From Undaria pinnatifida (taxonomy: Eukaryota > Sar > Phaeophyceae > Laminariales > Alariaceae): a DNA stretch of 64,000 nucleotides. The translations under genes were made by a program, and so were the position numbers. Positions 1 to 64,000 of this stretch are shown in pieces. The stretch spans positions 1,061,501 to 1,125,500 of the forward strand of contig JABAKD010000028.1 in NCBI GenBank assembly GCA_012845835.1, given 5' to 3'. The notes beneath the pieces are model-generated. The model ran no database searches. It was not told the DNA's origin and saw only the letters and a list, made by a program, of their open reading frames with translations. How positions within the stretch are numbered: position 1 is the first letter of the stretch; each line of letters begins with the position of its first letter.

Positions 1-294
1 CTGCGCTTCTCTTCAAATAAGCTCCCTTAAACAGTAACCTCCCACTGTACGTGATAAGCGGCTGAACAAGTGCATCGCGCCTCCGACGCAACAACTCCAA
101 AAGCCGCCGCGCGACAGCAACATAGTGTAAACACGCAAACCAACCATATAAAAGGGGTTAAACACAAGGGCTGTGAGTTGTCTGGCTGTACTAATAGTAA
201 GTCGCCGACTAGCTATTGGTTGTCCACCAGAGTCTGGGTCTAACCATAAGCCACCGTTACTCACTGTAAGGAAATGTCAACGCGGCTTATATAA

Positions 295-515
295 GGGCGT
301 TCCACAGGTCGGGTCGCTTCTAACGGAAAGGATGGGGTCAGGGTGTGACCCGACACGAGCCGTAGGGTTTGGAAACACCCTCAACCGGCCCGACCACACT
401 CATGCGACGATTTCGAACATCAGACCTCCTGACCCGACCCTACCCTGCCCGACCTCACTCGACCTGCGAGATTTAGAAACCCTCTTGACCTGACCCGTCG
501 GTCGGGTCATGAATG
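295..515. repeat. GGGTC foldback copy, degraded
   Basis: CAGGTCGGGTCGC at the left and CTGACCCGTCGGTCGGGTCA at the right, with GACCC-type units and TTTAGAAACCC spacers between. Confidence 0.5.
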
Positions 516-664
516 ACCAGCGAAAATCCCTGCCTTCTATATGGGCCCCGACCGGTACCAGGTAGGGTAACCTACAGTTCGTTGCATGCGGTAACTTGGG
601 GAGTTCTGCGGGTTTGCATCCAACTGGCGCGTTCGTGGCCCGACGTGTGTTGTACGTAGCAAGA

Positions 665-960
665 ATTATCCCACGGTAAGGGTTACACTTTTTGGGTCAA
701 GCGTTTCCGACCGGTTGAGCATCCTCGACTGTGGAACTATCGATTGTTCAAACAATGTTTCGAGTATAGTTGTTGCGTTAGGACTACAAGGGAAAAAAAA
801 CCAGCGCATAAAAATGTTGGTCGGGTGGCGCGAACGACTGTCTTCGAAGTCATGTTTCGGGTGACATGTTGAGGTCCTCATGTTAGGAGCTCGGAAAGTT
901 CTTAGAATCTGCTGCGTCCCTATAGCGTGGGGTGACTCGTAACAGCGACAAAAAGTCAAG
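665..960. repeat. Dispersed repeat, pair with 5680-5900
   Basis: Shares TCATGTTTCGGGTGA, GACCGGTTG and CTCGGAAA/CTCAGAAA blocks in order with 5680-5900. Nothing coding seen. Confidence 0.5.
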
Positions 961-1407
961 TGTGCTAGCTATAAGAAAAAAACGAGTTGTTTTTGTTGCC
1001 ATCGCTATTACTTTCCGGCTTAACTCGTAGGAGGTTTGATCCTAAGCGGCCTTCCGGACAAGCCCTATTCGCAGGTATCGTCCCTTCTCCCCTCCGTAGC
1101 TTTCATTTGTATCAGGTTTAGGGTGGATACCAGGTTTCCCTTCCCCTATAGACAGTACCGCCTCATTACACATGAGTTCGAGGGCACCAGAGGTCCCCCA
1201 GACTCCGTGCCGTGCCGTCCCGAGGTACCGACCCACCTCGGTGTGTCCTCCACACCGTAACCACACAAAAGAGAACCTGCTAGAGGCACAGCCCCACATC
1301 AGCACTAATACCTACCAGGTACCGATTATATTTTTACGTAGGTGCGAAGTCCAGCCTACTCACAGCCCTACAAAGACCCAGAACCGTCCCACCGCAAAAG
1401 CACTTAC

Positions 1408-1555
1408 TGCTTGCCGGTAAGAAATATGCGCGACCGCTTGCAGAGCCACCGTAGCCTCTTCTCTCCTCGGCCCGCACAGTTGCCACGAGACTTGTTCCAA
1501 TATCTGCGGGAGGACTCCCTCGATAAGCCGCTTGGGGGTGCTGTCAGGAAAGTAC
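1408..1555 (-). CDS. ATR: ATR exon, 49 codons
   Basis: Acceptor CGCGCAG|GTACTT and a near-consensus donor CAAGCA|GTAAGT. The segment PKRLIEGVLPQILEQVSWQL resembles ATR SPELMADYLQPKLLGILAFF. Compared with human ATR about 55 residues between this exon and the previous one are absent or in an exon I did not find in 1556-2791. The next exon lies left of the window or in 1-1407 unseen. Confidence 0.65.
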
Positions 1556-4500
1556 CTGCGCGCGTCGAGGAGGTCCGCGGGGGGGGTACTCATTTGTTGC
1601 TTGCCTCGGTCATTTGACCATTGACCACGCATCTCTTCCGAGACGGAGCACCGGATTGCTCCTAACAGAGACGCCTCCAATATCTGGGTGCTCTTTAGGT
1701 TTCTTCCATCTAGTACATACATACCGGGTAACTTTTTTTTTGTTCAGGGAGGAGGCATGAGAACGAGGTTTTCATTGATGAAAGTAATCAAAACACACCA
1801 GGGTATACAGGGCGCATGCAAGGCTGGTACACGTTGTGCTGCAACGGGGTGTGCATGACACGAAACAAGGCGACAAACATGACACGCGCGCAGTGCTCCT
1901 GGCATGGCACGCGATTAGCTGTAAACACGACGCACGCTCGAGCAGTGCAATTAAACCCCTTCAAGACTCCAGACCGATTCTTTTTTTTTTGGTTGCTCTA
2001 TTTCGTTTCAGAATCGGCTGCTCTTAAGAAACCCGGACGCGCGCAACAAGAGAGAGGTAGTAGCATTTGTGGGCTGAAACATTTTCAGAAAAACGGGGCT
2101 CCTTAACCCCCTTTGACCCGAAATCGTCGAAATTCCATTCTTGCTTAGCAATGCTATTCGAGTCGTATACCTGGGCCATGGGATTATCCATCGGATAGCA
2201 ACTTTATTTTCCCCCCAAAATCAGTCTTTTGGGTGGAGGATAAGCGATTCTCAAGTGATTATGAGCCTCAAAACAAAACGGTGTACCTCTACCGCAGCAT
2301 AGCGGCCCCGGGCTGCTTGGGTAGGTAGGGCGATGCGTCCGAAGCGCGGGACGTTATGAGGAGAGAAGCTCGGAATAATGTCATTTTTCAGCAATACTAT
2401 TCGTGCCGTACGCCTAGGCCAAGGGTTTGGTCATCGGATTGCACTCCCAGTGTACTCAAAAACAACGTTTTTTGCGGTAGGGTATAGAGCCTCTCAAGCC
2501 ACAAGCCTTAGAAGGCCAAGAAAAGGTAAACCTTCTCTGCCGTAGCATGCCCCCCCGGGCTGCTTGGGCAGTGGGCGCGTCCGAAGCGCGGGGCGTTATG
2601 AGCTACCATGGTACACGACACGCGCACAGCATACTAATGCTCGTACTGCTGCACGCTTTTGTTAGACCGTCGATAAGGTCGCACTACTCATGCTTTCAGT
2701 CGAACTAAAACGGGTTCTCGAAAAGGACTATAACCTAGCACAGCGCCACACAGACAGCGGCGGAAAAACAGAGTAGCGATATTTTTCTCACTTTAGCAGG
2801 AACTGGAGGCCGGGGCTGGACCTTTCATCTGTCCACGCCGACCGGCCTCTCATCAACACATCCGTCAGCACGTGCGGTAGGTGTCGGTTCAGCAGGCGTT
2901 GGGGGGGGTCCGTGCCACGCGCGTCCCCGACCTTAGAAAGGACCGAAAAGGAAAGAAAGGAGCAGGAATCGACACGGGGTGGGGAACGGGGACGGTCAAC
3001 CCCCGTGTTGCTGGCGGCGGTGTGACTGTTGTCAACGAGTTTCTACCATTATGGAAACATTTCAGTATTTGTGCACATGAAAAAAAAGTCCTGAGCAAGG
3101 GCACGGATAAAATATACACTTCCCGAATATTCGTATAGGAGCCGCTGGTACGGGTTCCTGGTTCTTAAACCCCCCCCGTAGGTCACGTGTAGGTTCGCCA
3201 GGAACGAGGGGGAAAAGCACCGCAAGCATCTCTTGTAGTGAGTCGCAGGTAAGAGTCAGCAGTGCTGCACTCGATAGATTATTCGGCGTCCGGAGTACAG
3301 CGTACTATAATACAAAAAAAAACCATGCTCGAGCTCACCCCCCCCGCCCTCGCTTCGACCCCCCCAACCATCCAAACACCGCCCGCGATAGTTCCGCCGT
3401 GTATGCCATGGATCATGCGACACACCCTGTTCGTTTTCAAATCCATGTCTTAAGCTGGCCTGTCCTTGGACTTAGTGGGCTGCCTTGGATTTAGTGGAGT
3501 GTTACGGTATAACTTCCGAAGAAACACCATTCGTGTGGGCTTGGACTTGTCAATTTTGTTAGAAACGTAACAACGATCCCTTACTAACTTCAAGTAATAG
3601 GTCCGCCAAACGCGTGGCGTCACTGACCAAGCTCTTCTCCCCCCTCCCCACGCCGGTACGCGCCTTCATGTGTATCGCGAGAATACCCCAGCCCTTTGTT
3701 CCCTTATCGACTTGCATCGAATTGCGCCTACCAACGACGCTAGATCCGTACTACACAGATTTTGTACAACATATATCATAATGGCAGAGATGGGTATAGG
3801 ATCCAGATAATCTAGATCGTGATCTGACGTGATGTGTCCTGCGTGTGCAAACCTACAGGGTGGAAGCGATCTCACCTCAAAATGGTCGCAAAGCGCTGCG
3901 AGCTGCTCCACGGCAACGGCCTTACTCCCGGCCACAAAAACTGGCAGCACGTGGGCGACGCTTCCTTCCAGGAAGGCGCGAAGGTTGCGGCTTTTTAACG
4001 CCTGCAAACGGTTTGCCATGAAGACAAAAGGGTAGACACAAGCAGACACATTAAGCGAGAGAAAAACAGAGAGACTGGCAGACACAAACGTTGCCGCTCT
4101 TCAAGGCCTGCCAGGGTTTTCCATAAAGAAAGGGAGATATAAAACATAAAAAAAACGTGGTTTATGTTTTTACAGGAACGTTGCCGCTCTTTGCCGCTGC
4201 AAGGGTTTTTCATGAGGAAAAGAGGAGATAAAAACAGAAAAAAAACATGGTTTATGTTTATACAGGCCCCTAAACAAACATAAGGACCATTACGTACGAC
4301 GCAGAGGAAATATGTAGATCGCTCTACACGGAAAATTAAGGACTGTTAGGATGTTCACATGAATACAAAACTGTCCTTGCATTTACGCCCAGAGGGCGGT
4401 ATATCAAGCAAATACAAAAACAGAGTTGGAGAGGGTTGGCTCAGAACATAGGACGGACTGAAATCGGCGGGTGTTACACATCTAGGAACGCATGTCGCGC

Positions 4501-7500
4501 CGTGTCCCACGGGTTTGATAAATATGTTCCTGCTCTCAAGAGCCTGTCCTGCCGCAAGATACTAGAGCGACTGCCGACAGAGAGACGATTTGAAAGAGCT
4601 GCAACCCCTTCTTTCCCCACACGCGGCATAATGCCTTTTCATCCCCACCGGAGATAAGATGGTGGTTTTATTGTGGGCGATCGGTTTAAAAAATAAAACG
4701 TCAGCCAGCTGAAACAACGCCGGTGGCCACTGTTGCGCTTCTTGCAGAATAACACCTGCTCGACAAATTCTTCCAGATGGCCCGTCTCCATGAGCTTCTC
4801 CATCAAAGGCGCCAACACGCTCCCGCTGTCTAACTCCCGCCCTGCCCCCCCAGCAGCTACCGCCTTCAACGGAACCCGCGCTCCACTGCCCGCTCCCACC
4901 CCCCGACCCGCCATCCCAGCCGTCGAGGTGGAGGAGGCACGGGGCAGCTGTAGAAGCTGCGGCAGGGGTACCCTGCCACGATTGCACACGCGCACAATCT
5001 GCTCGTGAGCGGCCGAGCCGCACTCGTTCCCCTCGTCAACCCACACATCGACGAGTCGGATCAGAGTCCACAAGTAAACGCTGCGGCCGAGCTCATCCGT
5101 GGGGTCGCTCTCACACCCGATCGACCTGATGTACACGCGTGTTTCAGCGGGAGTTTTAGGCAGATGTGGGAGAAGAACGAGCGTGCGAGGAGCGGGAGTT
5201 TTGGAAATGAAAAAATAAGTTCAGAATGAAAAAAAGGTGTTATCGCACACACGAGTTACATGTTCAGCGTTGGGGGTTACTTCATACATGAAGACGACGG
5301 GAGAGACGTGCCTTCGGTTTCAACAGGTGCTGCCGTTGGAGCAAAACGCACGAGACGCATGGGCACAGAGGGACGCGCGCAAGATCAAGATTGCACTGCA
5401 CTTACCAAGGCGGAGGACAACACCGCTCGTGGGGGACGCCTTATGGCTGCAGCAGCAGCAGTGCGCGTGTGTGCTCAGCGAAACACATTAAACTGACAAC
5501 CTCTACACAAGCAGCGCCAGCGCGTTTTTCGCTGCGGTGGAGTCAAGAACATCCACCGAGAGCAGGTTGTAAATTAAAATAACTTCCGTAAATTACGCAC
5601 AATAACACACCCCCTAGGATGTTTTTCTGACCCCATTTTCTCGAAAACGAGGGGGGGCAGAGTCGTCCCACAGTAGGGGCTGCGTCTTTTGGGCCAAACG
5701 GTTCTGACCGGTTGGGCTCTTCAAGCTTAGGACTGTCGGTTACTATGCTAATTTTACGAGTGGATTTGTTCAGGACTAGCGCATACAAGTGCTGGTCGGA
5801 TTGCGTGGACGAACGTCTTCGAGGCCATGTTTCGGGTGAGATATTAAGCCCCTCACGACATAGCAGCTCAGAAACCTTCTGCTGCACCTCTGGCGTGGGA
5901 TGCCTCAGAGGTCCTTCTATATAGTGCCGATTGTCCGCTATAGTGCCGATTGTCCGCTATAGTGCCTGTGAAATCGCTTGGCACGCGTGAGAACAACCAG
6001 TAGTGGACGCACGCGGAGAAGTGCCGTCTACCGCTACAGTGCCGGTATTTTCGGCTGGCACATACATAAATAACCCCGGCGAGCGCAACGAAAACGGTCG
6101 CTGCGGAAAGACTTCGTCGACATCTGTCGTCCGTAGACGCGTCGCTCGGCGTTGGCACTCCCCCCGTTGCCGAGAAAGCCAATTTGGAAACCCGCAGGAC
6201 GGGGTGTATTGACGTGTGCTACGATATAAAGGTAGCACTTTCTGGGTCGAACAACAATTTTCTGAATGGCGGGGACTTCTTCTTAGCCCAAAATCGTTGG
6301 GAATGGCATTATTTCTTGCTTTTGCGATATTTTTTGTTGCGTTTTATAGCTAGGTCATGGGTTTTGGTCATCGGGTTGGGTTGCATCTTCAGTTTTGCTC
6401 GAAAATCAGTTTTTTGGGGTAAGGTACAGAGCTGCTCAATAGGTTATGAACCTCAGAAAATAGTTGGTTCACCCCCTCTACCGCAGCATTCGTCTGTCAT
6501 CATGCCTGTTATACCGTAGCTCTTGCGACAACCCGTAGCTTCGCCAGACAGAGCTCAAGAAGCGACGTGGACATGCAATTATGAGCTCATTCCGCTGGTC
6601 GTCAAGCGGCGTAAAGGATTTTTGTCATACTGCCATGTCCGTGTGGTGTGTCCGCCGGCTCGTACATGATTGTCGCACCCGTTGCTAAATACGAAGCGTG
6701 AAACATGACAGCCGCCATGCCGCACAAAACGAATGCAGTGGTGGTTTTCATGTAATTCCGGCATGTGCTAGCCAACAACACCGGCAGTCCCCCAGTACCC
6801 CGGACACCGGCAATACTTTGTGTATGGTACCTACTTATACTCTATTATGGGTGCTAGTATAGCCGGTTCCAGAAGAATTAACGCCTTCACAGCTGAAAAC
6901 GTGTTTTCGGGGACAGCTTACTGGGAATAGTATAGGGAGGGCGTTTGGGGCTCTAAAGGGGTTAATAACTTCACCGGCACGCTATCAGAAGTAGACACTA
7001 TTCAACCGGCACTATCGAGAGACCCCTAATGTATGGTAACACTCACCCCAATGCCCTAAGAAGAGCGGTGAAATCGTGCAGCGACTGCCAGCGGCCATGC
7101 CGGAGCCTATCCCCGTGCTCCTGCAACATCTTGCCGACCGTCTCGATGAATTTCGAAAGCGCTACTTCCCTGAAGTGTCCCTCCTGCTCCTTCTCCTCCT
7201 CCGCGCCCAAGGTGTCCTCGTCTTGATCTTCCTCACCGTCCTCGTCCTCCTTGCCGCCCCCGCTGGCATACATTGCGCGCAAAATTTTCCCCCCGTCGGC
7301 CACAAATTTCCCCGCGCCGCCCGCAACTGCCCAGGCAACTTCAGGGTCTCCACACGCCAGCATCTCGGTGAGGAGGCGGAGGACTATCGCGCCCTTCGCG
7401 CCCGCCGATTTGAGTCGCGGCAACGGTGCCGCGGCGGCCGCTGATAATGCAGCGCGAGCTGCCGCTCCCCTCACCGCGGCCGAGTCATCCTTCAGCAGTT

Positions 7501-10500
7501 TCGGCCACAAGGGGAGCAAGTCTGTGAACGCGAAAGGCCCCGCTTCGTACGGCATGTTATTCTTGCGGTCGGAGTGTGGTAGCTCTGGGTGTCCCAGTGC
7601 CAAGCTCTGTTTCGGCAGGGGCATCTGATCGTTGTCGGCATCGTTTCTCGAGCTGTCGAGCGACGATCCCATGCGAAGCAAGGCCGCGGCGAGCTCCAAT
7701 CGGACCTCCTCCGACCCGCCACTCTCGGAAAGCGAAAGCAGCGCTGGGAGCCACTGCGCCCGCCAGTGGCAGGCTTCGACGTGTTCGGTTAGCTCGCCAC
7801 TACCGATGTCACTGCAACGTTCGCTACAGAGCGACAAAGTCGGCAACGCAGCAACGGCACATTGAGCTACGAGAGCGTTTCCATCGGGTCGAAGCGCCGA
7901 CAAGAGAGCGTCTTCCACGCTGAAAACGGGGCAATTTTCGAGAGAAGCTGTGCCCTCGAGACCACCACTGCTACCTTCGTCGCTACTGCGGTTACCCCCA
8001 AGAACGCGCCTCCTCTTCGGACGCGATTCCTCCTCGTCACCGCCGCGGCTGCCTTCTTCTTTGTTCCGACGGCCTTGTGCACGATCCACGCCCGCAGCAT
8101 CGTGATAAACCCCTCCCCCCAGCATTCGCTCTCGTTCAACGGCAGCGGCCAGCAGGTAACACTTCAAGGGGAACGGAGCGGATGTAATCGCCGGTTCAAG
8201 GACATTACCGGTCAGTCCCTTCGGTGACCTGCCCCCGATGCTTCCGTCGAATCGGTCGACTAACCCACGAGTCCACAAGGATGCCGCCACCTCAGCAGTG
8301 GGCGCCACTGGACGAGGGGAGGGTGGCGCGCCGCTGCCCTGTTCCCGAACAGCGGCGTCTAAAACAGCGGAGACCGGCGAGATAATAACTCTCAAAGCTG
8401 TCTCTGCGACGAGGCCGATAGTGGTCAGTAGGCGTGCTTGTGCTTCACCTCGATCACCGGTACCTCCACCGGCGTTCCCACGTTTCTCCCTTGCGGGAGA
8501 AACGAGCAGGGCGGTTGGAATCTCGGTCGCGCAGTTCACAGCTAAGTCCAACAGTAAAGCAACAGTGCGAGGCGACCGAACGGAAGGCGGGCGGTTTTTC
8601 GAGCCAACTCCGCTCTCGTGGCTGCCGCTACTTCCGTCCGCCTTGTAACGCGCGATGGTTCGCACCGCCGCAGCGAACCCATCGGCAAGCCGGCCGAAAA
8701 GGCTCGGCCACCCCTCAACCGCGCTGCTTTCTTCGACGTGTGTGCCTTGTTTTTCCGAGCGTGGAATGCGCGTGGCTGGTCCGCGCTTGTAGCAACTGCC
8801 GCCAAACTCTAACCGTCTTCCCGTCTCGTCGTCTCCGGGGGGAAGGACGACCTGTGCTCTGTTCACAAAAGGCGCCAGCATCCGAATAGCGCACGTGACG
8901 CTCGCCATGTGCTGAAGTATCAGGTGCAGGTGCTCCGCAGAGCTACCATACTCCTTGTTCCTATCTTTCCCCGCGGAGCTATCACCGGCGGAGGTAGAAG
9001 CCTCCCCACCGCCGTTACCGCGATCAGTACCCATCCATGCCACTTCTTCAGTCTCGAAAAATTCGAGCGCTGCATCGGCACGTCTCAACACCGCACCGAT
9101 AGCCTCGAGCGCGGCGGAATCGCCCGAAAACACCGTAGGCCGTTCCTGCCCCACCAAAGGAGCTGAAACCAGCCCTCTCATCCCTCCCCCATCCCGCAGC
9201 TCACCCTCATGATGAGAGACACGCGGCGAGGTGAGTGCTCCCCCCAGGTCTCCACAGCCGTCGCCGCCGGCCGCTGCGGCCCTTAGCGCGCCGTATTCAA
9301 GACTAACCCTACCGCGTTTCTTCCCTGAGGGCTGCCTCGGCGGCGGTGGAGCCATTACTCTTCCCTGCGCGCTCTCATCAATCTCCCGATGCTGTTCCTG
9401 ATGCTGACCCCCCGCCGACACAGGCAACCCGCGACTTTGTGCACCCTTGCCCGCCAACTCTGCTTGCCACAGCACCGCGGTGGGTATCCGCGGAAACAAA
9501 TCTAGAACCGCGCGGAGAGCGCGCATCAGTTCCGGCTGCACGCAAGGCACGGAGCTTAGGGTCGACACTGCTGACGCGAATCGCTTGGGTACATGCACGG
9601 CGGCGGCCGTGGCAGCTTGGGCGTGACCACTTCTCCCTCGGGATGCAGTCTTCTTGTTCTCCCTCCCGACTTCGGCTTTCGCCGTCGTGAGTTTCTTTTC
9701 GGCCAGCGAGTTTTGCTTCGAACCTCCTTCCACCGCAGATGCATAGGCCGCCGCTACCGCTCTTGCAAGGGACTCCGCCTCGGTGTCCCATTCATCTCCG
9801 TCGGCGTCGCTACCGCCGTGGCCAGATGACACCGACACCGATCGCGACTCTACCCTGTCCCTGCCAGTAGGTGGTCGGCAGTTGTCCCACCATTGCACGA
9901 TACAAGGTAGAACGGCCGATAATGACGCCCAACTCGCGGTAGCTATGGGCGGGGTAACGTTGCTGGTACTGGATATCACCGAAAATGATGACCCCGACGT
10001 GACAGCAACCGCGGAGTGTTGACGAGCCGGAGACGTTGCACCGGCCGCTGCTGCTGCCGCAGCCGCCACGTTTACCTGCGGGCTGCTGCACGACCCCGGG
10101 AAAATTAGCCGAACGCACCTAGCCGTCAGGCCCTGTTAAGGATGAACGCAAAGAAACAGCATCGGCACCAGCGTCGGAACGACGGAGGGGCGTCATCACC
10201 CCTATCATGTGAATAACCTGGTATTTTATACGGGGAGGTTCTTCATGAATTTGACATTTTCGGCAGTTGGGCAGACGACAACCACAGGGGGGAAAAGCGA
10301 CTAATTACACATTGTCGGGATTCGGTGGAGACGATCACATATTGGGGAAGTTAACCCATTGCGACACCCCCCCCCCCCCTCGGAGGGCCGACTCTGAAAA
10401 ATAAGGGTGTGTGGGTCACGGACTGTTTTTTTCTGGGCGCCCTCGGTCAGAGGGTACGTGCTTTTCTTTGAAATAGAAATGAAAATTACATTATCTGGAT

Positions 10501-13500
10501 TCGGGGAGACGAAACATACGAACATAACGCCTTCGAGACAATGTACAGTACGTAAAGCTAACAGCTTCCCGGATCCAGACCGTCGGAGGGTCAAGAAGGG
10601 GCAGACACTCAATCGCGAGCGTGTGTCACACGCGCTATGAAGGCTGCGGCAAGGTCCAGGCGTACGTGGGGCAACGCAACGCCGTGAATGCGTTCTCGCG
10701 GCAAGTTATACCCTAAAGGCCAAGGCTACCGTATTGATTAAGGCTACGATAGGGGGGGGGGGGCTCCCCCTTTTCACTGCTCACGCCGAGTTCGGGCTCT
10801 GAACCTCGCCCAAAAACGGGACGTACTTGTCTTGTGTGCGCAGCGTAGCAAAGAAACAGTGTCACGGGTGGTTGTATATACTGCGAAACGGGGAACTCAA
10901 AAGCTTAAGAACTTTAAAGGGATACCGGGTAGCCAATGTCGCGAGTGGCTCTGAGTCGACAAAACACACACACAAAGTGAAACCGCTACCAAAGGCTTGG
11001 TCTATTATAGTATTGCACTCCTGATTCCACTGCCAAGTATATGCCACTCCTCACGAGTGGCTCTGTACGCCGCTATACCGGACTTGGAAAATGTGTGGTT
11101 GGCGTAGCATAACAAGCGATTCCATGGCGGCGGTGAACGTGGCGAAACCGGATAGCGCAAAAGCGTGAGACGGAGAAGAGAAAAACGGGTGAAAAGCACC
11201 GGCGCGAGTCGCTCTCAGGTCGCTGTGAAAATAGAGACACCAAACGTGACCTCTCTACGGTACAGTATAGCCTAGTTCTACAGGAAATCATCTGCATAAT
11301 CTACAGAGGATGCCCTACCGCAGCCTCGTTCTACAGGAAACTATCTGCATGATCCACCGAGGATGCCATTCTTGACCCAACAGTAAATGATCGGTTAGCC
11401 GGTAGGCGAAGTAATGGTCTCCGTAGATGCAGTGACCGACATATCATGATATCTTATAAGAGATAATTAAGCACGTTTCTATCGGGGTTTGGGGAGCTTT
11501 GGGGGCTTGGGGTTAAACGAGCGCAAAAACAGGCACACTTCCTTTCTTACTGTTGAGAGCAGACCTCACGTGTAGGCTAGCAACACCGAGTCGAGCGCAA
11601 GCGAGTCGAAGTTCTTGCTGGGAGCGTCACAGAATGAGGTAGTCACTGGGTTGGCCAACCCACCCAGAAGTATGTCCCTCTTCCCTCTTCCTCTTCCGCT
11701 ACCATACAGCACGCAAGATAACACACCTTAACACGCCTGGGACTTATTTCGAAGCGGATTTTCTCGACAACGGAGAGGGTGCAAACGCCGATCGATGCGC
11801 CTATGGACGACAGATCTCGACGATATCCTTCCGACACGACCGTTTTCGTTGCGCGTGCCCCCCTCGTTTGGGAGAACATAAGCTCGGAAATGTATGCCAG
11901 GTGAAGTGTTATCATGCGCGTGATACGGTATAAATGCGTACATGATCGAGAGCCGCAAACGTCCAACCTGAATCGCCGGTATTCGTGAGGAGGCCGAAAC
12001 CCTCGCGGTTGGACCCTCGTCTTGTTTGCCCTTTCCCTCGCGAGGCAGCAATGCGCGTCCCGCGAGCCGAAGACAAGTGATGCCTAACTGGGGCATGACT
12101 CCCGTCGGGGGCTTCTCTTCAAGGAGCACCACGAGAGCTTCCAGGGATACCTGCAGAGCGGGAAACAACGTCCCAGCATGTGTTAATAAAATGCATGCTA
12201 AAACCGATATGCGCACTACGGGGGAGTGTCGCTGCGAGGGGGGGGGGGGAGAGGTGCGTGCTCATTTGTTGCTGCATTAGTCATTAGACCATTTATCACG
12301 CATCTCTTCCGAGACGGGGCACCGTTCCTACTCCTGACAGACACCTCCAACGCGTGGGGAGTGGGTTCTTAATATATATATATCAAACTAATGGCATTCC
12401 TTCCACAACCGTCAGATTTGTCTCCTTTAAGTATTTATAGTTTCCGCGCACACATTGAGCTGTCCCGCCCGCCCCGCCCCCGCCGCTCTCTCTTGTTCAA
12501 ACGCCCCACCTAAAATCAAAATCTGCCAGAGTAGTAAATACTACCAGGCCGTTGATATCACCTCATTACCTTTCTAGCCATCCATGCCGTAGCTCCAATT
12601 CATACCCTTCCCCCCCCAACGCCCCTGCCTTCCCCACCACCCGCACCATCGCCTAGACCTAGCACCACGCGTATAGCAAGCTCGTACATCTACGCGACCT
12701 AAAGCTGTTGGAAATCCCCCTCCCCTCCCCACCCCTTCGAACACTCCGCCCTCTCCTCACTGGTTGCACGACTTACAGGATATACATGACAAATTGATGC
12801 ATTCCTCCCACAACCGTCAGATTTGTCCCCTTAAAAGGATTTATAGTTTCGGCGCACAGATTGAGCTGCTCTGCCCCCCCCCCCCCCCCGCTCCCTCTTG
12901 TCCAAACCCAGGCCCCCACGCTCCTAAAACCTCCGCCCTCCTCTCACCGGTTATACGACTTACAGGATACACTTGATAAACTGATGCATTTCCTTCCACA
13001 GCCGTCAGATTTTGTCCCCCTCAAATAAGGGTTTTCTATTTTCCGCGCACAGACTGATTAACATCGCCCTGTTGATCCTGGTACAAGCTACACTGTAGTT
13101 TCAAGGGGAGTCGCCGGCCTATATCCTTAATGAGGACACACACCTAGTAATACGCGCGATCGGAGTATCACACACCGCTTGCAAAGATGCGTTCGAGAAA
13201 ATCTTTTATCTCACAGCTGGGGTGTATTTCTATTATATATGTATATCTTTTTTTTATCCTCCGGCGGATGGGGAAAAATAAAGCCTTTAAAGTTTACCAC
13301 ACTTCCACGTGTTGTCATACATGTCGTGTGTCAATTTATCTCAATTTCATCATATTTATTAAGGAAGGTGCTAGTCGATTGTTTTATCTTTTCATGTTCG
13401 GCTTTTCGGCGAGGCACATTCTGGGTGAGAAGAACACGCGTACTACACATCATAGTATGATGTGGGTCTCACAGTGTGATGTGGGTCCACAATCCGGCGG

Positions 13501-16500
13501 GAACATTCAAGACAATACACTGTCAAATGGGTGCAGTCAGTAAGCCAGCGGTGGTGGCAACATGCCCGTGCCGCATTGTGAAATCTTGGTAATGGGCAGG
13601 AGTCAAAGCGTGTTCCGAGGCCGTCCAGCAACGGCTGGGTCCGTGTGTTCCTTCATCCATGTCGAACATGAACCCTCGTCTCATGTGTGTCTGTTTTGTT
13701 GTCTGGCTCTTGCCTCAGGCTGGGGGATATTTACTGTTCGGCACAACCACGGCTGGCCCGTTTATCCATGCCGAACATGAAGGCACACCTGTGTCTACTT
13801 TGCGTTTCCTGGCACTCATCGCACGCTGGGGGATGTTTACCGCATAGGGAGGGTCTTCCCGGCTTACATCTACTCGGCATTCTCTTAAAGCGGGCGGCGG
13901 TCTCTCGGGGGACTAGCCGAAACGGCCCTAAGCAGCGAGAGCCCCCCTCCCCCGAAATTCGTTAAATCCTACCGGTACCTGCAACTGCTGGTTCAGGACA
14001 ACACCACCGCCTTTCCCCTAAACCCAGTGACGCGAGCCACGGTTTAGGGTGCAGCACTAAAGTTTCCTGAGGCTCTTCACCTAACGGGCTCTATACCCCT
14101 CCACAAAACTGATTCGATAAAAACACGAAAGCGCAAAACTGACGGACAATACCATGGCTTAGGTCTGCAACGAATAAAGTCGCGAAAAAATAAATAACCG
14201 TGTTCCTATGATACGATGTTGGTTACTCTTCAGCTATAACCTCCTTACAGCTGGAAACCCGTTTTGGGGACAACTTACGTGGGACTAGTATAGGCAAGGG
14301 GTTTTGGGGCTCTAAAGGGGATAAGGGGCCCCATCAGTGAGCAAATAGTTTGGTCGACGCGCACTCTACCTCTATCGTACGACGTGTCCGGCTACAGCAG
14401 TAGCAGCCTACACTACACACGCAACGCTGTCTCCCGACCCCTCCTCACCTTGTGCAAGGCTTCAGTCTCCGGACGGAGAGCCGTGTCGAGCTGACGTCGC
14501 AACAAGGACCACAACTGAGCGTAAGCGTGAGTGCCACTTGCCGTCTTTTCCGATGAAGAAGGCACGCGACGCAGGCGCAAAAACACGGAAACAGTTAAAC
14601 CGCTTAGAACTGCACAAGTTATCCCACGGAGAATTCAAGTCATTTTTCTAAACTGGTTGAGCAGGGAATGTTCGTCTTTCAAGCTTTCAAGACGTGAAAA
14701 GGGCACGAGAGGGACGGAGAATGGGAAAGCAACGACCGGTCCTGGCGCAAAAAACACAAAGTTGCGCGATAACGGCACGCAACGAATGCAAGAGATAGGG
14801 AAGTCTGTGGGCGACCGAACGACCGAGACAGGCAATATCGTTTTCGTTGTGTTGAACAAGCATCGAAAGAGCCAATACAATGAATGCGACAACAACAACA
14901 TTGCCACCATCACCAACAGGACAGCCACAACCACCACCAACACAACCACCACCGTCAACACCAGCGTCAACAGCAAAATCAAGCCAAGCAACAATGGCGA
15001 CAAATCCCCAAGGTTGCCACATCGTCCTAAACCGCGCTTCCTCGCCCGGAAGGGCAGGGGGGTACAGTAGTGGTCCCTATATAGTGCCGTTCGAACAGTG
15101 CCGGTTACCCGTAGCGTCTACGAAATCGCTTGGCACAGATGCGTAAGACCAGTAGAGGCAGTACGAGGAGTAGTTTTCGGTTGCCGCTATAGCGTCGGTA
15201 TTTGCGGTTGGCACAATGCTGGCGCCATAGAGGGACATCTACTGTAATTTAATCAAAACATTCACCGCCTTTCGGCGGTAAGAAGAACTTCAGCGGCCGT
15301 ACCGCCATGTAAGCCGTGCAACCCGACCACACTGGCGCTCATACACCACGCACAAAACACCCTGCTGCTGCGCGTGACGAGGCAAGGTACGCTGGAGGGG
15401 GAACCTTAACTATCTCCCCGTTCCTAACATGGGGAGATCTGCACCTCAACTGAAAACCGACGTGAGAGAAAAAAAATGTACCCTTAACCCGATGAACAAT
15501 TCCATGGGCTACGCATGGAACGAACGAAAAAAAAAAGCAGTGAATACCTACAATGGGACTCGAAGGGTGCGCCAGCTAGCGTTGGGCTGCGAAAGCAACT
15601 AAGTTAAATCGACACACGACGCGTATGAAAATACGCGGAAGTGTGGTGAGCTAAAGCTTTATTTTTCCCCATCCGCCGGAGGATAAAAAAAAAAAAAAAA
15701 AAAAAAGTGAAAACAAAATAGAAAAAAACACAAATGGGATTGCAGATATACTAGGGTCGTTGCTCAGGTGACGATTCCCCGTCAGTCCGATTGTTTTGGG
15801 CCTCAAAAGCACCCCCCCCCTCCCCTCTCTGCCGAACGGACGGTGCTTCGCGCTTGGTGCAAACAACGTCTACCTGGTCGGTGAAAACTCGACGTGCTCC
15901 GTCCCGGCATGGTAGGGATGCGAGGGTCTGCGGTCTGACAGACTACGATCATGCAAGGCAATGATTATAGACCCTCCCCCGCCTCGAAAGATATGCGTGG
16001 TGAATGGTCAAAGGAATAAGGCAAGCAACACAACAAGCGAGTACGCCCCCCCCCCCTCCCCAACCGTGGTATGGCTTTGACCCCGAACTCATCATACCCC
16101 CACAATGATCTCTGGATCAAGTGAATCTCAACTCACCGCAGGCGACAGCGCGCTCAGTCTCGCCGCGATGGTTGTCATGGACGCCTGCACACCCACAGTG
16201 TTTGTTCACCAGGTGGAGACGGAGGAAGGCCAATAATCCGTAGGGTTTGTCGACCGGGAGGACACGGAGGGTAGCCAAGTAAGGGGGCAACACGGGAGAG
16301 GACGTTAACCCTCATACTACCGCACTGCCGTACAGAAACGTATATCTAACTCTAACTTCAAGTAATTTGTCCCCAAAATGGGGGGGCAGTTCTAAAGGGG
16401 AAAACTGTCTCTAGAGAAAAGAGAAGCGCCGCAAGGAAGGAGGCAAGCAACCACGCAACCAAGCAGGGAGGAATTCATTGCCTGCAGAAGACTCACCCGG

Positions 16501-18587
16501 CAAAGGTAGAGATGGTCGCTCGAGGGCAGTTCGATGTCCACAGGCCCTTGTCCGACCGCTTCGCCGAGACGGCGGAAAGCGACCACCCGCGTCCTTTATT
16601 TAGCCCAAAAGAAGAGAAAAATAAACCAAGATATTTAGCATAACTCAGCAGCATTTGAAGAGAGAACATTTACGCGCACGGCAGGCAACGAGCTACTACT
16701 GTAGATATTCGTGCAGTCGAGGGGTTCATATCTGCACGCAGACTTTTGGTGACAAATTACCATGCATTAGAGTTGGATCAAAAGTTAGGCAAGAGGGTTG
16801 AACTAGTTGCGGCCACAAAATATCCAGGGGAAGACGTAGCCGCAAAGCAGCGCAGGGGCGGTCCATCGAGTGGCAAGAGCGGCAGTTCGAGAAGGCCGGC
16901 TGAGGAAGAACACGAAACGCTCAATTTTCCCACTGCTCTCGTTTGCTGTACTGTTGAAGAACGCACAATCCAACACCCTACCGTATGTCATCTTGACACC
17001 GTTGGGTGCGCGTGGACGACGAAGAGACCCAGCGCAATATGGCGAACCCAGGAAATGTCGAGGGTTTTGCACGGGTCAGGCCACTTCTCGTGGGTCGGGT
17101 CAGGTCACGGTAAGCCGTCCCGACCCGAGAAAATGGAAAACCTCCCGACCCGACCGGACCCGACCAGACCCGTGAGACTTCGAACACCGCCTGACCCGAC
17201 CCGACCGACTCGCGAGATTTTGAAAACCTCCTGACCGGACCCGCGCGTGGAATCATGACAGCGGATCGGGTCACGGCCCAAAGCCTTGGTAATTTCCTCC
17301 GCGCGTCGTTTAAGACACGGGCGCGGGATCCCCCAAAAAGGATGGGAAAGGGACGACTGATAGCCCTGAAGGGGAGAACTGATAACTCCGCACTCCCATT
17401 CGCGCTATGCAAAAAAAGACATGACGCTTGCTTCATTCGTAGCATAGCGTCCCACCCAAAACGCTGTAACGTCGGCCTCGGTGCGAGAAGAAGAGACGTC
17501 ACAGCGCTAAGTTGGGTAGTTCCAAGTTACGCCGACCGCTGCAGAAGCGAATGACGCAGTCTCAATCAACGTGATCAACAGCTGTGCCGCGTGCGCTACT
17601 CTTCGAAGTGAAGACACCAGTAAGCGACACCAGCGCTCGAGGAGCTACCGAATCGCGTGTCCTTCCCATGCAACAAGATGCCGCGTCGATTACCGGCGAA
17701 TCCATGCGGGGGTACGTGGTTGTGGGTGAGAGGCTTCGGCTGATCGCAGCAGAGAGGTCTCATTGATCCAACCGATATATACACGAATTAAAAGTGACAG
17801 CGGGGCGATACAACATCAATGCGGGCGTAGTAGCCCTGGGCGGGAGTCTCCAGCTGATCGCAGCAGAGAGGCCTCATCGATCCAAAACTACATTCCAATA
17901 AAAGCGACGACGGACGGTAGCACTCACGGAAACGTCAGACATGTTATACCTTGATTCTACTTCGCACTACTGTGTTTACGGAATGTTAAAACACTAACCT
18001 AATGCGTCGTTTCCATCCCTCCATATATAAACATATTTGCCTCACCCGGTAACTAGTACGGTGTCTTCGCCGCGGTCTTGTGCCACGCGCCACAGGTTCT
18101 CTAGGTTCTGGCGCATACATGAAACGGCGTCAGGAGCGGGAGGGCACGGGTCCGGCGGCGGCAGTCGATGATCAGAAGTATGAGATCTTCCAGAGTCTGG
18201 TTAGCATGGAAAGTGGCGGTTTAGATGCAACTCGGCACAGCGATGAGAGCTCAGAAAGCGCGACACGAATCCTCACGACGCAAACAGAAACATCCGCTTG
18301 CAAAATCCCGTCCGCCCGCCCGCCCCCTCTCCTCCCGTCTGCTATCTGTCTCCTCTCCCACCTGTAGTAGCTCAACAGAGTCCTGGAAAAAGTCCATGAG
18401 GGCGGACGCCTCGCGCGGGAGCCACAGCGACGCCAACAGACCCACATGCGCCACCAAACGTCCATGGAGACCCCCGAACCGCGGCAGCGACAGCAGCGCG
18501 CACAGCTTCCACACGGGGTAAGAAACCGCTCGCGCGCCGCCCTCGCCGAAGATCAACTGGGCGTGTTCACACTCGAGGTACTGTTGA
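1408..18587 (-). CDS. ATR: ATR-like PIKK kinase, N-terminal HEAT half (partial, kinase domain off-window)
   Basis: Ten minus-strand exons are proposed, in transcription order: 18587-18362, 18196-18119, 16593-16497, 14514-14449, 12150-11968, 10075-7047, 5125-4756, 4001-3876, 2931-2792, 1555-1408. From 16497 downward every junction has AG acceptors, GT donors and matching phase. The translation runs in the same order as the human ATR N-terminal half as I remember it. Examples are LLPLWPKLLKDDSAAVR (HEAT unit), FLEGSVAHVLPVFVAG (human FLTRTLQVLLPDLAAK) and RLLNRHLPHVLTDVL (human EILINNFKYIFSHLV). ATR is the checkpoint kinase that senses RPA-coated single-stranded DNA with ATRIP; this half is scaffold. 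About 1,490 codons are covered. The start codon and the FAT and kinase domains are not in view. The junction 18119/16593 is out of phase, so a small exon is probably missing. Other large HEAT proteins remain possible. Confidence 0.65.
1578..1725 (-). mobile_element. LINE family A 3' fragment in ATR intron
   Basis: The last ~145 bp of LINE family A, ending AACAAATGAGTACCCCCCCC on the minus strand. It abuts the acceptor side of the ATR exon at 1555, with only about 20 bp between the C run and the exon. Confidence 0.7.
2127..2605. repeat. Two diverged tandem units in an ATR intron
   Basis: Units at about 2127-2357 and 2375-2605 share GGGCTGCTTGGG, GCGTCCGAAGCGCGGG and CGTTATGAG at the same spacing. 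A related copy lies at 6285-6495, with reverse relatives near 14060-14190. Confidence 0.6.
2792..2931 (-). CDS. ATR: ATR exon, 46 codons plus two bases
   Basis: Acceptor TTTCTAAG|GTCGGG and donor CTAAA|GTGAGA. The exon reads QRLLNRHLPHVLTDVLMRG, matching ATR REILINNFKYIFSHLVCS. It ends in phase 2 with AA, and the next exon begins with the G that completes Lys. Confidence 0.7.
3876..4001 (-). CDS. ATR: ATR exon, 42 codons
   Basis: Acceptor CGTTTGCAG|GCGTTA, donor TTTGAG|GTGAGA, 126 bp, phase 0 at both ends. The segment LRAFLEGSVAHVLPVFVAG aligns residue for residue with human ATR LNRFLTRTLQVLLPDLAAK. This is one of the two most diagnostic exons. Confidence 0.7.
4090..4266. repeat. Short tandem duplication in ATR intron
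   Basis: Two ~85-bp units, each with CGTTGCCGCTCTT, then a purine-rich GAGATA run and ending TGGTTTATGTTT.ACAGG, at 4090-4178 and 4179-4266. Confidence 0.65.
4756..5125 (-). CDS. ATR: ATR exon after the large exon
   Basis: Acceptor CATCAG|GTCGAT at 5125 supplies the single base needed to complete the GG left by the donor at 7047. The exon then reads 123 codons to donor GAGCAG|GTGTTA at 4756, phase 0. The segment DELGRSVYLWTLIRLVDVW resembles the ATR stretch NELKDTLILTTGDIG; the end, LMETGHLEEFVEQ, is helical. A Gly/Ala-rich linker sits in the middle. The donor at 4756 is weaker than the acceptor, so the 3' boundary is less certain. Confidence 0.6.
5906..6080. mobile_element. MITE family 1, diverged copy
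   Basis: GGTCCTTCTATATAGTGCCG start, three successive CTATAGTGCC units, ATCGCTTGGCACGCG core and CGGCTGGCACATAC near the right side. The right terminal repeat is not clear. Confidence 0.55.
6878..6965. mobile_element. MITE family 2, 88 bp, TTAA-flanked
   Basis: Bounded by TTAACGCCTTCACAGC and GCTCTAAAGGGGTTAA, imperfect inverted ends within TTAA at both sides. The interior has GGGAATAGTATAGGGAGGG. Confidence 0.6.
7047..10075 (-). CDS. ATR: ATR large internal exon, 1,009 codons
   Basis: This is the longest open frame in the window. It is bounded by acceptor CCCGCAG|GTAAAC at 10075 and donor TTGGG|GTGAGTG at 7047. The apparent stop at 7043-7045 is inside the donor, so the exon does not end the gene. 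The protein opens with an Ala run, then Ser/Gly/Glu-rich low-complexity stretches alternate with helical HEAT-like segments, for example ALVAQCAVAALPTLSLC near residue 745 and LLPLWPKLLKDDSAAVRG near residue 890. A basic patch, KKRGR, near residue 250 could be a localisation signal. An acidic Glu/Asp run of about 25 residues lies near residue 950. No in-frame ATG occurs near the 5' end, which fits an internal exon. Human ATR covers the same span in roughly 600 residues, so the alga carries large disordered insertions. Confidence 0.8.
10076..11967. other. ATR intron, no gene seen
   Basis: 1.9 kb between exons with C and G homopolymers (10369-10380, 10751-10760) and a repeat unit at 11690-11890. 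A short segment near 10610-10680 resembles 20455-20560 (GTGTGTCACAC..TATGA.G). Nothing coding is supported. Confidence 0.5.
11968..12150 (-). CDS. ATR: ATR exon, 61 codons
   Basis: Strong pyrimidine-rich acceptor CCGCTCTGCAG|GTATCC at 12150; donor ATTCAG|GTTGGA at 11968, phase 0 at both ends. It encodes VSLEALVVLLEEKPPTGV, a helical segment placed by order and phase just upstream of the large exon. The donor is a poor match to consensus. Confidence 0.55.
12239..12370 (-). mobile_element. LINE family A 3' fragment
   Basis: About 130 bp of the LINE 3' end with its C tail (plus-strand G run 12239-12250), inserted about 90 bp upstream of the acceptor of the ATR exon at 12150. Confidence 0.65.
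12386..13050. repeat. Three diverged units in ATR intron
   Basis: CCGTCAGATTTGTC, TTTATAGTTTC.GCGCACA and ATTGAGCTG recur at about 12390, 12800 and 12985, followed by C-rich tracts. Confidence 0.65.
13243..13345 (-). mobile_element. Poly(A)-tailed retroposon, diverged short copy
   Basis: TATCCTCCGGCGGATGGGGA after a T run, then a diverged CACACTTCCACG segment. Confidence 0.55.
14236..14325. mobile_element. MITE family 2, diverged copy
   Basis: ATAACCTCCTTACAGCTGGA to GGCTCTAAAGGGGATAAG with GGACTAGTATAGGCAAGGGG inside; the terminal TTAA has decayed. In an ATR intron. Confidence 0.5.
14449..14514 (-). CDS. ATR: ATR exon, 22 codons
   Basis: Short 66-bp exon with acceptor ACGCTCAG|TTGTGG and donor CACAAG|GTGAGG. 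It reads LWSLLRRQLDTALRPETEAL. Both flanks are phase 0 and fit neighbours 16497 and 12150. The residue pattern is like ATR VLMRLKSDLLKAALCHLLQY. Confidence 0.5.
15066..15242. mobile_element. MITE family 1 copy
   Basis: Ends TAGTGGTCCCTATATAGTGC and CCATAGAGGGACATCTA, with the internal ATCGCTTGGCACAG segment shared with the other copies. Confidence 0.65.
15545..15707 (+). mobile_element. Poly(A)-tailed retroposon, 3' part
   Basis: Runs from CTACAATGGGACTCGAAGG through CGACACACGACGCGTATG to CCCCATCCGCCGGAGGATA and a run of about 22 A. Copies in the other orientation lie at 13243-13345 and 28739-28900. Confidence 0.65.
15846..15980 (+). mobile_element. Poly(C)-tailed retroposon fragment, plus orientation
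   Basis: Family core GACGTGCTCCGTCCCGGCAT followed by a C-rich end (CCCTCCCCC). Confidence 0.5.
16497..16593 (-). CDS. ATR: ATR exon, about 32 codons
   Basis: Strong donor TGCCGG|GTGAGT at 16497, phase 0, joining in frame to 14514. It reads VVAFRRLGEAVGQG and then SSDHLYLCR. The acceptor, TAAATAAAG|GACGCG after a TTTTTCTCTTCTTTT tract, leaves one extra base, so it does not join in phase to the exon ending at 18119. Confidence 0.45.
17040..17250. repeat. GGGTC foldback copy
   Basis: GGTTTTGCACGGGTCAGG start, GGGTCGGGTC then CCCGACCC arms, and CCTGACCCGACCCGACC blocks with TTTTGAAAACCTCC spacers. In an ATR intron. Confidence 0.6.
18119..18196 (-). CDS. ATR: ATR exon, 26 codons
   Basis: Acceptor GCTAACCAG|ACTCTG, donor TTTCAT|GTATGC. 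It reads TLEDLILLIIDCRRRTRALP, comparable to ATR EEPLSKLIKTLFPF. In phase with the preceding exon. Confidence 0.45.
18362..18587 (-). CDS. ATR: ATR exon, 75 codons, most upstream one found
   Basis: Strong acceptor TTCCCCCACAG|TCAACAG and donor CTACAG|GTGGGA. It encodes VSYPVWKLCALLSLPRFGGL and then a helical stretch ending DFFQDSVELLQ. This matches the ATR region LLLWQIGCVLLEYGSPKIKS followed by LELLKHLVE in spacing. The first ~200 residues of ATR should lie further upstream (above 18.6 kb) but were not found among the repeats there. Confidence 0.6.
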
Positions 18588-18694
18588 CTGTGGGGGAACG
18601 TTAGGTGCCGAGGGGTTGGGTAGGGGAGTGGGCGAGGGGGAGATTGATGGTACCTACGATGCGGGGAGGCACTTGAAATATGGGGGGAGATACA

Positions 18695-18770
18695 ATCATC
18701 GTCATCATCGGCCGTCGCAACAAATCAACTGGGCGTGCGCACCCTCGAGGTACTGTTGGCTGTGGGAGAA
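18695..18770 (-). repeat. Duplicated head of the ATR exon at 18587
   Basis: Minus strand reads TTCTCCCACAG|CCAACAG, then TACCTCGAG and CACGCCCAGTTGAT, repeating the acceptor and first ~14 codons of the exon at 18362-18587. The frame stays open only briefly past the copied part. Confidence 0.7.
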
Positions 18771-18794
18771 CATCAGCGGTGCCGGTGGATGAGA

Positions 18795-18945
18795 CAGGAG
18801 GGGGTGGGGGGATGTAATCCTTGTCATGCATGGACATAGTTTGTCAGACCATGGACACTTGCACCCCTACAATGCCAGTACGAAAAACGTTGGGTTGCCG
18901 CCGACCAGACAGGAAATGCTTGCACCAAGCGCGAAGCGTCGTTAG
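18795..18945 (-). mobile_element. Poly(C)-tailed retroposon, diverged fragment
   Basis: Carries TTGTCATGCATGGACATAG, then CTACAATGCCAGTACG, then GCTTGCACCAAGCGCGAAGC, so it is a diverged member of the same family. It lies directly upstream of the copy at 18950. Confidence 0.55.
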
Positions 18946-18949
18946 ATGA

Positions 18950-19400
18950 GGGGGGGGGGGGGGGGGGGTACTCAGTTTGTGCATGGCCGTAGTCGTATGA
19001 CCATAGACCCTAGCATCCCTACTATGCCGGGACGGAGCACGTCGGGTTTTCACCAACCAGGCAGACATTGCTTGCACCAAGCGCGAAGCGCCGTGAGATG
19101 TTCGGCGAGTCGCATGAAGGGTGAACTGCATCCTTCCAAGAGCCGTTCGTAAGACGGATTTCGGCACCTTGTGCCTACTTTTTTGCTTATGGATGACAGC
19201 GCCGATGAGTTATACTTTGTTTCCTGGTGTGGCCACTCCAGAGACAGCAATGGGTATTACTATGTAACTTCCTCTTGGGTGCCTTACCATATTCACACTG
19301 CGTGATGCGATCAATCCCCTTGCGCCGAGTTTGGGTTCTCCACCCCGTACAATTATGATCTAACTCGGTAACAATCCTGGTGACCGCCAAAAAAAACGAA
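18950..19400 (-). mobile_element. Poly(C)-tailed non-coding retroposon, near full length
   Basis: About 440 bp, related to 50556-50990 over its whole length. On the minus strand it runs from GGTCACCAGGATTGTTACC to GCACAAACTGAGTAC followed by a long C run (plus-strand G at 18950-18969). No conserved protein is readable. It shares its last bases with LINE family A. Confidence 0.65.
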
Positions 19401-19607
19401 AAAAAAACGGTAACGGTACCCTGGTTGTCTAGCTCACGCAGTGATTGGCATGTTTTATAGTGTCGTTGTCAACCAACGCCAACCCCAATATACATAAAAA
19501 CGTTTTACAGCGTCGGCGCCAACCGAGGCTAACTATTATATATATATATATTTAAGGCGTCATTAGGTGGGGGGAGGGTTAATAGCAATAAATAGTTACA
19601 ATGCTGG

Positions 19608-19810
19608 AAGGGGGCGGGGTGTACTCAGTTTGTGCATGGCCGTAGTCGTATGACCATAGACCCTATCATCCCTACTATGCCAGGACGGAGCACGTCGGGT
19701 TTTCACCAACCAGGCGGACATTGCTTGCACCAAGCGCAAAGCGCCGTGAGGTGTCCGGCGAGTCGCATGAAGGGTGAACTGCATCCTTCCAAGAACCGCT
19801 CGTAAGACGG
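19608..19810 (-). mobile_element. Poly(C)-tailed retroposon, 3' fragment
   Basis: About 200 bp nearly identical to the 3' half of the 18.95-kb copy, followed on the plus strand by another G run and then LINE family A. Confidence 0.65.
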
Positions 19811-19844
19811 GGGGGGGGGCGTTGGAGATGGGGCGGGGGGGGTA

Positions 19845-20246
19845 GGGGCGTACTCATTTGTTGCTTGCCTTAGTCATTTAACCATTCACCACGCATCCCT
19901 TTCGAGACGGAGCACCGCTCCTACTGTACTGCCAATAGAGACACTCCAAAATTAGGGCGCTCAGCACGTTCCTTCCATACGTTACATACAAGAACGGCTT
20001 ATCTTATCTTCTTCCTCTTTGGCCGTCTGTGGCCACCATCTATCTCCTAGGATAGCGAGCGCTTTCTCGCTACTATCTAATGAACCACACTTATGTCAAA
20101 TCCGTCTATTTTCCTCATCACTTCCTCTAACACATTCCGTTTCTCCTTGTACGGATCACGTTCTCCCACCATGTGGGTGCTACTCTCGTCTGCGTTGCCA
20201 CAAGGGCAGCTATGCGCGCCTTCTTCCTCCTCCACTCGACGATCGG
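19845..20246 (-). mobile_element. LINE family A 3' fragment
   Basis: About 400 bp of the LINE C-terminal region, matching the 32.2-kb copy from the poly(C) end (plus-strand GGGGGGTAGGGGCGTACTCA) to the zinc-knuckle region, then a G run. Confidence 0.75.
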
Positions 20247-20997
20247 GGGGGGGTGCGTGATCACAACTACGATGTGGGGAGGCGTTTTTAGCGCTAGGGC
20301 CTAGATAGGAGGAGGGTCGACCTCTGTTGTTGTTCTATGCACGTTTCTTCCGGTGGTGATTGTCAGATTGGGTTAACGTTAGGGTTATGGTTGGAAGGGG
20401 CGCACAACAGTGGTGGGAGGGGCGAATGGTTACAGCGGGAAGGTCAGGAATGGATAGAAACTCAATATCGATCGTGTGTCACACATGTTATGAGGTCTAC
20501 GAAAAAGTCCAGAAGTACGCGGCGCAGAACACCACGTTCAAAGAGAAGATTACGACGTAGAGGAGAACCGCAGCGGGGTTATCTCCCGTTTAGTTCGAGC
20601 GAAATGACATGGGGTTGTTGTTCCGTGATCTGATATATTATAAGAGTTCATCTCGTGCGGTGACGATCATCGCTAGGGGATACGCTCAGTTACGCAAATA
20701 GGCCCACGTCGAAGTGCGAGCGACGGTACCGAGTAAGCTGTGCTATCAAAGCAGTGAGGGATAGCTTGCCAGCGACCAAGCGGCAGGTCATATGGTGTTG
20801 CCTCATGCTTGAGGAACGGTATAAAGCTAGCTCACCACAGCTTCAAAGCAGTTGATAATTCAGCGATAGCTTTTGCGGCAATGGTGCGAATGACACTGAG
20901 GAACGCCAAAAACGTTGACGGTCCCTGTTTTTGTTTAGTGGTTGATACTTGCTGCAGCTTACGCGCGTCTTGATTTCAGTTGATTAAAGTGTTTGTC

Positions 20998-21112
20998 GCG
21001 TTACTCCAGTGATTGAATCAGACGGACGTTATTCCAGTGATTGAATCAGACGGACGTTATTCCAGTGATTTGATCAGACCGACGTTATTCCAGTGATTTG
21101 ATCAGACGGACA
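20998..21112. repeat. 28-bp minisatellite, four copies
   Basis: Unit TTATTCCAGTGATTGAATCA followed by GACGGACG, repeated four times with few changes. Confidence 0.85.
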
Positions 21113-21171
21113 CATTTGAGTCGGACGCAATTGAATTTTCGGACACATTTGATCGAAATAAGTATAACCAC

Positions 21172-21348
21172 TTTAGTAGTGGTCCCCCCGTGGTGCAAGG
21201 TTGCCCGCTATTGTGACTGTAGTTCGCTTGACAGATGGGAACAACGCGTGGTGGCAGTATGCGGAGCAATGCCGTTTGCCGCTATAGTGCAGAGTCGATG
21301 TTTCCGGCTGGCACATACCGATACTATAGAGGGATCACTATTATATCA
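21172..21348. mobile_element. MITE family 1 copy
   Basis: Ends TAGTAGTGGTCCCC and TATAGAGGGATCACTA, same internal order as 42946-43126 (GCCCGCTATTGTG, then GGCTGGCACATACC). Confidence 0.65.
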
Positions 21349-22119
21349 TGTACAAGATCTCCCTTCGGAGTGGGCTCATGAGAGCACAGCGGATGGGGGT
21401 GATGCAAGACGAAAGCAAACAGTGATATAGATTTGAAACGCCTCTTTTCCCGCAACAACCCGCTGCCGAAACACAGCGCGAACCACTTCCTGTACGAACG
21501 CATACGGATGTTCAGCCCGTGTCAACACTGCTGAGCGGCGCACCCAGCCCCTAAGTAGTATGACGATATTATGTTAAACTAAAAAAAAATATATAATTGA
21601 AAAAAAACAGTTTTCAGTGATGGATCGCTATCATTATTATTGTGCGCGTTCGAAGGTGACAGAGTGCAGTAGTGAAGGGAATTGGCGTGGAAAAGAACAG
21701 TTAGTGAGAATGTTTGGCTGGTGAGGGTCAGCCGGCGGTGGGTAATATGTTCCAGCGACCCGGACTTCTATGGTCACCCCGTATAGTATCTCGGCGGCCG
21801 CTACCCCTGCAAAACACACCACCAACAGTTCCGGCCCCAGATTTTGCATACAGAACCGGGTGCTCCTGTACGGACGCTCGTGTCAACACAGCTGCGCATA
21901 GCTGTGCCTTACAGCTGTGCCTTACAGCAGTGCTCGTAGCTGGCATATGACGATTTTCTGTTGAACTATGACTTTTTTTTGTTCAACTGCTTCTGTCGTT
22001 GTGGCATATGTATGCGATTTTTTGTTGTTGACGGTGCAGCTCCCATGCAAGACACAGCAATAGCAACCCCGGCCCCACTCCCGCGGCCCCAGATATACAG
22101 AAGAACCGGCTGCTCCTGT

Positions 22120-23395
22120 ACGGACGCCTGTTACAGCAGCTGTGCCTGCTCTCAGTGCAGTCAGTGTGCTAAAAACGTGTTATTGTTCTAAATTACTGCT
22201 GCTGCAACTGCCGACAGCTGCTGCTGACGTGTTTTTTTTTGTGCAAAACACAGCAGCACAGCAACAGCAGTGCTGAACTGGTGGCCCTGTACAGACGCCC
22301 GTGTCAACATAGCTGTGCAGGTCTGCTCCTCTCAGCAGTGTGTAGGCCTGTGCCTCTCGGCAGTGTGCTTAGCTCTAGCTAGGGGCATTTTTTGTTCAAC
22401 TATCGTACCCTGCTGGAGTTGCTGTAAACGTGTTCAACCAAAAGAGGCAGCTGCTGTTTTTCTGACGTGTTTTTGGACTGTGGAGCCAACAGCCCGCCAA
22501 CAGCCCGCCGACAGCCCACGGAAGCGGAAAGAAAAATGACAGTCCTGCGCCAGATTTTGGTATATACCAGGTAGCCTGTTACAGCAGCTGTGCCTGCTCT
22601 CAGTGCAGTGTGCTCAAAACGTGTTATTGTTCTAAATTACTGCTGCTGCAACTGCCGACAGCTGCTGCTGACGTAGCACAGCAACAGCAGTGCTGAACTG
22701 GTGGCCCTGTACAGACGCCCGTGTCAACATAGCTGTGCAGGTCTGCTCCTCTCAGCAGTGTGTAGGCCTGTGCCTCTCGGCAGTGTGCTTAGCTCTAGCT
22801 AGGGGCATTTTTTGTTCAACTATCGTACCCTGCTGGAGTTGCTGTAAACGTGTTCAACCAAAAGAGGCAGCTGCTGTTTTTCTGACGTGTTTTTGGACTG
22901 TTGAGCCAACAGCCCGCCAACAGCCCGCCGACAGCCCACGGAAGCGGAAAGAAAAATGACAGTCCTGCGCCAGATTTTGGTATATACCTGGTAGCCTGTT
23001 ACAGCAGCTGTGCCTGCTCTCAGTGCAGTGTGCTCAAAACGTGTTATTGTTCTAAATTACTGCTGCTGCAACTGCCGACAGCTGCTGCTGACGTAGCACA
23101 GCAACAGCAGTGCTGAACTGGTGGCCCTGTACAGACGCCCGTGTCAACATAGCTGTGCAGGTCTGCTCCTCTCAGCAGTGTGTAGGCCTGTGCCTCTCGG
23201 CAGTGTGCTTAGCTCTAGCTAGGGGCATTTTTTGTTCAACTATACCCTGCTGGAGTTGCTGTAAACGTGTTCAACCAAAAGAGGCGGCTGCTGTTTTTCT
23301 GACGTGTTTTTGGACTGTTGAGCCAAAAGCCCGCCAACAGCCCGCCGACAGCCCACGGAAGCGGGAAAAAAAATGACAGTCCTGCGCCAGATTTT
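22120..23395. repeat. 420-bp tandem array, about three copies
   Basis: Near-identical units start at about 22270, 22690 and 23110 (for example GCTGAACTGGTGGCCCTGTA at each), period 420. More diverged related sequence lies at 21840-22200. An 89-codon frame recurs in each unit, but its Cys-rich composition follows from a CAGCAG/GCTGCT-rich sequence and I do not call it a gene. Confidence 0.85.
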
Positions 23396-24548
23396 GTATA
23401 TAGACATAAACAGGGGAAAGTTCGGATGGGAACAGCGTCAAAGTACTTCTGCGGATAATAGTGAAACATCTTACCAACCAAAGCAGATCTCACTAGCCGT
23501 TGCCATTGTTCTGACCTTGCCCTTTCAAACGACAATCAAACAGCGACGATACGGCCGTCTGTTTATCTCTGCTGATAGATCGCCATTCGGTGCTATATGC
23601 CCTGTACTACCTGTATTGCAATTACAAGCTTCTATTTCTGTTCAACTGTCGGGCTACTTCAGTCGCCCCTATGCCCTGTCCCATCAAATGGACTTACTGC
23701 TACTGTCGTTCGTATAATATACATCATGACACCAGCTACCTGATACCTGGTAGCTGGTAGCCTGGTAGACAACTGTAGAGCTTTACTGGTGTTAAGCCCA
23801 CGCAACAACAGTAGGCATCGCTGGTGCAGTCTACTGGTACATCAAGGACGGGTTCCGCACGAAAGCCTGATTTGCACTGGGAACCTGAAAAAAAAACACA
23901 AAATCAAGAACCGTTTTTTTGGTTCGCTTTGAGAACCCGAAAAACGCCGGTTAAAGCCTGATTAAACAAAAAACGGTTCGGATTGCGCCGATTTTTTTTC
24001 GAGGCATTCCCGAACCTTTTTTCCTTTTTTTTTTGCGCACCTCTCCAATCGACCCCGCTTGGTCGACTTAGAGAGGGGGTAGAGCTTCTCAGAAAGTTGA
24101 TCAGACCATAACCCAGGTGTCCCCATCCTCTGACATGAGCGCCGCTCGAGCTGGGCTGGCGGCAGCCTTGTCAGGGCCCGGCAAGTGCGAACGCGGAGCG
24201 CATATTGGACAGACAACATGGCTAATAAAGCACACCTGGGAAAGCGTGTAACGTGTAAAAATGTACACGTTCTGTAGTAAATATAATGTAAAATATCTGG
24301 TTATTTTTAGACGCGGCGGTTACGTAACATGACCACCGTGTAATGGCCCTTCCCTCAACACGATATTCGAATTGAACTATTCTGATAACGAATTCGTCAT
24401 CCCCACCCCAAAATTCCCACCCCCTGAATTTTCACCTTGATCGGAGAATTATTCAAACTCGGGGGGATATTTGGACACCATCCCCGCTTTCTGCGTTTTC
24501 GCATATTTGCCGCCGGAAAATAGACGATGTTCGTTGAAACCCGGGCAG

Positions 24549-25619
24549 TAGGGTTGTGTATCCGTTGAAACCCGGGCAGCAGGGTTGTGTATCAACTGAA
24601 ATATCGCCCGTGATTTTTATATAAGTTGATACGATATGTATCAACCATCGTATCAACACAACGCCGATAAGTTGACACATATCAAATTATCGCGATATAT
24701 CATATCAAGTGAAAATCCGCGATAAAATCGATACTTCTCAGTAACAAAAAGAGGCGTTAGCGTTATGCAACGCCATTTTCTGCCTGGGGCGTGGTTGGCG
24801 AAGGCCCAGCGTGTGTATCCCCACATCGCGAAGCTAGCTCGCAAGTACCTTGCGGTTCAAGCTTCTTCTACTGCGTCCGAGCGTGTTCTCTGTAGGCGGA
24901 CACGTGGTTACGAAGCGCAGTACCCGCCTGAGTGGAGAGCGGCAGGTAGCAGACATCGGTGCACGAAAGCACGAAACATAACATCTGGTAGATTGACGGT
25001 AGACATAACTACTGCTGAGCACTGTACTATCTGTGCAGGTAGAGAAAATGAAGGAATAACTTACAAGTTACAAGGTTGTAACAAGTTGTAATATGACAGA
25101 AAGGATCGCAGAGTAGTACATTATGATGTTCCTACTGGGTGGGGTTTGTGTGGTACAGCAGTAGTACTACTCGTGCCGTAAACAGATAGTTTGTCAGCCG
25201 CATTCATCCGTAGGTATGATGTGCAGCGACCAAACGACACGCGGGTACGAGCGTGCATTGGGTATGTATGTAGACATGGTGTGTCTGGAATACATCGCAG
25301 GCGAGTACAGTTTTTTAGAGTGGTTGGTGCCATGCACCCGAAATTGAACACAGATCAACACTGCTCGTACGGACGTGCATGCCTGCGCGTGTGCGGTGAT
25401 TTGACTCGTCGTGGGACTTCAAGTCTCGCGGGGCATACTTCGTACTTTGCTGTTTTAAACCTGCCAAAAATATCGAATAATCGAATGACTTGATATATCG
25501 TGATATGTTGATATGTTCATATATTTATCAACATATCGCGATAATATCACGCCGATTCCGTCCAAAATATCAAGTATCGTATCAACCCCATATTTTAGTT
25601 GACACAACACACAACCCTA
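24549..25619 (+). mobile_element. hAT-family deletion derivative
   Basis: Inverted ends TAGGGTTGTG...CACAACCCTA and further AT-rich inverted sequence inside them. Flanks are CCGGGCAG and CCGGGCAC, a 7 of 8 match to an 8-bp target duplication as expected for hAT. Inside, 24765-24910 plus reads YPHIAKLARKYLAVQASSTA then SERVL, the hAT C-terminal dimerisation motif. The rest of the transposase is missing, so it cannot move itself. The left end is duplicated in tandem (31 bp). Confidence 0.75.
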
Positions 25620-26016
25620 CCGGGCACGACGTTCGATTTGTTTTTTTAAACCTTGACATAACATCATGCTGCATGACTGACATGGGGTCATGCAAAAAAT
25701 TCAGACCTGAGGGGGTGGATGGTACGTTCCCCCTACAACAACAAAAATAGGCTTTAGTGCGGAACCCGCCCAAGAGCGTTCATCATGACGGCATGACGGC
25801 CCGTCATGCGCTCCTTATGATATCAGCTTAGGTACAGCAGTGTAGTACCCGATTAAGCGTCGTCAAAAGTCAAGAGTGCCGTCAACCGATATCTTTGTTG
25901 AAGAGCGGTCATATCGGCTTGTGACACCTTGGGACGTCTATGCTCAAACCTGTATGGCTACTGTGGCGCCCATTTTAAAAGCTTACGCTACCGTTTTATA
26001 TTTGTCGGCGGGTATA

Positions 26017-26722
26017 TGTTAAGATACGGCCTCGAAAGGCCTGTAGGTATCCGAATTTGAGATCATTTGAATGGGTTTCGTATGATAAGGTTGGCGGTTT
26101 ATATTCGGGGAAGTTAGGAATTAGATCGGAGGCACGCGCCTCCGATCTCAGAAGCTATCCCGGGCTCTGGTGGAAACGAATAAAGCTACATCTCTACGAA
26201 GGAACGAAAGTGAGTACTCTCCGAGGACCTGCTCAATTGGCAGACCTGCAGGGGGCACTCTGTATCCCCCACCTTTAATTTCACATGTGGCGTCGTCGGC
26301 AGGACGAGTGTTCCTGGCTCCATAGCCAGACGGTTAGAGGTGTGGGAGTGGGGTTTGAGGAGCCGCATCTTCGACTCATGGTCTAGTTCGTAGAACCGGA
26401 GTTTCCCCGAATCTCCCATATTTCTGCATATGCGACTCATCAGGGTGGGCTAGTGTTAAGATACGGCCTCGAAAGGCCTGTAGGTATCCGAATTTGAGAT
26501 CATTTGAATGGGTTTCGTATGATAAGGTTGGCGGTTTATATTCGGGGAAGTTAGGAATTAGATCGGAGGCACGCGCCTCCGATCTCAGAAGCTATCCTGG
26601 GCTCTGGTGGAAACGAATAAAGCTACATCTCTACGAAGGAACGAAAGTGAGTACTCTCCGAGGACCTGCTCAATTGGCAGACCTGCAGGGGGCACTCTGT
26701 GTCCCCCACCTTTAATTTCACA
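26017..26722. mobile_element. Small LTR-bearing element (TRIM-like)
   Basis: Two direct repeats of 269 bp (26017-26285 and 26454-26722) begin TGTTAAGATACGG, end AATTTCACA, and flank a 168-bp interior. The outer flanks share TATA, a possible target duplication. A TGG-starting segment just inside the left repeat could be a primer-binding site, and a purine-rich GGGTGGG stretch precedes the right repeat. There is no coding capacity. The two repeats are nearly identical, so it is young. It looks structurally whole for a TRIM. Confidence 0.75.
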
Positions 26723-27020
26723 TATATGACATCCCATGCTTCAGCTATGCACTATATTTTGAAAAACATATTCTAAAAAACACGTACATACCACTTTGGG
26801 TTTGTTTTATTTTCCCCTGGGGTATTCTTCCACTCCAGAGTGACTGGAGCCTGTCCTGTAACCATGGAGGACTTGATCATGCGAGTCAATGAATGCAATG
26901 TGAGAACATGCGAACAACAACAAGAGCGAAAACACGGGTGTCCTACATTATTGCGTTTCACACCGGCCTCCTCCGAGCGGCTCTTAAATCGGGTACCCCA
27001 ATGGTATATTCCCCCCTCAC

Positions 27021-27388
27021 CCTGCAAACATGACATGGAAAAGCAGCATCTCCGACACTCTGGCCGGCTCCGCCTCCACACTGAAGTGTCTATCCATCAG
27101 ACCCTCCAAGTTAGCTTCGACACTGCCCATCACAGCCTGGCACTCCTCAGTTGACCTCGCGGGGTGGTCCCTCAAGTGGCTATTGATCTTCGTTGTCAAG
27201 GTCGTTAGATCCATGCTAGCTGCTGCTTTGCTGCCTGCTGCTTTGCTCCTTGCAGAAGCAGAGCCATGCTCGGGCGGTGGCACTACTACCATACCTGGCG
27301 ATGCATCAGCACTAGCTCCATGAAGCAGAGATCCATGATGTCGACCAGGAACCCTTTTGGTTGGTCCAGAAGTCCCGCGTTCGGCCAT
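27021..27388 (-). CDS. Unrecognised first-exon-like ORF
   Basis: An ATG at 27388 opens 122 codons (MAERGTSGPTKRVPG...), ending at donor TTTGCAGG|GTGAGG. The track shows a stop only because the frame reads into that donor. The middle is Ala/Ser-rich and the C-terminal half looks helical (MDLTTLTTKINSHLRD, then EANLEGLMDRHF). No family recognised. Just downstream (26900-26780) is a segment repeated at 43990-44110 whose frame reads LTRMIKS and TGQAPVTLE in one copy and LTRIIKS and AGQAPVALE in the other. The whole could therefore be a mobile-element gene rather than a host gene. Confidence 0.4.
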
Positions 27389-27779
27389 CAAATTCAGGGC
27401 CAGGAGTGTGAGGAGCGAAGCCGAAGAATCGCGTTTTCGTATTTCCAGGTTTCTATTTAAATTTTCAAATTGTCACATGCGGGACGGCGGGGAACCGTTT
27501 TTTCGTTTTTTGGTTCGTTTTTCGCGCCAAACGTTTTAGACACGACGAAAAATAAAAAATGACGAGGTACGTACATCAACAGTTAGCTGGGTGCATCTAT
27601 TAATAGGTTTTATGAAGATGCTGCTTTTGATGTGCTTTGACGGGAACACAAACATATTTTTGGTCTTGGAGGTCGGTGATACATGTGGTTGGACAATTGG
27701 CAAACAACCCTCACACGACGTGTGGCTTATACTCAAAACCCGAACAAATCAGCTCATCGTAGCTCGAGCTAGCTCTTTT

Positions 27780-28735
27780 CGAGGGTAGGTCATCGGCGAG
27801 TTTTATGATGAGCTACATGATGAGCTGCACTTACATACATCATGTTTTCCCGGCTAGAGCTATATTATACTCGTATACCAAGTTCAAAGCTGAAAATATG
27901 CACACATATTTGCCTCGAACAGCAGTGGGCTATATGAGCTGCATGATGATGAGTTGAGTTGCAATATTTCACCGGGATGAACTAGAAAAGGAGGCAGACG
28001 CTTGGCGTGAGTTATACACGACACGTGAATCGCTCACGCGCTGGCCGGGTGTTCACATCCCGGACAGAACAGCTCACCACAGTAGCTCGAGCTATACTTG
28101 CAGCTGTTTTAGATGGTAGCTCACCGGCGAGCTATGAGCGCTAGCTACATCATGAGCTATATACATACATACACGTGTTTCCGGTATGAGCAATTAAGGC
28201 GTAGCTGATCTACACATACATCTTTTTTTAGTATTAATACGAAGTATTATTCAAAAGGACTTCCAGGGTTTGCCATTTGCTTGTCCAACCAAATAAATGA
28301 AATCAGCCAAACGCACAACGCTTTCTGCTCAACACGCGTGTTTTGTCCAACAAAATACGCAAACGAATCACCTTATGCTCCAGTAAGTAGATATAGATAG
28401 ATACATAATGTATTATAGCTCACTCACGCCTTCAACACAGGTAGGCGCAGATGAGCTACCTTTTAACATAATAGCTCATTTGACATTCCGGGGAAACACA
28501 TGCAGCTCATACAGCTCCTATAACGCATCCTGGGCAAACATGTATATGTGAGCAGATAGATGCAGATATAGCTGAAGCTTTGGAAACATGATGTGTAGAT
28601 CAGCTACGCCCTAATTGCTCAAACCGGGAAATACGAGTATATAGCTCATCATGTAGCTCTCATAGCTCGTCGGTGACCTACCCTCGAAACAGACAGACAT
28701 TTTGTTTTCGAAATGAGCTTGCCGTGGCTCGAGCT
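27780..28735. repeat. AGCT-rich region, no gene seen
   Basis: Many short palindromic blocks such as GAGCTACATGATGAGCTGC and TAGCTC on both strands, loosely repeated, including apparent inverted copies (27830-28220 against 28560-28690). No ORF is convincing. Confidence 0.5.
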
Positions 28736-28738
28736 TTT

Positions 28739-28900
28739 AATTTTTTTTTTTTTTTTTTTATCCTCCGGCGGATGGGGAAAAATAAAGCTTTAGCTCACCA
28801 CACTTCCGCGTATTTTTATACGCGTCGTGTGTCGATTTAACTCAGTTGCTTTCGCAGCCCAACGCTAGCTGGCGCACCCTTCGAGTCCCATTGTAGGTAT
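28739..28900 (-). mobile_element. Poly(A)-tailed retroposon, 3' part
   Basis: Minus-strand copy of the 15.5-kb family with a T run of about 21 on the plus strand, nearly identical over 150 bp. Confidence 0.65.
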
Positions 28901-29648
28901 AGCGTATAGCTTTTAATATATACGGTATTTTCGAGGCCAACGCAAGGGTTAGCTATATGAGCTGCACATGTATTCCCGGCTTGGTCTATAGGACGTAGCT
29001 CATCTGCATATATGTCCAAAGCTCGAGCTATAGAAGATAGCTCACACGTGCCTATTTGCCCGGCGTGAAATATAGGAGCTGCAAGAGCTGCACACGTTGC
29101 ACCGGGAAGAGCTAATATAAGGAGCTGCATGAGCGGCACATGTTTCGAAGGCGTGAGTTACAAACGACAGATGAGCTAGCTCTTGAGCTGTACGGGGTGC
29201 GAAAATATTACAGGGTTGTGGGAGAAGAGAGTACGTCATTTATTAAGTCTCCATAAAAGGGTGATTGTACATAGTCCCTGCTGTAGGAAATGCCTAAATG
29301 GTATGGTATAGAGCAAGCATCGTGCACAAGTCCCAGGCAGGCAGTACATCAAGCATCCTTTCCCATGCGGCGTCTTGTACCGGGTGCCATAATAATTACG
29401 TCAACCGAGACCGCCCTCAACAAACGCGGAGGTCAAGGACTAGCCTGCCCCTCCACTCTCAGCAATCTGTACGGCACGTAAATGAAACGATGGCCCCCGT
29501 CCGGGCGCCCCCGCCAGTTCGGTCCGCCCTCTGCTTTCCCACCCAAAACAAAGGTTCGCCCCACCACCTCAGCAACACTACGAATACGACAACATCGGCC
29601 CACCCAATGCAAATAAACTGTCCCAGCATCCCTACTCTACGATGAGGA

Positions 29649-32600
29649 CTACATTGTCTGAACAAGGTTGTTCTGTACGCGGGAGAACAGGCTGTCCACA
29701 ACGGTCCCCATATTGGACATCACCTCCAGGCCATCGGTGAAAACCTGCAGCAGCAAACGCCCGATGCAAGCAAAACAATTGGGTTGGGTTGGGTCGGGTT
29801 GGGTTGGAACGCGCGCGCTTTGTGAAACGCCATGGCGTATTCTTCGTGACAGCCGTCGACCTCGCAAACTACAATCCACGACGGAACGGGACACTCAATA
29901 TCAGCACAGCATTACGCTTTGCCAGAGAAGGGTGTTGGGGGAGGGCGGGAGGATGGTGATACTCGTATTGCTGCACATTTTTCCTCCATGCTAGATAATA
30001 TCGCAATCGTCGTTTTGTTGGCCGCTAATACATGGTTTCTATATGGATCCCAAAAGGGTTAACACGCGCAAAACAGCGCCGTACCTTGTCCCCAGTCGTC
30101 TCTTCATAAATGATAAGCTGCCCCTTGCCCTGGTCCAGAATGCCGAGCAGTTTCTTGTCCAAGATCATCTGGCTCAGCTTAAGCTCCACCTTATCTACCG
30201 GCAGCTTGATCAGCTCCGCGACATGGTCAAGCTCTACGCAGCTGAATGGCTGCGATAACATCAGCATGGGGTAGGTTTCAGAAATAATCGTTCGTCAGGA
30301 ACACGAGGGTTGCCAAACGTGAAAGGTTTTCGGAGGGTAGGAGTCGGCCCCAAAGAGAGGTATAGAGGACCCCGTGTCATAGCTCCTGTTAAACCTGCAT
30401 CCGCGGTTCGCGGAAAAGCTACGATTATTAGGAAAGGAACTAGAAGTTTTAGCAACAGCAAAAGGGTAGGGTCGCAACTCGTCTTGGCTCAAGATGTCTG
30501 CGGAAGCACAAAAGCTATTGCGAGCGATCCGGAAGCAAACCCTCAGTTGACAATACGTCGGCGGATGTTATTCTCCACATATAAAACAATGGACGGCCTC
30601 ATTTAACCAGGCACCTGGATGATCTTGAGCAAGTTGGACTCTAGCAGCTGGTCGTACAGAATCTGCAGGTGGTGCTTGATAAGCAGGTCTTTTTGCAGCG
30701 TCTTCCCGTGCACTGACACTGCCGCGTCGAACTCTTCCAACGACCTTGATTGGTGTTTCCAACAAACCGATCGGCGGAGGGGGGGGCGGGGAGGCCCACG
30801 GAGGAAGAGGAACAGGTGGGAAAACATCACCCGACAACAACAGCTTGGCGGCGGCTCATTTTTTCATCAGTCAAATCGAGAATGCCCGGCGAGGGCGAGA
30901 CAGATGGACAGGTTACTGCCTACGATCAATCCGACCGTCGCGATAAACGCGAAGGGAAGATGCGGGAGTGACAGGAAGCAGGTCGCTTTCTCCCTCGTGA
31001 ATGCAACCAGCCAATGCCTAACATCATCGACGGCGTCATCTCCAGCGGGAAAAAACACATATATACCCAGCTCTCTCTCGTCCAACCCAGACAGAACCAG
31101 GGATCGAGAATTGCCTTCATGGACAACCGAGCTAAATAAACACACGACACATACGCGGAAACGTGGAGAGCTAGGGCTTCATTTCCACCCATCCACCGGA
31201 AAAAAATAAAAAAACGCACAGCGCAGCTCTTGCATCGCGAGCCATGACCCGGCGTAAGAGGAGAGCGCGTCACCCGCAAAAAACTTGCACGCAATTGCCC
31301 GTGCTAGCATTGCGCCGGTTTACACACGATCGACTTGCTGTTTGTCGTGCGCCAACTTCAAGATCTCGGATGAGACAGTAAAACACCCTCGTACATGTGT
31401 CTTCATCGACCTCCAGGAAGCATACGACACCGTCGACCGAGGGCTGATGTTGGTCGTGCTCGCACGCTTTGGTGTACCAAAGAAGATGCTAACCGTTATC
31501 CACCAGTGCCCAACCGAAACCACCCACCTATTCTTCGCAGATTTGGCCACCTCCGACATCGCGTCCAGCTCCGCTCCCGTGTGCTTTACCCCCCACTTGC
31601 CCGCCAAGATGGCCCCCACCTCGCTCGCCGACCCTTGCAACACTTTGCACAGGAGCATGTACTGCAAGCGGAGGAAGCGTCGACGCGACCAGAGGGACGA
31701 GAAGACGAAACATTGCTGGGACTTCAGTCGTCGGTGGTAGTTACAATAGTGCTCACTTTTAGCTAATCGCCAAAATATAATCCGTGGTCACATTCCAGTA
31801 ACTCTGGATAGCAACGAAACCTCAGGAAAAACTAAAAAGAAAAAAACAACACAATATGCCTGAAGCAAGTCGTAACATCAGCCAAGAGTGATATCGCACC
31901 TTGAGGGATCGCAGGGCTCGCACATCCTCCTGGGAGTCGAACGCCTCGTAGGACTCCAAGAAGTACGAAAACGATGTCTTGTAGTCGCCCTCTTCGCAGT
32001 GGAGGGTCCCCGACATGTCGTCAAGCTCCGCCTTTTTTTATGGGCACGGCGTCGCGGCACACAGGACATACAAGCGACAGGACACGAGCACGAGGAAGAG
32101 CAAGCGAAATAACAGACGCACGAGGGAGGGTAGGCGAAGATATGATGAACGAGGGGAGGGGGGGGGGGGGGGGGCGTACTCATTTGTTGCTTGCCTTAAG
32201 CATTTGACCAGTGACCACGCGTCTCTTTCGGGACGGAGCACCGTTTCTACTAATAGACACCTCCAACATTTGGGCGCTCATTACGCTTCTTCCATATACT
32301 ACATATAAACTGCTTGCTTATCCTATCCCCGTCCTGTTCCGCCGTCTGCGGCCACTATCTATCTCCTAGGATAGCGATCGTTTTCTCGCTACTCTCTAGT
32401 CTTCCATATCACATAAGTATAATTTCCTCATCTCCTCCTCTAACGCATCCCGTTCCTCCTTGTATATTTCACATTCTCCTACTATGTGAGTCCTACTCTA
32501 TTGTTGTGCCACATGGGCACAAATGTGTAGCCACGTCCTCCTCCTCCCGACTACTGGTATGTCTCTTCTTTTGGTAGGTCCAGGTCCCCTACACGACATC

Positions 32601-35600
32601 GCAGTTTCAGCCTTTTCGCGTAGTCCATTGGGCCGTGCAGATACATTTTTATTCCAATTTCTTCTCTCAACCCCCCGTATATCTCTAAGTGATTCTCCTC
32701 TTTCCCTTTTCTTCTTAGTGCTTGCCTTTCCCTTCTATTATTTATTTTACATCTGTCTGGTACCCGCCAAACTTCGCTATAGGCAGTACCAGGTACCTCT
32801 TCTTGGTTCCCCCCTACATCCTTCCATATTTCTCGACTACGTTATCCCATCTTACTCCAGCTCGCCCTATTGTCATTTTCTTTCATACAGCATTATCAAC
32901 AATGGCTGCCACCTCTTTTCTGGCGTATTCTTTACTTTATATTTCCATTTCAACTTTCTCACGTCTCTATTTGTGTTAAGTGGGTACATTCCTAGTTCTG
33001 CTCCGAATACTGTGTTACTCGTCATACTTGAGCATCCAAGTATCTTTTTAGCTGCTGTCATCTGCACTGTTTCCAGCTGTTTTACGAACTTCGCGTGCCC
33101 TTCCTATACTTCCCCTGCATGCTCTAACTTTGGTACAGTCACACACCAGAATACATCGTTTAATCCTAGTGTTAAGGTGCGGGTCTGTTAGAATCGCGCC
33201 ATCTTGCCTACTTGTGATTTACCCTTTCCTATTACTGACTGTCGCTTTGTGTGCATTCCAAGAGCAGTCCTTTGAGATCTCTAAAAGTCAAGGTACGTAT
33301 ATTGGTCTACGATCGGTAGTTCATCTTTTCCCCACTTCCATTAGAAATTTACCGGATTCACCTTATCTTCGTTACATTTAACTACTGCGCATTTTTTCAT
33401 GAACAAGAGGGGGGGGGCATTTAGTTGAATCGAACGAGTTCCGTGGGCCCATTATATAACAAAGGCACGACGGCAGAAGGCGGTAAACAATTGGTAATAG
33501 TTGGGTCAAACGAGTTCGTGCCCAACTGTAAGGACAAACGCACGAGGGAGAGAGGGGAAATGTGTAGTGAAATGACACAAGCTCCTGCCCAAATGTAAGA
33601 ACAAACGCACGAGGGGGAAAACAAGGGAAATCTTTCCATTAATTGAACGAGTTCGTATTGAAAGTTGAACCTTTCCCGGAGAAAACAAAAAAATGCGACA
33701 TTTACGGCTAAGCGCACAGGGTAGGCGAGCGTCAGGACGGACGGAGAGGGGGGGACACAGGAGGCTTACAAGCACGCCCCTTTTAGTGGAATTTAAAACA
33801 TTTTTGTTTTTCGACAGAGCCTAGTGCACAAATCATCCTTAGAGTAAGTAAACCTGGACGAATCCTGCCAGGAGCGTCCGCCAACACTTGGTTCCTCGTG
33901 GACGTTGCAGGGTATCAGTCGACATATATAACCGCTGACGCTCCCACCCCCCCCCCGCAAAAAACGACCCCCCTACCCCCCCTGTACATATACAAATGCT
34001 GAGCTCCCCCCCAGCGCTTGGTGCGCGCGATCTCCGCCTGGTCGGTCAAAACCCGACGTGCTCCGTACTGGCATTGTAGGGATGCGAGGGTCCATGGTCG
34101 TAAGACTACCGCTATACATGAAATGAGTACACCACCCCTCACCCGTCCCCGCCACTCGATCCCACCCTACCCCCCGGGCAAAAAACGCAGCACCTGCATG
34201 ATCGGCGCAATGTAGATGGAGTTCCCAGCTGTTCTCGCCGCGGTAAGGGCCGCCTTAGCCTTAGGCGTGTTCCTCAGTGCGTTGTGCACCCTCGCCTCCA
34301 CCAGGTGCGTTTCCACCAGAAGCTGCTTGTCGTCCATGCGCTTCAGCTCCCGTAGGAGCCTGTTGAGCAGCGTCACCGCCTCTTGGTACTTGGCTTGCTC
34401 GAAAAGCTGAACGGCGTTAACGGCGAAGACAACAACGGGAGGGAGGGGAGGGGGGTGTAATCATCGTATCATGCATGGCCGTAATCCGTAGGACCACAGA
34501 CCCTCCCATCCCTACTATGACGGGACGGAGCATGTCGGGCTTTCGACGACCAGTCAGACATTGCTTGCACCAATCGCGAAGTGCCGTGAGGGCGGGGGGG
34601 GGGGGGGGGGGGGGGGGTGGAGGGAAGGCATGGAAAATGTGCGGTATAGCCACGCGTCGCATGTTAGAAAGCCCCCAGCCGTTTTACCGGAAGGACTGCA
34701 CGACTGGACACTACGGCTGCTGTGTCATAGCTCACTCACGCATGCCAATACAGCAGTAGGAGCTGGGTTCAGCCAGTACAATCAAAACATGTGGATGGTA
34801 ATAGGGTCAGAAACCACTGGAGGGGTTTCATTCACTGCCGTGCGACATCAGAGACCATTTACGGACCACATTTCACAAAACAACCAGGCGAGAAAAACGG
34901 AAGACCGCTTTTTTACTACAGTTCACGATAGAAACACACAAAAACAGTCCATGATAATCTCCTCGCGGTCAACGCAAAACACCAAGGCGAGAAAAACGAG
35001 TATCAGAAGTAGCAGCAGCAGCAGCAGCTGTAGGCAGGCCAACAGCTCGGCCGTCGGCAATCTGCCTCTTGGGCCGCATCTCCATCCACCGTTCCTATGC
35101 ACGCTTGCCTCCCCCTCTCGCTTCGCTCGCCCTCTCGTTGTCTTTTTCCACCTCCATCCGCCTTTCATGTACACGCTCCCCCCTCAGCGCCCTCCCGCTT
35201 TGTTTCTTCATCTCCATCGACCGTTCGTATAAACGCTTGCCCCCCCCGCCTTCGTCCTCACATTTTCTTCGTTCAACAGACATTTCACAATACAACCAAC
35301 AAAGGATGTGCCGCGAGTTCGAATTTCCCAGGCTTCATGAATGCTCTCTACGAGCGTGCGCACTGGAGTTATGAAACGATCGTGCGTTCCTATTCCTATC
35401 CAGAGAGTCACGCGACTCCGCAGGCCAGTAACCCTAACCCTAACCCTAACCCCAATCTTAAGGGTAGAGTGATACATCAACAACACGGGTGCTCACCAGA
35501 CCCGCCTGCCGGCTTTGAATGCGCTGCCGCAAAAAGTTTCGCTTCTCCGCCTTGCACCACGCCACCACCTTCCGACAGAGAGCGTCTTGCAGCTCCAGCG

Positions 35601-38600
35601 AGTCGGGAACCTTTGAGACGATGTCGATGATCGTGCGCACGATTTTCGCCGTTCGGGCCTTCGGAATCGTTGCAAAGAAGGGCGACGCAGTCTTAAGAAG
35701 ATCCACTACGTCCGAGAACCTGAGCCACGGCGCGGGGGGGGGCGTGGAGCAATCATTGTCATGCATGCCCGTGTATGCCAGACCAAAGACCCTCGCTTCC
35801 ATACAATGCCGGGACGGAGCACGTCGGATTGGGGTGGACTCACGTCATGCACGGCCGTAATCGTGTCGCCATACGGGGGGAAAGGGGGTGTACTCGGTAT
35901 CATGCATAGCCGTAACCTTAAGATCGTAGACCCTCGCATCCTACAATGCCGGGAGGGCATACGTCGCATTGGGGGGGGGGGGGGCGGGGGGGGGGGGGGG
36001 GGTACTCATTTGTTGCTTGCCTTAAAGCATTCGACCATTGACCATCCCTTTCGGGACGGAGCATCGTTCCTACTCCAACTAGAGACGCCGCCAACACTTG
36101 GGCGTTCATGACGCTTCTTCCATACACTACATAGACACTGTTGGCGAATTCTATCCCCGTCCTGTTTCGCCGTCTGCGGCCACCATTTATCTCCTCGGAT
36201 AGCGATCGTTTTCTCGCTACTCTCTAGTCTACCAAACTCTTCCGTGTCACATATACGTCTAATTTCCTCATCTCCTCTGACGCATCCCGTTCCTTCTTGT
36301 ATATTTCACATTCTCCTACTACGCAAGTCCTACTCTATTGTTGTGCCACACGGGCACACGTGTGTAGCCACGTCCTCCTCCTCCCGACTACTGGTATATC
36401 TCTTTCTCCTGTCTGGTTGGTCTAGGTCCCGTACACGAAATCGCAGTTTCAGCTTTTTCGCGCAGTCCATTGGGCCGTGCAGATAACCCCCCGTATATCT
36501 CTAAGTGCTTCTCCTCTTTCACCTTATTTCTCAGCGCTAGCCTTTCCCTTTCTTCTCTTCTTCCTTTTACGTTTGTCTTGTACCCGCCAAACTTCTCTAT
36601 GACAGTACCTCTTCTTGGTCTCCCCCTAACTCCTTCCACATTTTCTCGACTACCTTATCCCATCGTATTCCAGCTCGCCCATTCGGGGGGGGGTGGGGTG
36701 AGCGGAGGAAGTATTGCGGCCATGCCAAAGATAAGTGTTGCGTTGTCGTCCGTTGTTGCAGGGTTGCTTGCGTCGAAAAGCTCATGATAGATTTACCGTC
36801 CAGTACTGCTGGGCCGCGTGTGTCGAAAAGCTAAAAAAAAATGTCGACTATGTTCGCAGGGTTTGTTGTGTTGACAATTGCGGCAGCAGTGATTTGTTAA
36901 CTCATTGCGTTTTGTTGGGGTGAACCTCGCGTGGTCATGCTCGTAGCGACGTTGCTGAAGCTCTCACTATACTACGCTGTGGCCTCGTAGCCTCGCAGAC
37001 AGGAACAAAAACCGATCAACCCTCTACCCAAGAACCTCTTCAGAGCACGGAGGGGGTGGTTGAAAGGGCTAGCTGCGATGCGAGTTGGCTCGACTAGACG
37101 GCTAGTTACTAGTTGGCTGGCGGGGTAAAAGACAACCAACTTCATATCTTTATCAATAAACACATGTCGGGCCGCACACGCGCCAGTCAAATGCAAGACG
37201 CAGAACTCCGCAAAACATTGCAGGCAACAAACTACATACGAAGTAGCCAACGTACAACTCTAGCGATTGAGCAAGTGGCACGACGAACGCGTGGAGAACG
37301 CTAGGGAAATTCCGCAGCAGAGCAAAAAAACGCAGCAGCGTGATTATAATGCAGCAATTGCAATGAGTGTTTTTCTTGCACAGCATTACCGCCTTTAGAA
37401 TGGCACCCGCAACTACAGGGACAAAATACTTGAAAACACTGTGGGATACTATTCGACAAAACAAAGTATTTAACCCCTTCCGGTAAGACCCTTCGGGGCT
37501 TGCAGTAACAACGATCGAAAAAAGAAGTGATGATATAACGATTACAGCATCGGCCACATAAGCACTTCGGGCTGCTGAGGTGACGGATGTACTTGAACTA
37601 GAACGCACGTGATCTCTGACATGTGTGCATCAAGATACCAGCCGTAGTCGGCGCGCTCTCGCTAGACGGTTGGCAAGACCGTACCTAATGGTCGTTATAC
37701 TTGAGCTCCAATAAGGTTTTAACAAAGGGATCTTTGCTTGTGAACCAGCCCCAATAAGCCCAGCAAAGAAGCATATACTCGCTTCTCCTGCCTATGGCAC
37801 CAGTACAGTACGGGCACGGTACCACTCACTCCCCCCCTTCAAGTATTGCCGAGCAGGGCGCGGCCAGAATCAATTCGCAGAGGACGAGAGAGCCGAGACG
37901 GGTCAGAAACTGATCAATGGCTCATCCGTGGGGCAACGATATATTTCTGAAAAGCGTTCATGCTTGATGCCTTATCGCACTCTACACCCGTCACACGACC
38001 AAAACATGCAGCAGACAGCAGACAACAGTTTCAACGCCTTCGTGGTACGTGGTTTTGTAAGACCGACTTCGAGACGGGAGATATCATTGCGCGTTGGCAA
38101 TTCAGTCCACCAGACACCACACACGAGCGACTTGCAAACCTAGCAAAGTTAGCATTAGGAAACAGCTCGCAGAGAACAGGGCAAACCCCGTGTACGCTGC
38201 AGGTCCACCTGGAGAAAAATAAACAGGAGGCAGGGCACAGCGCCTATACCTGAGGGATTTTTTGTAAGGATCCAGTGATATGATTGGCTTATAGGCAGAA
38301 AAATTCGGCAAATTCGGCAAATGAAACACGACTTTTGTCAGGATTTTATAAGGGTAAAAATTGTGATCGGCGGTGATTGCACTGAGCTGGGCGCTGCGAT
38401 TGAGATACGGCTGCAGTGGGACTTGCCGAGAGGTGGCCCACGTACACGGCGCATACGTGAGAGGTAAAGACGCGCGCAGCACAGTCGCTCACGCAATCGA
38501 TGCTGCACTGCGCAGCCGGCGGCCCGCTGGTGATGGAGTGGTGCAATCGCGCCATATATAGGTTGTTACGTTCCTCGGAGCCTGGGTCTCTGTCGCTGTG

Positions 38601-41549
38601 ACGAAGAGGACCATGGTGGGTAGAACAGTCAGGGCGAGGGTCTCTTGCAACACAGATAGGCAGGTCTCATGCGTGCGTAGCAGCAGCAGCAGTTGCGCAC
38701 CACCACCTCCAGAATACAACACCAGCAAGCGGCAGTTTCGTTCTGTGGTGTCAGGCCCTTGCGCCTGCCAGGGCAGCGGGTTGGTCGAGTTCTTTCAAAG
38801 GCACAAACAAGCAGCAGCAGCCCGAGTACGAACTACGTGACAGACCCAAACCCAGTATAAAATCAAGTAAAAAATCCAGCTTGATCCACGACACACAGCA
38901 GGTTTTGTGTTTGCTTGTATGCACCCACTCCACAGAAGAAGTACCACCACCTCCATCAGCACCAGACTGCAACACCAGCAAGCAACAAAAGGTTATCATC
39001 CGCGGTCCCGCTCCTTCGCGCCTGCTGCGGTAGCGAGCAACCCCTCTAGGCCGAGTTCAATCGAACATAGCGGTTTACAACGTAAAAATTCCGGGGCTTT
39101 TCACGGGTCATAAACCGACCCGCGGGTCGGGTCGGGTCAAAACATTTTAAAACCTCACGGGTCGGGGCGGGTCAAGAGGTTTCAAAATCTCGCGGGTCGG
39201 GTCGGGTCGGGTCGAAATGCTTCAAAATCTCGCGGGTTGGGTTGGGTCGGGTCAAGAGGTGTCAAAATCTCGCGGGTCGGGTCGGGTCGGGTCGGGTCGG
39301 GTCGGGTCGGGTCAAGAGGTTTTCAAGATCTTGCGGGTAGGGTCGGGTCATGACCCGCGAGATACGGGTCACTCGCGGGTCAAGCCATCATGACCCGCGA
39401 GTTGTTTTCGGCTGACCCGCGGGTCACACCTGCGGATCTGGCCTGCGGATCCACCATTTCAAACTTTATATTACAGCTGAGGGCCATTACCGTGCAGGCG
39501 CCCCGCGGGTCCGACCCGCAGCTCCGTAAATAAAATACGAAAATTTCCGCTTCCTGCCTCTCTCGTGCCGATACTCCGATCATATGTCATCACAGCGTGC
39601 GGAACAATCACCAGGCAGTACCCCTACCTACTCGTACCAAGCATACAGCAGTGTGACGCGAATCCCGTACCGGCTGAAGCCGTAACATTACTAGTAGCAA
39701 CAATATAGTGGTAGTGTTACGGTCATACCAGTACGAAATGTGACCAAACGAAAAAAGGCAAGGAACGGCAGTCGTCGCCGAAGCAGCAGCAGCAGCAGCA
39801 GCAGCACTGGCAGCAGCAAGCACCAGCAGCAGACCCCGGATTCTCGCGGATCGCAGCCCCTGCTGACAGACCCACCGGAGACTGCACAGATAGAAGATAG
39901 ATACCGCAGTATTTAATAGTAGTAGTAGCTAGCTCGAGAATTATCATACTAGTACGAAAAATGACCAAACGTAAAAAAGCAAGAAGAGCAGTCGTCGTCG
40001 AAGCAGCAGCAGCAGCAGCACCCTGGAAGCAGCAAGCACCAGCAGCAGACAACGCATCTTCGCGGATCGCAGCTCCTGCTGGCATATCCACCGCCCCAGT
40101 TGGGGGCTTGCTGCCGGAGGCGGCTCAGCTAGGCTGCTTGCCGGGGCCGGAGACTACACTTTTAACTATTAATAGCTCACTCGTCGGGTCGCTCGTCGAG
40201 TCGACCCGGTGGTCTAGCGGTACGGACTTGCCCATGCATGTGGGTTGCGGTTTCTTTCCCATTTTTCGCGCGCACACCACATGACATAATCATCAGCTGC
40301 AAACAATGCTGGTGAAAAAACCAGAGAACACGACATACTGGGAAAAGTACGAGGGACCAAGGACCAACCAACCGACCGAGGTATACATGCCTTGACCCGT
40401 GACTTTTCGACTTTTGACCCGTGAGAAATGTCACGGGTCAAGTCGACCTGACGCGCATGAAACCCGCATCTCGCGGGTCACCCGAATTGTGGCGGGTCGG
40501 GTCGGGTCGGGTCGGGTCAGGAGGATTTCAAACCTCACGGGTCGGGTCGGGTCGGGTCAGGAGCTTTTCAAAATCTGGCGGGTCGGGTCGGGTCGGGTCA
40601 AGACGTCTCGAAATTCTCGCGGGTCGGGTCGGGTTGGGTCAAGACGTCTCGAAATTCTCGCGGGTCGGGTCGGGTCGGGTCAAGACGTCTCGAAATTCTC
40701 ACGGGTCGGGTCGGATCGCTGACCCGACCCGACCCGACCCGACCCGATCCGACCCGACCCGACCCGCAAGATTTGGCCCGACCCGTGAAAAGCTCTGGAA
40801 AATTCCAAACACCCAGTCAAAAAACAAGATAGAACGAACTCTCCCTGGCTGAGGCAAAATATCCCGATAATTTTTTAACGCCAAGAAAAATGATAAATGT
40901 TCCCCAGGCATGGGATCAGAGCCGGAGACAGGTTGTGTACTCGCGGGTCTGTTGTAGGTATTCGTACATGAGTACCATATTAGCTCCATATGAAGAGCTC
41001 GACATGAAATCATTTGATATGGCACGGAACGAACGTGGCAGCAGAAGCGGCAGCAGCAGCAGCAGCGCCATTCGGCGAACCCGACATAAATTCCGTTGAT
41101 ATCATATGGCACACCACGAACTCTGCAGCAGCAAGAAGCAGCAGCAACAGCAGCATCAACAGCAGCACCAGCAGCACCAGCACCACCACCAGCAGCACCA
41201 GCATCACCACCAGCAGAAGCAACAACGACAGCAAAGAAAATAGCCGTGTTCTTCAAAAATCGTTGATCGCCAAGTCCGACTGCACTGACCTCTTGGAGTT
41301 CGCGTACGCCTTGGCCAGGCCGTATATAGCCTCCTCCTTCACCTTCCCTACGCTATCCGAAGGCCCCGCGACGTCTGTGCTCTCGTAGTCGAGCACCCCG
41401 CGGTAACCCGCGATGGCCGCAGCCTGGTCCCCTGTCTCCAACAGCGCAGCGGTTATCTCATCAAGCCGCTTTCGCAGGTCCCTCCCCTCATCGTATACCT
41501 CCACGCCGTCCCCCTCCACCTCCATCTCGATGGGCTGCTCTTGCCACAT
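29649..41549 (-). CDS. PSMD11: 26S proteasome regulatory subunit RPN6 (PSMD11), complete
   Basis: Eight exons: 41549-41290, 35719-35497, 34406-34194, 32031-31900, 31661-31528, 30744-30615, 30249-30085, 29744-29649 (stop TAG). All junctions are GT-AG and in phase, giving 450 residues against 422 in human. RPN6 is a lid subunit that clamps the 20S core to the ATPase ring and shows a PCI fold. Visible hallmarks are [17 protein letters not shown] in the helical repeats (residues ~205-225), [10 protein letters not shown] (~277), and in the PCI winged helix [20 protein letters not shown] (~389-408), followed by a C-terminal helix [11 protein letters not shown]. The start ATG at 41549 has an in-frame upstream TGA. 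Intron 1 is 5.6 kb. The N-terminal ~30 residues are less conserved. A candidate poly(A) signal AATAAA lies near 29241-29247. Confidence 0.95.
31137..31218 (+). mobile_element. Poly(A)-tailed retroposon, short copy
   Basis: CACACGACACATACGCGGAA through CCACCCATCCACCGG and an A-rich tail, in PSMD11 intron 5. Confidence 0.5.
31285..31510 (+). mobile_element. LINE RT fragment (motif A) in PSMD11 intron 5
   Basis: Plus strand reads [20 protein letters not shown], then [17 protein letters not shown]. This is RT motif A (DLQKAYD) and what follows it. Upstream the frame is interrupted. The fragment stops about 18 bp short of the donor of PSMD11 exon 5 (31528), which is on the other strand. Confidence 0.8.
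32158..33410 (-). mobile_element. LINE family A, 5'-truncated copy with poly(C) 3' tail
   Basis: Read on the minus strand it encodes the region after the RT active site. Recognisable pieces are [45 protein letters not shown], then the region around HGPMDYA and a CPCG...H-VGEC zinc-knuckle-like C-terminus (ending near 32178 with AACAAATGAGTAC). A run of about 16 C follows (plus-strand G at 32158-32174). Several frame breaks are present. It lies in PSMD11 intron 3, opposite no exon. Confidence 0.8.
34010..34140 (+). mobile_element. Poly(C)-tailed retroposon fragment, plus orientation
   Basis: Core GACGTGCTCCGTACTGGCAT and 3' end ATGAAATGAGTAC followed by C-rich sequence, here on the plus strand. 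It ends 50 bp from the PSMD11 exon 3 donor at 34193. Confidence 0.55.
34449..34592 (-). mobile_element. Poly(C)-tailed retroposon, 3' fragment
   Basis: Plus strand shows GGGAGGGGAGGGGGGTGTAA and then the family core (GACGGGACGGAGCATGTCGG). It ends at a 27-base G run (34593-34617). It lies 40 bp upstream of the acceptor of PSMD11 exon 3 at 34406. Confidence 0.6.
35428..35457. repeat. Interstitial telomere-type repeat
   Basis: Four CCCTAA units (TAACCCTAACCCTAACCC) within 40 bp of the PSMD11 exon 2 donor at 35496. Confidence 0.8.
35737..35982 (-). mobile_element. Two nested partial poly(C)-tailed retroposons
   Basis: Two core fragments (35737-35840 and 35888-35970), each with TACAATGCCGGGA and each next to a G run. 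They are followed directly by the LINE family A copy at 35983. The first starts 18 bp upstream of PSMD11 exon 2. Confidence 0.55.
35983..36680 (-). mobile_element. LINE family A copy, 5'-truncated
   Basis: Same 3' end (AACAAATGAGTAC then C run) and same C-terminal coding region as the copy at 32158-33410; [19 protein letters not shown] and HLEIYGGL are readable. It is cut off at about 36680, where a second G run begins. In PSMD11 intron 1. Confidence 0.75.
36685..39080. other. PSMD11 intron 1, left part, no gene seen
   Basis: Only short open frames with stop-rich surroundings; two loosely related CAG/CCACCACC segments near 38680-38720 and 38940-38990. I see no recognisable domain. Confidence 0.4.
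39085..39430. repeat. GGGTC array, foldback family
   Basis: Begins GGGGCTTTTCACGGGTC, the inverted counterpart of the end of the 40.4-kb element. It continues with several blocks of GGGTC repeats separated by AAATCTCGCGGG-like spacers, then GGGTCATGACCC. Confidence 0.65.
39720..40090. repeat. Tandem duplication with CAG tracts in PSMD11 intron 1
   Basis: Two ~235-bp units, each with ATGACCAAACG.AAAAA.GCA (or GTGACC in the first), a CAG run, GCAGCAAGCACCAGCAGCAG and TCGCGGATCGCAGC. A looser relative lies at 41020-41230. Confidence 0.6.
40385..40800. repeat. Foldback-like GGGTC element
   Basis: Left part is made of GGGTC units spaced by AAGACGTCTCGAAATTCTCG-type links; at about 40713 it switches to the complementary GACCC units and ends GACCCGTGAAAAGCTC. 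The two halves can pair as a long hairpin. In PSMD11 intron 1. Confidence 0.7.
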
Positions 41550-42785
41550 CTTGAACGGGTGTGCTGATGCCTCTCACGATACTATCGATACACCACAGGA
41601 AGGCTACGAGTATCACGAGCAAATTCCGCACTGCTCAAATACCTGACGGTTGCCTTCGAGTTCCGAGGCTTCACCGGATTGGCCAGCTTGTTTTTCGTCA
41701 ATGCAATCACTTCAATCCTACGAAAAGTGACGTTGCCACGGCGGCACTGCGTGAGACGACGCCCTTGGTGATGCTTGTGATAGATTGGGGAAACGAGAGA
41801 GTTCGCTCGAAATCCGATGGAAGCAGGGGTTTCCAGTGCATGTTTATGTAGGGATTTTTTAAGGTACATGGGCTCTCGAAGGAGATTGGCGCACACAGAC
41901 ATCGCCGTGGATCTAGCCAACTGACAAGGAAGTGGCGCTGGGGAAGTCAATCTGAACCTTCGCCTCTACTGCCGTTTGGCGAGGGCTAAGCTACTTCGAC
42001 AAGTAAGTGGAAAGACAGGCTGTTTTCCCCCTGTGGTTTTGGTTTGATTTTGAGCGGGGAGGGAAGGGCTGCAGCTGAGCGGTTAGTTTGACCCTCTGAG
42101 CCCAGGCCGTGCCTTGCTTGTCCTGTCCGTGCAGTTGCTTCCACTCGGATGGGACGCTACCCGTACTTGCCAGATTGCCATGTACTCAGAGTATCATAAA
42201 TTGATTCATTAGGTAGTGTGTTGTGCACTTCAATTTGACGTACTTTTTTGTCCGTTCTTGTACGAAAATCTCGTTCCGTGTGTTGTCTCGGTGTATTTCG
42301 CTCTGAGCGGTTGTTATTGGTTTGCCCCCTCCAAACCTACGAGGTAGGCCGTACCTTGGCTTGCCCCACCCGTACAGTTGCTTCCACTCGGATGGGACGC
42401 TGCTCGCAATTGCCGGATTACCATCTGCTCAGAGTATCACAGAGCGATTTGTTCGGTGGTGTGTTGTGCACTTCAATTTGTCGCACTTTTTCGTCCTTCC
42501 TTATATATATATCCGAGAATCCCCCTCCTGTGTAGCCTGTGTATTTCGTAGTTGGGGGGGGGGGACTGACAATGGGCATCCCCGGATTTGAGTTACGAAA
42601 GGGAGATGACTACTTGTACGAGTATTAACAAAGAAGTTGTAAGGCAAAGGAGGGATGGACGAAAAACACGCACAAGCACATACAAATTTTCTGTCTGTCT
42701 GTATGTCTGTCTGTCTGTCTGTCTTTCCCTCTTGTGCTCCGTATGTTGCTGCCGGGGGGGACGCTCTTTACTTTTGTCCTCGCAG
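41550..42785. promoter_or_regulatory. Divergent PSMD11 / SNRPD3 intergenic region
   Basis: The coding starts of two housekeeping genes lie about 1.24 kb apart, head to head. Promoters and 5' UTRs of both must lie here, though no TATA box or initiator can be assigned with confidence. It contains the tandem duplication 42077-42550 and a GTCT microsatellite at about 42690-42724, which lies 60 bp before the SNRPD3 acceptor. Confidence 0.5.
42077..42550. repeat. Two tandem ~230-bp units between divergent genes
   Basis: Copy 1 (42077-42305) and copy 2 (42306-42550) share CAGTTGCTTCCACTCGGATG, CTCAGAGTATCA and GTGTTGTGCACTTCAATTTG at matching spacing. They differ at scattered sites, so the duplication is not recent. 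Confidence 0.8.
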
Positions 42786-45700
42786 TGTCCGTCACGGGTA
42801 ATGCCGGCATCGGCATGCCCATCATTCTTCTGCACGATGCCGAAGGAGGCATCGTAACGGTGGAGCTCAAGAACGGGGAGGTTTGCCGAGGGGTGCTCGA
42901 CGAAGCCGAGGATAGCATGAACCTCGTGCTCAAGGTATGATACAGTAGTGGCCCCTCTGCAGTGCCGGTTGAGTAGCGCCGGTTGCCCGCTATGATGCCT
43001 GTACAGTCGCTTGGTGCAGGCGGGAATCACCAGTATTAATAGTGGCAGTATGCGGATTAGTGCCGGTGTCCGCTAAAGTACCGGTATTTTTGTATGGCGC
43101 ATACCAGCGTTACAGAGGGACCACTATTAATAGTGGTGTACATGAACCTCGAAGCGTACATGTGATACAACGCTCTTGCTTTCCTATATGCGATTGGTCT
43201 GGTTTGCTGGCTTCTGTATGATATGTTCAGCTTTTCGAATTCCATACGCTTGGCATTGTATGGCCAAATCTCCTTGTTAGTTGTGTTCGCAATGCATATC
43301 CCTGTCGCGTAGTTTTTGACCATAATACTTGTGCCTCTCTAGGATGACGGCTCGGTGTGGACACTGGATGCGCTGGATGTCGCTAAGTAGAAAGGAGAAA
43401 CACATACATAGCTGCATCATGTGGTTGTGAAAAAGTCTAGTGTGCACGTAGTGCGGACGAAACACGTTGACGGCGTTTTCGGGTATTCGTATATACCGAG
43501 AACAGGTGCCAGTATAGAGCCAGGTAGTTCGATCTTTATTTTCGATTGTTGGTGGCACTTCATAGTTTGAATTACGGTGGAATACGAGGTAGCGGTGTTG
43601 CTCGTGTGTACTGGCATGGAGTACTGGAAATTCTTGCAACATGAAAATGAACACAGCAGTACGTGCAACCAGGTACGTGTAGAACGCAAGATAGCATACC
43701 TCCTGGGATTTTCCGAACCGATTTTCTCCATAGCAGGGGGACACACGCACAACCTTAGTAGTGGGTGTGGAACAATCTCGCCGACATGTTTTCTTATAGA
43801 AACGTTCGACGTGGTGTGTTATGTTCCGTTTTACACGGCAAGAATATCATGGCTGGGACACGACAGCCACAATAGCACGGCATGCCAGGCTAACTTGACA
43901 CTTGGCAACACGGGTTTATCGTATGCTATCGTATCATCGACTTGCTAGACCGGTGGGTTAGCAACCATGTCTCAAAAAGCGTTGTTGTTGTTGTTGTTCT
44001 CACATTAACTCGCATAATCAAGTCCGTGGTCGCAGGACAGGCTCCAGTCGCTCTGGAGCTCAGGAATACCCGAGGGAAAAAACACAAACAAACCAAAGGT
44101 GGTACACGCATATATCACAGCTGACGCAATTCATGCCTCCGCCAGAAACATGAAAAAAGTGAAATCGGGAGTCAGCCTACGATGTGCCAGGTCCATACTG
44201 GTGCATACGTCTCACTACTCGCGCCTAGAAAAACTGGAAAAACCGACCATACCGCTTTCCACCCAAGAAAGAATACAACGTATATATTACACGTAGTACC
44301 TATCACTACGCATACGCACGTCAGACGCAAGTCAATTGGAAAAAAGAAACCAAGAAAAGATAAGAAGAAAAAGGAAGGGAAAGGAAAGACGCGGCCCTTG
44401 CGCGTCACTCTGCAGCTTTGCGTCTCTCCGTCTTATGCCATTTCCTTATAACAACTCGGCTCCCTCCTCTACTCGTCGAAACCATCTGCCGGCCTTCTGA
44501 GCAGCCTTTCGCAACCCTTCGAATTTCATTCCAAAGACCGAGATATCCTCCTTCAGATGAGCCAGGCAGTCCTTCTCTTGCCCCCCTGAGTAGCCCTTAC
44601 CCCCAACAAGCTCCCCAACCATCACCCTCTGTGGCAGACGCTTCTCCCCCATACGTGCTACGAATCCCGCAAACAATAGCCTCCGTTTGCGCACTATCGC
44701 CTCTATGCTCTCGGAAGCTGTCTTGGCAAGCGCGTCGGCGTACGATAGGGTGTATTAATGGTCGATATCTCTATTGTGAGACACGTTCCTGGCGTTGTTC
44801 ACACAAACCCATCGTTTGAATGTTGGACATAGGCCATATTTGGCGTCGGCGTGATGGGCAACCCACGTTTCGGGGGTAAACAGTAAACAACTCCATGTCA
44901 GAGTTGGATCATTATTAATCGCGGCCACGAGAGCCGCGGCCTTCGCCGAATTATCCATCGGCAATTACGGCAGCGTATGAAACTCACAGCAGCAGTCACA
45001 GCGAACCACAGCAGCTCCGAGCGAAGACAGAACAATGCTCTCCGAAACCAACGGCAATCTAGATGATCAGAAGGCAGAAATCGACCAGTTTGTACCGCAT
45101 CTTGAACCTGTCTTGCTAGCATTTCTTATTCGTGCGTCGCTTGCATGTCAGCGACTATGTAGACTGATCCAAGGTGCCCCTTAGCTATACGTGTCAGAGT
45201 ACAGGTAGTAACCCACGTTGATCTTTCTGATCAACACTCTAGCTAAAAAGTCTTGCGTGCATGCAAAACACTTGTTCTGCTCGTGCCTCGATAACAATAC
45301 GCTACCTTCTGTACCATATACAATACAAATGGGTTGGAATCAGGACATAGCCGTTGCTGCAGTACAGCAGTACATACTTACTAGGTACCAAGGATCGCAT
45401 TTGTAGTACACAAGGGTTGTAGGACAGCATTTCATCGTGGGCTTCCGTCATTCTCCTTCAGAGATACCTTATTGGAAAGACACACTCGCATCAGGCGGCG
45501 TGCTGTTCTCTCACCCCCCCCCCCCCCCCTCTTCCCTCTTGTCCTTCCGGGCAAACCGGCGTAGTAGAGGCGGGTAGATAATATGAGAGAAAAAAGCCGT
45601 ATCCTCCTCATGTGTAGAGGATAGTTTGTCGTAGGGGAGGCGGCGAGGTATGTTTTTTTTCAAAAGGTAGATGCGTGGAGAAGGTGAAATATAGGAAGAA

Positions 45701-48700
45701 AGTAGAGGTTGAAGATGTCATTCTGCTTGAAGATTCACGAAAAATCCAACAGAAGCAAGCCACGCTTTCTGCCCTTCCCTCACTATTTCCCTCAAAAGCG
45801 CGTGCGGGCGGGTGAGAATAAAAAAAGGCAGCAGAACACCCCAGTTGTACGACACACACGCTGCTGAAGTGGCCAATTTGTGGTAGAAGTCGGGAAATCT
45901 CGATCACATGACAAAAGAGAAACAGAACGCAGAAGCAATGCCATCAAGATACGAGACACTTCAGTCTCTTGTGATATATGCTAATGTGCTCAGGAAAAGG
46001 ATGCATGGAAATACAATGGAAATACTGCAAAAAATCCGACCTTCCCAGGAAGAAGGAAAGAAAAACAGCAGAGAGCTTGTACTGTATGTGCAAAAGTCGC
46101 AAGAAGATAATGAAGTGCCTGTGTTTTTCCAGCAGAGGCGTGTCTCTTACACGTCGCTGTGGCACAACTGAACAAGTGGAAACACGCGAGCAAATCCGAG
46201 AAGACTGTAAAACGGCTGACAAGACCTCTACCTCCACGAGAGGCAACTAACCCCCTGCAGGTCGCTGTGCAACAGCTAAGCGTGTGAAAACTCGAGAGAA
46301 AACAACTGAAAAGGCAGAATATTAGGAGACGGCGAAAAACATAGATGAATGGTATGCCTCAGTTCTTCGTCGTAGGTTGCCGTTGCATGCGGTGGAATGT
46401 AGGTCCAGTGTAAATGGAGACCGGTAGCTTGTGTTGGTGGCGTTGGTGGCCTGTAAAGGCTCGAAGAACGTGAAGGCGGCAATAAAGAGAGGGAGGGGGG
46501 AAGTTGAGAGGTAAATGGTGAGGGCACATGTATTTGAGTTAGAGAGAGAGAGTGTATGGTGCTGCCGCTTGATGCTGAGAACAAACAACGAGGACAATAT
46601 TTTTAGAGATTGCAGCACATGAATAAAAGTGTGTAGACGGCGATAATTGCGTCTAGCAGGAAGGCAATATATGCGGGAAAGCCATTGAGGAGTACATGTA
46701 GGATAAAATTAAGTGCATTCAGTGGGTACCTGCAAGGAGTTAGTTGTCGGAGGAGGCCCCGGAGGATTCCTTCTCCGCGGCGCTCTTTTATTTGTTGGTG
46801 GCAGGCGAGCCGGGGAGGTTGCGCTTGTTCTTGCGCTTGTTTGCTTCCTCGACCATGGCGGCGCGGAAGCTGTTCGTGATGACGGCGCGCTGGAGCAGAA
46901 AGCATGACTGGCAGCGGAGCTCCTCGGTGTCGCCGTCACCGGCCGAAGGGTCGAACTTGGCGGGCGTTATTTACAGAGGAAACACGGGTTCTCATCAGTG
47001 TGGCACTTGGTGATGATGTCGAGGCAAATCTGCCCGTCGACGTGGGCGTATTGGCGTTCGTTTTCCATGCCTTTTGCCCAGTACGTGTTGGCGAGGCCGA
47101 TGGGGCAGCGGCACCGCACGCACAGGAATTGATTTGAAAATTCCTTCGTCCTGGGCATGGGGTCGGACTCGGCCAGGAAGGAGGACGTTGCAGTTGGAAG
47201 TCTCGCACGGCAGACTTGCCTCGACACCATCACCAAGCGCGACACTGATGATAACTGTAGAGGGACCACTACAGCAGTGTTCTTGATGCCGCACACAATG
47301 GGAGAACACCACAGAAGTAGACAGGGTGGCGGTCGCGTCGACTATCACAAAGCAGTGGCAGTGTCTTGTTAATTCGTGATAGTAGCAGCAGCTGCAGCAG
47401 CAGCGCCAGCGCCAGCGCCCAACATGCCCGTACCTGAAACTCGTATACTCGTAGCACTTTTTTGCACACCAAATATATCGGTTGATGGACTACCGAAGAA
47501 GTGTTGACCCGCCAATGTATACGAAGACTTAGACATGCTGTTTTTTGTCCGAAGAGTTCATTGACGGACGCCCGTCAAGGGGAAAGGGTGCCGTCAAGCA
47601 AATTTGTGGTTGGTAAACACCACGAAAAGCCCACACAGAGGACACAACGCACCGGTGGGTCGGACACCCATGGGCCAAACTCACCACAGAGAGATTCAAC
47701 GAGGCTGAAACTTTGTGAGGCTGTTCAGTGTCACGTAAGCTGCGCGATGGGGTGGATTTTAGCGCCAAATGGATTCGGCTTCAAAAAGTGCGTGGTTTGG
47801 AGCTTTCGTGCGAGAGACGATACTCACTCACTCACTCACTCACGGTCTGAAAATTGGGCCAGAAAGCTCTCACGGAACCTTCAGGTTCCTCTGAGAGAAC
47901 TGAGATAGTTGAAAGGGTGCGCCCTACACCAACTTCAGTATATCAGCTGTCTAGTGTCTTATTTATGATTTCCCCGTCTTTTTTTTTGGCTTAAGTTTCT
48001 TGTGGAACTTTTTGTTATGAGAGGGCCTGCAGTGTATAGTAAGCACGCAGGATAACACACCCCTGATTTTTTTTTCCGAGAGGATTTTCTCCAAAACGAA
48101 GGAGGCACGGCGCGCACAACGAAGATGTTGGCTTTGAAAAAGTCTCGTCTATGTTTTTCCACAAACGTGTCGCTCGGTGTTTACTCTTCCAGTCGTGTAC
48201 GCAATCATCTTGGAACTTCGTCCGAGAGGGTGTGATTCGTTGTGTGTTATATTACTTGTATACAGTAGCCGGGTGACGAAATATGCCAACCAACCGGGTT
48301 TTGTCACGCACCAGTCAGGTGCAGAAACGCAGGACTCCTTCAGTTTGCGCACGCGGCTTTATGCCTGTAATGCTCACTTGGACACTGAATGAAATGCATA
48401 TTAATAGCTCATTTTTCCGTACTGCATACCGCCGTGTGTTTGTATAATAAAGTGGAGAAGGTGGCTCTGTAATACGTAGCCAGCTGTATGCCGGGTAATG
48501 GCTAGTTGGCGACTTATGTCAGCGAAGTCACGGCTACGTAAGACACGACAACATAACTATCATTGTACCAATGGACAGCAGTGGTACTCGTTCGCTCGTA
48601 ATGTACGTGAAATAGTGCCGTGTTCATTACTACACTCATAATAAAGTAGTAACAGTTAACGTCTACTGCACACCTCAGTAGCAACACCAGTGACCTATTA

Positions 48701-51700
48701 TGCAACAGCAGTCGCCGATGTTGTCTTCGCACCTAGCCATAAACAGCGTTACAGCAGCACAGCAACTGCTTCGCGCGCCCGTTGGACCTTTCGTAGGGCC
48801 GAGCAACGCAGGTTGTGGCTCTTGATACCCGTAGGTATTCTGAGATACTATTTATAGTTTCTACCTTATGTTTTCTTTGTTGCTGTCGCTATATTATAGC
48901 GATTGCGCGGGCGTACATGCGTTTTTACAACCCTCTTGTTGTCGTTGCTATAATCTTCGCTGTACTTTTCATTCGCTAAGCGAGCAGGACTGCGTAACGA
49001 CCAGGCATTCGGGGTATGACGAGCACGCTGCAGCAGGTCTAGATCTGCGGATGTAAGGTTCTGATTTACGCTTCGCAAGAAAATAGGAACTCCTTTCGAT
49101 GTGGATGCTTCGACCGCCGACCACTAACGCACACAACTTGACAGTTACAAAATTGTATCCTTCTGCGCGAGTTCCTAGCGGCAGCAACTGTTTTTTTTGT
49201 ATTTTTTCGCTCATCCCATCTATTATCCTCGCGCTTTTTCTTTCTCTTTCGCCGTCCCTAGACGTAACTCAGGTCCAGGGTCACGAAACAGGCTCTTCTC
49301 CCCCTTCTACGGTACAAGCCTTCATGTTTGTCGCGGGAAGACTTCAGCCCCTTCTTCCCTCTCGACTCGCATCGAATTGCGCCTGCCCACGCTGCTAGGC
49401 GCTCTTAGCAGTTGATTATTTTTGTTTTACACTATCTCACAGTATTTGCTGCCTTTTTCTGCACCTTGCGAGCAGGACTGCGTGAAGACCGACATTCGAG
49501 GCAAGACAAGCACGCTGCAGCAGCTCTACATACGCGGAAACCAGATCGTCTTCTGCATTGTGCCGGACATGCTCCGGAACGCCCCCATGTTCGCGAGGAT
49601 CAAGCAGTGGAGAAAGTACAAGGGCCACCCCCCCGTCCTGGCGTCCGAGGGGGCCAAGGGACAGCGAGCTGCGATTATGCGCAAAGGTGAGGGACGACGG
49701 TGGGAAGAGGAGGAGGAGGGGGGGGGGTACTCAATTTATACAACTGCGTTGAATACGTCAGCTTTGAGTCCAATCAATTTAAGGGTCGATGCTCACCTAT
49801 GCAAGCTGCGTGACAGATCGGCGGCGCGTTTTACATGCATGGCCGTAGTCGTATGGCCGTAGATCCTCGTAGCCGTACAATGCCGGGACGGAGCACGCCA
49901 AGAGAGGGGGGGGTCGGGGGGCAAAGGGGGGAGTCGCAGCAGCCGTCCCCGTCTGTTGAAGTAAGGGACGATGGTGAGGCGAGTATATATTTTTTTCATG
50001 TATTATATAATACGTACCCGGTACCTGGTACTGCGCGCCAATAGGAGGCATTTTTTCCGCGTGCTAGTCCCAAGTACTAAGTGTATGGGTCTTGTTTTGT
50101 GTAAAATGGGGCGTCCAACCGTGCGAGGCCGAAAATCACGAAGATCGTCCCTATCAGGGCTCATCCGAAGTTCCAAATTTCCCCACAATATGGAAGGTCC
50201 TATAAAAAATATAATACTCGTAGGCGTCCATATTAACGCGATATCATACGTATGTGGCAATCTCTTTGGGGCTCGTCTATCCTTGTGGCACGGCAGCACG
50301 GTGAACCTTCCGAATTCATGCACTAACTGTTACGGGGGGGGGGGGTAGGCGTACCCATTTGTTGCTTGCCTTGGTCAGTTTTGACCATTGGCCACGCATC
50401 CCTTTAGAGACGGAGCACCGTTCCTGCTCCTAACAAGTACACCTTTAGCGTTTGGGCGCTGATTACGCTTTTTCCAAGTATTACATGGAAACTGTTTGCT
50501 TATCCTATCTCCGTCCTGTTTCGCCGTCTGTGGTCACCATCTATCAACCGTTATGGGAGGGGGTGTACTCAGTTTGTGCATGACCGTAGTCGTATGACCA
50601 TAGACCCTCGCATCCCTACTATGCCGGGACGGAGCACGTCGGGTTTTCACCAACCAGGTAGAGAATGCTTGCGCCAAGCGCGAAGCGCCGTGAGGTGTTC
50701 GGCGAGTCGCATGAGGGGTGAACTGCATCCTTCCAAGGACCGCTCGTAAGATGGACTTCGGCACTTTGTGCCTACTCTCTCGCTTATGGACGACAGCGCC
50801 AATAAGTTACTCTGTTTTCTGGTGTGGCCACTCCAAAGACAGCAATGGGTATTACTACGTAACCGCTTCGTGAGTGCCTTACCATAGTCACACTACGTGA
50901 TGCGATTATTCCCTTTGTGGGGAGTTGGGGTTCTCCACCCCGCACGATATGATCTAACTCGATACCATCATGGTGACCAAGAAAAAAAACAAAAAACACA
51001 AAACGTTATGGACAGGGGAGCTATTGCGCTTTTCCCTTTTCGGAACAAGGTTAATCGTAAATCTCCTTCGTGACATCATATCCTAGCTTTGAAGCGATCG
51101 ACACTGGTGAGGTATATTTAAAAAATGAAAACACACACTTCAGCTGTGAGATCGACCAAGAAGGTTTTTGATTAAAACTCAGCTTTGCAAGCTGCGCGTG
51201 ATACTTCGATCGCGCGGTGCCGGTCGCCCCGGTGGCGTATCAGGTTATCCCCGAACCTGGTATAGGTCAGATTTGTGAGTTCGAATCCCCCCGAGTGCAT
51301 ACTCGTATGAGTTCGTGGGGACTTTTTCTTGCGCATGAATTGACTTGCGGACACGCGAGAGCGTGAGTTAGCAACACTCGATGAAAAATCGGCGAGCAGT
51401 GGGATTGCAAACACTATGCGCGATAAAAATTGAAGGCAAGAATCGGGGGGAAGAAGGGACGACACCTGTGACCACGCATGCCACGGCTCGTCCAGAAGCT
51501 GGAAAGTACAAGTGTGCGGAAAAAATATATATATATGTATACGTACACCACGCAGCTCTCTTCGCTGACCACAAACCGCAACGTATACAGGCGTCGTCGA
51601 TATTGAGTGGAGTGTTTTTTTTCAAAAGATTCTTAGCACATGTGGGCGGTTGTACGTGGTGTGAACAGGCATGTGTATTCTTCACATTTAACTGATATTT

Positions 51701-54700
51701 CCACCCATCTACATCCACCACAACCAGTGTCCGCGCCCATGCCTCTTACGAGAGACGAGCTCTGTCGTTACAAACTACGAGACCGAGACACACATGGCAA
51801 TGTCATTGACCATCACGCCGTATATTGCAGTGTGTAGCACACCCCTTCGAACGAACGTCAATGCCGATTTTCTCCACATCCGCTGGAATGCAACCCCGAT
51901 CGACGCGTCTATGGAACGGTCTTGACGAGATCTTCCGAAAGCCACCTTTTTCGTTGTTCGTTCTCCAATCATCTTTGGGGGAGATCGAGCATGAAATTCA
52001 TCCGAGGAGGGGGGGTGTTGTACACTGGCATATGCGGTATGCCGTCGTTCTGTCGCGAAAATGTGCAACGAAGTGGATATCAAAGTCCGTTGGCAGCAGG
52101 GATGGCAGTCTAGACGTTGCCCTACGTAATCTCTGATATGATGTCATAACTTATTGCTTATCATTTTTTTTTTTGCTTTTAACCAATCTGCGCGCTTTTT
52201 CTCCCACGTTTTTGTTTCAACCTCACGGATACGTGTATAGGAAACCTCTTTAGATTTTCTCGAAGTTCCAAGCGTCAAACATCAATGACGTACCAGTAAT
52301 AGTTGTCTTATATTATACTACCCTTCTGTTTAACTGCTATTAATATGCTATTGTTGTAGTTGCACGTAGTGAAGGGACGCGGGGCATATCTATCTCTGCG
52401 CACGGCACCCTTTGCTGGCATTGTCATCAGCTCACCAGACAACTCCGAACCGACTGACGCGGCGGCATGACCGCACACATGCCGCCCACGTATGGTACAT
52501 CGATAAATACGGGAATTACACGTAGCGCTGCTGTCTTCGATACCACTGCTGTAGCGATGGAAGTCTGTGCCGCCAGCGCAGACACAGCACACCATCGAGA
52601 CGTTTGGTCGGAAATAATCATGTTCACTTGATATCGTTTTTGTATTTGCTGTGCGTGTTTTAATCACGAGGCAGCTACATTGGTCAATGTTCAATGTCTG
52701 TGTGTATCGTTCCACCGTTCGTTACACGGCGTCAAAATATCGAGCGTTTTATTTGTATCATGCCTGGTATGATACTCTGTTCGTATCGTTCCAACATTTT
52801 AAAACCACGGTTAAAATATGGAGTGTTGCGTGATATCAACAATACCGGCATTATGTATAGCAAGTATGTGGCATACCATACCCTATCTGTGTCGTTCAAG
52901 CGTTCTTCAACCGCCGATAAATTATCGAGTGCTGTGTACCTGAAACGTAATATACAATGACGGCATCCACTTTGGATGTCATTTTAGCATACCTGGCATA
53001 TAGTTTCCCTGCGCAGAATCACTAAATACTACAAAAGCACCCTGTTGACCATGGTACTATTAATAGCAGAGTCGGAGTAATGAGGACTTTTGGGTCCGCG
53101 TGCACGGTGGAAATGTCCTCATATGTATAACTGCATTGTAGCCCAAACCTACCCCACGCAACACTCACTCAAATCGAGCTCCCTCTATGAAATCTTGATG
53201 ACTTGAAAAAAGCGAAGGCATCTCTCCCTATCTTGCTCGTTCATCCGACCCCAGGCTCGCGGCGGTCGGTGCAGTGTGCGTCGTGCACTATGAGCTTGAG
53301 GTCGGCGACAGACAGACGTACAGACAGAGATGCCTGTTTTAGAAAGAAACAAATAACGTGACCCCTCATTTTTTTTTTTCGTTTTTGTACATCCTTGCGT
53401 GTGCGCCTACATACTGTTGTACGTGCGCGACCCAATTACAAAGAGGGTTCCGTGAAGCCTTGGTAGCTCCGCTCCCTCCGCTTCAAGATCCTCATTCGCT
53501 ACAGTGTGTCACCGACCTATATCCTTCACGAGGCCATAAACACCCCGTCACACTCGCGATCAAAGCATCACACACAGCTTGCAAGATGTGTGTCGACAAA
53601 ATCCTCGATCTCACAGCTGACGCGCATATATATTTTTTTATATGAACACTTTTGGGACCCAGACATGGCGCGACCAAGGCCATTCCAATCGCGGTATTTT
53701 ATCAATAGTCTAAATAGTGGGATCACACAGCCGTATAATAGGAAAGACGAATAGCACCCTTCTGTGTGTGTCGGAGATCTCCTTGCCTTGTAGTTTGGGT
53801 ACACGGCCTCAACCTCAGCAGCGCGGGCTGCTTCGTGTAACCGATGCTCTAATCGATACTCGCCTTGGACACTTTTCCCTCTTAACGCCTTTACCGCTGG
53901 AAACCTTTTTATTTCAAATTTACTTGAAAATAGTATAGGGAGGGATTTTGGGGCTTTGAAGGGATTAAGTCGCAAAGGGGTTAAGAGTACAAATATCCAC
54001 GTCTGAGTTGGTGTTGGATGTAACTGCCTGATCATAATTTTTTTCGTGTCTTGTATTTTGTTTTACTTCGGTAAGAGTTCTCCAACAAGGCGGTTTGAGT
54101 GAGGCGGTATCCCGGTGGAAGGCGGCCACAATCGCTTGGCGCGACTGGGGAACTGCACTCATAACCTGGAATGCATTAGGCGGCTTCCCCCACTAAGGCG
54201 GCCACATTTTGCTCTGGCACACCACTGCCTCCCAGGAGACCCTTACAAGTACTCGTGTTAGGTCCTCGTTGTTTCCATGCGGGGTATTTTTCTGGCCTGG
54301 GTTTGTCTCTTACTTTCTCTGTGTTCGTTACTTCCCCTGGATCATATAGTCTAATGGTCGACTTTGCAACAGCTTCATTGCTTTGAGCGACGGGGATGAG
54401 CATGATTAGCTGTGGAAGTTTACGTTCAATTAGCGGCGGGGCGTTTTCATGCCTGTTCCATACCCGGTGGTTATCAACCGATGTTCATGTGTTTGGTATT
54501 CAATCAACGGTTGGAACTACTCGCCCGATGTACGTAGCGAGCCGATTATTACCTTGTTGTGATGACGAAACCTTGGTCGTTTTGTCAGGAAATTCGAGAG
54601 TAGCCACTGCCAATGGCTGTGCGCACTACACCCTCACCATGCAGTTATATGCAGTAGAGCTTACCACTTATTCGAGAAAATGGTTGACGCACACTGTGTA

Positions 54701-57700
54701 CGAAACGAAGGGGGCTTCACTCTACATTGGTTGGTTGCGTTTTATTGAGTTAGGGTTAGGAGTAGGGTTAGCGAAGGTACCCTCATTGTATGATGTGACA
54801 TGCTATACAAGTAGCCAGGTGTGCTTCTATAATCGAGAATCTGCAACCATGTTTGACGTGCTGTTGCTTGGCATACATGATACCATATGGTATGCTACAT
54901 ATATAATCGTAACAGGTTTTATTTTACTACGGCCTCCCCGGTGGTTTAATGGTGAGCCGCGTACCTGACTGTTGCGGTCGATGTCGTAGGTTTGAATCCC
55001 GCAAGGGACTGTTTCTTACAGACAGGCCGAAAGCGCGAGAGCGCGAGTTGGCGAAATTCGACGCAGATCGGCGAGCGGTTGGGAATGCTCCACCGTATGC
55101 GCGATAAGAGCGAAAGCACGTACCAGGGAAGAAGGGTTGACACCTGTCACCACGGCTGGCTTGCCCAGAAGCTCGCTGAGGGTAAAATCTCTTATAATAC
55201 AAGTTCACCTGGAAAGTGAAAGTGACGGCTAGAATAAAAAAAGTACCTCGTTTGTAATGTGTGTGTGTGTTCTTCACATTAAACCGTTCTTCTACTCGTC
55301 GACATCCAGCACACCCAGTGTCCGTACTGATTCCTCACCCTAGAAAGATCAGCTCTGTGGTCACAAGCTACGACACAGAGATAATGCATCGTAATGCATT
55401 CGACAACGCAATGTCATGCCCTAGTACTGGGTACGACAGGCACAACATACATACGTCAGCAACAGAAATACATTGGAAGAGAGAAATACGAAATAAACAA
55501 AAACAAAAACAAAAACAAAAAACAAAAACAAAATAAGAAAACAAATAAAAACAACGATAAAAATAAAACAAAAAATGAAACAAACAAAATGAAGGGGAAA
55601 TCGAAGAAACAACCCAACCGGAAAGGAGAGCCAAAGCTCGGAAAAGAAACATACCAGGTAATAAAATGAAATAAAATAAAGTAAAGTAAAACCAAAATAA
55701 GATAATCCAAACACGAGCCAAAAACCTGGACACGCAAGGAGGGAACAAAGGGGAAAAAAATACCCCAGAAAAAGACGAAAAGTGCTATGTACCTACTAGT
55801 CGGCCTGGTACCTTGCTACCCTGTCTGCCATCTCCTTCCTGCCTTCGTCCACCGCGGTCTCCCTTCTATTCCTCCTGTTGCCCCCCCTGCCCCCATTCCC
55901 TTGGACGGCTTTCCTTCTACTCCTCCTGTTTCCCCCCCTCCCCCCTTTGTGTTCTTCTTATTAAACCAAAATACCTGAGCAAAAAACTTGGTATCCAGCT
56001 GCACTGAATCTCGTGTTGCCGGGCCGTCGAGTTTCCTGCAGGCCAATGAAGTCACAGCCGAGTTGCTGGCCTTTCGCCAGTACACGCTCGTCATGCCCAT
56101 ACCCGTTCTTCCCCTTTACGGCCAGGGTACGCACGTTGTAGGTCGCTACCGCCACAAGTGCCGCCTTCCGTCTCTTACGAGTCTCGCGTGCTGCTTTCTC
56201 AGCCAGCCGACGAGAGGCTCGTCCCCTCCTCCGTTTCTGTTTCTGTTGTTTCTTTTTTCTCTCTATTAATGTGATGATTGTGGCTCTCCGTTTCGTAGCC
56301 CGGTTCGCGCCTTGGTTTCCGCTGGCTGGGTGCAGCCGTCCCAGCCAACGCCGACACTCCCATCCTTCCTGTCGTGCATGCGTACCCACGCGGTGGCCAG
56401 CCTCTCCACTCCCCAAGCTGCCCACGCTGCGCTCTCTGCTGTGGTGATGTACCCGTCCTGCCCCGGGGATGAACTCCTCGGCGTCGGGGTTAAAAAGAAA
56501 ACCCATCACCACCACCCCACGCGGTCCTTAGAGTGAGCAGTTCACTAGCCAGACCGCGCAAGGTTCCCTCTCTACCCAGCCCGAGGCTCGATGCCCGTGT
56601 GACTGCCGCTAGACCGCTGCAGGTCCTCGCGGGCTTCCTCGGCCCACCCCAAGGACGGGGCAGGCCGAAGGAGTAGGTTCTAATGTACGAAGCAACAGCA
56701 ATGTTTATGGGCGGTGATGGTAATTTTTTTCTGTTACAGTGAGGTGCCCGATTTAAGAGCCCCCCGGGAACAGGTCAGTGTTACCGGTTATCGCCGTGCC
56801 GCTCTTATCTCCAGTTGGGTATGATGTTAGTATAGGAATAACGAAGCGTGACAAGCCGATTCGATCGCTCTAAACTCGGTTTCTCTTGTTGTGGACCATA
56901 CCACACAGCTCACAGATGCCATCTCTTGTGGGCACACTTTCTTACCTCGTACTACCTGTGTGTTCCCCGTGCCTGTGGCCTGTGGCATACCCTCCGGGCA
57001 GTTTATTTGTTTCGAATTAATCGAATTTTTATGTCCCGTGTGCGTCTCTCATCAGGTCAGAACATCGGCTCGCGGGAAACACGCCAGCCCTTGAGACAAA
57101 AAAACAAACGTCAGCATTTGGATATTCCCAACACTACTCTGTTATGACCACACACTAGAGTATGGTGATGAGTTGATGTGAGAACAGCAGCTTCCTTTCC
57201 ATTCCGTTGCTGTACCATCTATTAGCCCTTTTGAGATGAGCGTCCCCGTTTTTTTTATATATATTATGTTCACTGTTACTTTCCAGCTCAACTCTTGGAA
57301 CGTTTTAGTTTTTCTCAGCGACCTTCTGGATGAGCCGTGGTTAAAGATGCTGCCCTGCTTCCCCCGGCATATGCCTGCATTTTTCTCGCGCATAGCGTTC
57401 ATTCAGCATTCCCGCGTGGTCCAATAATGTGATCCAATATTGTTGGTAAGCCGCGTACCTATTGATGTCGATTTTGTGCGTTCTAATCCCGCAAGCCGGG
57501 ACTCGGTCTTTAAAATACATTGACCTGCCCAAAGTGCGAGAACGCGAGTTGGCAAAATTCGATGCAAACGACGAGCAGTGGGAACGCTGAGCCCAATGCG
57601 CAACAATAATGAAGGCACGTGCCGAGGGAAAGGGACGACATCTACCTGTGATCACGGCTTGTCTAGCAGGCCGTTGCGGGTAAAATCTCTTTCGAGCTGA

Positions 57701-60700
57701 GCTGGAAAAAAAACACCCAGGCATAGCGCAGGTGTGGTGTTCTCAACCTTCCACACACCAGACAGATCACGATCTAGATCATCTAGATACTATATGTCAT
57801 GGTATATATGTTGCGCAAGATCTGTGTAGTACAGTTCCAACCTAGGAAGCACGTGCTAGATCATTCAGACCATCTCGCTCCCACCCGGCAATATCATCTA
57901 TAGACGATGCAGATCACACCAGGGATCTGTCTTCCCTGAAAGACACAGATTTATTAATGAGGATATATCTGATCTGTCCAAGGCGTTCAACCTTCTACGT
58001 CGGAAGAACGTGCAGCAGTATGCTGCGCTCGTGTCAAGCATCTCCTTCCGTGGCACTTCGGACATGTCCTCTACCCCAAAAGCCCGGTCTTTTTCGTGTG
58101 GCCGCTGCTGTAGTGCTGCAAGAGTGTAGTAGTCAGATTTCGTCACTTTTTTCGACTAAAAAGCCCTCTCAAGTTCCGAAGGTGTCGAATAGTGAAGATA
58201 CCCCTGGTGATTAATAATGCGTTTAACCCACATATGAAGCAAGTGACAGGTCGGCATTTGCCACAAATGAAGCAGTTGACAGGTTGACGTTGGACATGTT
58301 CAACAACTTTTTTTTTTCTTGTCGCTTTTACTTTTCGGCTCCACACTTACAGCAGTGCAGGGCATCTATCATAATAAGAAAAAAAGGTAATAAGGAAGGC
58401 AGGCTGATTATTTACCGGGATTTACGAAGTCCGGGAGCCGATATACTGCAGTTAGTGTATAACGCATCCTCCCCCAAAAAATGAAACTTATCCCTGGTCA
58501 GCATTTCTCTCTTATTGCGGTACTTCGTACCAGGTATAATATAACACGCAAGATAGCACACCCCCTCGGTCGAACAAAAACTTATTTTGTCGACAACGGG
58601 GACGGTGCAAACGCCAAGCGATCGTGTATGGAAACAGGGATCTCGGTGATGTCTTTCCAAAACGGCCATTTTCGTCGCGGACATTGCCACGAACATTGCT
58701 GCGGACATGGACGTGGTAGGCTTGGAGGTGAATATCTCGAAAAGCGCCCCTTGCGGCGTGTAGCGATCGGTGTTAATTGTAAGGAAGGTTTAACCACAGC
58801 TGCCGAAGTGTGATATTTTCCGTGTTATACGGTAGGTGTCCTGCGCGGCTGTGTTCTACTTCTGCTGTAGCCTACTTCTGCTGTTGCTGTACAGCAGGAG
58901 GGTGTACTCTCGGCGACAAATTGTCTACTACCCTTCCCCTCCGTATATGCCTTGATTTTTTGGCGAGTATGATTTAGCATTCCCACTACTCGTCGAAATC
59001 CATCGCGTTTTTTAGCCAACGTCTTTTGTGCTTTGGCGTTTTCGGCGACGGAAGATGGTTTTGCCGAGGTTCAAACTCCCGAAGTCCTGTCAGCAGTGGT
59101 GACAGCAGGCTACGGCAAAGATGCCAGATGTCAACACCAAATTTGCCTTGACGGACGCCCAACGACTAGGTTTTAGTGTGGAATACTCGGCCCTGTTTCA
59201 CCCTTGGCAGCGCTCGATTTCGCTTGTTTGGCGTGCCTCGTGGCATCTATGGTCCATCATACCAGCATTATTAATAGTTAGAACCGTGTTATATATATAA
59301 AACGAAAGATATAACCCCCCCGGGGATGACGGGGATGAATTTTCCTAAATAACACAGGCGAGATATCACCCTGGGATGAATTTCTGTATAGATCACGCAA
59401 GTTATCACCCCGCCCTCCCTGGGTTGAACTTCGGTGCTGATCCTCAATGGGGGGGGCATACACATCGAACATGATGGCTTGGTAAATATATCATCCGAAA
59501 GCTTTTTATACCATAGAAACACGGAAGACAACACTCTCCCCCTGGGATTAATGAAACGCGCAAGATATCACCCCCCCCGGAATAAATTTCGTGACAATTT
59601 TCTCCTAAACTAGGGGCACATACGACGAAATTGGTGACTTTGGAAACATCGTTCCAAGGGGTTTTTGGATGTAGAAACGAGGAACACGCAAGACAACACA
59701 CCCAGATTTCACCCTCCTTGGGATGAATTTCGGAACTGATTTTCTCGCACACGAGTGGGGCACACACATGGAAAACGACGGCCTTGGAAAGATATCGTCG
59801 AAATATTTTTATCGAAGCACGCAACATCACACACCTTGCTGGGACGAAACTTCGGGGCATGTTTTGTCTAAACCGCGGGATACACAGCGGAAAAGGTGGC
59901 TTCTTTGGGAGAGATCTCGTCCGAGATGTTGTTATGGACGCATCGCTCGGCGTTTGCGCCTTCGCACTCTTCTTCCCGTTGTCGAGAAATTCCGCTTGGA
60001 CTGCCGTCGAGAGGAGTCTCAGGAGTTTTATCTCGGGCGTTCAATATTATTGTTTTTTTTTATTAAAAATTACAAATACGCTGCGGCTGTGAGATAGAGG
60101 AGTTCGTAGAAAATCATCTTTGCAAACTGTGTGATAGTCCGATCGTGCGTGTTATGGGGTGTGTATATCCTCGTGAACCTTGGTCTTATCGGTATCGTAC
60201 CCAACTCCCAAACTACTTTGTTTTACATATACCACGTCTGACTAATTAAATAGTGTTACAGTATTAGTAAAACATGAGCTGAAAAATATAAGGAAGATGA
60301 GGGAGAGGAGAGTGGGACGTTTGGAAGATCAAAAGTCCTTTATATTTGTCATCAGACTGGTATAATGTTGTACTGCTACTGCTGTAGACAATATTATATT
60401 GCAATAATATATGTTTGTACAGCTTCATCCGCATTTGGGGGATAAATGTGTTTGACATGGTTGAGTGGAAATTCGTGGCGGTGGGGCGACGCGAACGGAA
60501 AAGGGAAAAGGCACGAGTACGCGGTGGGTTCTTGCAGGGCTTTACATAAAAAAAGTTCTATATAAACTTTTGGAATATCGTAAGCCTTTTTGCTCTGCAC
60601 GCCCGCCACGTGGATAAAACACTTGGAATTAGACTGAATAGAATATGTTTTTTATTTCACGTGCTTGGAGTGGGAGTTGGAACAGGGTTAAATTACCGGT

Positions 60701-61748
60701 AAATCTTTCGCATTAGTATCCGTGCGGTAACCGGGAGAATATTTCAAATTTAAGGCTTGTCGCGCCTCTCCGCTTACCACGTGTAGCGACTGGCGATACC
60801 CACAGGACTTCGGGGTGTGTATGGTGTGTACGATATAATCGGGGTTTCAGGTACTGCCCGTACTGAACTACCAGGTAACTCTCACCCGTGTGTTGCGCTG
60901 CTGTAAAGAGTGCGTAAAAAGTACCTGGTACCATGAACGAATAGAAATGCAAATGACATAATTAATCATGCCTTCACCTGTCTACACGTAAGATGGTACA
61001 CAACTGTCGCTAGGCACTCGAGTGTTCATCTTGTGTGCGTTGGTGTTTTTTGTTTTTGTTTTGTTTTTTGCTCGTCCCATCTCATTTCTTCGCACTTTTC
61101 TTTCCCTTTCTCCGTCGCGAGATATAATTCAGATCCAGGGTCACGAAACAGGCTTTTCTCCCCCCTCCCCATTACAGTGCGTGTCTTATTTTTTATCGCG
61201 AGAAGACTTGAGCCCTTTCTTCCCTCGTCGACTCGCATCGAATGGGTGTGTGTTGTGATGAGAAAAAAGTGAAGAGTAGCAACTCATCACTTGCCGGTCC
61301 TGGCGTCTTTCTTTTCAGAGGCTAAATCGCGGTCGGACGTAGAAGTATCCTACAGCGCAGCAGTACGGCGATCTCGAAAGATATCCCCGTTTTCTGCGGC
61401 GTTTGTTTTGGCGCGGTCCAAACTAGAAACTGGCACTTCCGCTTCGCCATTGATAGTTTCCCTACTCGCCCCCCCCCCCCCCCCCCCCCGCCCCCGCTCG
61501 ACCGCATTTTACACCACGATAACCTCTTGCGATTACCAGCGGCAATGGGCGGCGGGAGAGGAGACGGGGGAGGACGAGGATTCGGAGGTCCTCCGTCGTT
61601 TGGCGGGGGGCGTGACGGGGGGGGGCGCGGGCGAGGGTTCGGGAGCGGCGGTTCGGGGATGTACGGCCCCGCGGGGGGCGGAGGGGGGGCGGGCGGCGGT
61701 GGTGGCGGGTTTGGCGGCGGCAGGGGAGCTTCGCCGTTTGCGCGGTGA
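42786..61748 (+). CDS. SNRPD3: Small nuclear ribonucleoprotein SmD3
   Basis: Three coding exons: 42786-42934, 49476-49686 and 61540-61748 (stop TGA). Phases fit exactly and the spliced protein is about 189 residues (human 126). SmD3 is one of seven Sm proteins forming the ring on U1, U2, U4 and U5 snRNAs. Exon 1 holds Sm motif 1 ([29 protein letters not shown]). Exon 2 holds Sm motif 2 ([20 protein letters not shown]). Exon 3 is a Gly/Arg-rich tail of about 68 residues, the type methylated and bound by SMN in animals. Exon 1 begins TG-TCC after acceptor TCCTCGCAG. The start codon is therefore either split, with A ending an unseen upstream exon, or further upstream. The internal ATG at 42814 is an alternative. 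Introns are 6,541 and 11,853 bp and full of repeats. Confidence 0.93.
42946..43126. mobile_element. MITE family 1 (TAGTGG ends)
   Basis: About 180 bp with inverted ends TAGTGGCCCCTCTGCAGTGC and GAGGGACCACTA, and inner GTGCCGG / CCGGTA motifs. It starts 12 bp downstream of the SNRPD3 exon 1 donor. Confidence 0.7.
43343..43390 (+). other. Possible alternative terminal exon of SNRPD3
   Basis: Following acceptor TGTGCCTCTCTAG, an in-phase 15-codon segment plus TAG reads [15 protein letters not shown]. Spliced to SNRPD3 exon 1 it would give a short Sm1-only protein. The pattern DG-V--L(D/E) resembles the start of Sm motif 2 in human SmD3 (RDGRVAQLEQV), so it may be a decayed extra exon. No expression evidence. 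Confidence 0.3.
44446..44760 (-). mobile_element. LINE family B, C-terminal fragment
   Basis: Minus strand reads [20 protein letters not shown], then [18 protein letters not shown], then [19 protein letters not shown] before the stop. This is the C-terminal domain following the RT of a LINE, familiar to me from brown-algal elements (recall). In SNRPD3 intron 1. Confidence 0.75.
45130..46600. other. SNRPD3 intron 1 segment, no recognised gene
   Basis: Contains a 14-base C run at about 45517-45530, A-rich stretches at 46040-46100 and a GAGAGA run at 46541-46551. An 87-codon plus frame at 45908 starts with ATG but shows no family. Confidence 0.35.
46788..47180 (-). pseudogene. Cys-rich coding fragment of unknown family inside SNRPD3 intron 1
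   Basis: Two well-formed blocks read on the minus strand. The upstream block (about 47180-46965) contains [20 protein letters not shown], then [20 protein letters not shown], so five or more Cys in zinc-finger-like spacing. The downstream block (about 46950-46788) contains [19 protein letters not shown] and ends [16 protein letters not shown] before TAA. The blocks are in different frames and no clear intron separates them, so the locus is probably broken, or a small intron is missed. Codon use is GC-rich like the host exons. I do not recognise the family. A partial inverted copy lies at 47209-47252. AATAAA overlaps the stop. Confidence 0.4.
46991..47252. repeat. Inverted duplication, 44-bp arms
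   Basis: Plus-strand 46991-47034 matches the reverse complement of 47209-47252 at most positions (CACTTGGTGATGATGTCGAG against CGCTTGGTGATGGTGTCGAG), separated by 174 bp. One arm lies in the Cys-rich coding fragment. Confidence 0.75.
47280..49185. other. SNRPD3 intron 1 segment, repeats only
   Basis: A MITE family 1 end abuts at about 47257-47275, CAGCAG/GCGCCA repeats lie at 47385-47415, a CTCA microsatellite at 47822-47842 and a dispersed unit at 48035-48170. No gene seen. Confidence 0.4.
49190..49400. repeat. Dispersed repeat upstream of SNRPD3 exon 2
   Basis: CAGGTCCAGGGTCACGAAAC, then CTTCAGCCCCTTCTTCCCTC and CGACTCGCATCGAAT, 80 bp before exon 2. A close copy at 61035-61245 precedes exon 3, and a short piece lies at 3640-3735 near an ATR donor. 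Confidence 0.7.
49725..49915 (-). mobile_element. Poly(C)-tailed retroposon, diverged copy
   Basis: Minus-strand 3' end AATTGAGTACCCCCCCC just 40 bp after the SNRPD3 exon 2 donor at 49687, then the family core (ACAATGCCGGGACGGAGCAC) at about 49876. Confidence 0.5.
50333..50548 (-). mobile_element. LINE family A 3' fragment
   Basis: About 215 bp of the LINE 3' end with a 10-base G run on the plus strand at 50335-50345. It sits directly against a poly(C)-tailed non-coding retroposon at 50556-50990. Confidence 0.7.
50556..50990 (-). mobile_element. Poly(C)-tailed non-coding retroposon, near full length
   Basis: Second near-complete copy of the family at 18950-19400. The end on the plus strand is GGGGGTGTACTCAGTTTGTG. 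The other end carries the GTCACCATGATGG segment next to an A/T-rich run. Confidence 0.65.
51205..51520 (+). mobile_element. tRNA-derived SINE copy
   Basis: B box GAGTTCGAATCCC at about 51282 is intact. The body matches the 54.9-kb copy (GCGAGAGCGTGAGTTAGC, GATGAAAAATCGGCGAGCAG, GACACCTGTGACCACG). It ends in an A/T-rich tail. Confidence 0.7.
51665..51835. repeat. Dispersed repeat following SINE copies
   Basis: GATATTTCCACCCATCTACA, AACCAGTGTCCG and GAGACGAGCTCTG-like blocks; relatives at 55270-55430 and 62820-62930. Two of the three lie 70-150 bp after a SINE, so it may be part of a larger unit. Confidence 0.5.
52150..53450. other. SNRPD3 intron 2 segment, no gene seen
   Basis: AT-rich, with short frames on both strands and no recognisable motif. 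A CGTTCCA.C.TT...AAATATCGAG-like segment repeats near 52710, 52790 and 52895. Confidence 0.4.
53465..53640. repeat. Dispersed repeat shared with 13100-13235
   Basis: GGCCTATATCCTTAATGAGG / GACCTATATCCTTCACGAGG and TCTCACAGCTG in order; also reversed near 60070-60180 and 51175-51205. Confidence 0.5.
53882..53968. mobile_element. MITE family 2 copy, 87 bp
   Basis: TTAACGCCTTTACCGCTGGA to GCTTTGAAGGGATTAA with the shared interior AATAGTATAGGGAGGG, in SNRPD3 intron 2. Confidence 0.6.
54000..54925. other. SNRPD3 intron 2 segment with unassigned ORFs
   Basis: A 190-codon plus frame (54396-54968) and a 75-codon minus frame (54403-54176, [20 protein letters not shown]) overlap at their starts. The minus one looks more protein-like, but I recognise neither. 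TTAGGG-like GTTAGGGTTAGG occurs at 54740. Confidence 0.3.
54930..55195 (+). mobile_element. tRNA-derived SINE, best copy
   Basis: The 5' part looks like a tRNA, with an A-box-like TGGTTTAATGG and a B-box-like GGTTTGAATCC about 45 bp later. A conserved body follows (GCGAGAGCGCGAGTTGGC, then GATCGGCGAGCGG, then GACACCTGTCACCACGGC). Lies in SNRPD3 intron 2 in the sense orientation. Confidence 0.75.
55961..56515 (-). mobile_element. LINE family B, apurinic-like endonuclease part
   Basis: A 184-codon minus-strand frame ends with an APE-type endonuclease start: [11 protein letters not shown], then [11 protein letters not shown], then AGYQVFCSG. The N-terminal part is basic ([20 protein letters not shown]). 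The frame stops soon after the QETR block, so this is a 5' fragment of a non-LTR retrotransposon lying in SNRPD3 intron 2. Confidence 0.85.
57430..57712 (+). mobile_element. tRNA-derived SINE copy
   Basis: The head has GGTAAGCCGCGTACCTATTG and a weakened B box GTTCTAATCCC. The body matches the other two copies, ending GGGTAAAATCTCTTTCGAGC and a short A run. Confidence 0.7.
59280..60050. repeat. Array of diverged ~110-190-bp units
   Basis: Five or six successive units with GATATCACCC / GACAACACAC, GGGATGAATTTC and CATCGAACATGATGGCTTGG-like blocks. Single related units occur at 11690-11890, 43690-43800, 48035-48170, 51830-52090 and 58540-58690. Confidence 0.55.
61035..61245. repeat. Dispersed repeat upstream of SNRPD3 exon 3
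   Basis: Copy of the 49.2-kb repeat (CAGATCCAGGGTCACGAAAC, GACTCGCATCGAAT), same orientation, 295 bp before the exon. Confidence 0.7.
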
Positions 61749-64000
61749 TGTCCTCGGGTAATAAGCGATGCGAAGCGGTACTGGAACGGAGTCTAGGACG
61801 GGGGGGGGGGGGGGGCGGGGGTAGGGGCCGGGTAGGGGGGGTGGGGGGGGGTGCTGGACGCGAGGGTCGAGGGTTTTCATGACCCGAGGCCGTGGATTAG
61901 AACGTTAGCCGATGACCTGTCGTGCGATTGATTTCGACTCTTTTTTTTTTTCGTCTGGGGTTGAAGTTAGTTTGCTGCTGTTATGATCGACACTGCATCG
62001 GTTCTTGTTCTTAGCTCTGCTACGACGGTGTCCCGGTGTATAGTGAAAGAGGTTCCATCATCGGTCGACAGTAGGGATGTCGGCACCTGCTATAGTACAG
62101 CAAGCAGTATTATGTCAGGAGTCGGTGTTGTTTCCAGATCGTGTTTGTACATGGCTTTATTTACGGGGGGGTCAGGGGAGAGCAGGGTTGAGGTCCGGGC
62201 ATCCCCCAAATATAGCAGGCAGCATGAGGGTAGAGGTTGGAGGGAGATGCGATGCACGGATGGGCGGGATGGAGATGGATGTGAGGCCGATAACGCACGG
62301 CCTGGATGTCTTATCTGTATCTGCATTCTTTAGCGAATGTCTACCATTGGTCAACGACCTCGACGTGTGCGGCCCATACAGAGCTTACGGCAGCGGCAGC
62401 AGCAGCAACAGTATAGCTTCCCGTACGACCCTCGGGCGCTGTAGGCATATTTTGCCAGTGATGCGTGCACCGGGCTAAAAACATGCAATAATGATCATGA
62501 AATAATGCAAACGATTACACACCTGTATCCAACGTGACGTACTCATTTTACATGTAATGGAGAGCTCTGCAAATCCGCACCGCAGAGAACACCACGCCCT
62601 TTCTGACGATTGAGACATGAGACATCGGGTACCACTACCAAGTTCCACGCGTACTGCTCTATGGTACGTGCGCAGTTAGAGCGGTTTTTGCGAACACGCG
62701 AAGGTGCACTCTAAAACAGCACCCTCGTTGTCGGTGACTAAACTACTTGGGATTAGTGTGGGATCCTTTTTGAGGCGGAAAAAATGTCAACATGGCTGCC
62801 TGTAGATTGTTTCGTGTGTTCACATCGAACTGATATTTCCACTTATCTACATTAAGCATAGTGTAACCAGTGGCCGTGCCGATGCCTTCTAGAGAAACGA
62901 ACTATTAATAGGTGGTCACGAACAACCGAGGCACGGATACACATGCAAATACAGCGAAGTAATTTGGCCAATGTAATGCCGACCACAATGAACACGAGGG
63001 CAAAACGTGAGAAAGCCAGCACACCAGGCCTTTGAAAAAAGGAAAGAGACGAGAGAAAGGAAAAGGGACATAAATTGGAAAGAGGGAGACAGGGAACAAT
63101 ACGGCAAGTTATTCGTCTTGGAATCACTTGAATAAAAATCTCTGCTTCGCTCTCAGCGCTTCCATCCCGGACACGCCTGCCCAACCCTCCTTGCGGAGAA
63201 CCCTCCCGGCGGCTTTCTTCGCTTTCCGTGCTTTCTCTTGCCTTTTTCGGGACCGCCCCAACCCTAACTTCAAGACAAAATCTCCAGAACCTCTTCGAGA
63301 TAAATATCCCCAGCCTAATTTCAAGACATTTTTTCCACAATAAAATCAAAATTTTCTCGTCAAAAAGCCGAAAAAAAAAGTTGAAAAATATATTTTCAAA
63401 CTCGAGCCAGGATAAAAAAAGAGTCAAAACTCGAGCAAGATAGCGGTTCCTACACGACCTTCAACATGAAAGTGCCGATAAACAAAATCAAGTAAAAAAA
63501 ATGTCCGAATACGTATGTGCACGTTTATTTTGTACGCATAATATCATACACGCGCGTTGTTGGTAGACTCAAAACTACATTTAAAATCTATTTTTATCAT
63601 GTTCCACCTGGTTCTTCTGCTCTTCGTGTTCAAAAAAAAAACACACCCACGCCCGCACCAGTAGTGGCATGTTGCCGTCGAGCATGTAGCACAAGGACAG
63701 CCGCACAGCACAGCGTTGTTACCCGCCCCTCAAATCCTCTCATTACGTACCGGTACGTACGTGTGTTCTGCTGTGTACTCGTCTTTTTGCTTTCGTCAAT
63801 GATGGTTCTCTCTCCCGGTCATTTTTTTTTTCGCAAGCTACACCCGTGCTGCCGATCCGAACGCGTTGTCGCCAGCAACCACACAACACAGCACAGGGCA
63901 ATCAATTCTACCTGGTACACAAGTAGCTCTTGGCATTATCAACTCGTTTGTAGCATAAAAACATGGGCCTCTTATTTCTGCCCCCTTCCCTATTTGTTGC
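61749..64000. other. Downstream of SNRPD3
   Basis: G-rich tract at 61800-61860 that could form G-quadruplexes in the 3' UTR, a dispersed repeat at 62820-62930, a possible coding piece at 63124-63255, and A-rich sequence at 63370-63420. No gene recognised. Confidence 0.4.
63124..63255 (-). CDS. Possible C-terminal coding piece, unknown
   Basis: A minus-strand frame reads KAAGRVLRKEGWAGVSGMEA and then LRAKQRFLFK before TGA at 63124. Codon use is GC-rich, unlike the AT-rich surroundings, which suggests a real exon end or an element remnant. No acceptor is convincing and no family is recognised. Confidence 0.2.
   Translation of the reverse strand, partial: RSRKRQEKARKAKKAAGRVLRKEGWAGVSGMEALRAKQRFLFK

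Follow-up and report, generated by a model that had tools for sequence, protein, structure and literature searches.

C tracts as probable insertion targets of a LINE and of a non-coding element with a common 3′ end in the brown alga Undaria pinnatifida

Positions 18,950 to 19,400 of a 64,000-nt stretch of the Undaria pinnatifida genome (contig JABAKD010000028.1, positions 1,061,501 to 1,125,500; hereafter the window) contain the end of a non-coding repeat, TGAGTAC followed by a run of C, that is also the end of LINE copies in the same window. The locus raises the question of whether the non-coding element borrows the machinery of the LINE and of whether the C run is an RNA tail in place of poly(A), as the original prediction had it, or a piece of DNA into which both elements inserted. 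The copy in question is full-length (model 7-577) and occupies 18968..19550 on the minus strand, with its end ACAAACTGAGTAC at 18968-18980 and TGAGTAC at 18968-18974. The 18 C that follow GTAC (18950..18967, minus strand, G on the plus strand) are probably for the most part target sequence. A probable target duplication brackets the element: its 5′ copy, CACCTAATGACGCCTT (19554..19569, minus strand), adjoins 6 C (G on the plus strand, 19569-19574), and its 3′ copy, CATCTAACGACGCTT (18934..18948, minus strand), overlaps the first bases of an older truncated copy. The pair ranks at 0.02 among mismatched partners. The older copy (model 445-565; 18827..18948, minus strand) lies directly downstream. 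Next in the chain on the other side is a truncated non-coding copy (model 388-577; 19621..19810, minus strand) with the exact end ACAAACTGAGTAC, and the upstream end of this four-element chain is a truncated LINE copy (19850..20245, minus strand) ending in AACAAATGAGTAC, so that the order reads LINE 19850, non-coding 19621, 18968 and 18827.

Elsewhere in the window, the whole 484-nt model of the LINE 3′ region is matched at 36002..36483 (minus strand; the copy continues upstream), where the exact end AACAAATGAGTAC is followed by C16GC14 and, directly downstream, by a non-coding tail copy (model 500-577; 35890..35967, minus strand). The whole model is matched again at 32176..32641 (minus strand), where AACAAATGAGTAC is followed by G and 17 C. 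Truncated LINE copies lie on the minus strand at 1586..1726 (exact end AACAAATGAGTAC), 12258..12397 (near-exact end ACAAATGAGCAC) and 50351..50545 (model 292-484, near-exact end), the last with a probable target duplication, CCCCCTCCCATAACGGTT / CCCCCCCCCGTAACAGTT. With a further near-exact end at 16033, there are four exact LINE ends (1586, 19850, 32176, 36002) and three near ones (12258, 16033, 50351), in agreement with the at least six originally predicted. The corresponding count for the non-coding element, at least eight, holds in part: the end exists, but in its exact form ACAAACTGAGTAC it is present in three copies (18968, 19621, 50565), and several of the 10 window copies recognized by the model have other ends. 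Truncated non-coding copies lie on the plus strand at 15831..15955, with a LINE tail 18 nt further on (15974-16030), and at 34014..34130, which ends in ATGAAATGAGTAC; a truncated copy on the minus strand at 34471..34591 has another end type, GATTACACCCC, and 24 C on its 5′ side. These 24 C (34594-34617), just upstream of the 5′ end, form a longer C run than any other in the window; after element ends the runs reach at most 18, or 19 when the C of GTAC is counted. C runs thus do follow the ends, but not at lengths up to 27 as had been stated, and they flank 5′ ends too, which the earlier description had left out.

TGAGTAC is indeed common to the two families, and the homology is in fact longer. 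Alignment of consensus tails from 14 LINE and 14 non-coding tails revealed homology between the LINE and the ∼577-nt non-coding element over their 3′-terminal ∼73 nt, in which 58 of the 65 aligned bases are identical. Even without the last 7 nt the alignment scores 47, against a mean of 12.7 and a maximum of 24 in 3000 shuffles. Profiles of each family also detect the other (E = 6.5e-6 for the LINE model on a non-coding copy and 5.6e-5 for the non-coding model on a LINE copy). That the non-coding element borrows the LINE machinery through this common 3′ end is therefore a proposal that stands well supported at the level of sequence. In the LINE consensus, the homologous stretch makes up the last 20 codons, GAPSRKGCVVNGQMTKASNK and then TGA; the stop codon lies within TGAGTAC, and GTAC alone comes after it. 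The third codon position shows a slight excess (0.193, 0.182 and 0.208 for the three positions), which is weak support for the coding frame, and we rejected it as evidence of coding constraint at the LINE 3′ end.

The end and the C run belong together well beyond this window. TGAGTAC followed by C5 occurs four times in the window compared to 0.01 expected from shuffles, while the excess of TGAGTAC by itself is weaker (15 vs 6.4). Across the assembly (511,146,479 bases, 68 contigs), TGAGTAC followed by C7 occurs 2059 times vs 15 for the reversed pattern. The exact non-coding end CACAAACTGAGTAC is found 2276 times (reversed control 4), with CCCC at +3 to +6 in 1425, and the exact LINE end GCAACAAATGAGTAC 2188 times (control 1), with CCCC in these positions in 1433. 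Copies without the C run, which the original prediction would have counted against itself, thus exist in part: 851 of 2276 non-coding and 755 of 2188 LINE ends, about one third, are without CCCC at +3 to +6. In the first 100 C-tailed places listed for each family, the base after GTAC is A in 66, C in 32 and G in 2 for the non-coding element, and G in 62, C in 32, A in 5 and T in 1 for the LINE. Because the family-specific base is missing in about one third of the copies of both families, these counts suggest that the encoded end is GTAC-A-C or GTAC-G-C, and that a G primer may pair with it in two registers, so that the short end is sometimes skipped. Some copies have an alternative, related end, GATTAC-A-CCC in the non-coding element and ATTAC-G-CCC in the LINE (window 18816-18827 and 34457-34471; loci L027, L007 and L025). 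A parallel change of end in both partners would suggest co-evolution; the copies are few. We also considered a 3′ hairpin as a stringent signal and rejected it. Base pairs form in 95.8% of cells of its 6-bp stem (CGUCYC...GGGAUG), but covariation was matched in 357 of 500 shuffles and is thus not above them, so the pairing is explained by sequence conservation.

The non-coding element has several traits of a SINE: it is short (model of 577 nt), has many copies, is truncated at the 5′ end (70 copies start at model positions 4 to 548), has flanking duplications in part of its copies and has a 3′ end in common with a partner LINE. No Pol III head derived from tRNA, 5S or 7SL was found in it. The window holds no tRNA genes, an Rfam search of 18800-20300 up to an E-value of 5 returned only SCARNA6 (9.9 bits vs a gathering score of 68), and there is no B box near the 5′ end when one mismatch is allowed. 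At position 143 of the consensus is a T17 run, where Pol III would terminate. Given this outcome for the Pol III feature, we avoid the name SINE, in its strict sense, for the element, which is SINE-like in having the end of the LINE. A broken LINE copy (L031) contains a fragment of a LINE-type reverse transcriptase (RT; PF00078, E = 1.3e-7), whose best relatives in the PDB are R2 (3.5e-7) and other LINE RTs. The PF03372 endonuclease has 82 matches in the genome, none of them within 7 kb of the 150 LINE places listed, the nearest on the same strand being 7.5 kb away (by-eye comparison). By analogy with Ectocarpus, the LINE may belong to the RTE-X clade. Relatives in viral contigs were found neither by protein nor by exact DNA pattern.

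The genome also holds a separate LINE-like set with PF03372 and open frames of ∼1250 aa (e.g., G000:C2:9524603), in which 22 rows share the E-value 2.8e-8; this equality suggests young, near-identical copies. It has at least 150 EsV-1-7 domains as well (PF19114; 150 scored out of 2164 first-look candidates), compared with 0 of 14 control genomes; this domain is expanded in brown algae, so the count fits such a source. The sole stop-to-stop frame of at least 250 aa in the window is at 7043-10135 (minus strand, 1030 aa). A 160-nt inverted repeat, 99% identical, has its arms 13 kb apart at 15544-15703 and 28741-28900 and is probably another young repeat, and 22162-23394 consists of 420-nt tandem units, two of which are identical across 300 nt.

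The C runs at the junctions were counted in copies from several sources. Loci L001-L008 were chosen by TGAGTAC followed by C7, L009-L028 are evenly spaced, and L035-L054 were picked by hand from contig C1, some of them for clustering. L055-L074 are the first 20 non-coding places on contig C2, and L075-L084 are 10 of the first 14 LINE places there. Of 87 non-coding matches, we kept the 70 that reach the model end, have flanks and are not duplicates; 61 remained once the arrays L050 and L051, as well as matches that stop short of model position 570, had been removed. For the LINE, 35 copies were kept, 8 were dropped for their non-coding-type tails, and 25 have their 5′ end inside the model.

A run of at least five C is found on the 5′ side of 47 of the 61 non-coding copies within 25 nt, of 15 at 25-50 nt and of 6 at 50-75 nt, whereas the counts for G5 in the same copies and distance bins are 0, 1 and 1. 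The C5+ counts on the 3′ side are 55, 15 and 4. The 24 consecutive copies from contig C2 give 16, 4 and 1 upstream and 23, 9 and 0 downstream. The background is low, with C5+ in 3.2% of random 25-mers. Truncated copies carry the 5′ C run (43/55 of the 70 copies) just as full-length ones do (13/15), which means that the run does not belong to the 5′ end of the element itself. Genome-wide, the non-coding 5′ motif TTGGCCTCGGTTGGCACC has 630 exact occurrences, 319 of them on the minus strand; of the latter, 168 have C6 within 30 nt upstream and 2 have G6. The count of 168 is conservative because the motif begins ∼25 nt inside the element; the plus-strand count (582) was set aside, since several starts were counted per place. 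Among the 25 LINE copies, 12 have C5+ within 25 nt upstream and 23 downstream, with no G5 (0/25). A C tract is thus present at most insertions of the non-coding partner (47/61, 168/319), and at the LINE it is enriched over the 3.2% background but not at most insertions.

Target duplications point the same way for the non-coding element. Each 5′ flank was compared, anchored, with its own 3′ flank and judged against mismatched flank pairs. In 12 of 61 non-coding copies the own pair exceeds the 95% level (3.1 expected, p = 0.0006), as it does in 8 of the 24 copies of the contig-C2 set (1.2 expected, p = 0.0007). The median rank of the own partner among non-coding copies is 0.42; the typical copy does not stand out, which is what old copies should show. 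Of the 25 LINE copies, 5 lie above the 95% level (1.2 expected), yet their distribution is not different (p = 0.25). A stricter, unanchored test with C matches down-weighted leaves a weak signal for the non-coding element (8/64, 3.2 expected, p = 0.026) and 2/25 for the LINE (p = 0.19). The flanking duplications of the original prediction are therefore present in part of the non-coding copies and are not significant for the LINE. In several duplications both copies include a C run: CCCCCTCCTTT (L036), CCCCCCCCACCTGCTCCG / CCCCCCCTACCTGCTTCG (L047), CCCCCCCACCGT (L049), CCCCACCGG... (L071) and, for a LINE, CCCCCCCGCTGGGCGGTG / CCCCCCTGCCGGGCGGTG (L006). The non-coding copy at 50565..51001 (model 140-577, minus strand, exact end ACAAACTGAGTAC) departs from this pattern: its probable duplication, CCATAACGTTT / CCATAACGGTT, contains no C run, and the 3′ copy is preceded by an additional ACCCCCTC, whose C thus come from elsewhere.

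C runs, never G runs, thus lie at both junctions on the sense strand of the elements, and some duplications contain the run. Since the runs are found at 5′ junctions too and are included in some duplications, insertion was probably into pre-existing C tracts. We therefore favor the reading that the LINE and the LINE-dependent non-coding element insert into C tracts and that the C run belongs largely to the target, the elements themselves adding a short C stretch at most, and we put the probability of this reading at roughly two in three. The support from the LINE is lower, in view of 12/25 copies with a 5′ C5+ and duplications that are not significant. Other points against the reading are the distance of the PF03372 matches from the listed LINE places, the weak duplication signal in the stricter test, the extra C at 50565 and the general abundance of C runs in this genome. 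The tail function assigned to poly(C) in the original prediction is for the most part unsupported by these junctions. Insertion into C/G tracts and nowhere else, which had been set against that prediction, describes most non-coding copies but not the 14/61 non-coding and 13/25 LINE copies without a 5′ run; most of these do have a 3′ run, so a short RNA-borne C tail may contribute.

The strongest competitor, which we regard as rather unlikely, is that the RNAs of both families carry a true poly(C) tail, templated or post-transcriptional, that is copied in like poly(A), the 5′ C runs reflecting a secondary preference for C-rich sites. It would account for the copies that keep a 3′ run but have none on the 5′ side (the longest 3′ run in the 14 non-coding ones still has a median of 6), for the 3′ runs of the LINE sample being longer than its 5′ runs (mean difference 5.2, p = 0.001) and for the extra ACCCCCTC beyond the duplication at 50565. 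However, a 5′ cut upstream of the tract would likewise give a C run on the 3′ side alone, the contig-C2 non-coding set shows no clear difference between 3′ and 5′ runs (mean 0.8, p = 0.52), and the runs at truncated 5′ junctions and inside duplications are target sequence.

The elements are also aligned head to tail. Among 32 elements from the window and the 20 evenly spaced loci, 9 neighbor pairs no more than 150 nt apart share a strand and none lie on opposite strands, vs 1.07 under random placement (maximum 5 in 1000). On contig C2, 5 of 20 loci hold neighbors within 60 nt, and all 8 pairs are same-strand. Exact ends on contig C1 and part of C2 give 6 same-strand and 0 opposite pairs within 300 bp (0.42 expected; a single tandem array contributes 3 of the 6) and 9 and 2 within 1000 bp (1.39 expected). 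Such chains could have arisen by the RT jumping between RNA templates in one event or by later tandem duplication rather than by repeated landing, an origin we judge quite improbable for the chains as a whole. Two loci (L050:380-1011 and L051:799-1031) are homotypic arrays in which the terminal ∼100-130 nt of the non-coding element are repeated head to tail, the units being separated by C runs, and tandem duplication is likely there because all units begin at one position, as it predicts. But LINE and non-coding elements are mixed in 5 of the 9 neighbor pairs, which tandem duplication cannot explain, and the full-length copy at 18968 has its own probable target duplication within the chain.

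Expansion of the junction runs after insertion, from short C stretches at both ends, would make them uninformative on targeting and could draw on the abundance of C/G runs of 8+ in the genome, about ten times the first-order expectation (112 in 200 kb, from 20 evenly spaced 10-kb loci of contig C1, vs 10-16 in the model), but it is highly improbable given that C and never G lies within 25 nt on the sense strand (G5 0/61 and 0/25) and that both copies of duplications contain the run. The converse idea, that the C runs of the genome derive mainly from these families, was not supported: by a loose motif test, a tail-like motif lies upstream of 21 of the 112 runs, vs 18% of random positions.

Insertion into C tracts can be pictured as follows. 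The LINE endonuclease would nick the G strand at or inside a C:G tract, and the freed GGG-3′ end would pair with the C (or A/G-C) after GTAC in the RNA. The RT would recognize the common ∼73-nt end and copy from that point. A cut in the top strand some nucleotides downstream of the C run would then duplicate the run, placing it on both sides of the new copy, and as every landing would leave reusable C runs, chains could form; a short C stretch, if any, may come from the RNA or from RT slippage. In its full form the proposal is tentative: the pair may find C:G homopolymer tracts through reverse transcription that is primed by the G strand and does not depend on a poly(C) tail of the RNA, the last 20 LINE codons may also serve as a recognition signal for the RT, copied by the passenger, and the C runs on both sides may become the pair's own next targets and give rise to the head-to-tail chains.

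UnaSINE1/UnaL2 is an example of the stringent SINE/LINE pairs. The Undaria element resembles them in being non-coding with a LINE 3′ end, and such sharing of tails is a known principle, described as a likely means of giving the SINE access to the RT of the LINE (PMC3747384). Unlike in those pairs, the shared end in Undaria is inside the LINE coding sequence, with only GTAC after the stop, and the copies are flanked by C runs rather than by A or by short repeats (TAA or TGTAA, for example). The LINEs Waldo, Mino, Dong, SART and TRAS insert into simple repeats or telomeres. They too have a simple-sequence target able to base-pair with the RNA end; the Undaria target differs in being a C homopolymer tract, scattered genome-wide and common to a non-coding partner. 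L1 and Alu insert at TTTT/AA sites. In both systems, a homopolymer primer at the target would pair with a homopolymer at the RNA end and a non-coding partner would use the same machinery, but in Undaria a G primer would meet C instead of a T primer meeting A, and the partners have a specific common 3′ sequence, not a homopolymer alone. As described, L1 and Alu use poly(A) (PMC3747384). The nearest parallel is from another brown alga: RTEX-N1_Ec32 of Ectocarpus is, by its description, a non-autonomous element of ∼600 bp with thousands of copies, a 3′ end in common with RTE-X LINEs (RTEX-1/RTEX-2_Ec32) and a 5′ part of undetermined origin, as in Undaria (PMC12477816). It apparently differs in that no C-tract target is described, the term "C-rich" being absent from the main text (PMC12477816). 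Our literature search, which covered titles and the beginnings of abstracts with subscription papers mostly outside its range, found no LINE that targets C tracts and no RT signal inside the end of an ORF. Shared SINE/LINE tails and a similar Ectocarpus pair are thus known, and the targeting of C tracts and an RT signal in an ORF end are apparently new, as we did not find them in this literature.

If this reading is true, a homopolymer beside a LINE end may be target and not tail, which calls for caution. The C/G homopolymer would join the simple sequences that LINEs use as targets, here in a lineage in which transposons have received little study, and thousands of natural junctions, with the partner pair as an internal control, would become available for studying the start of target-primed reverse transcription. 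The same abundant families likely shape C-rich tracts in kelp-like genomes.
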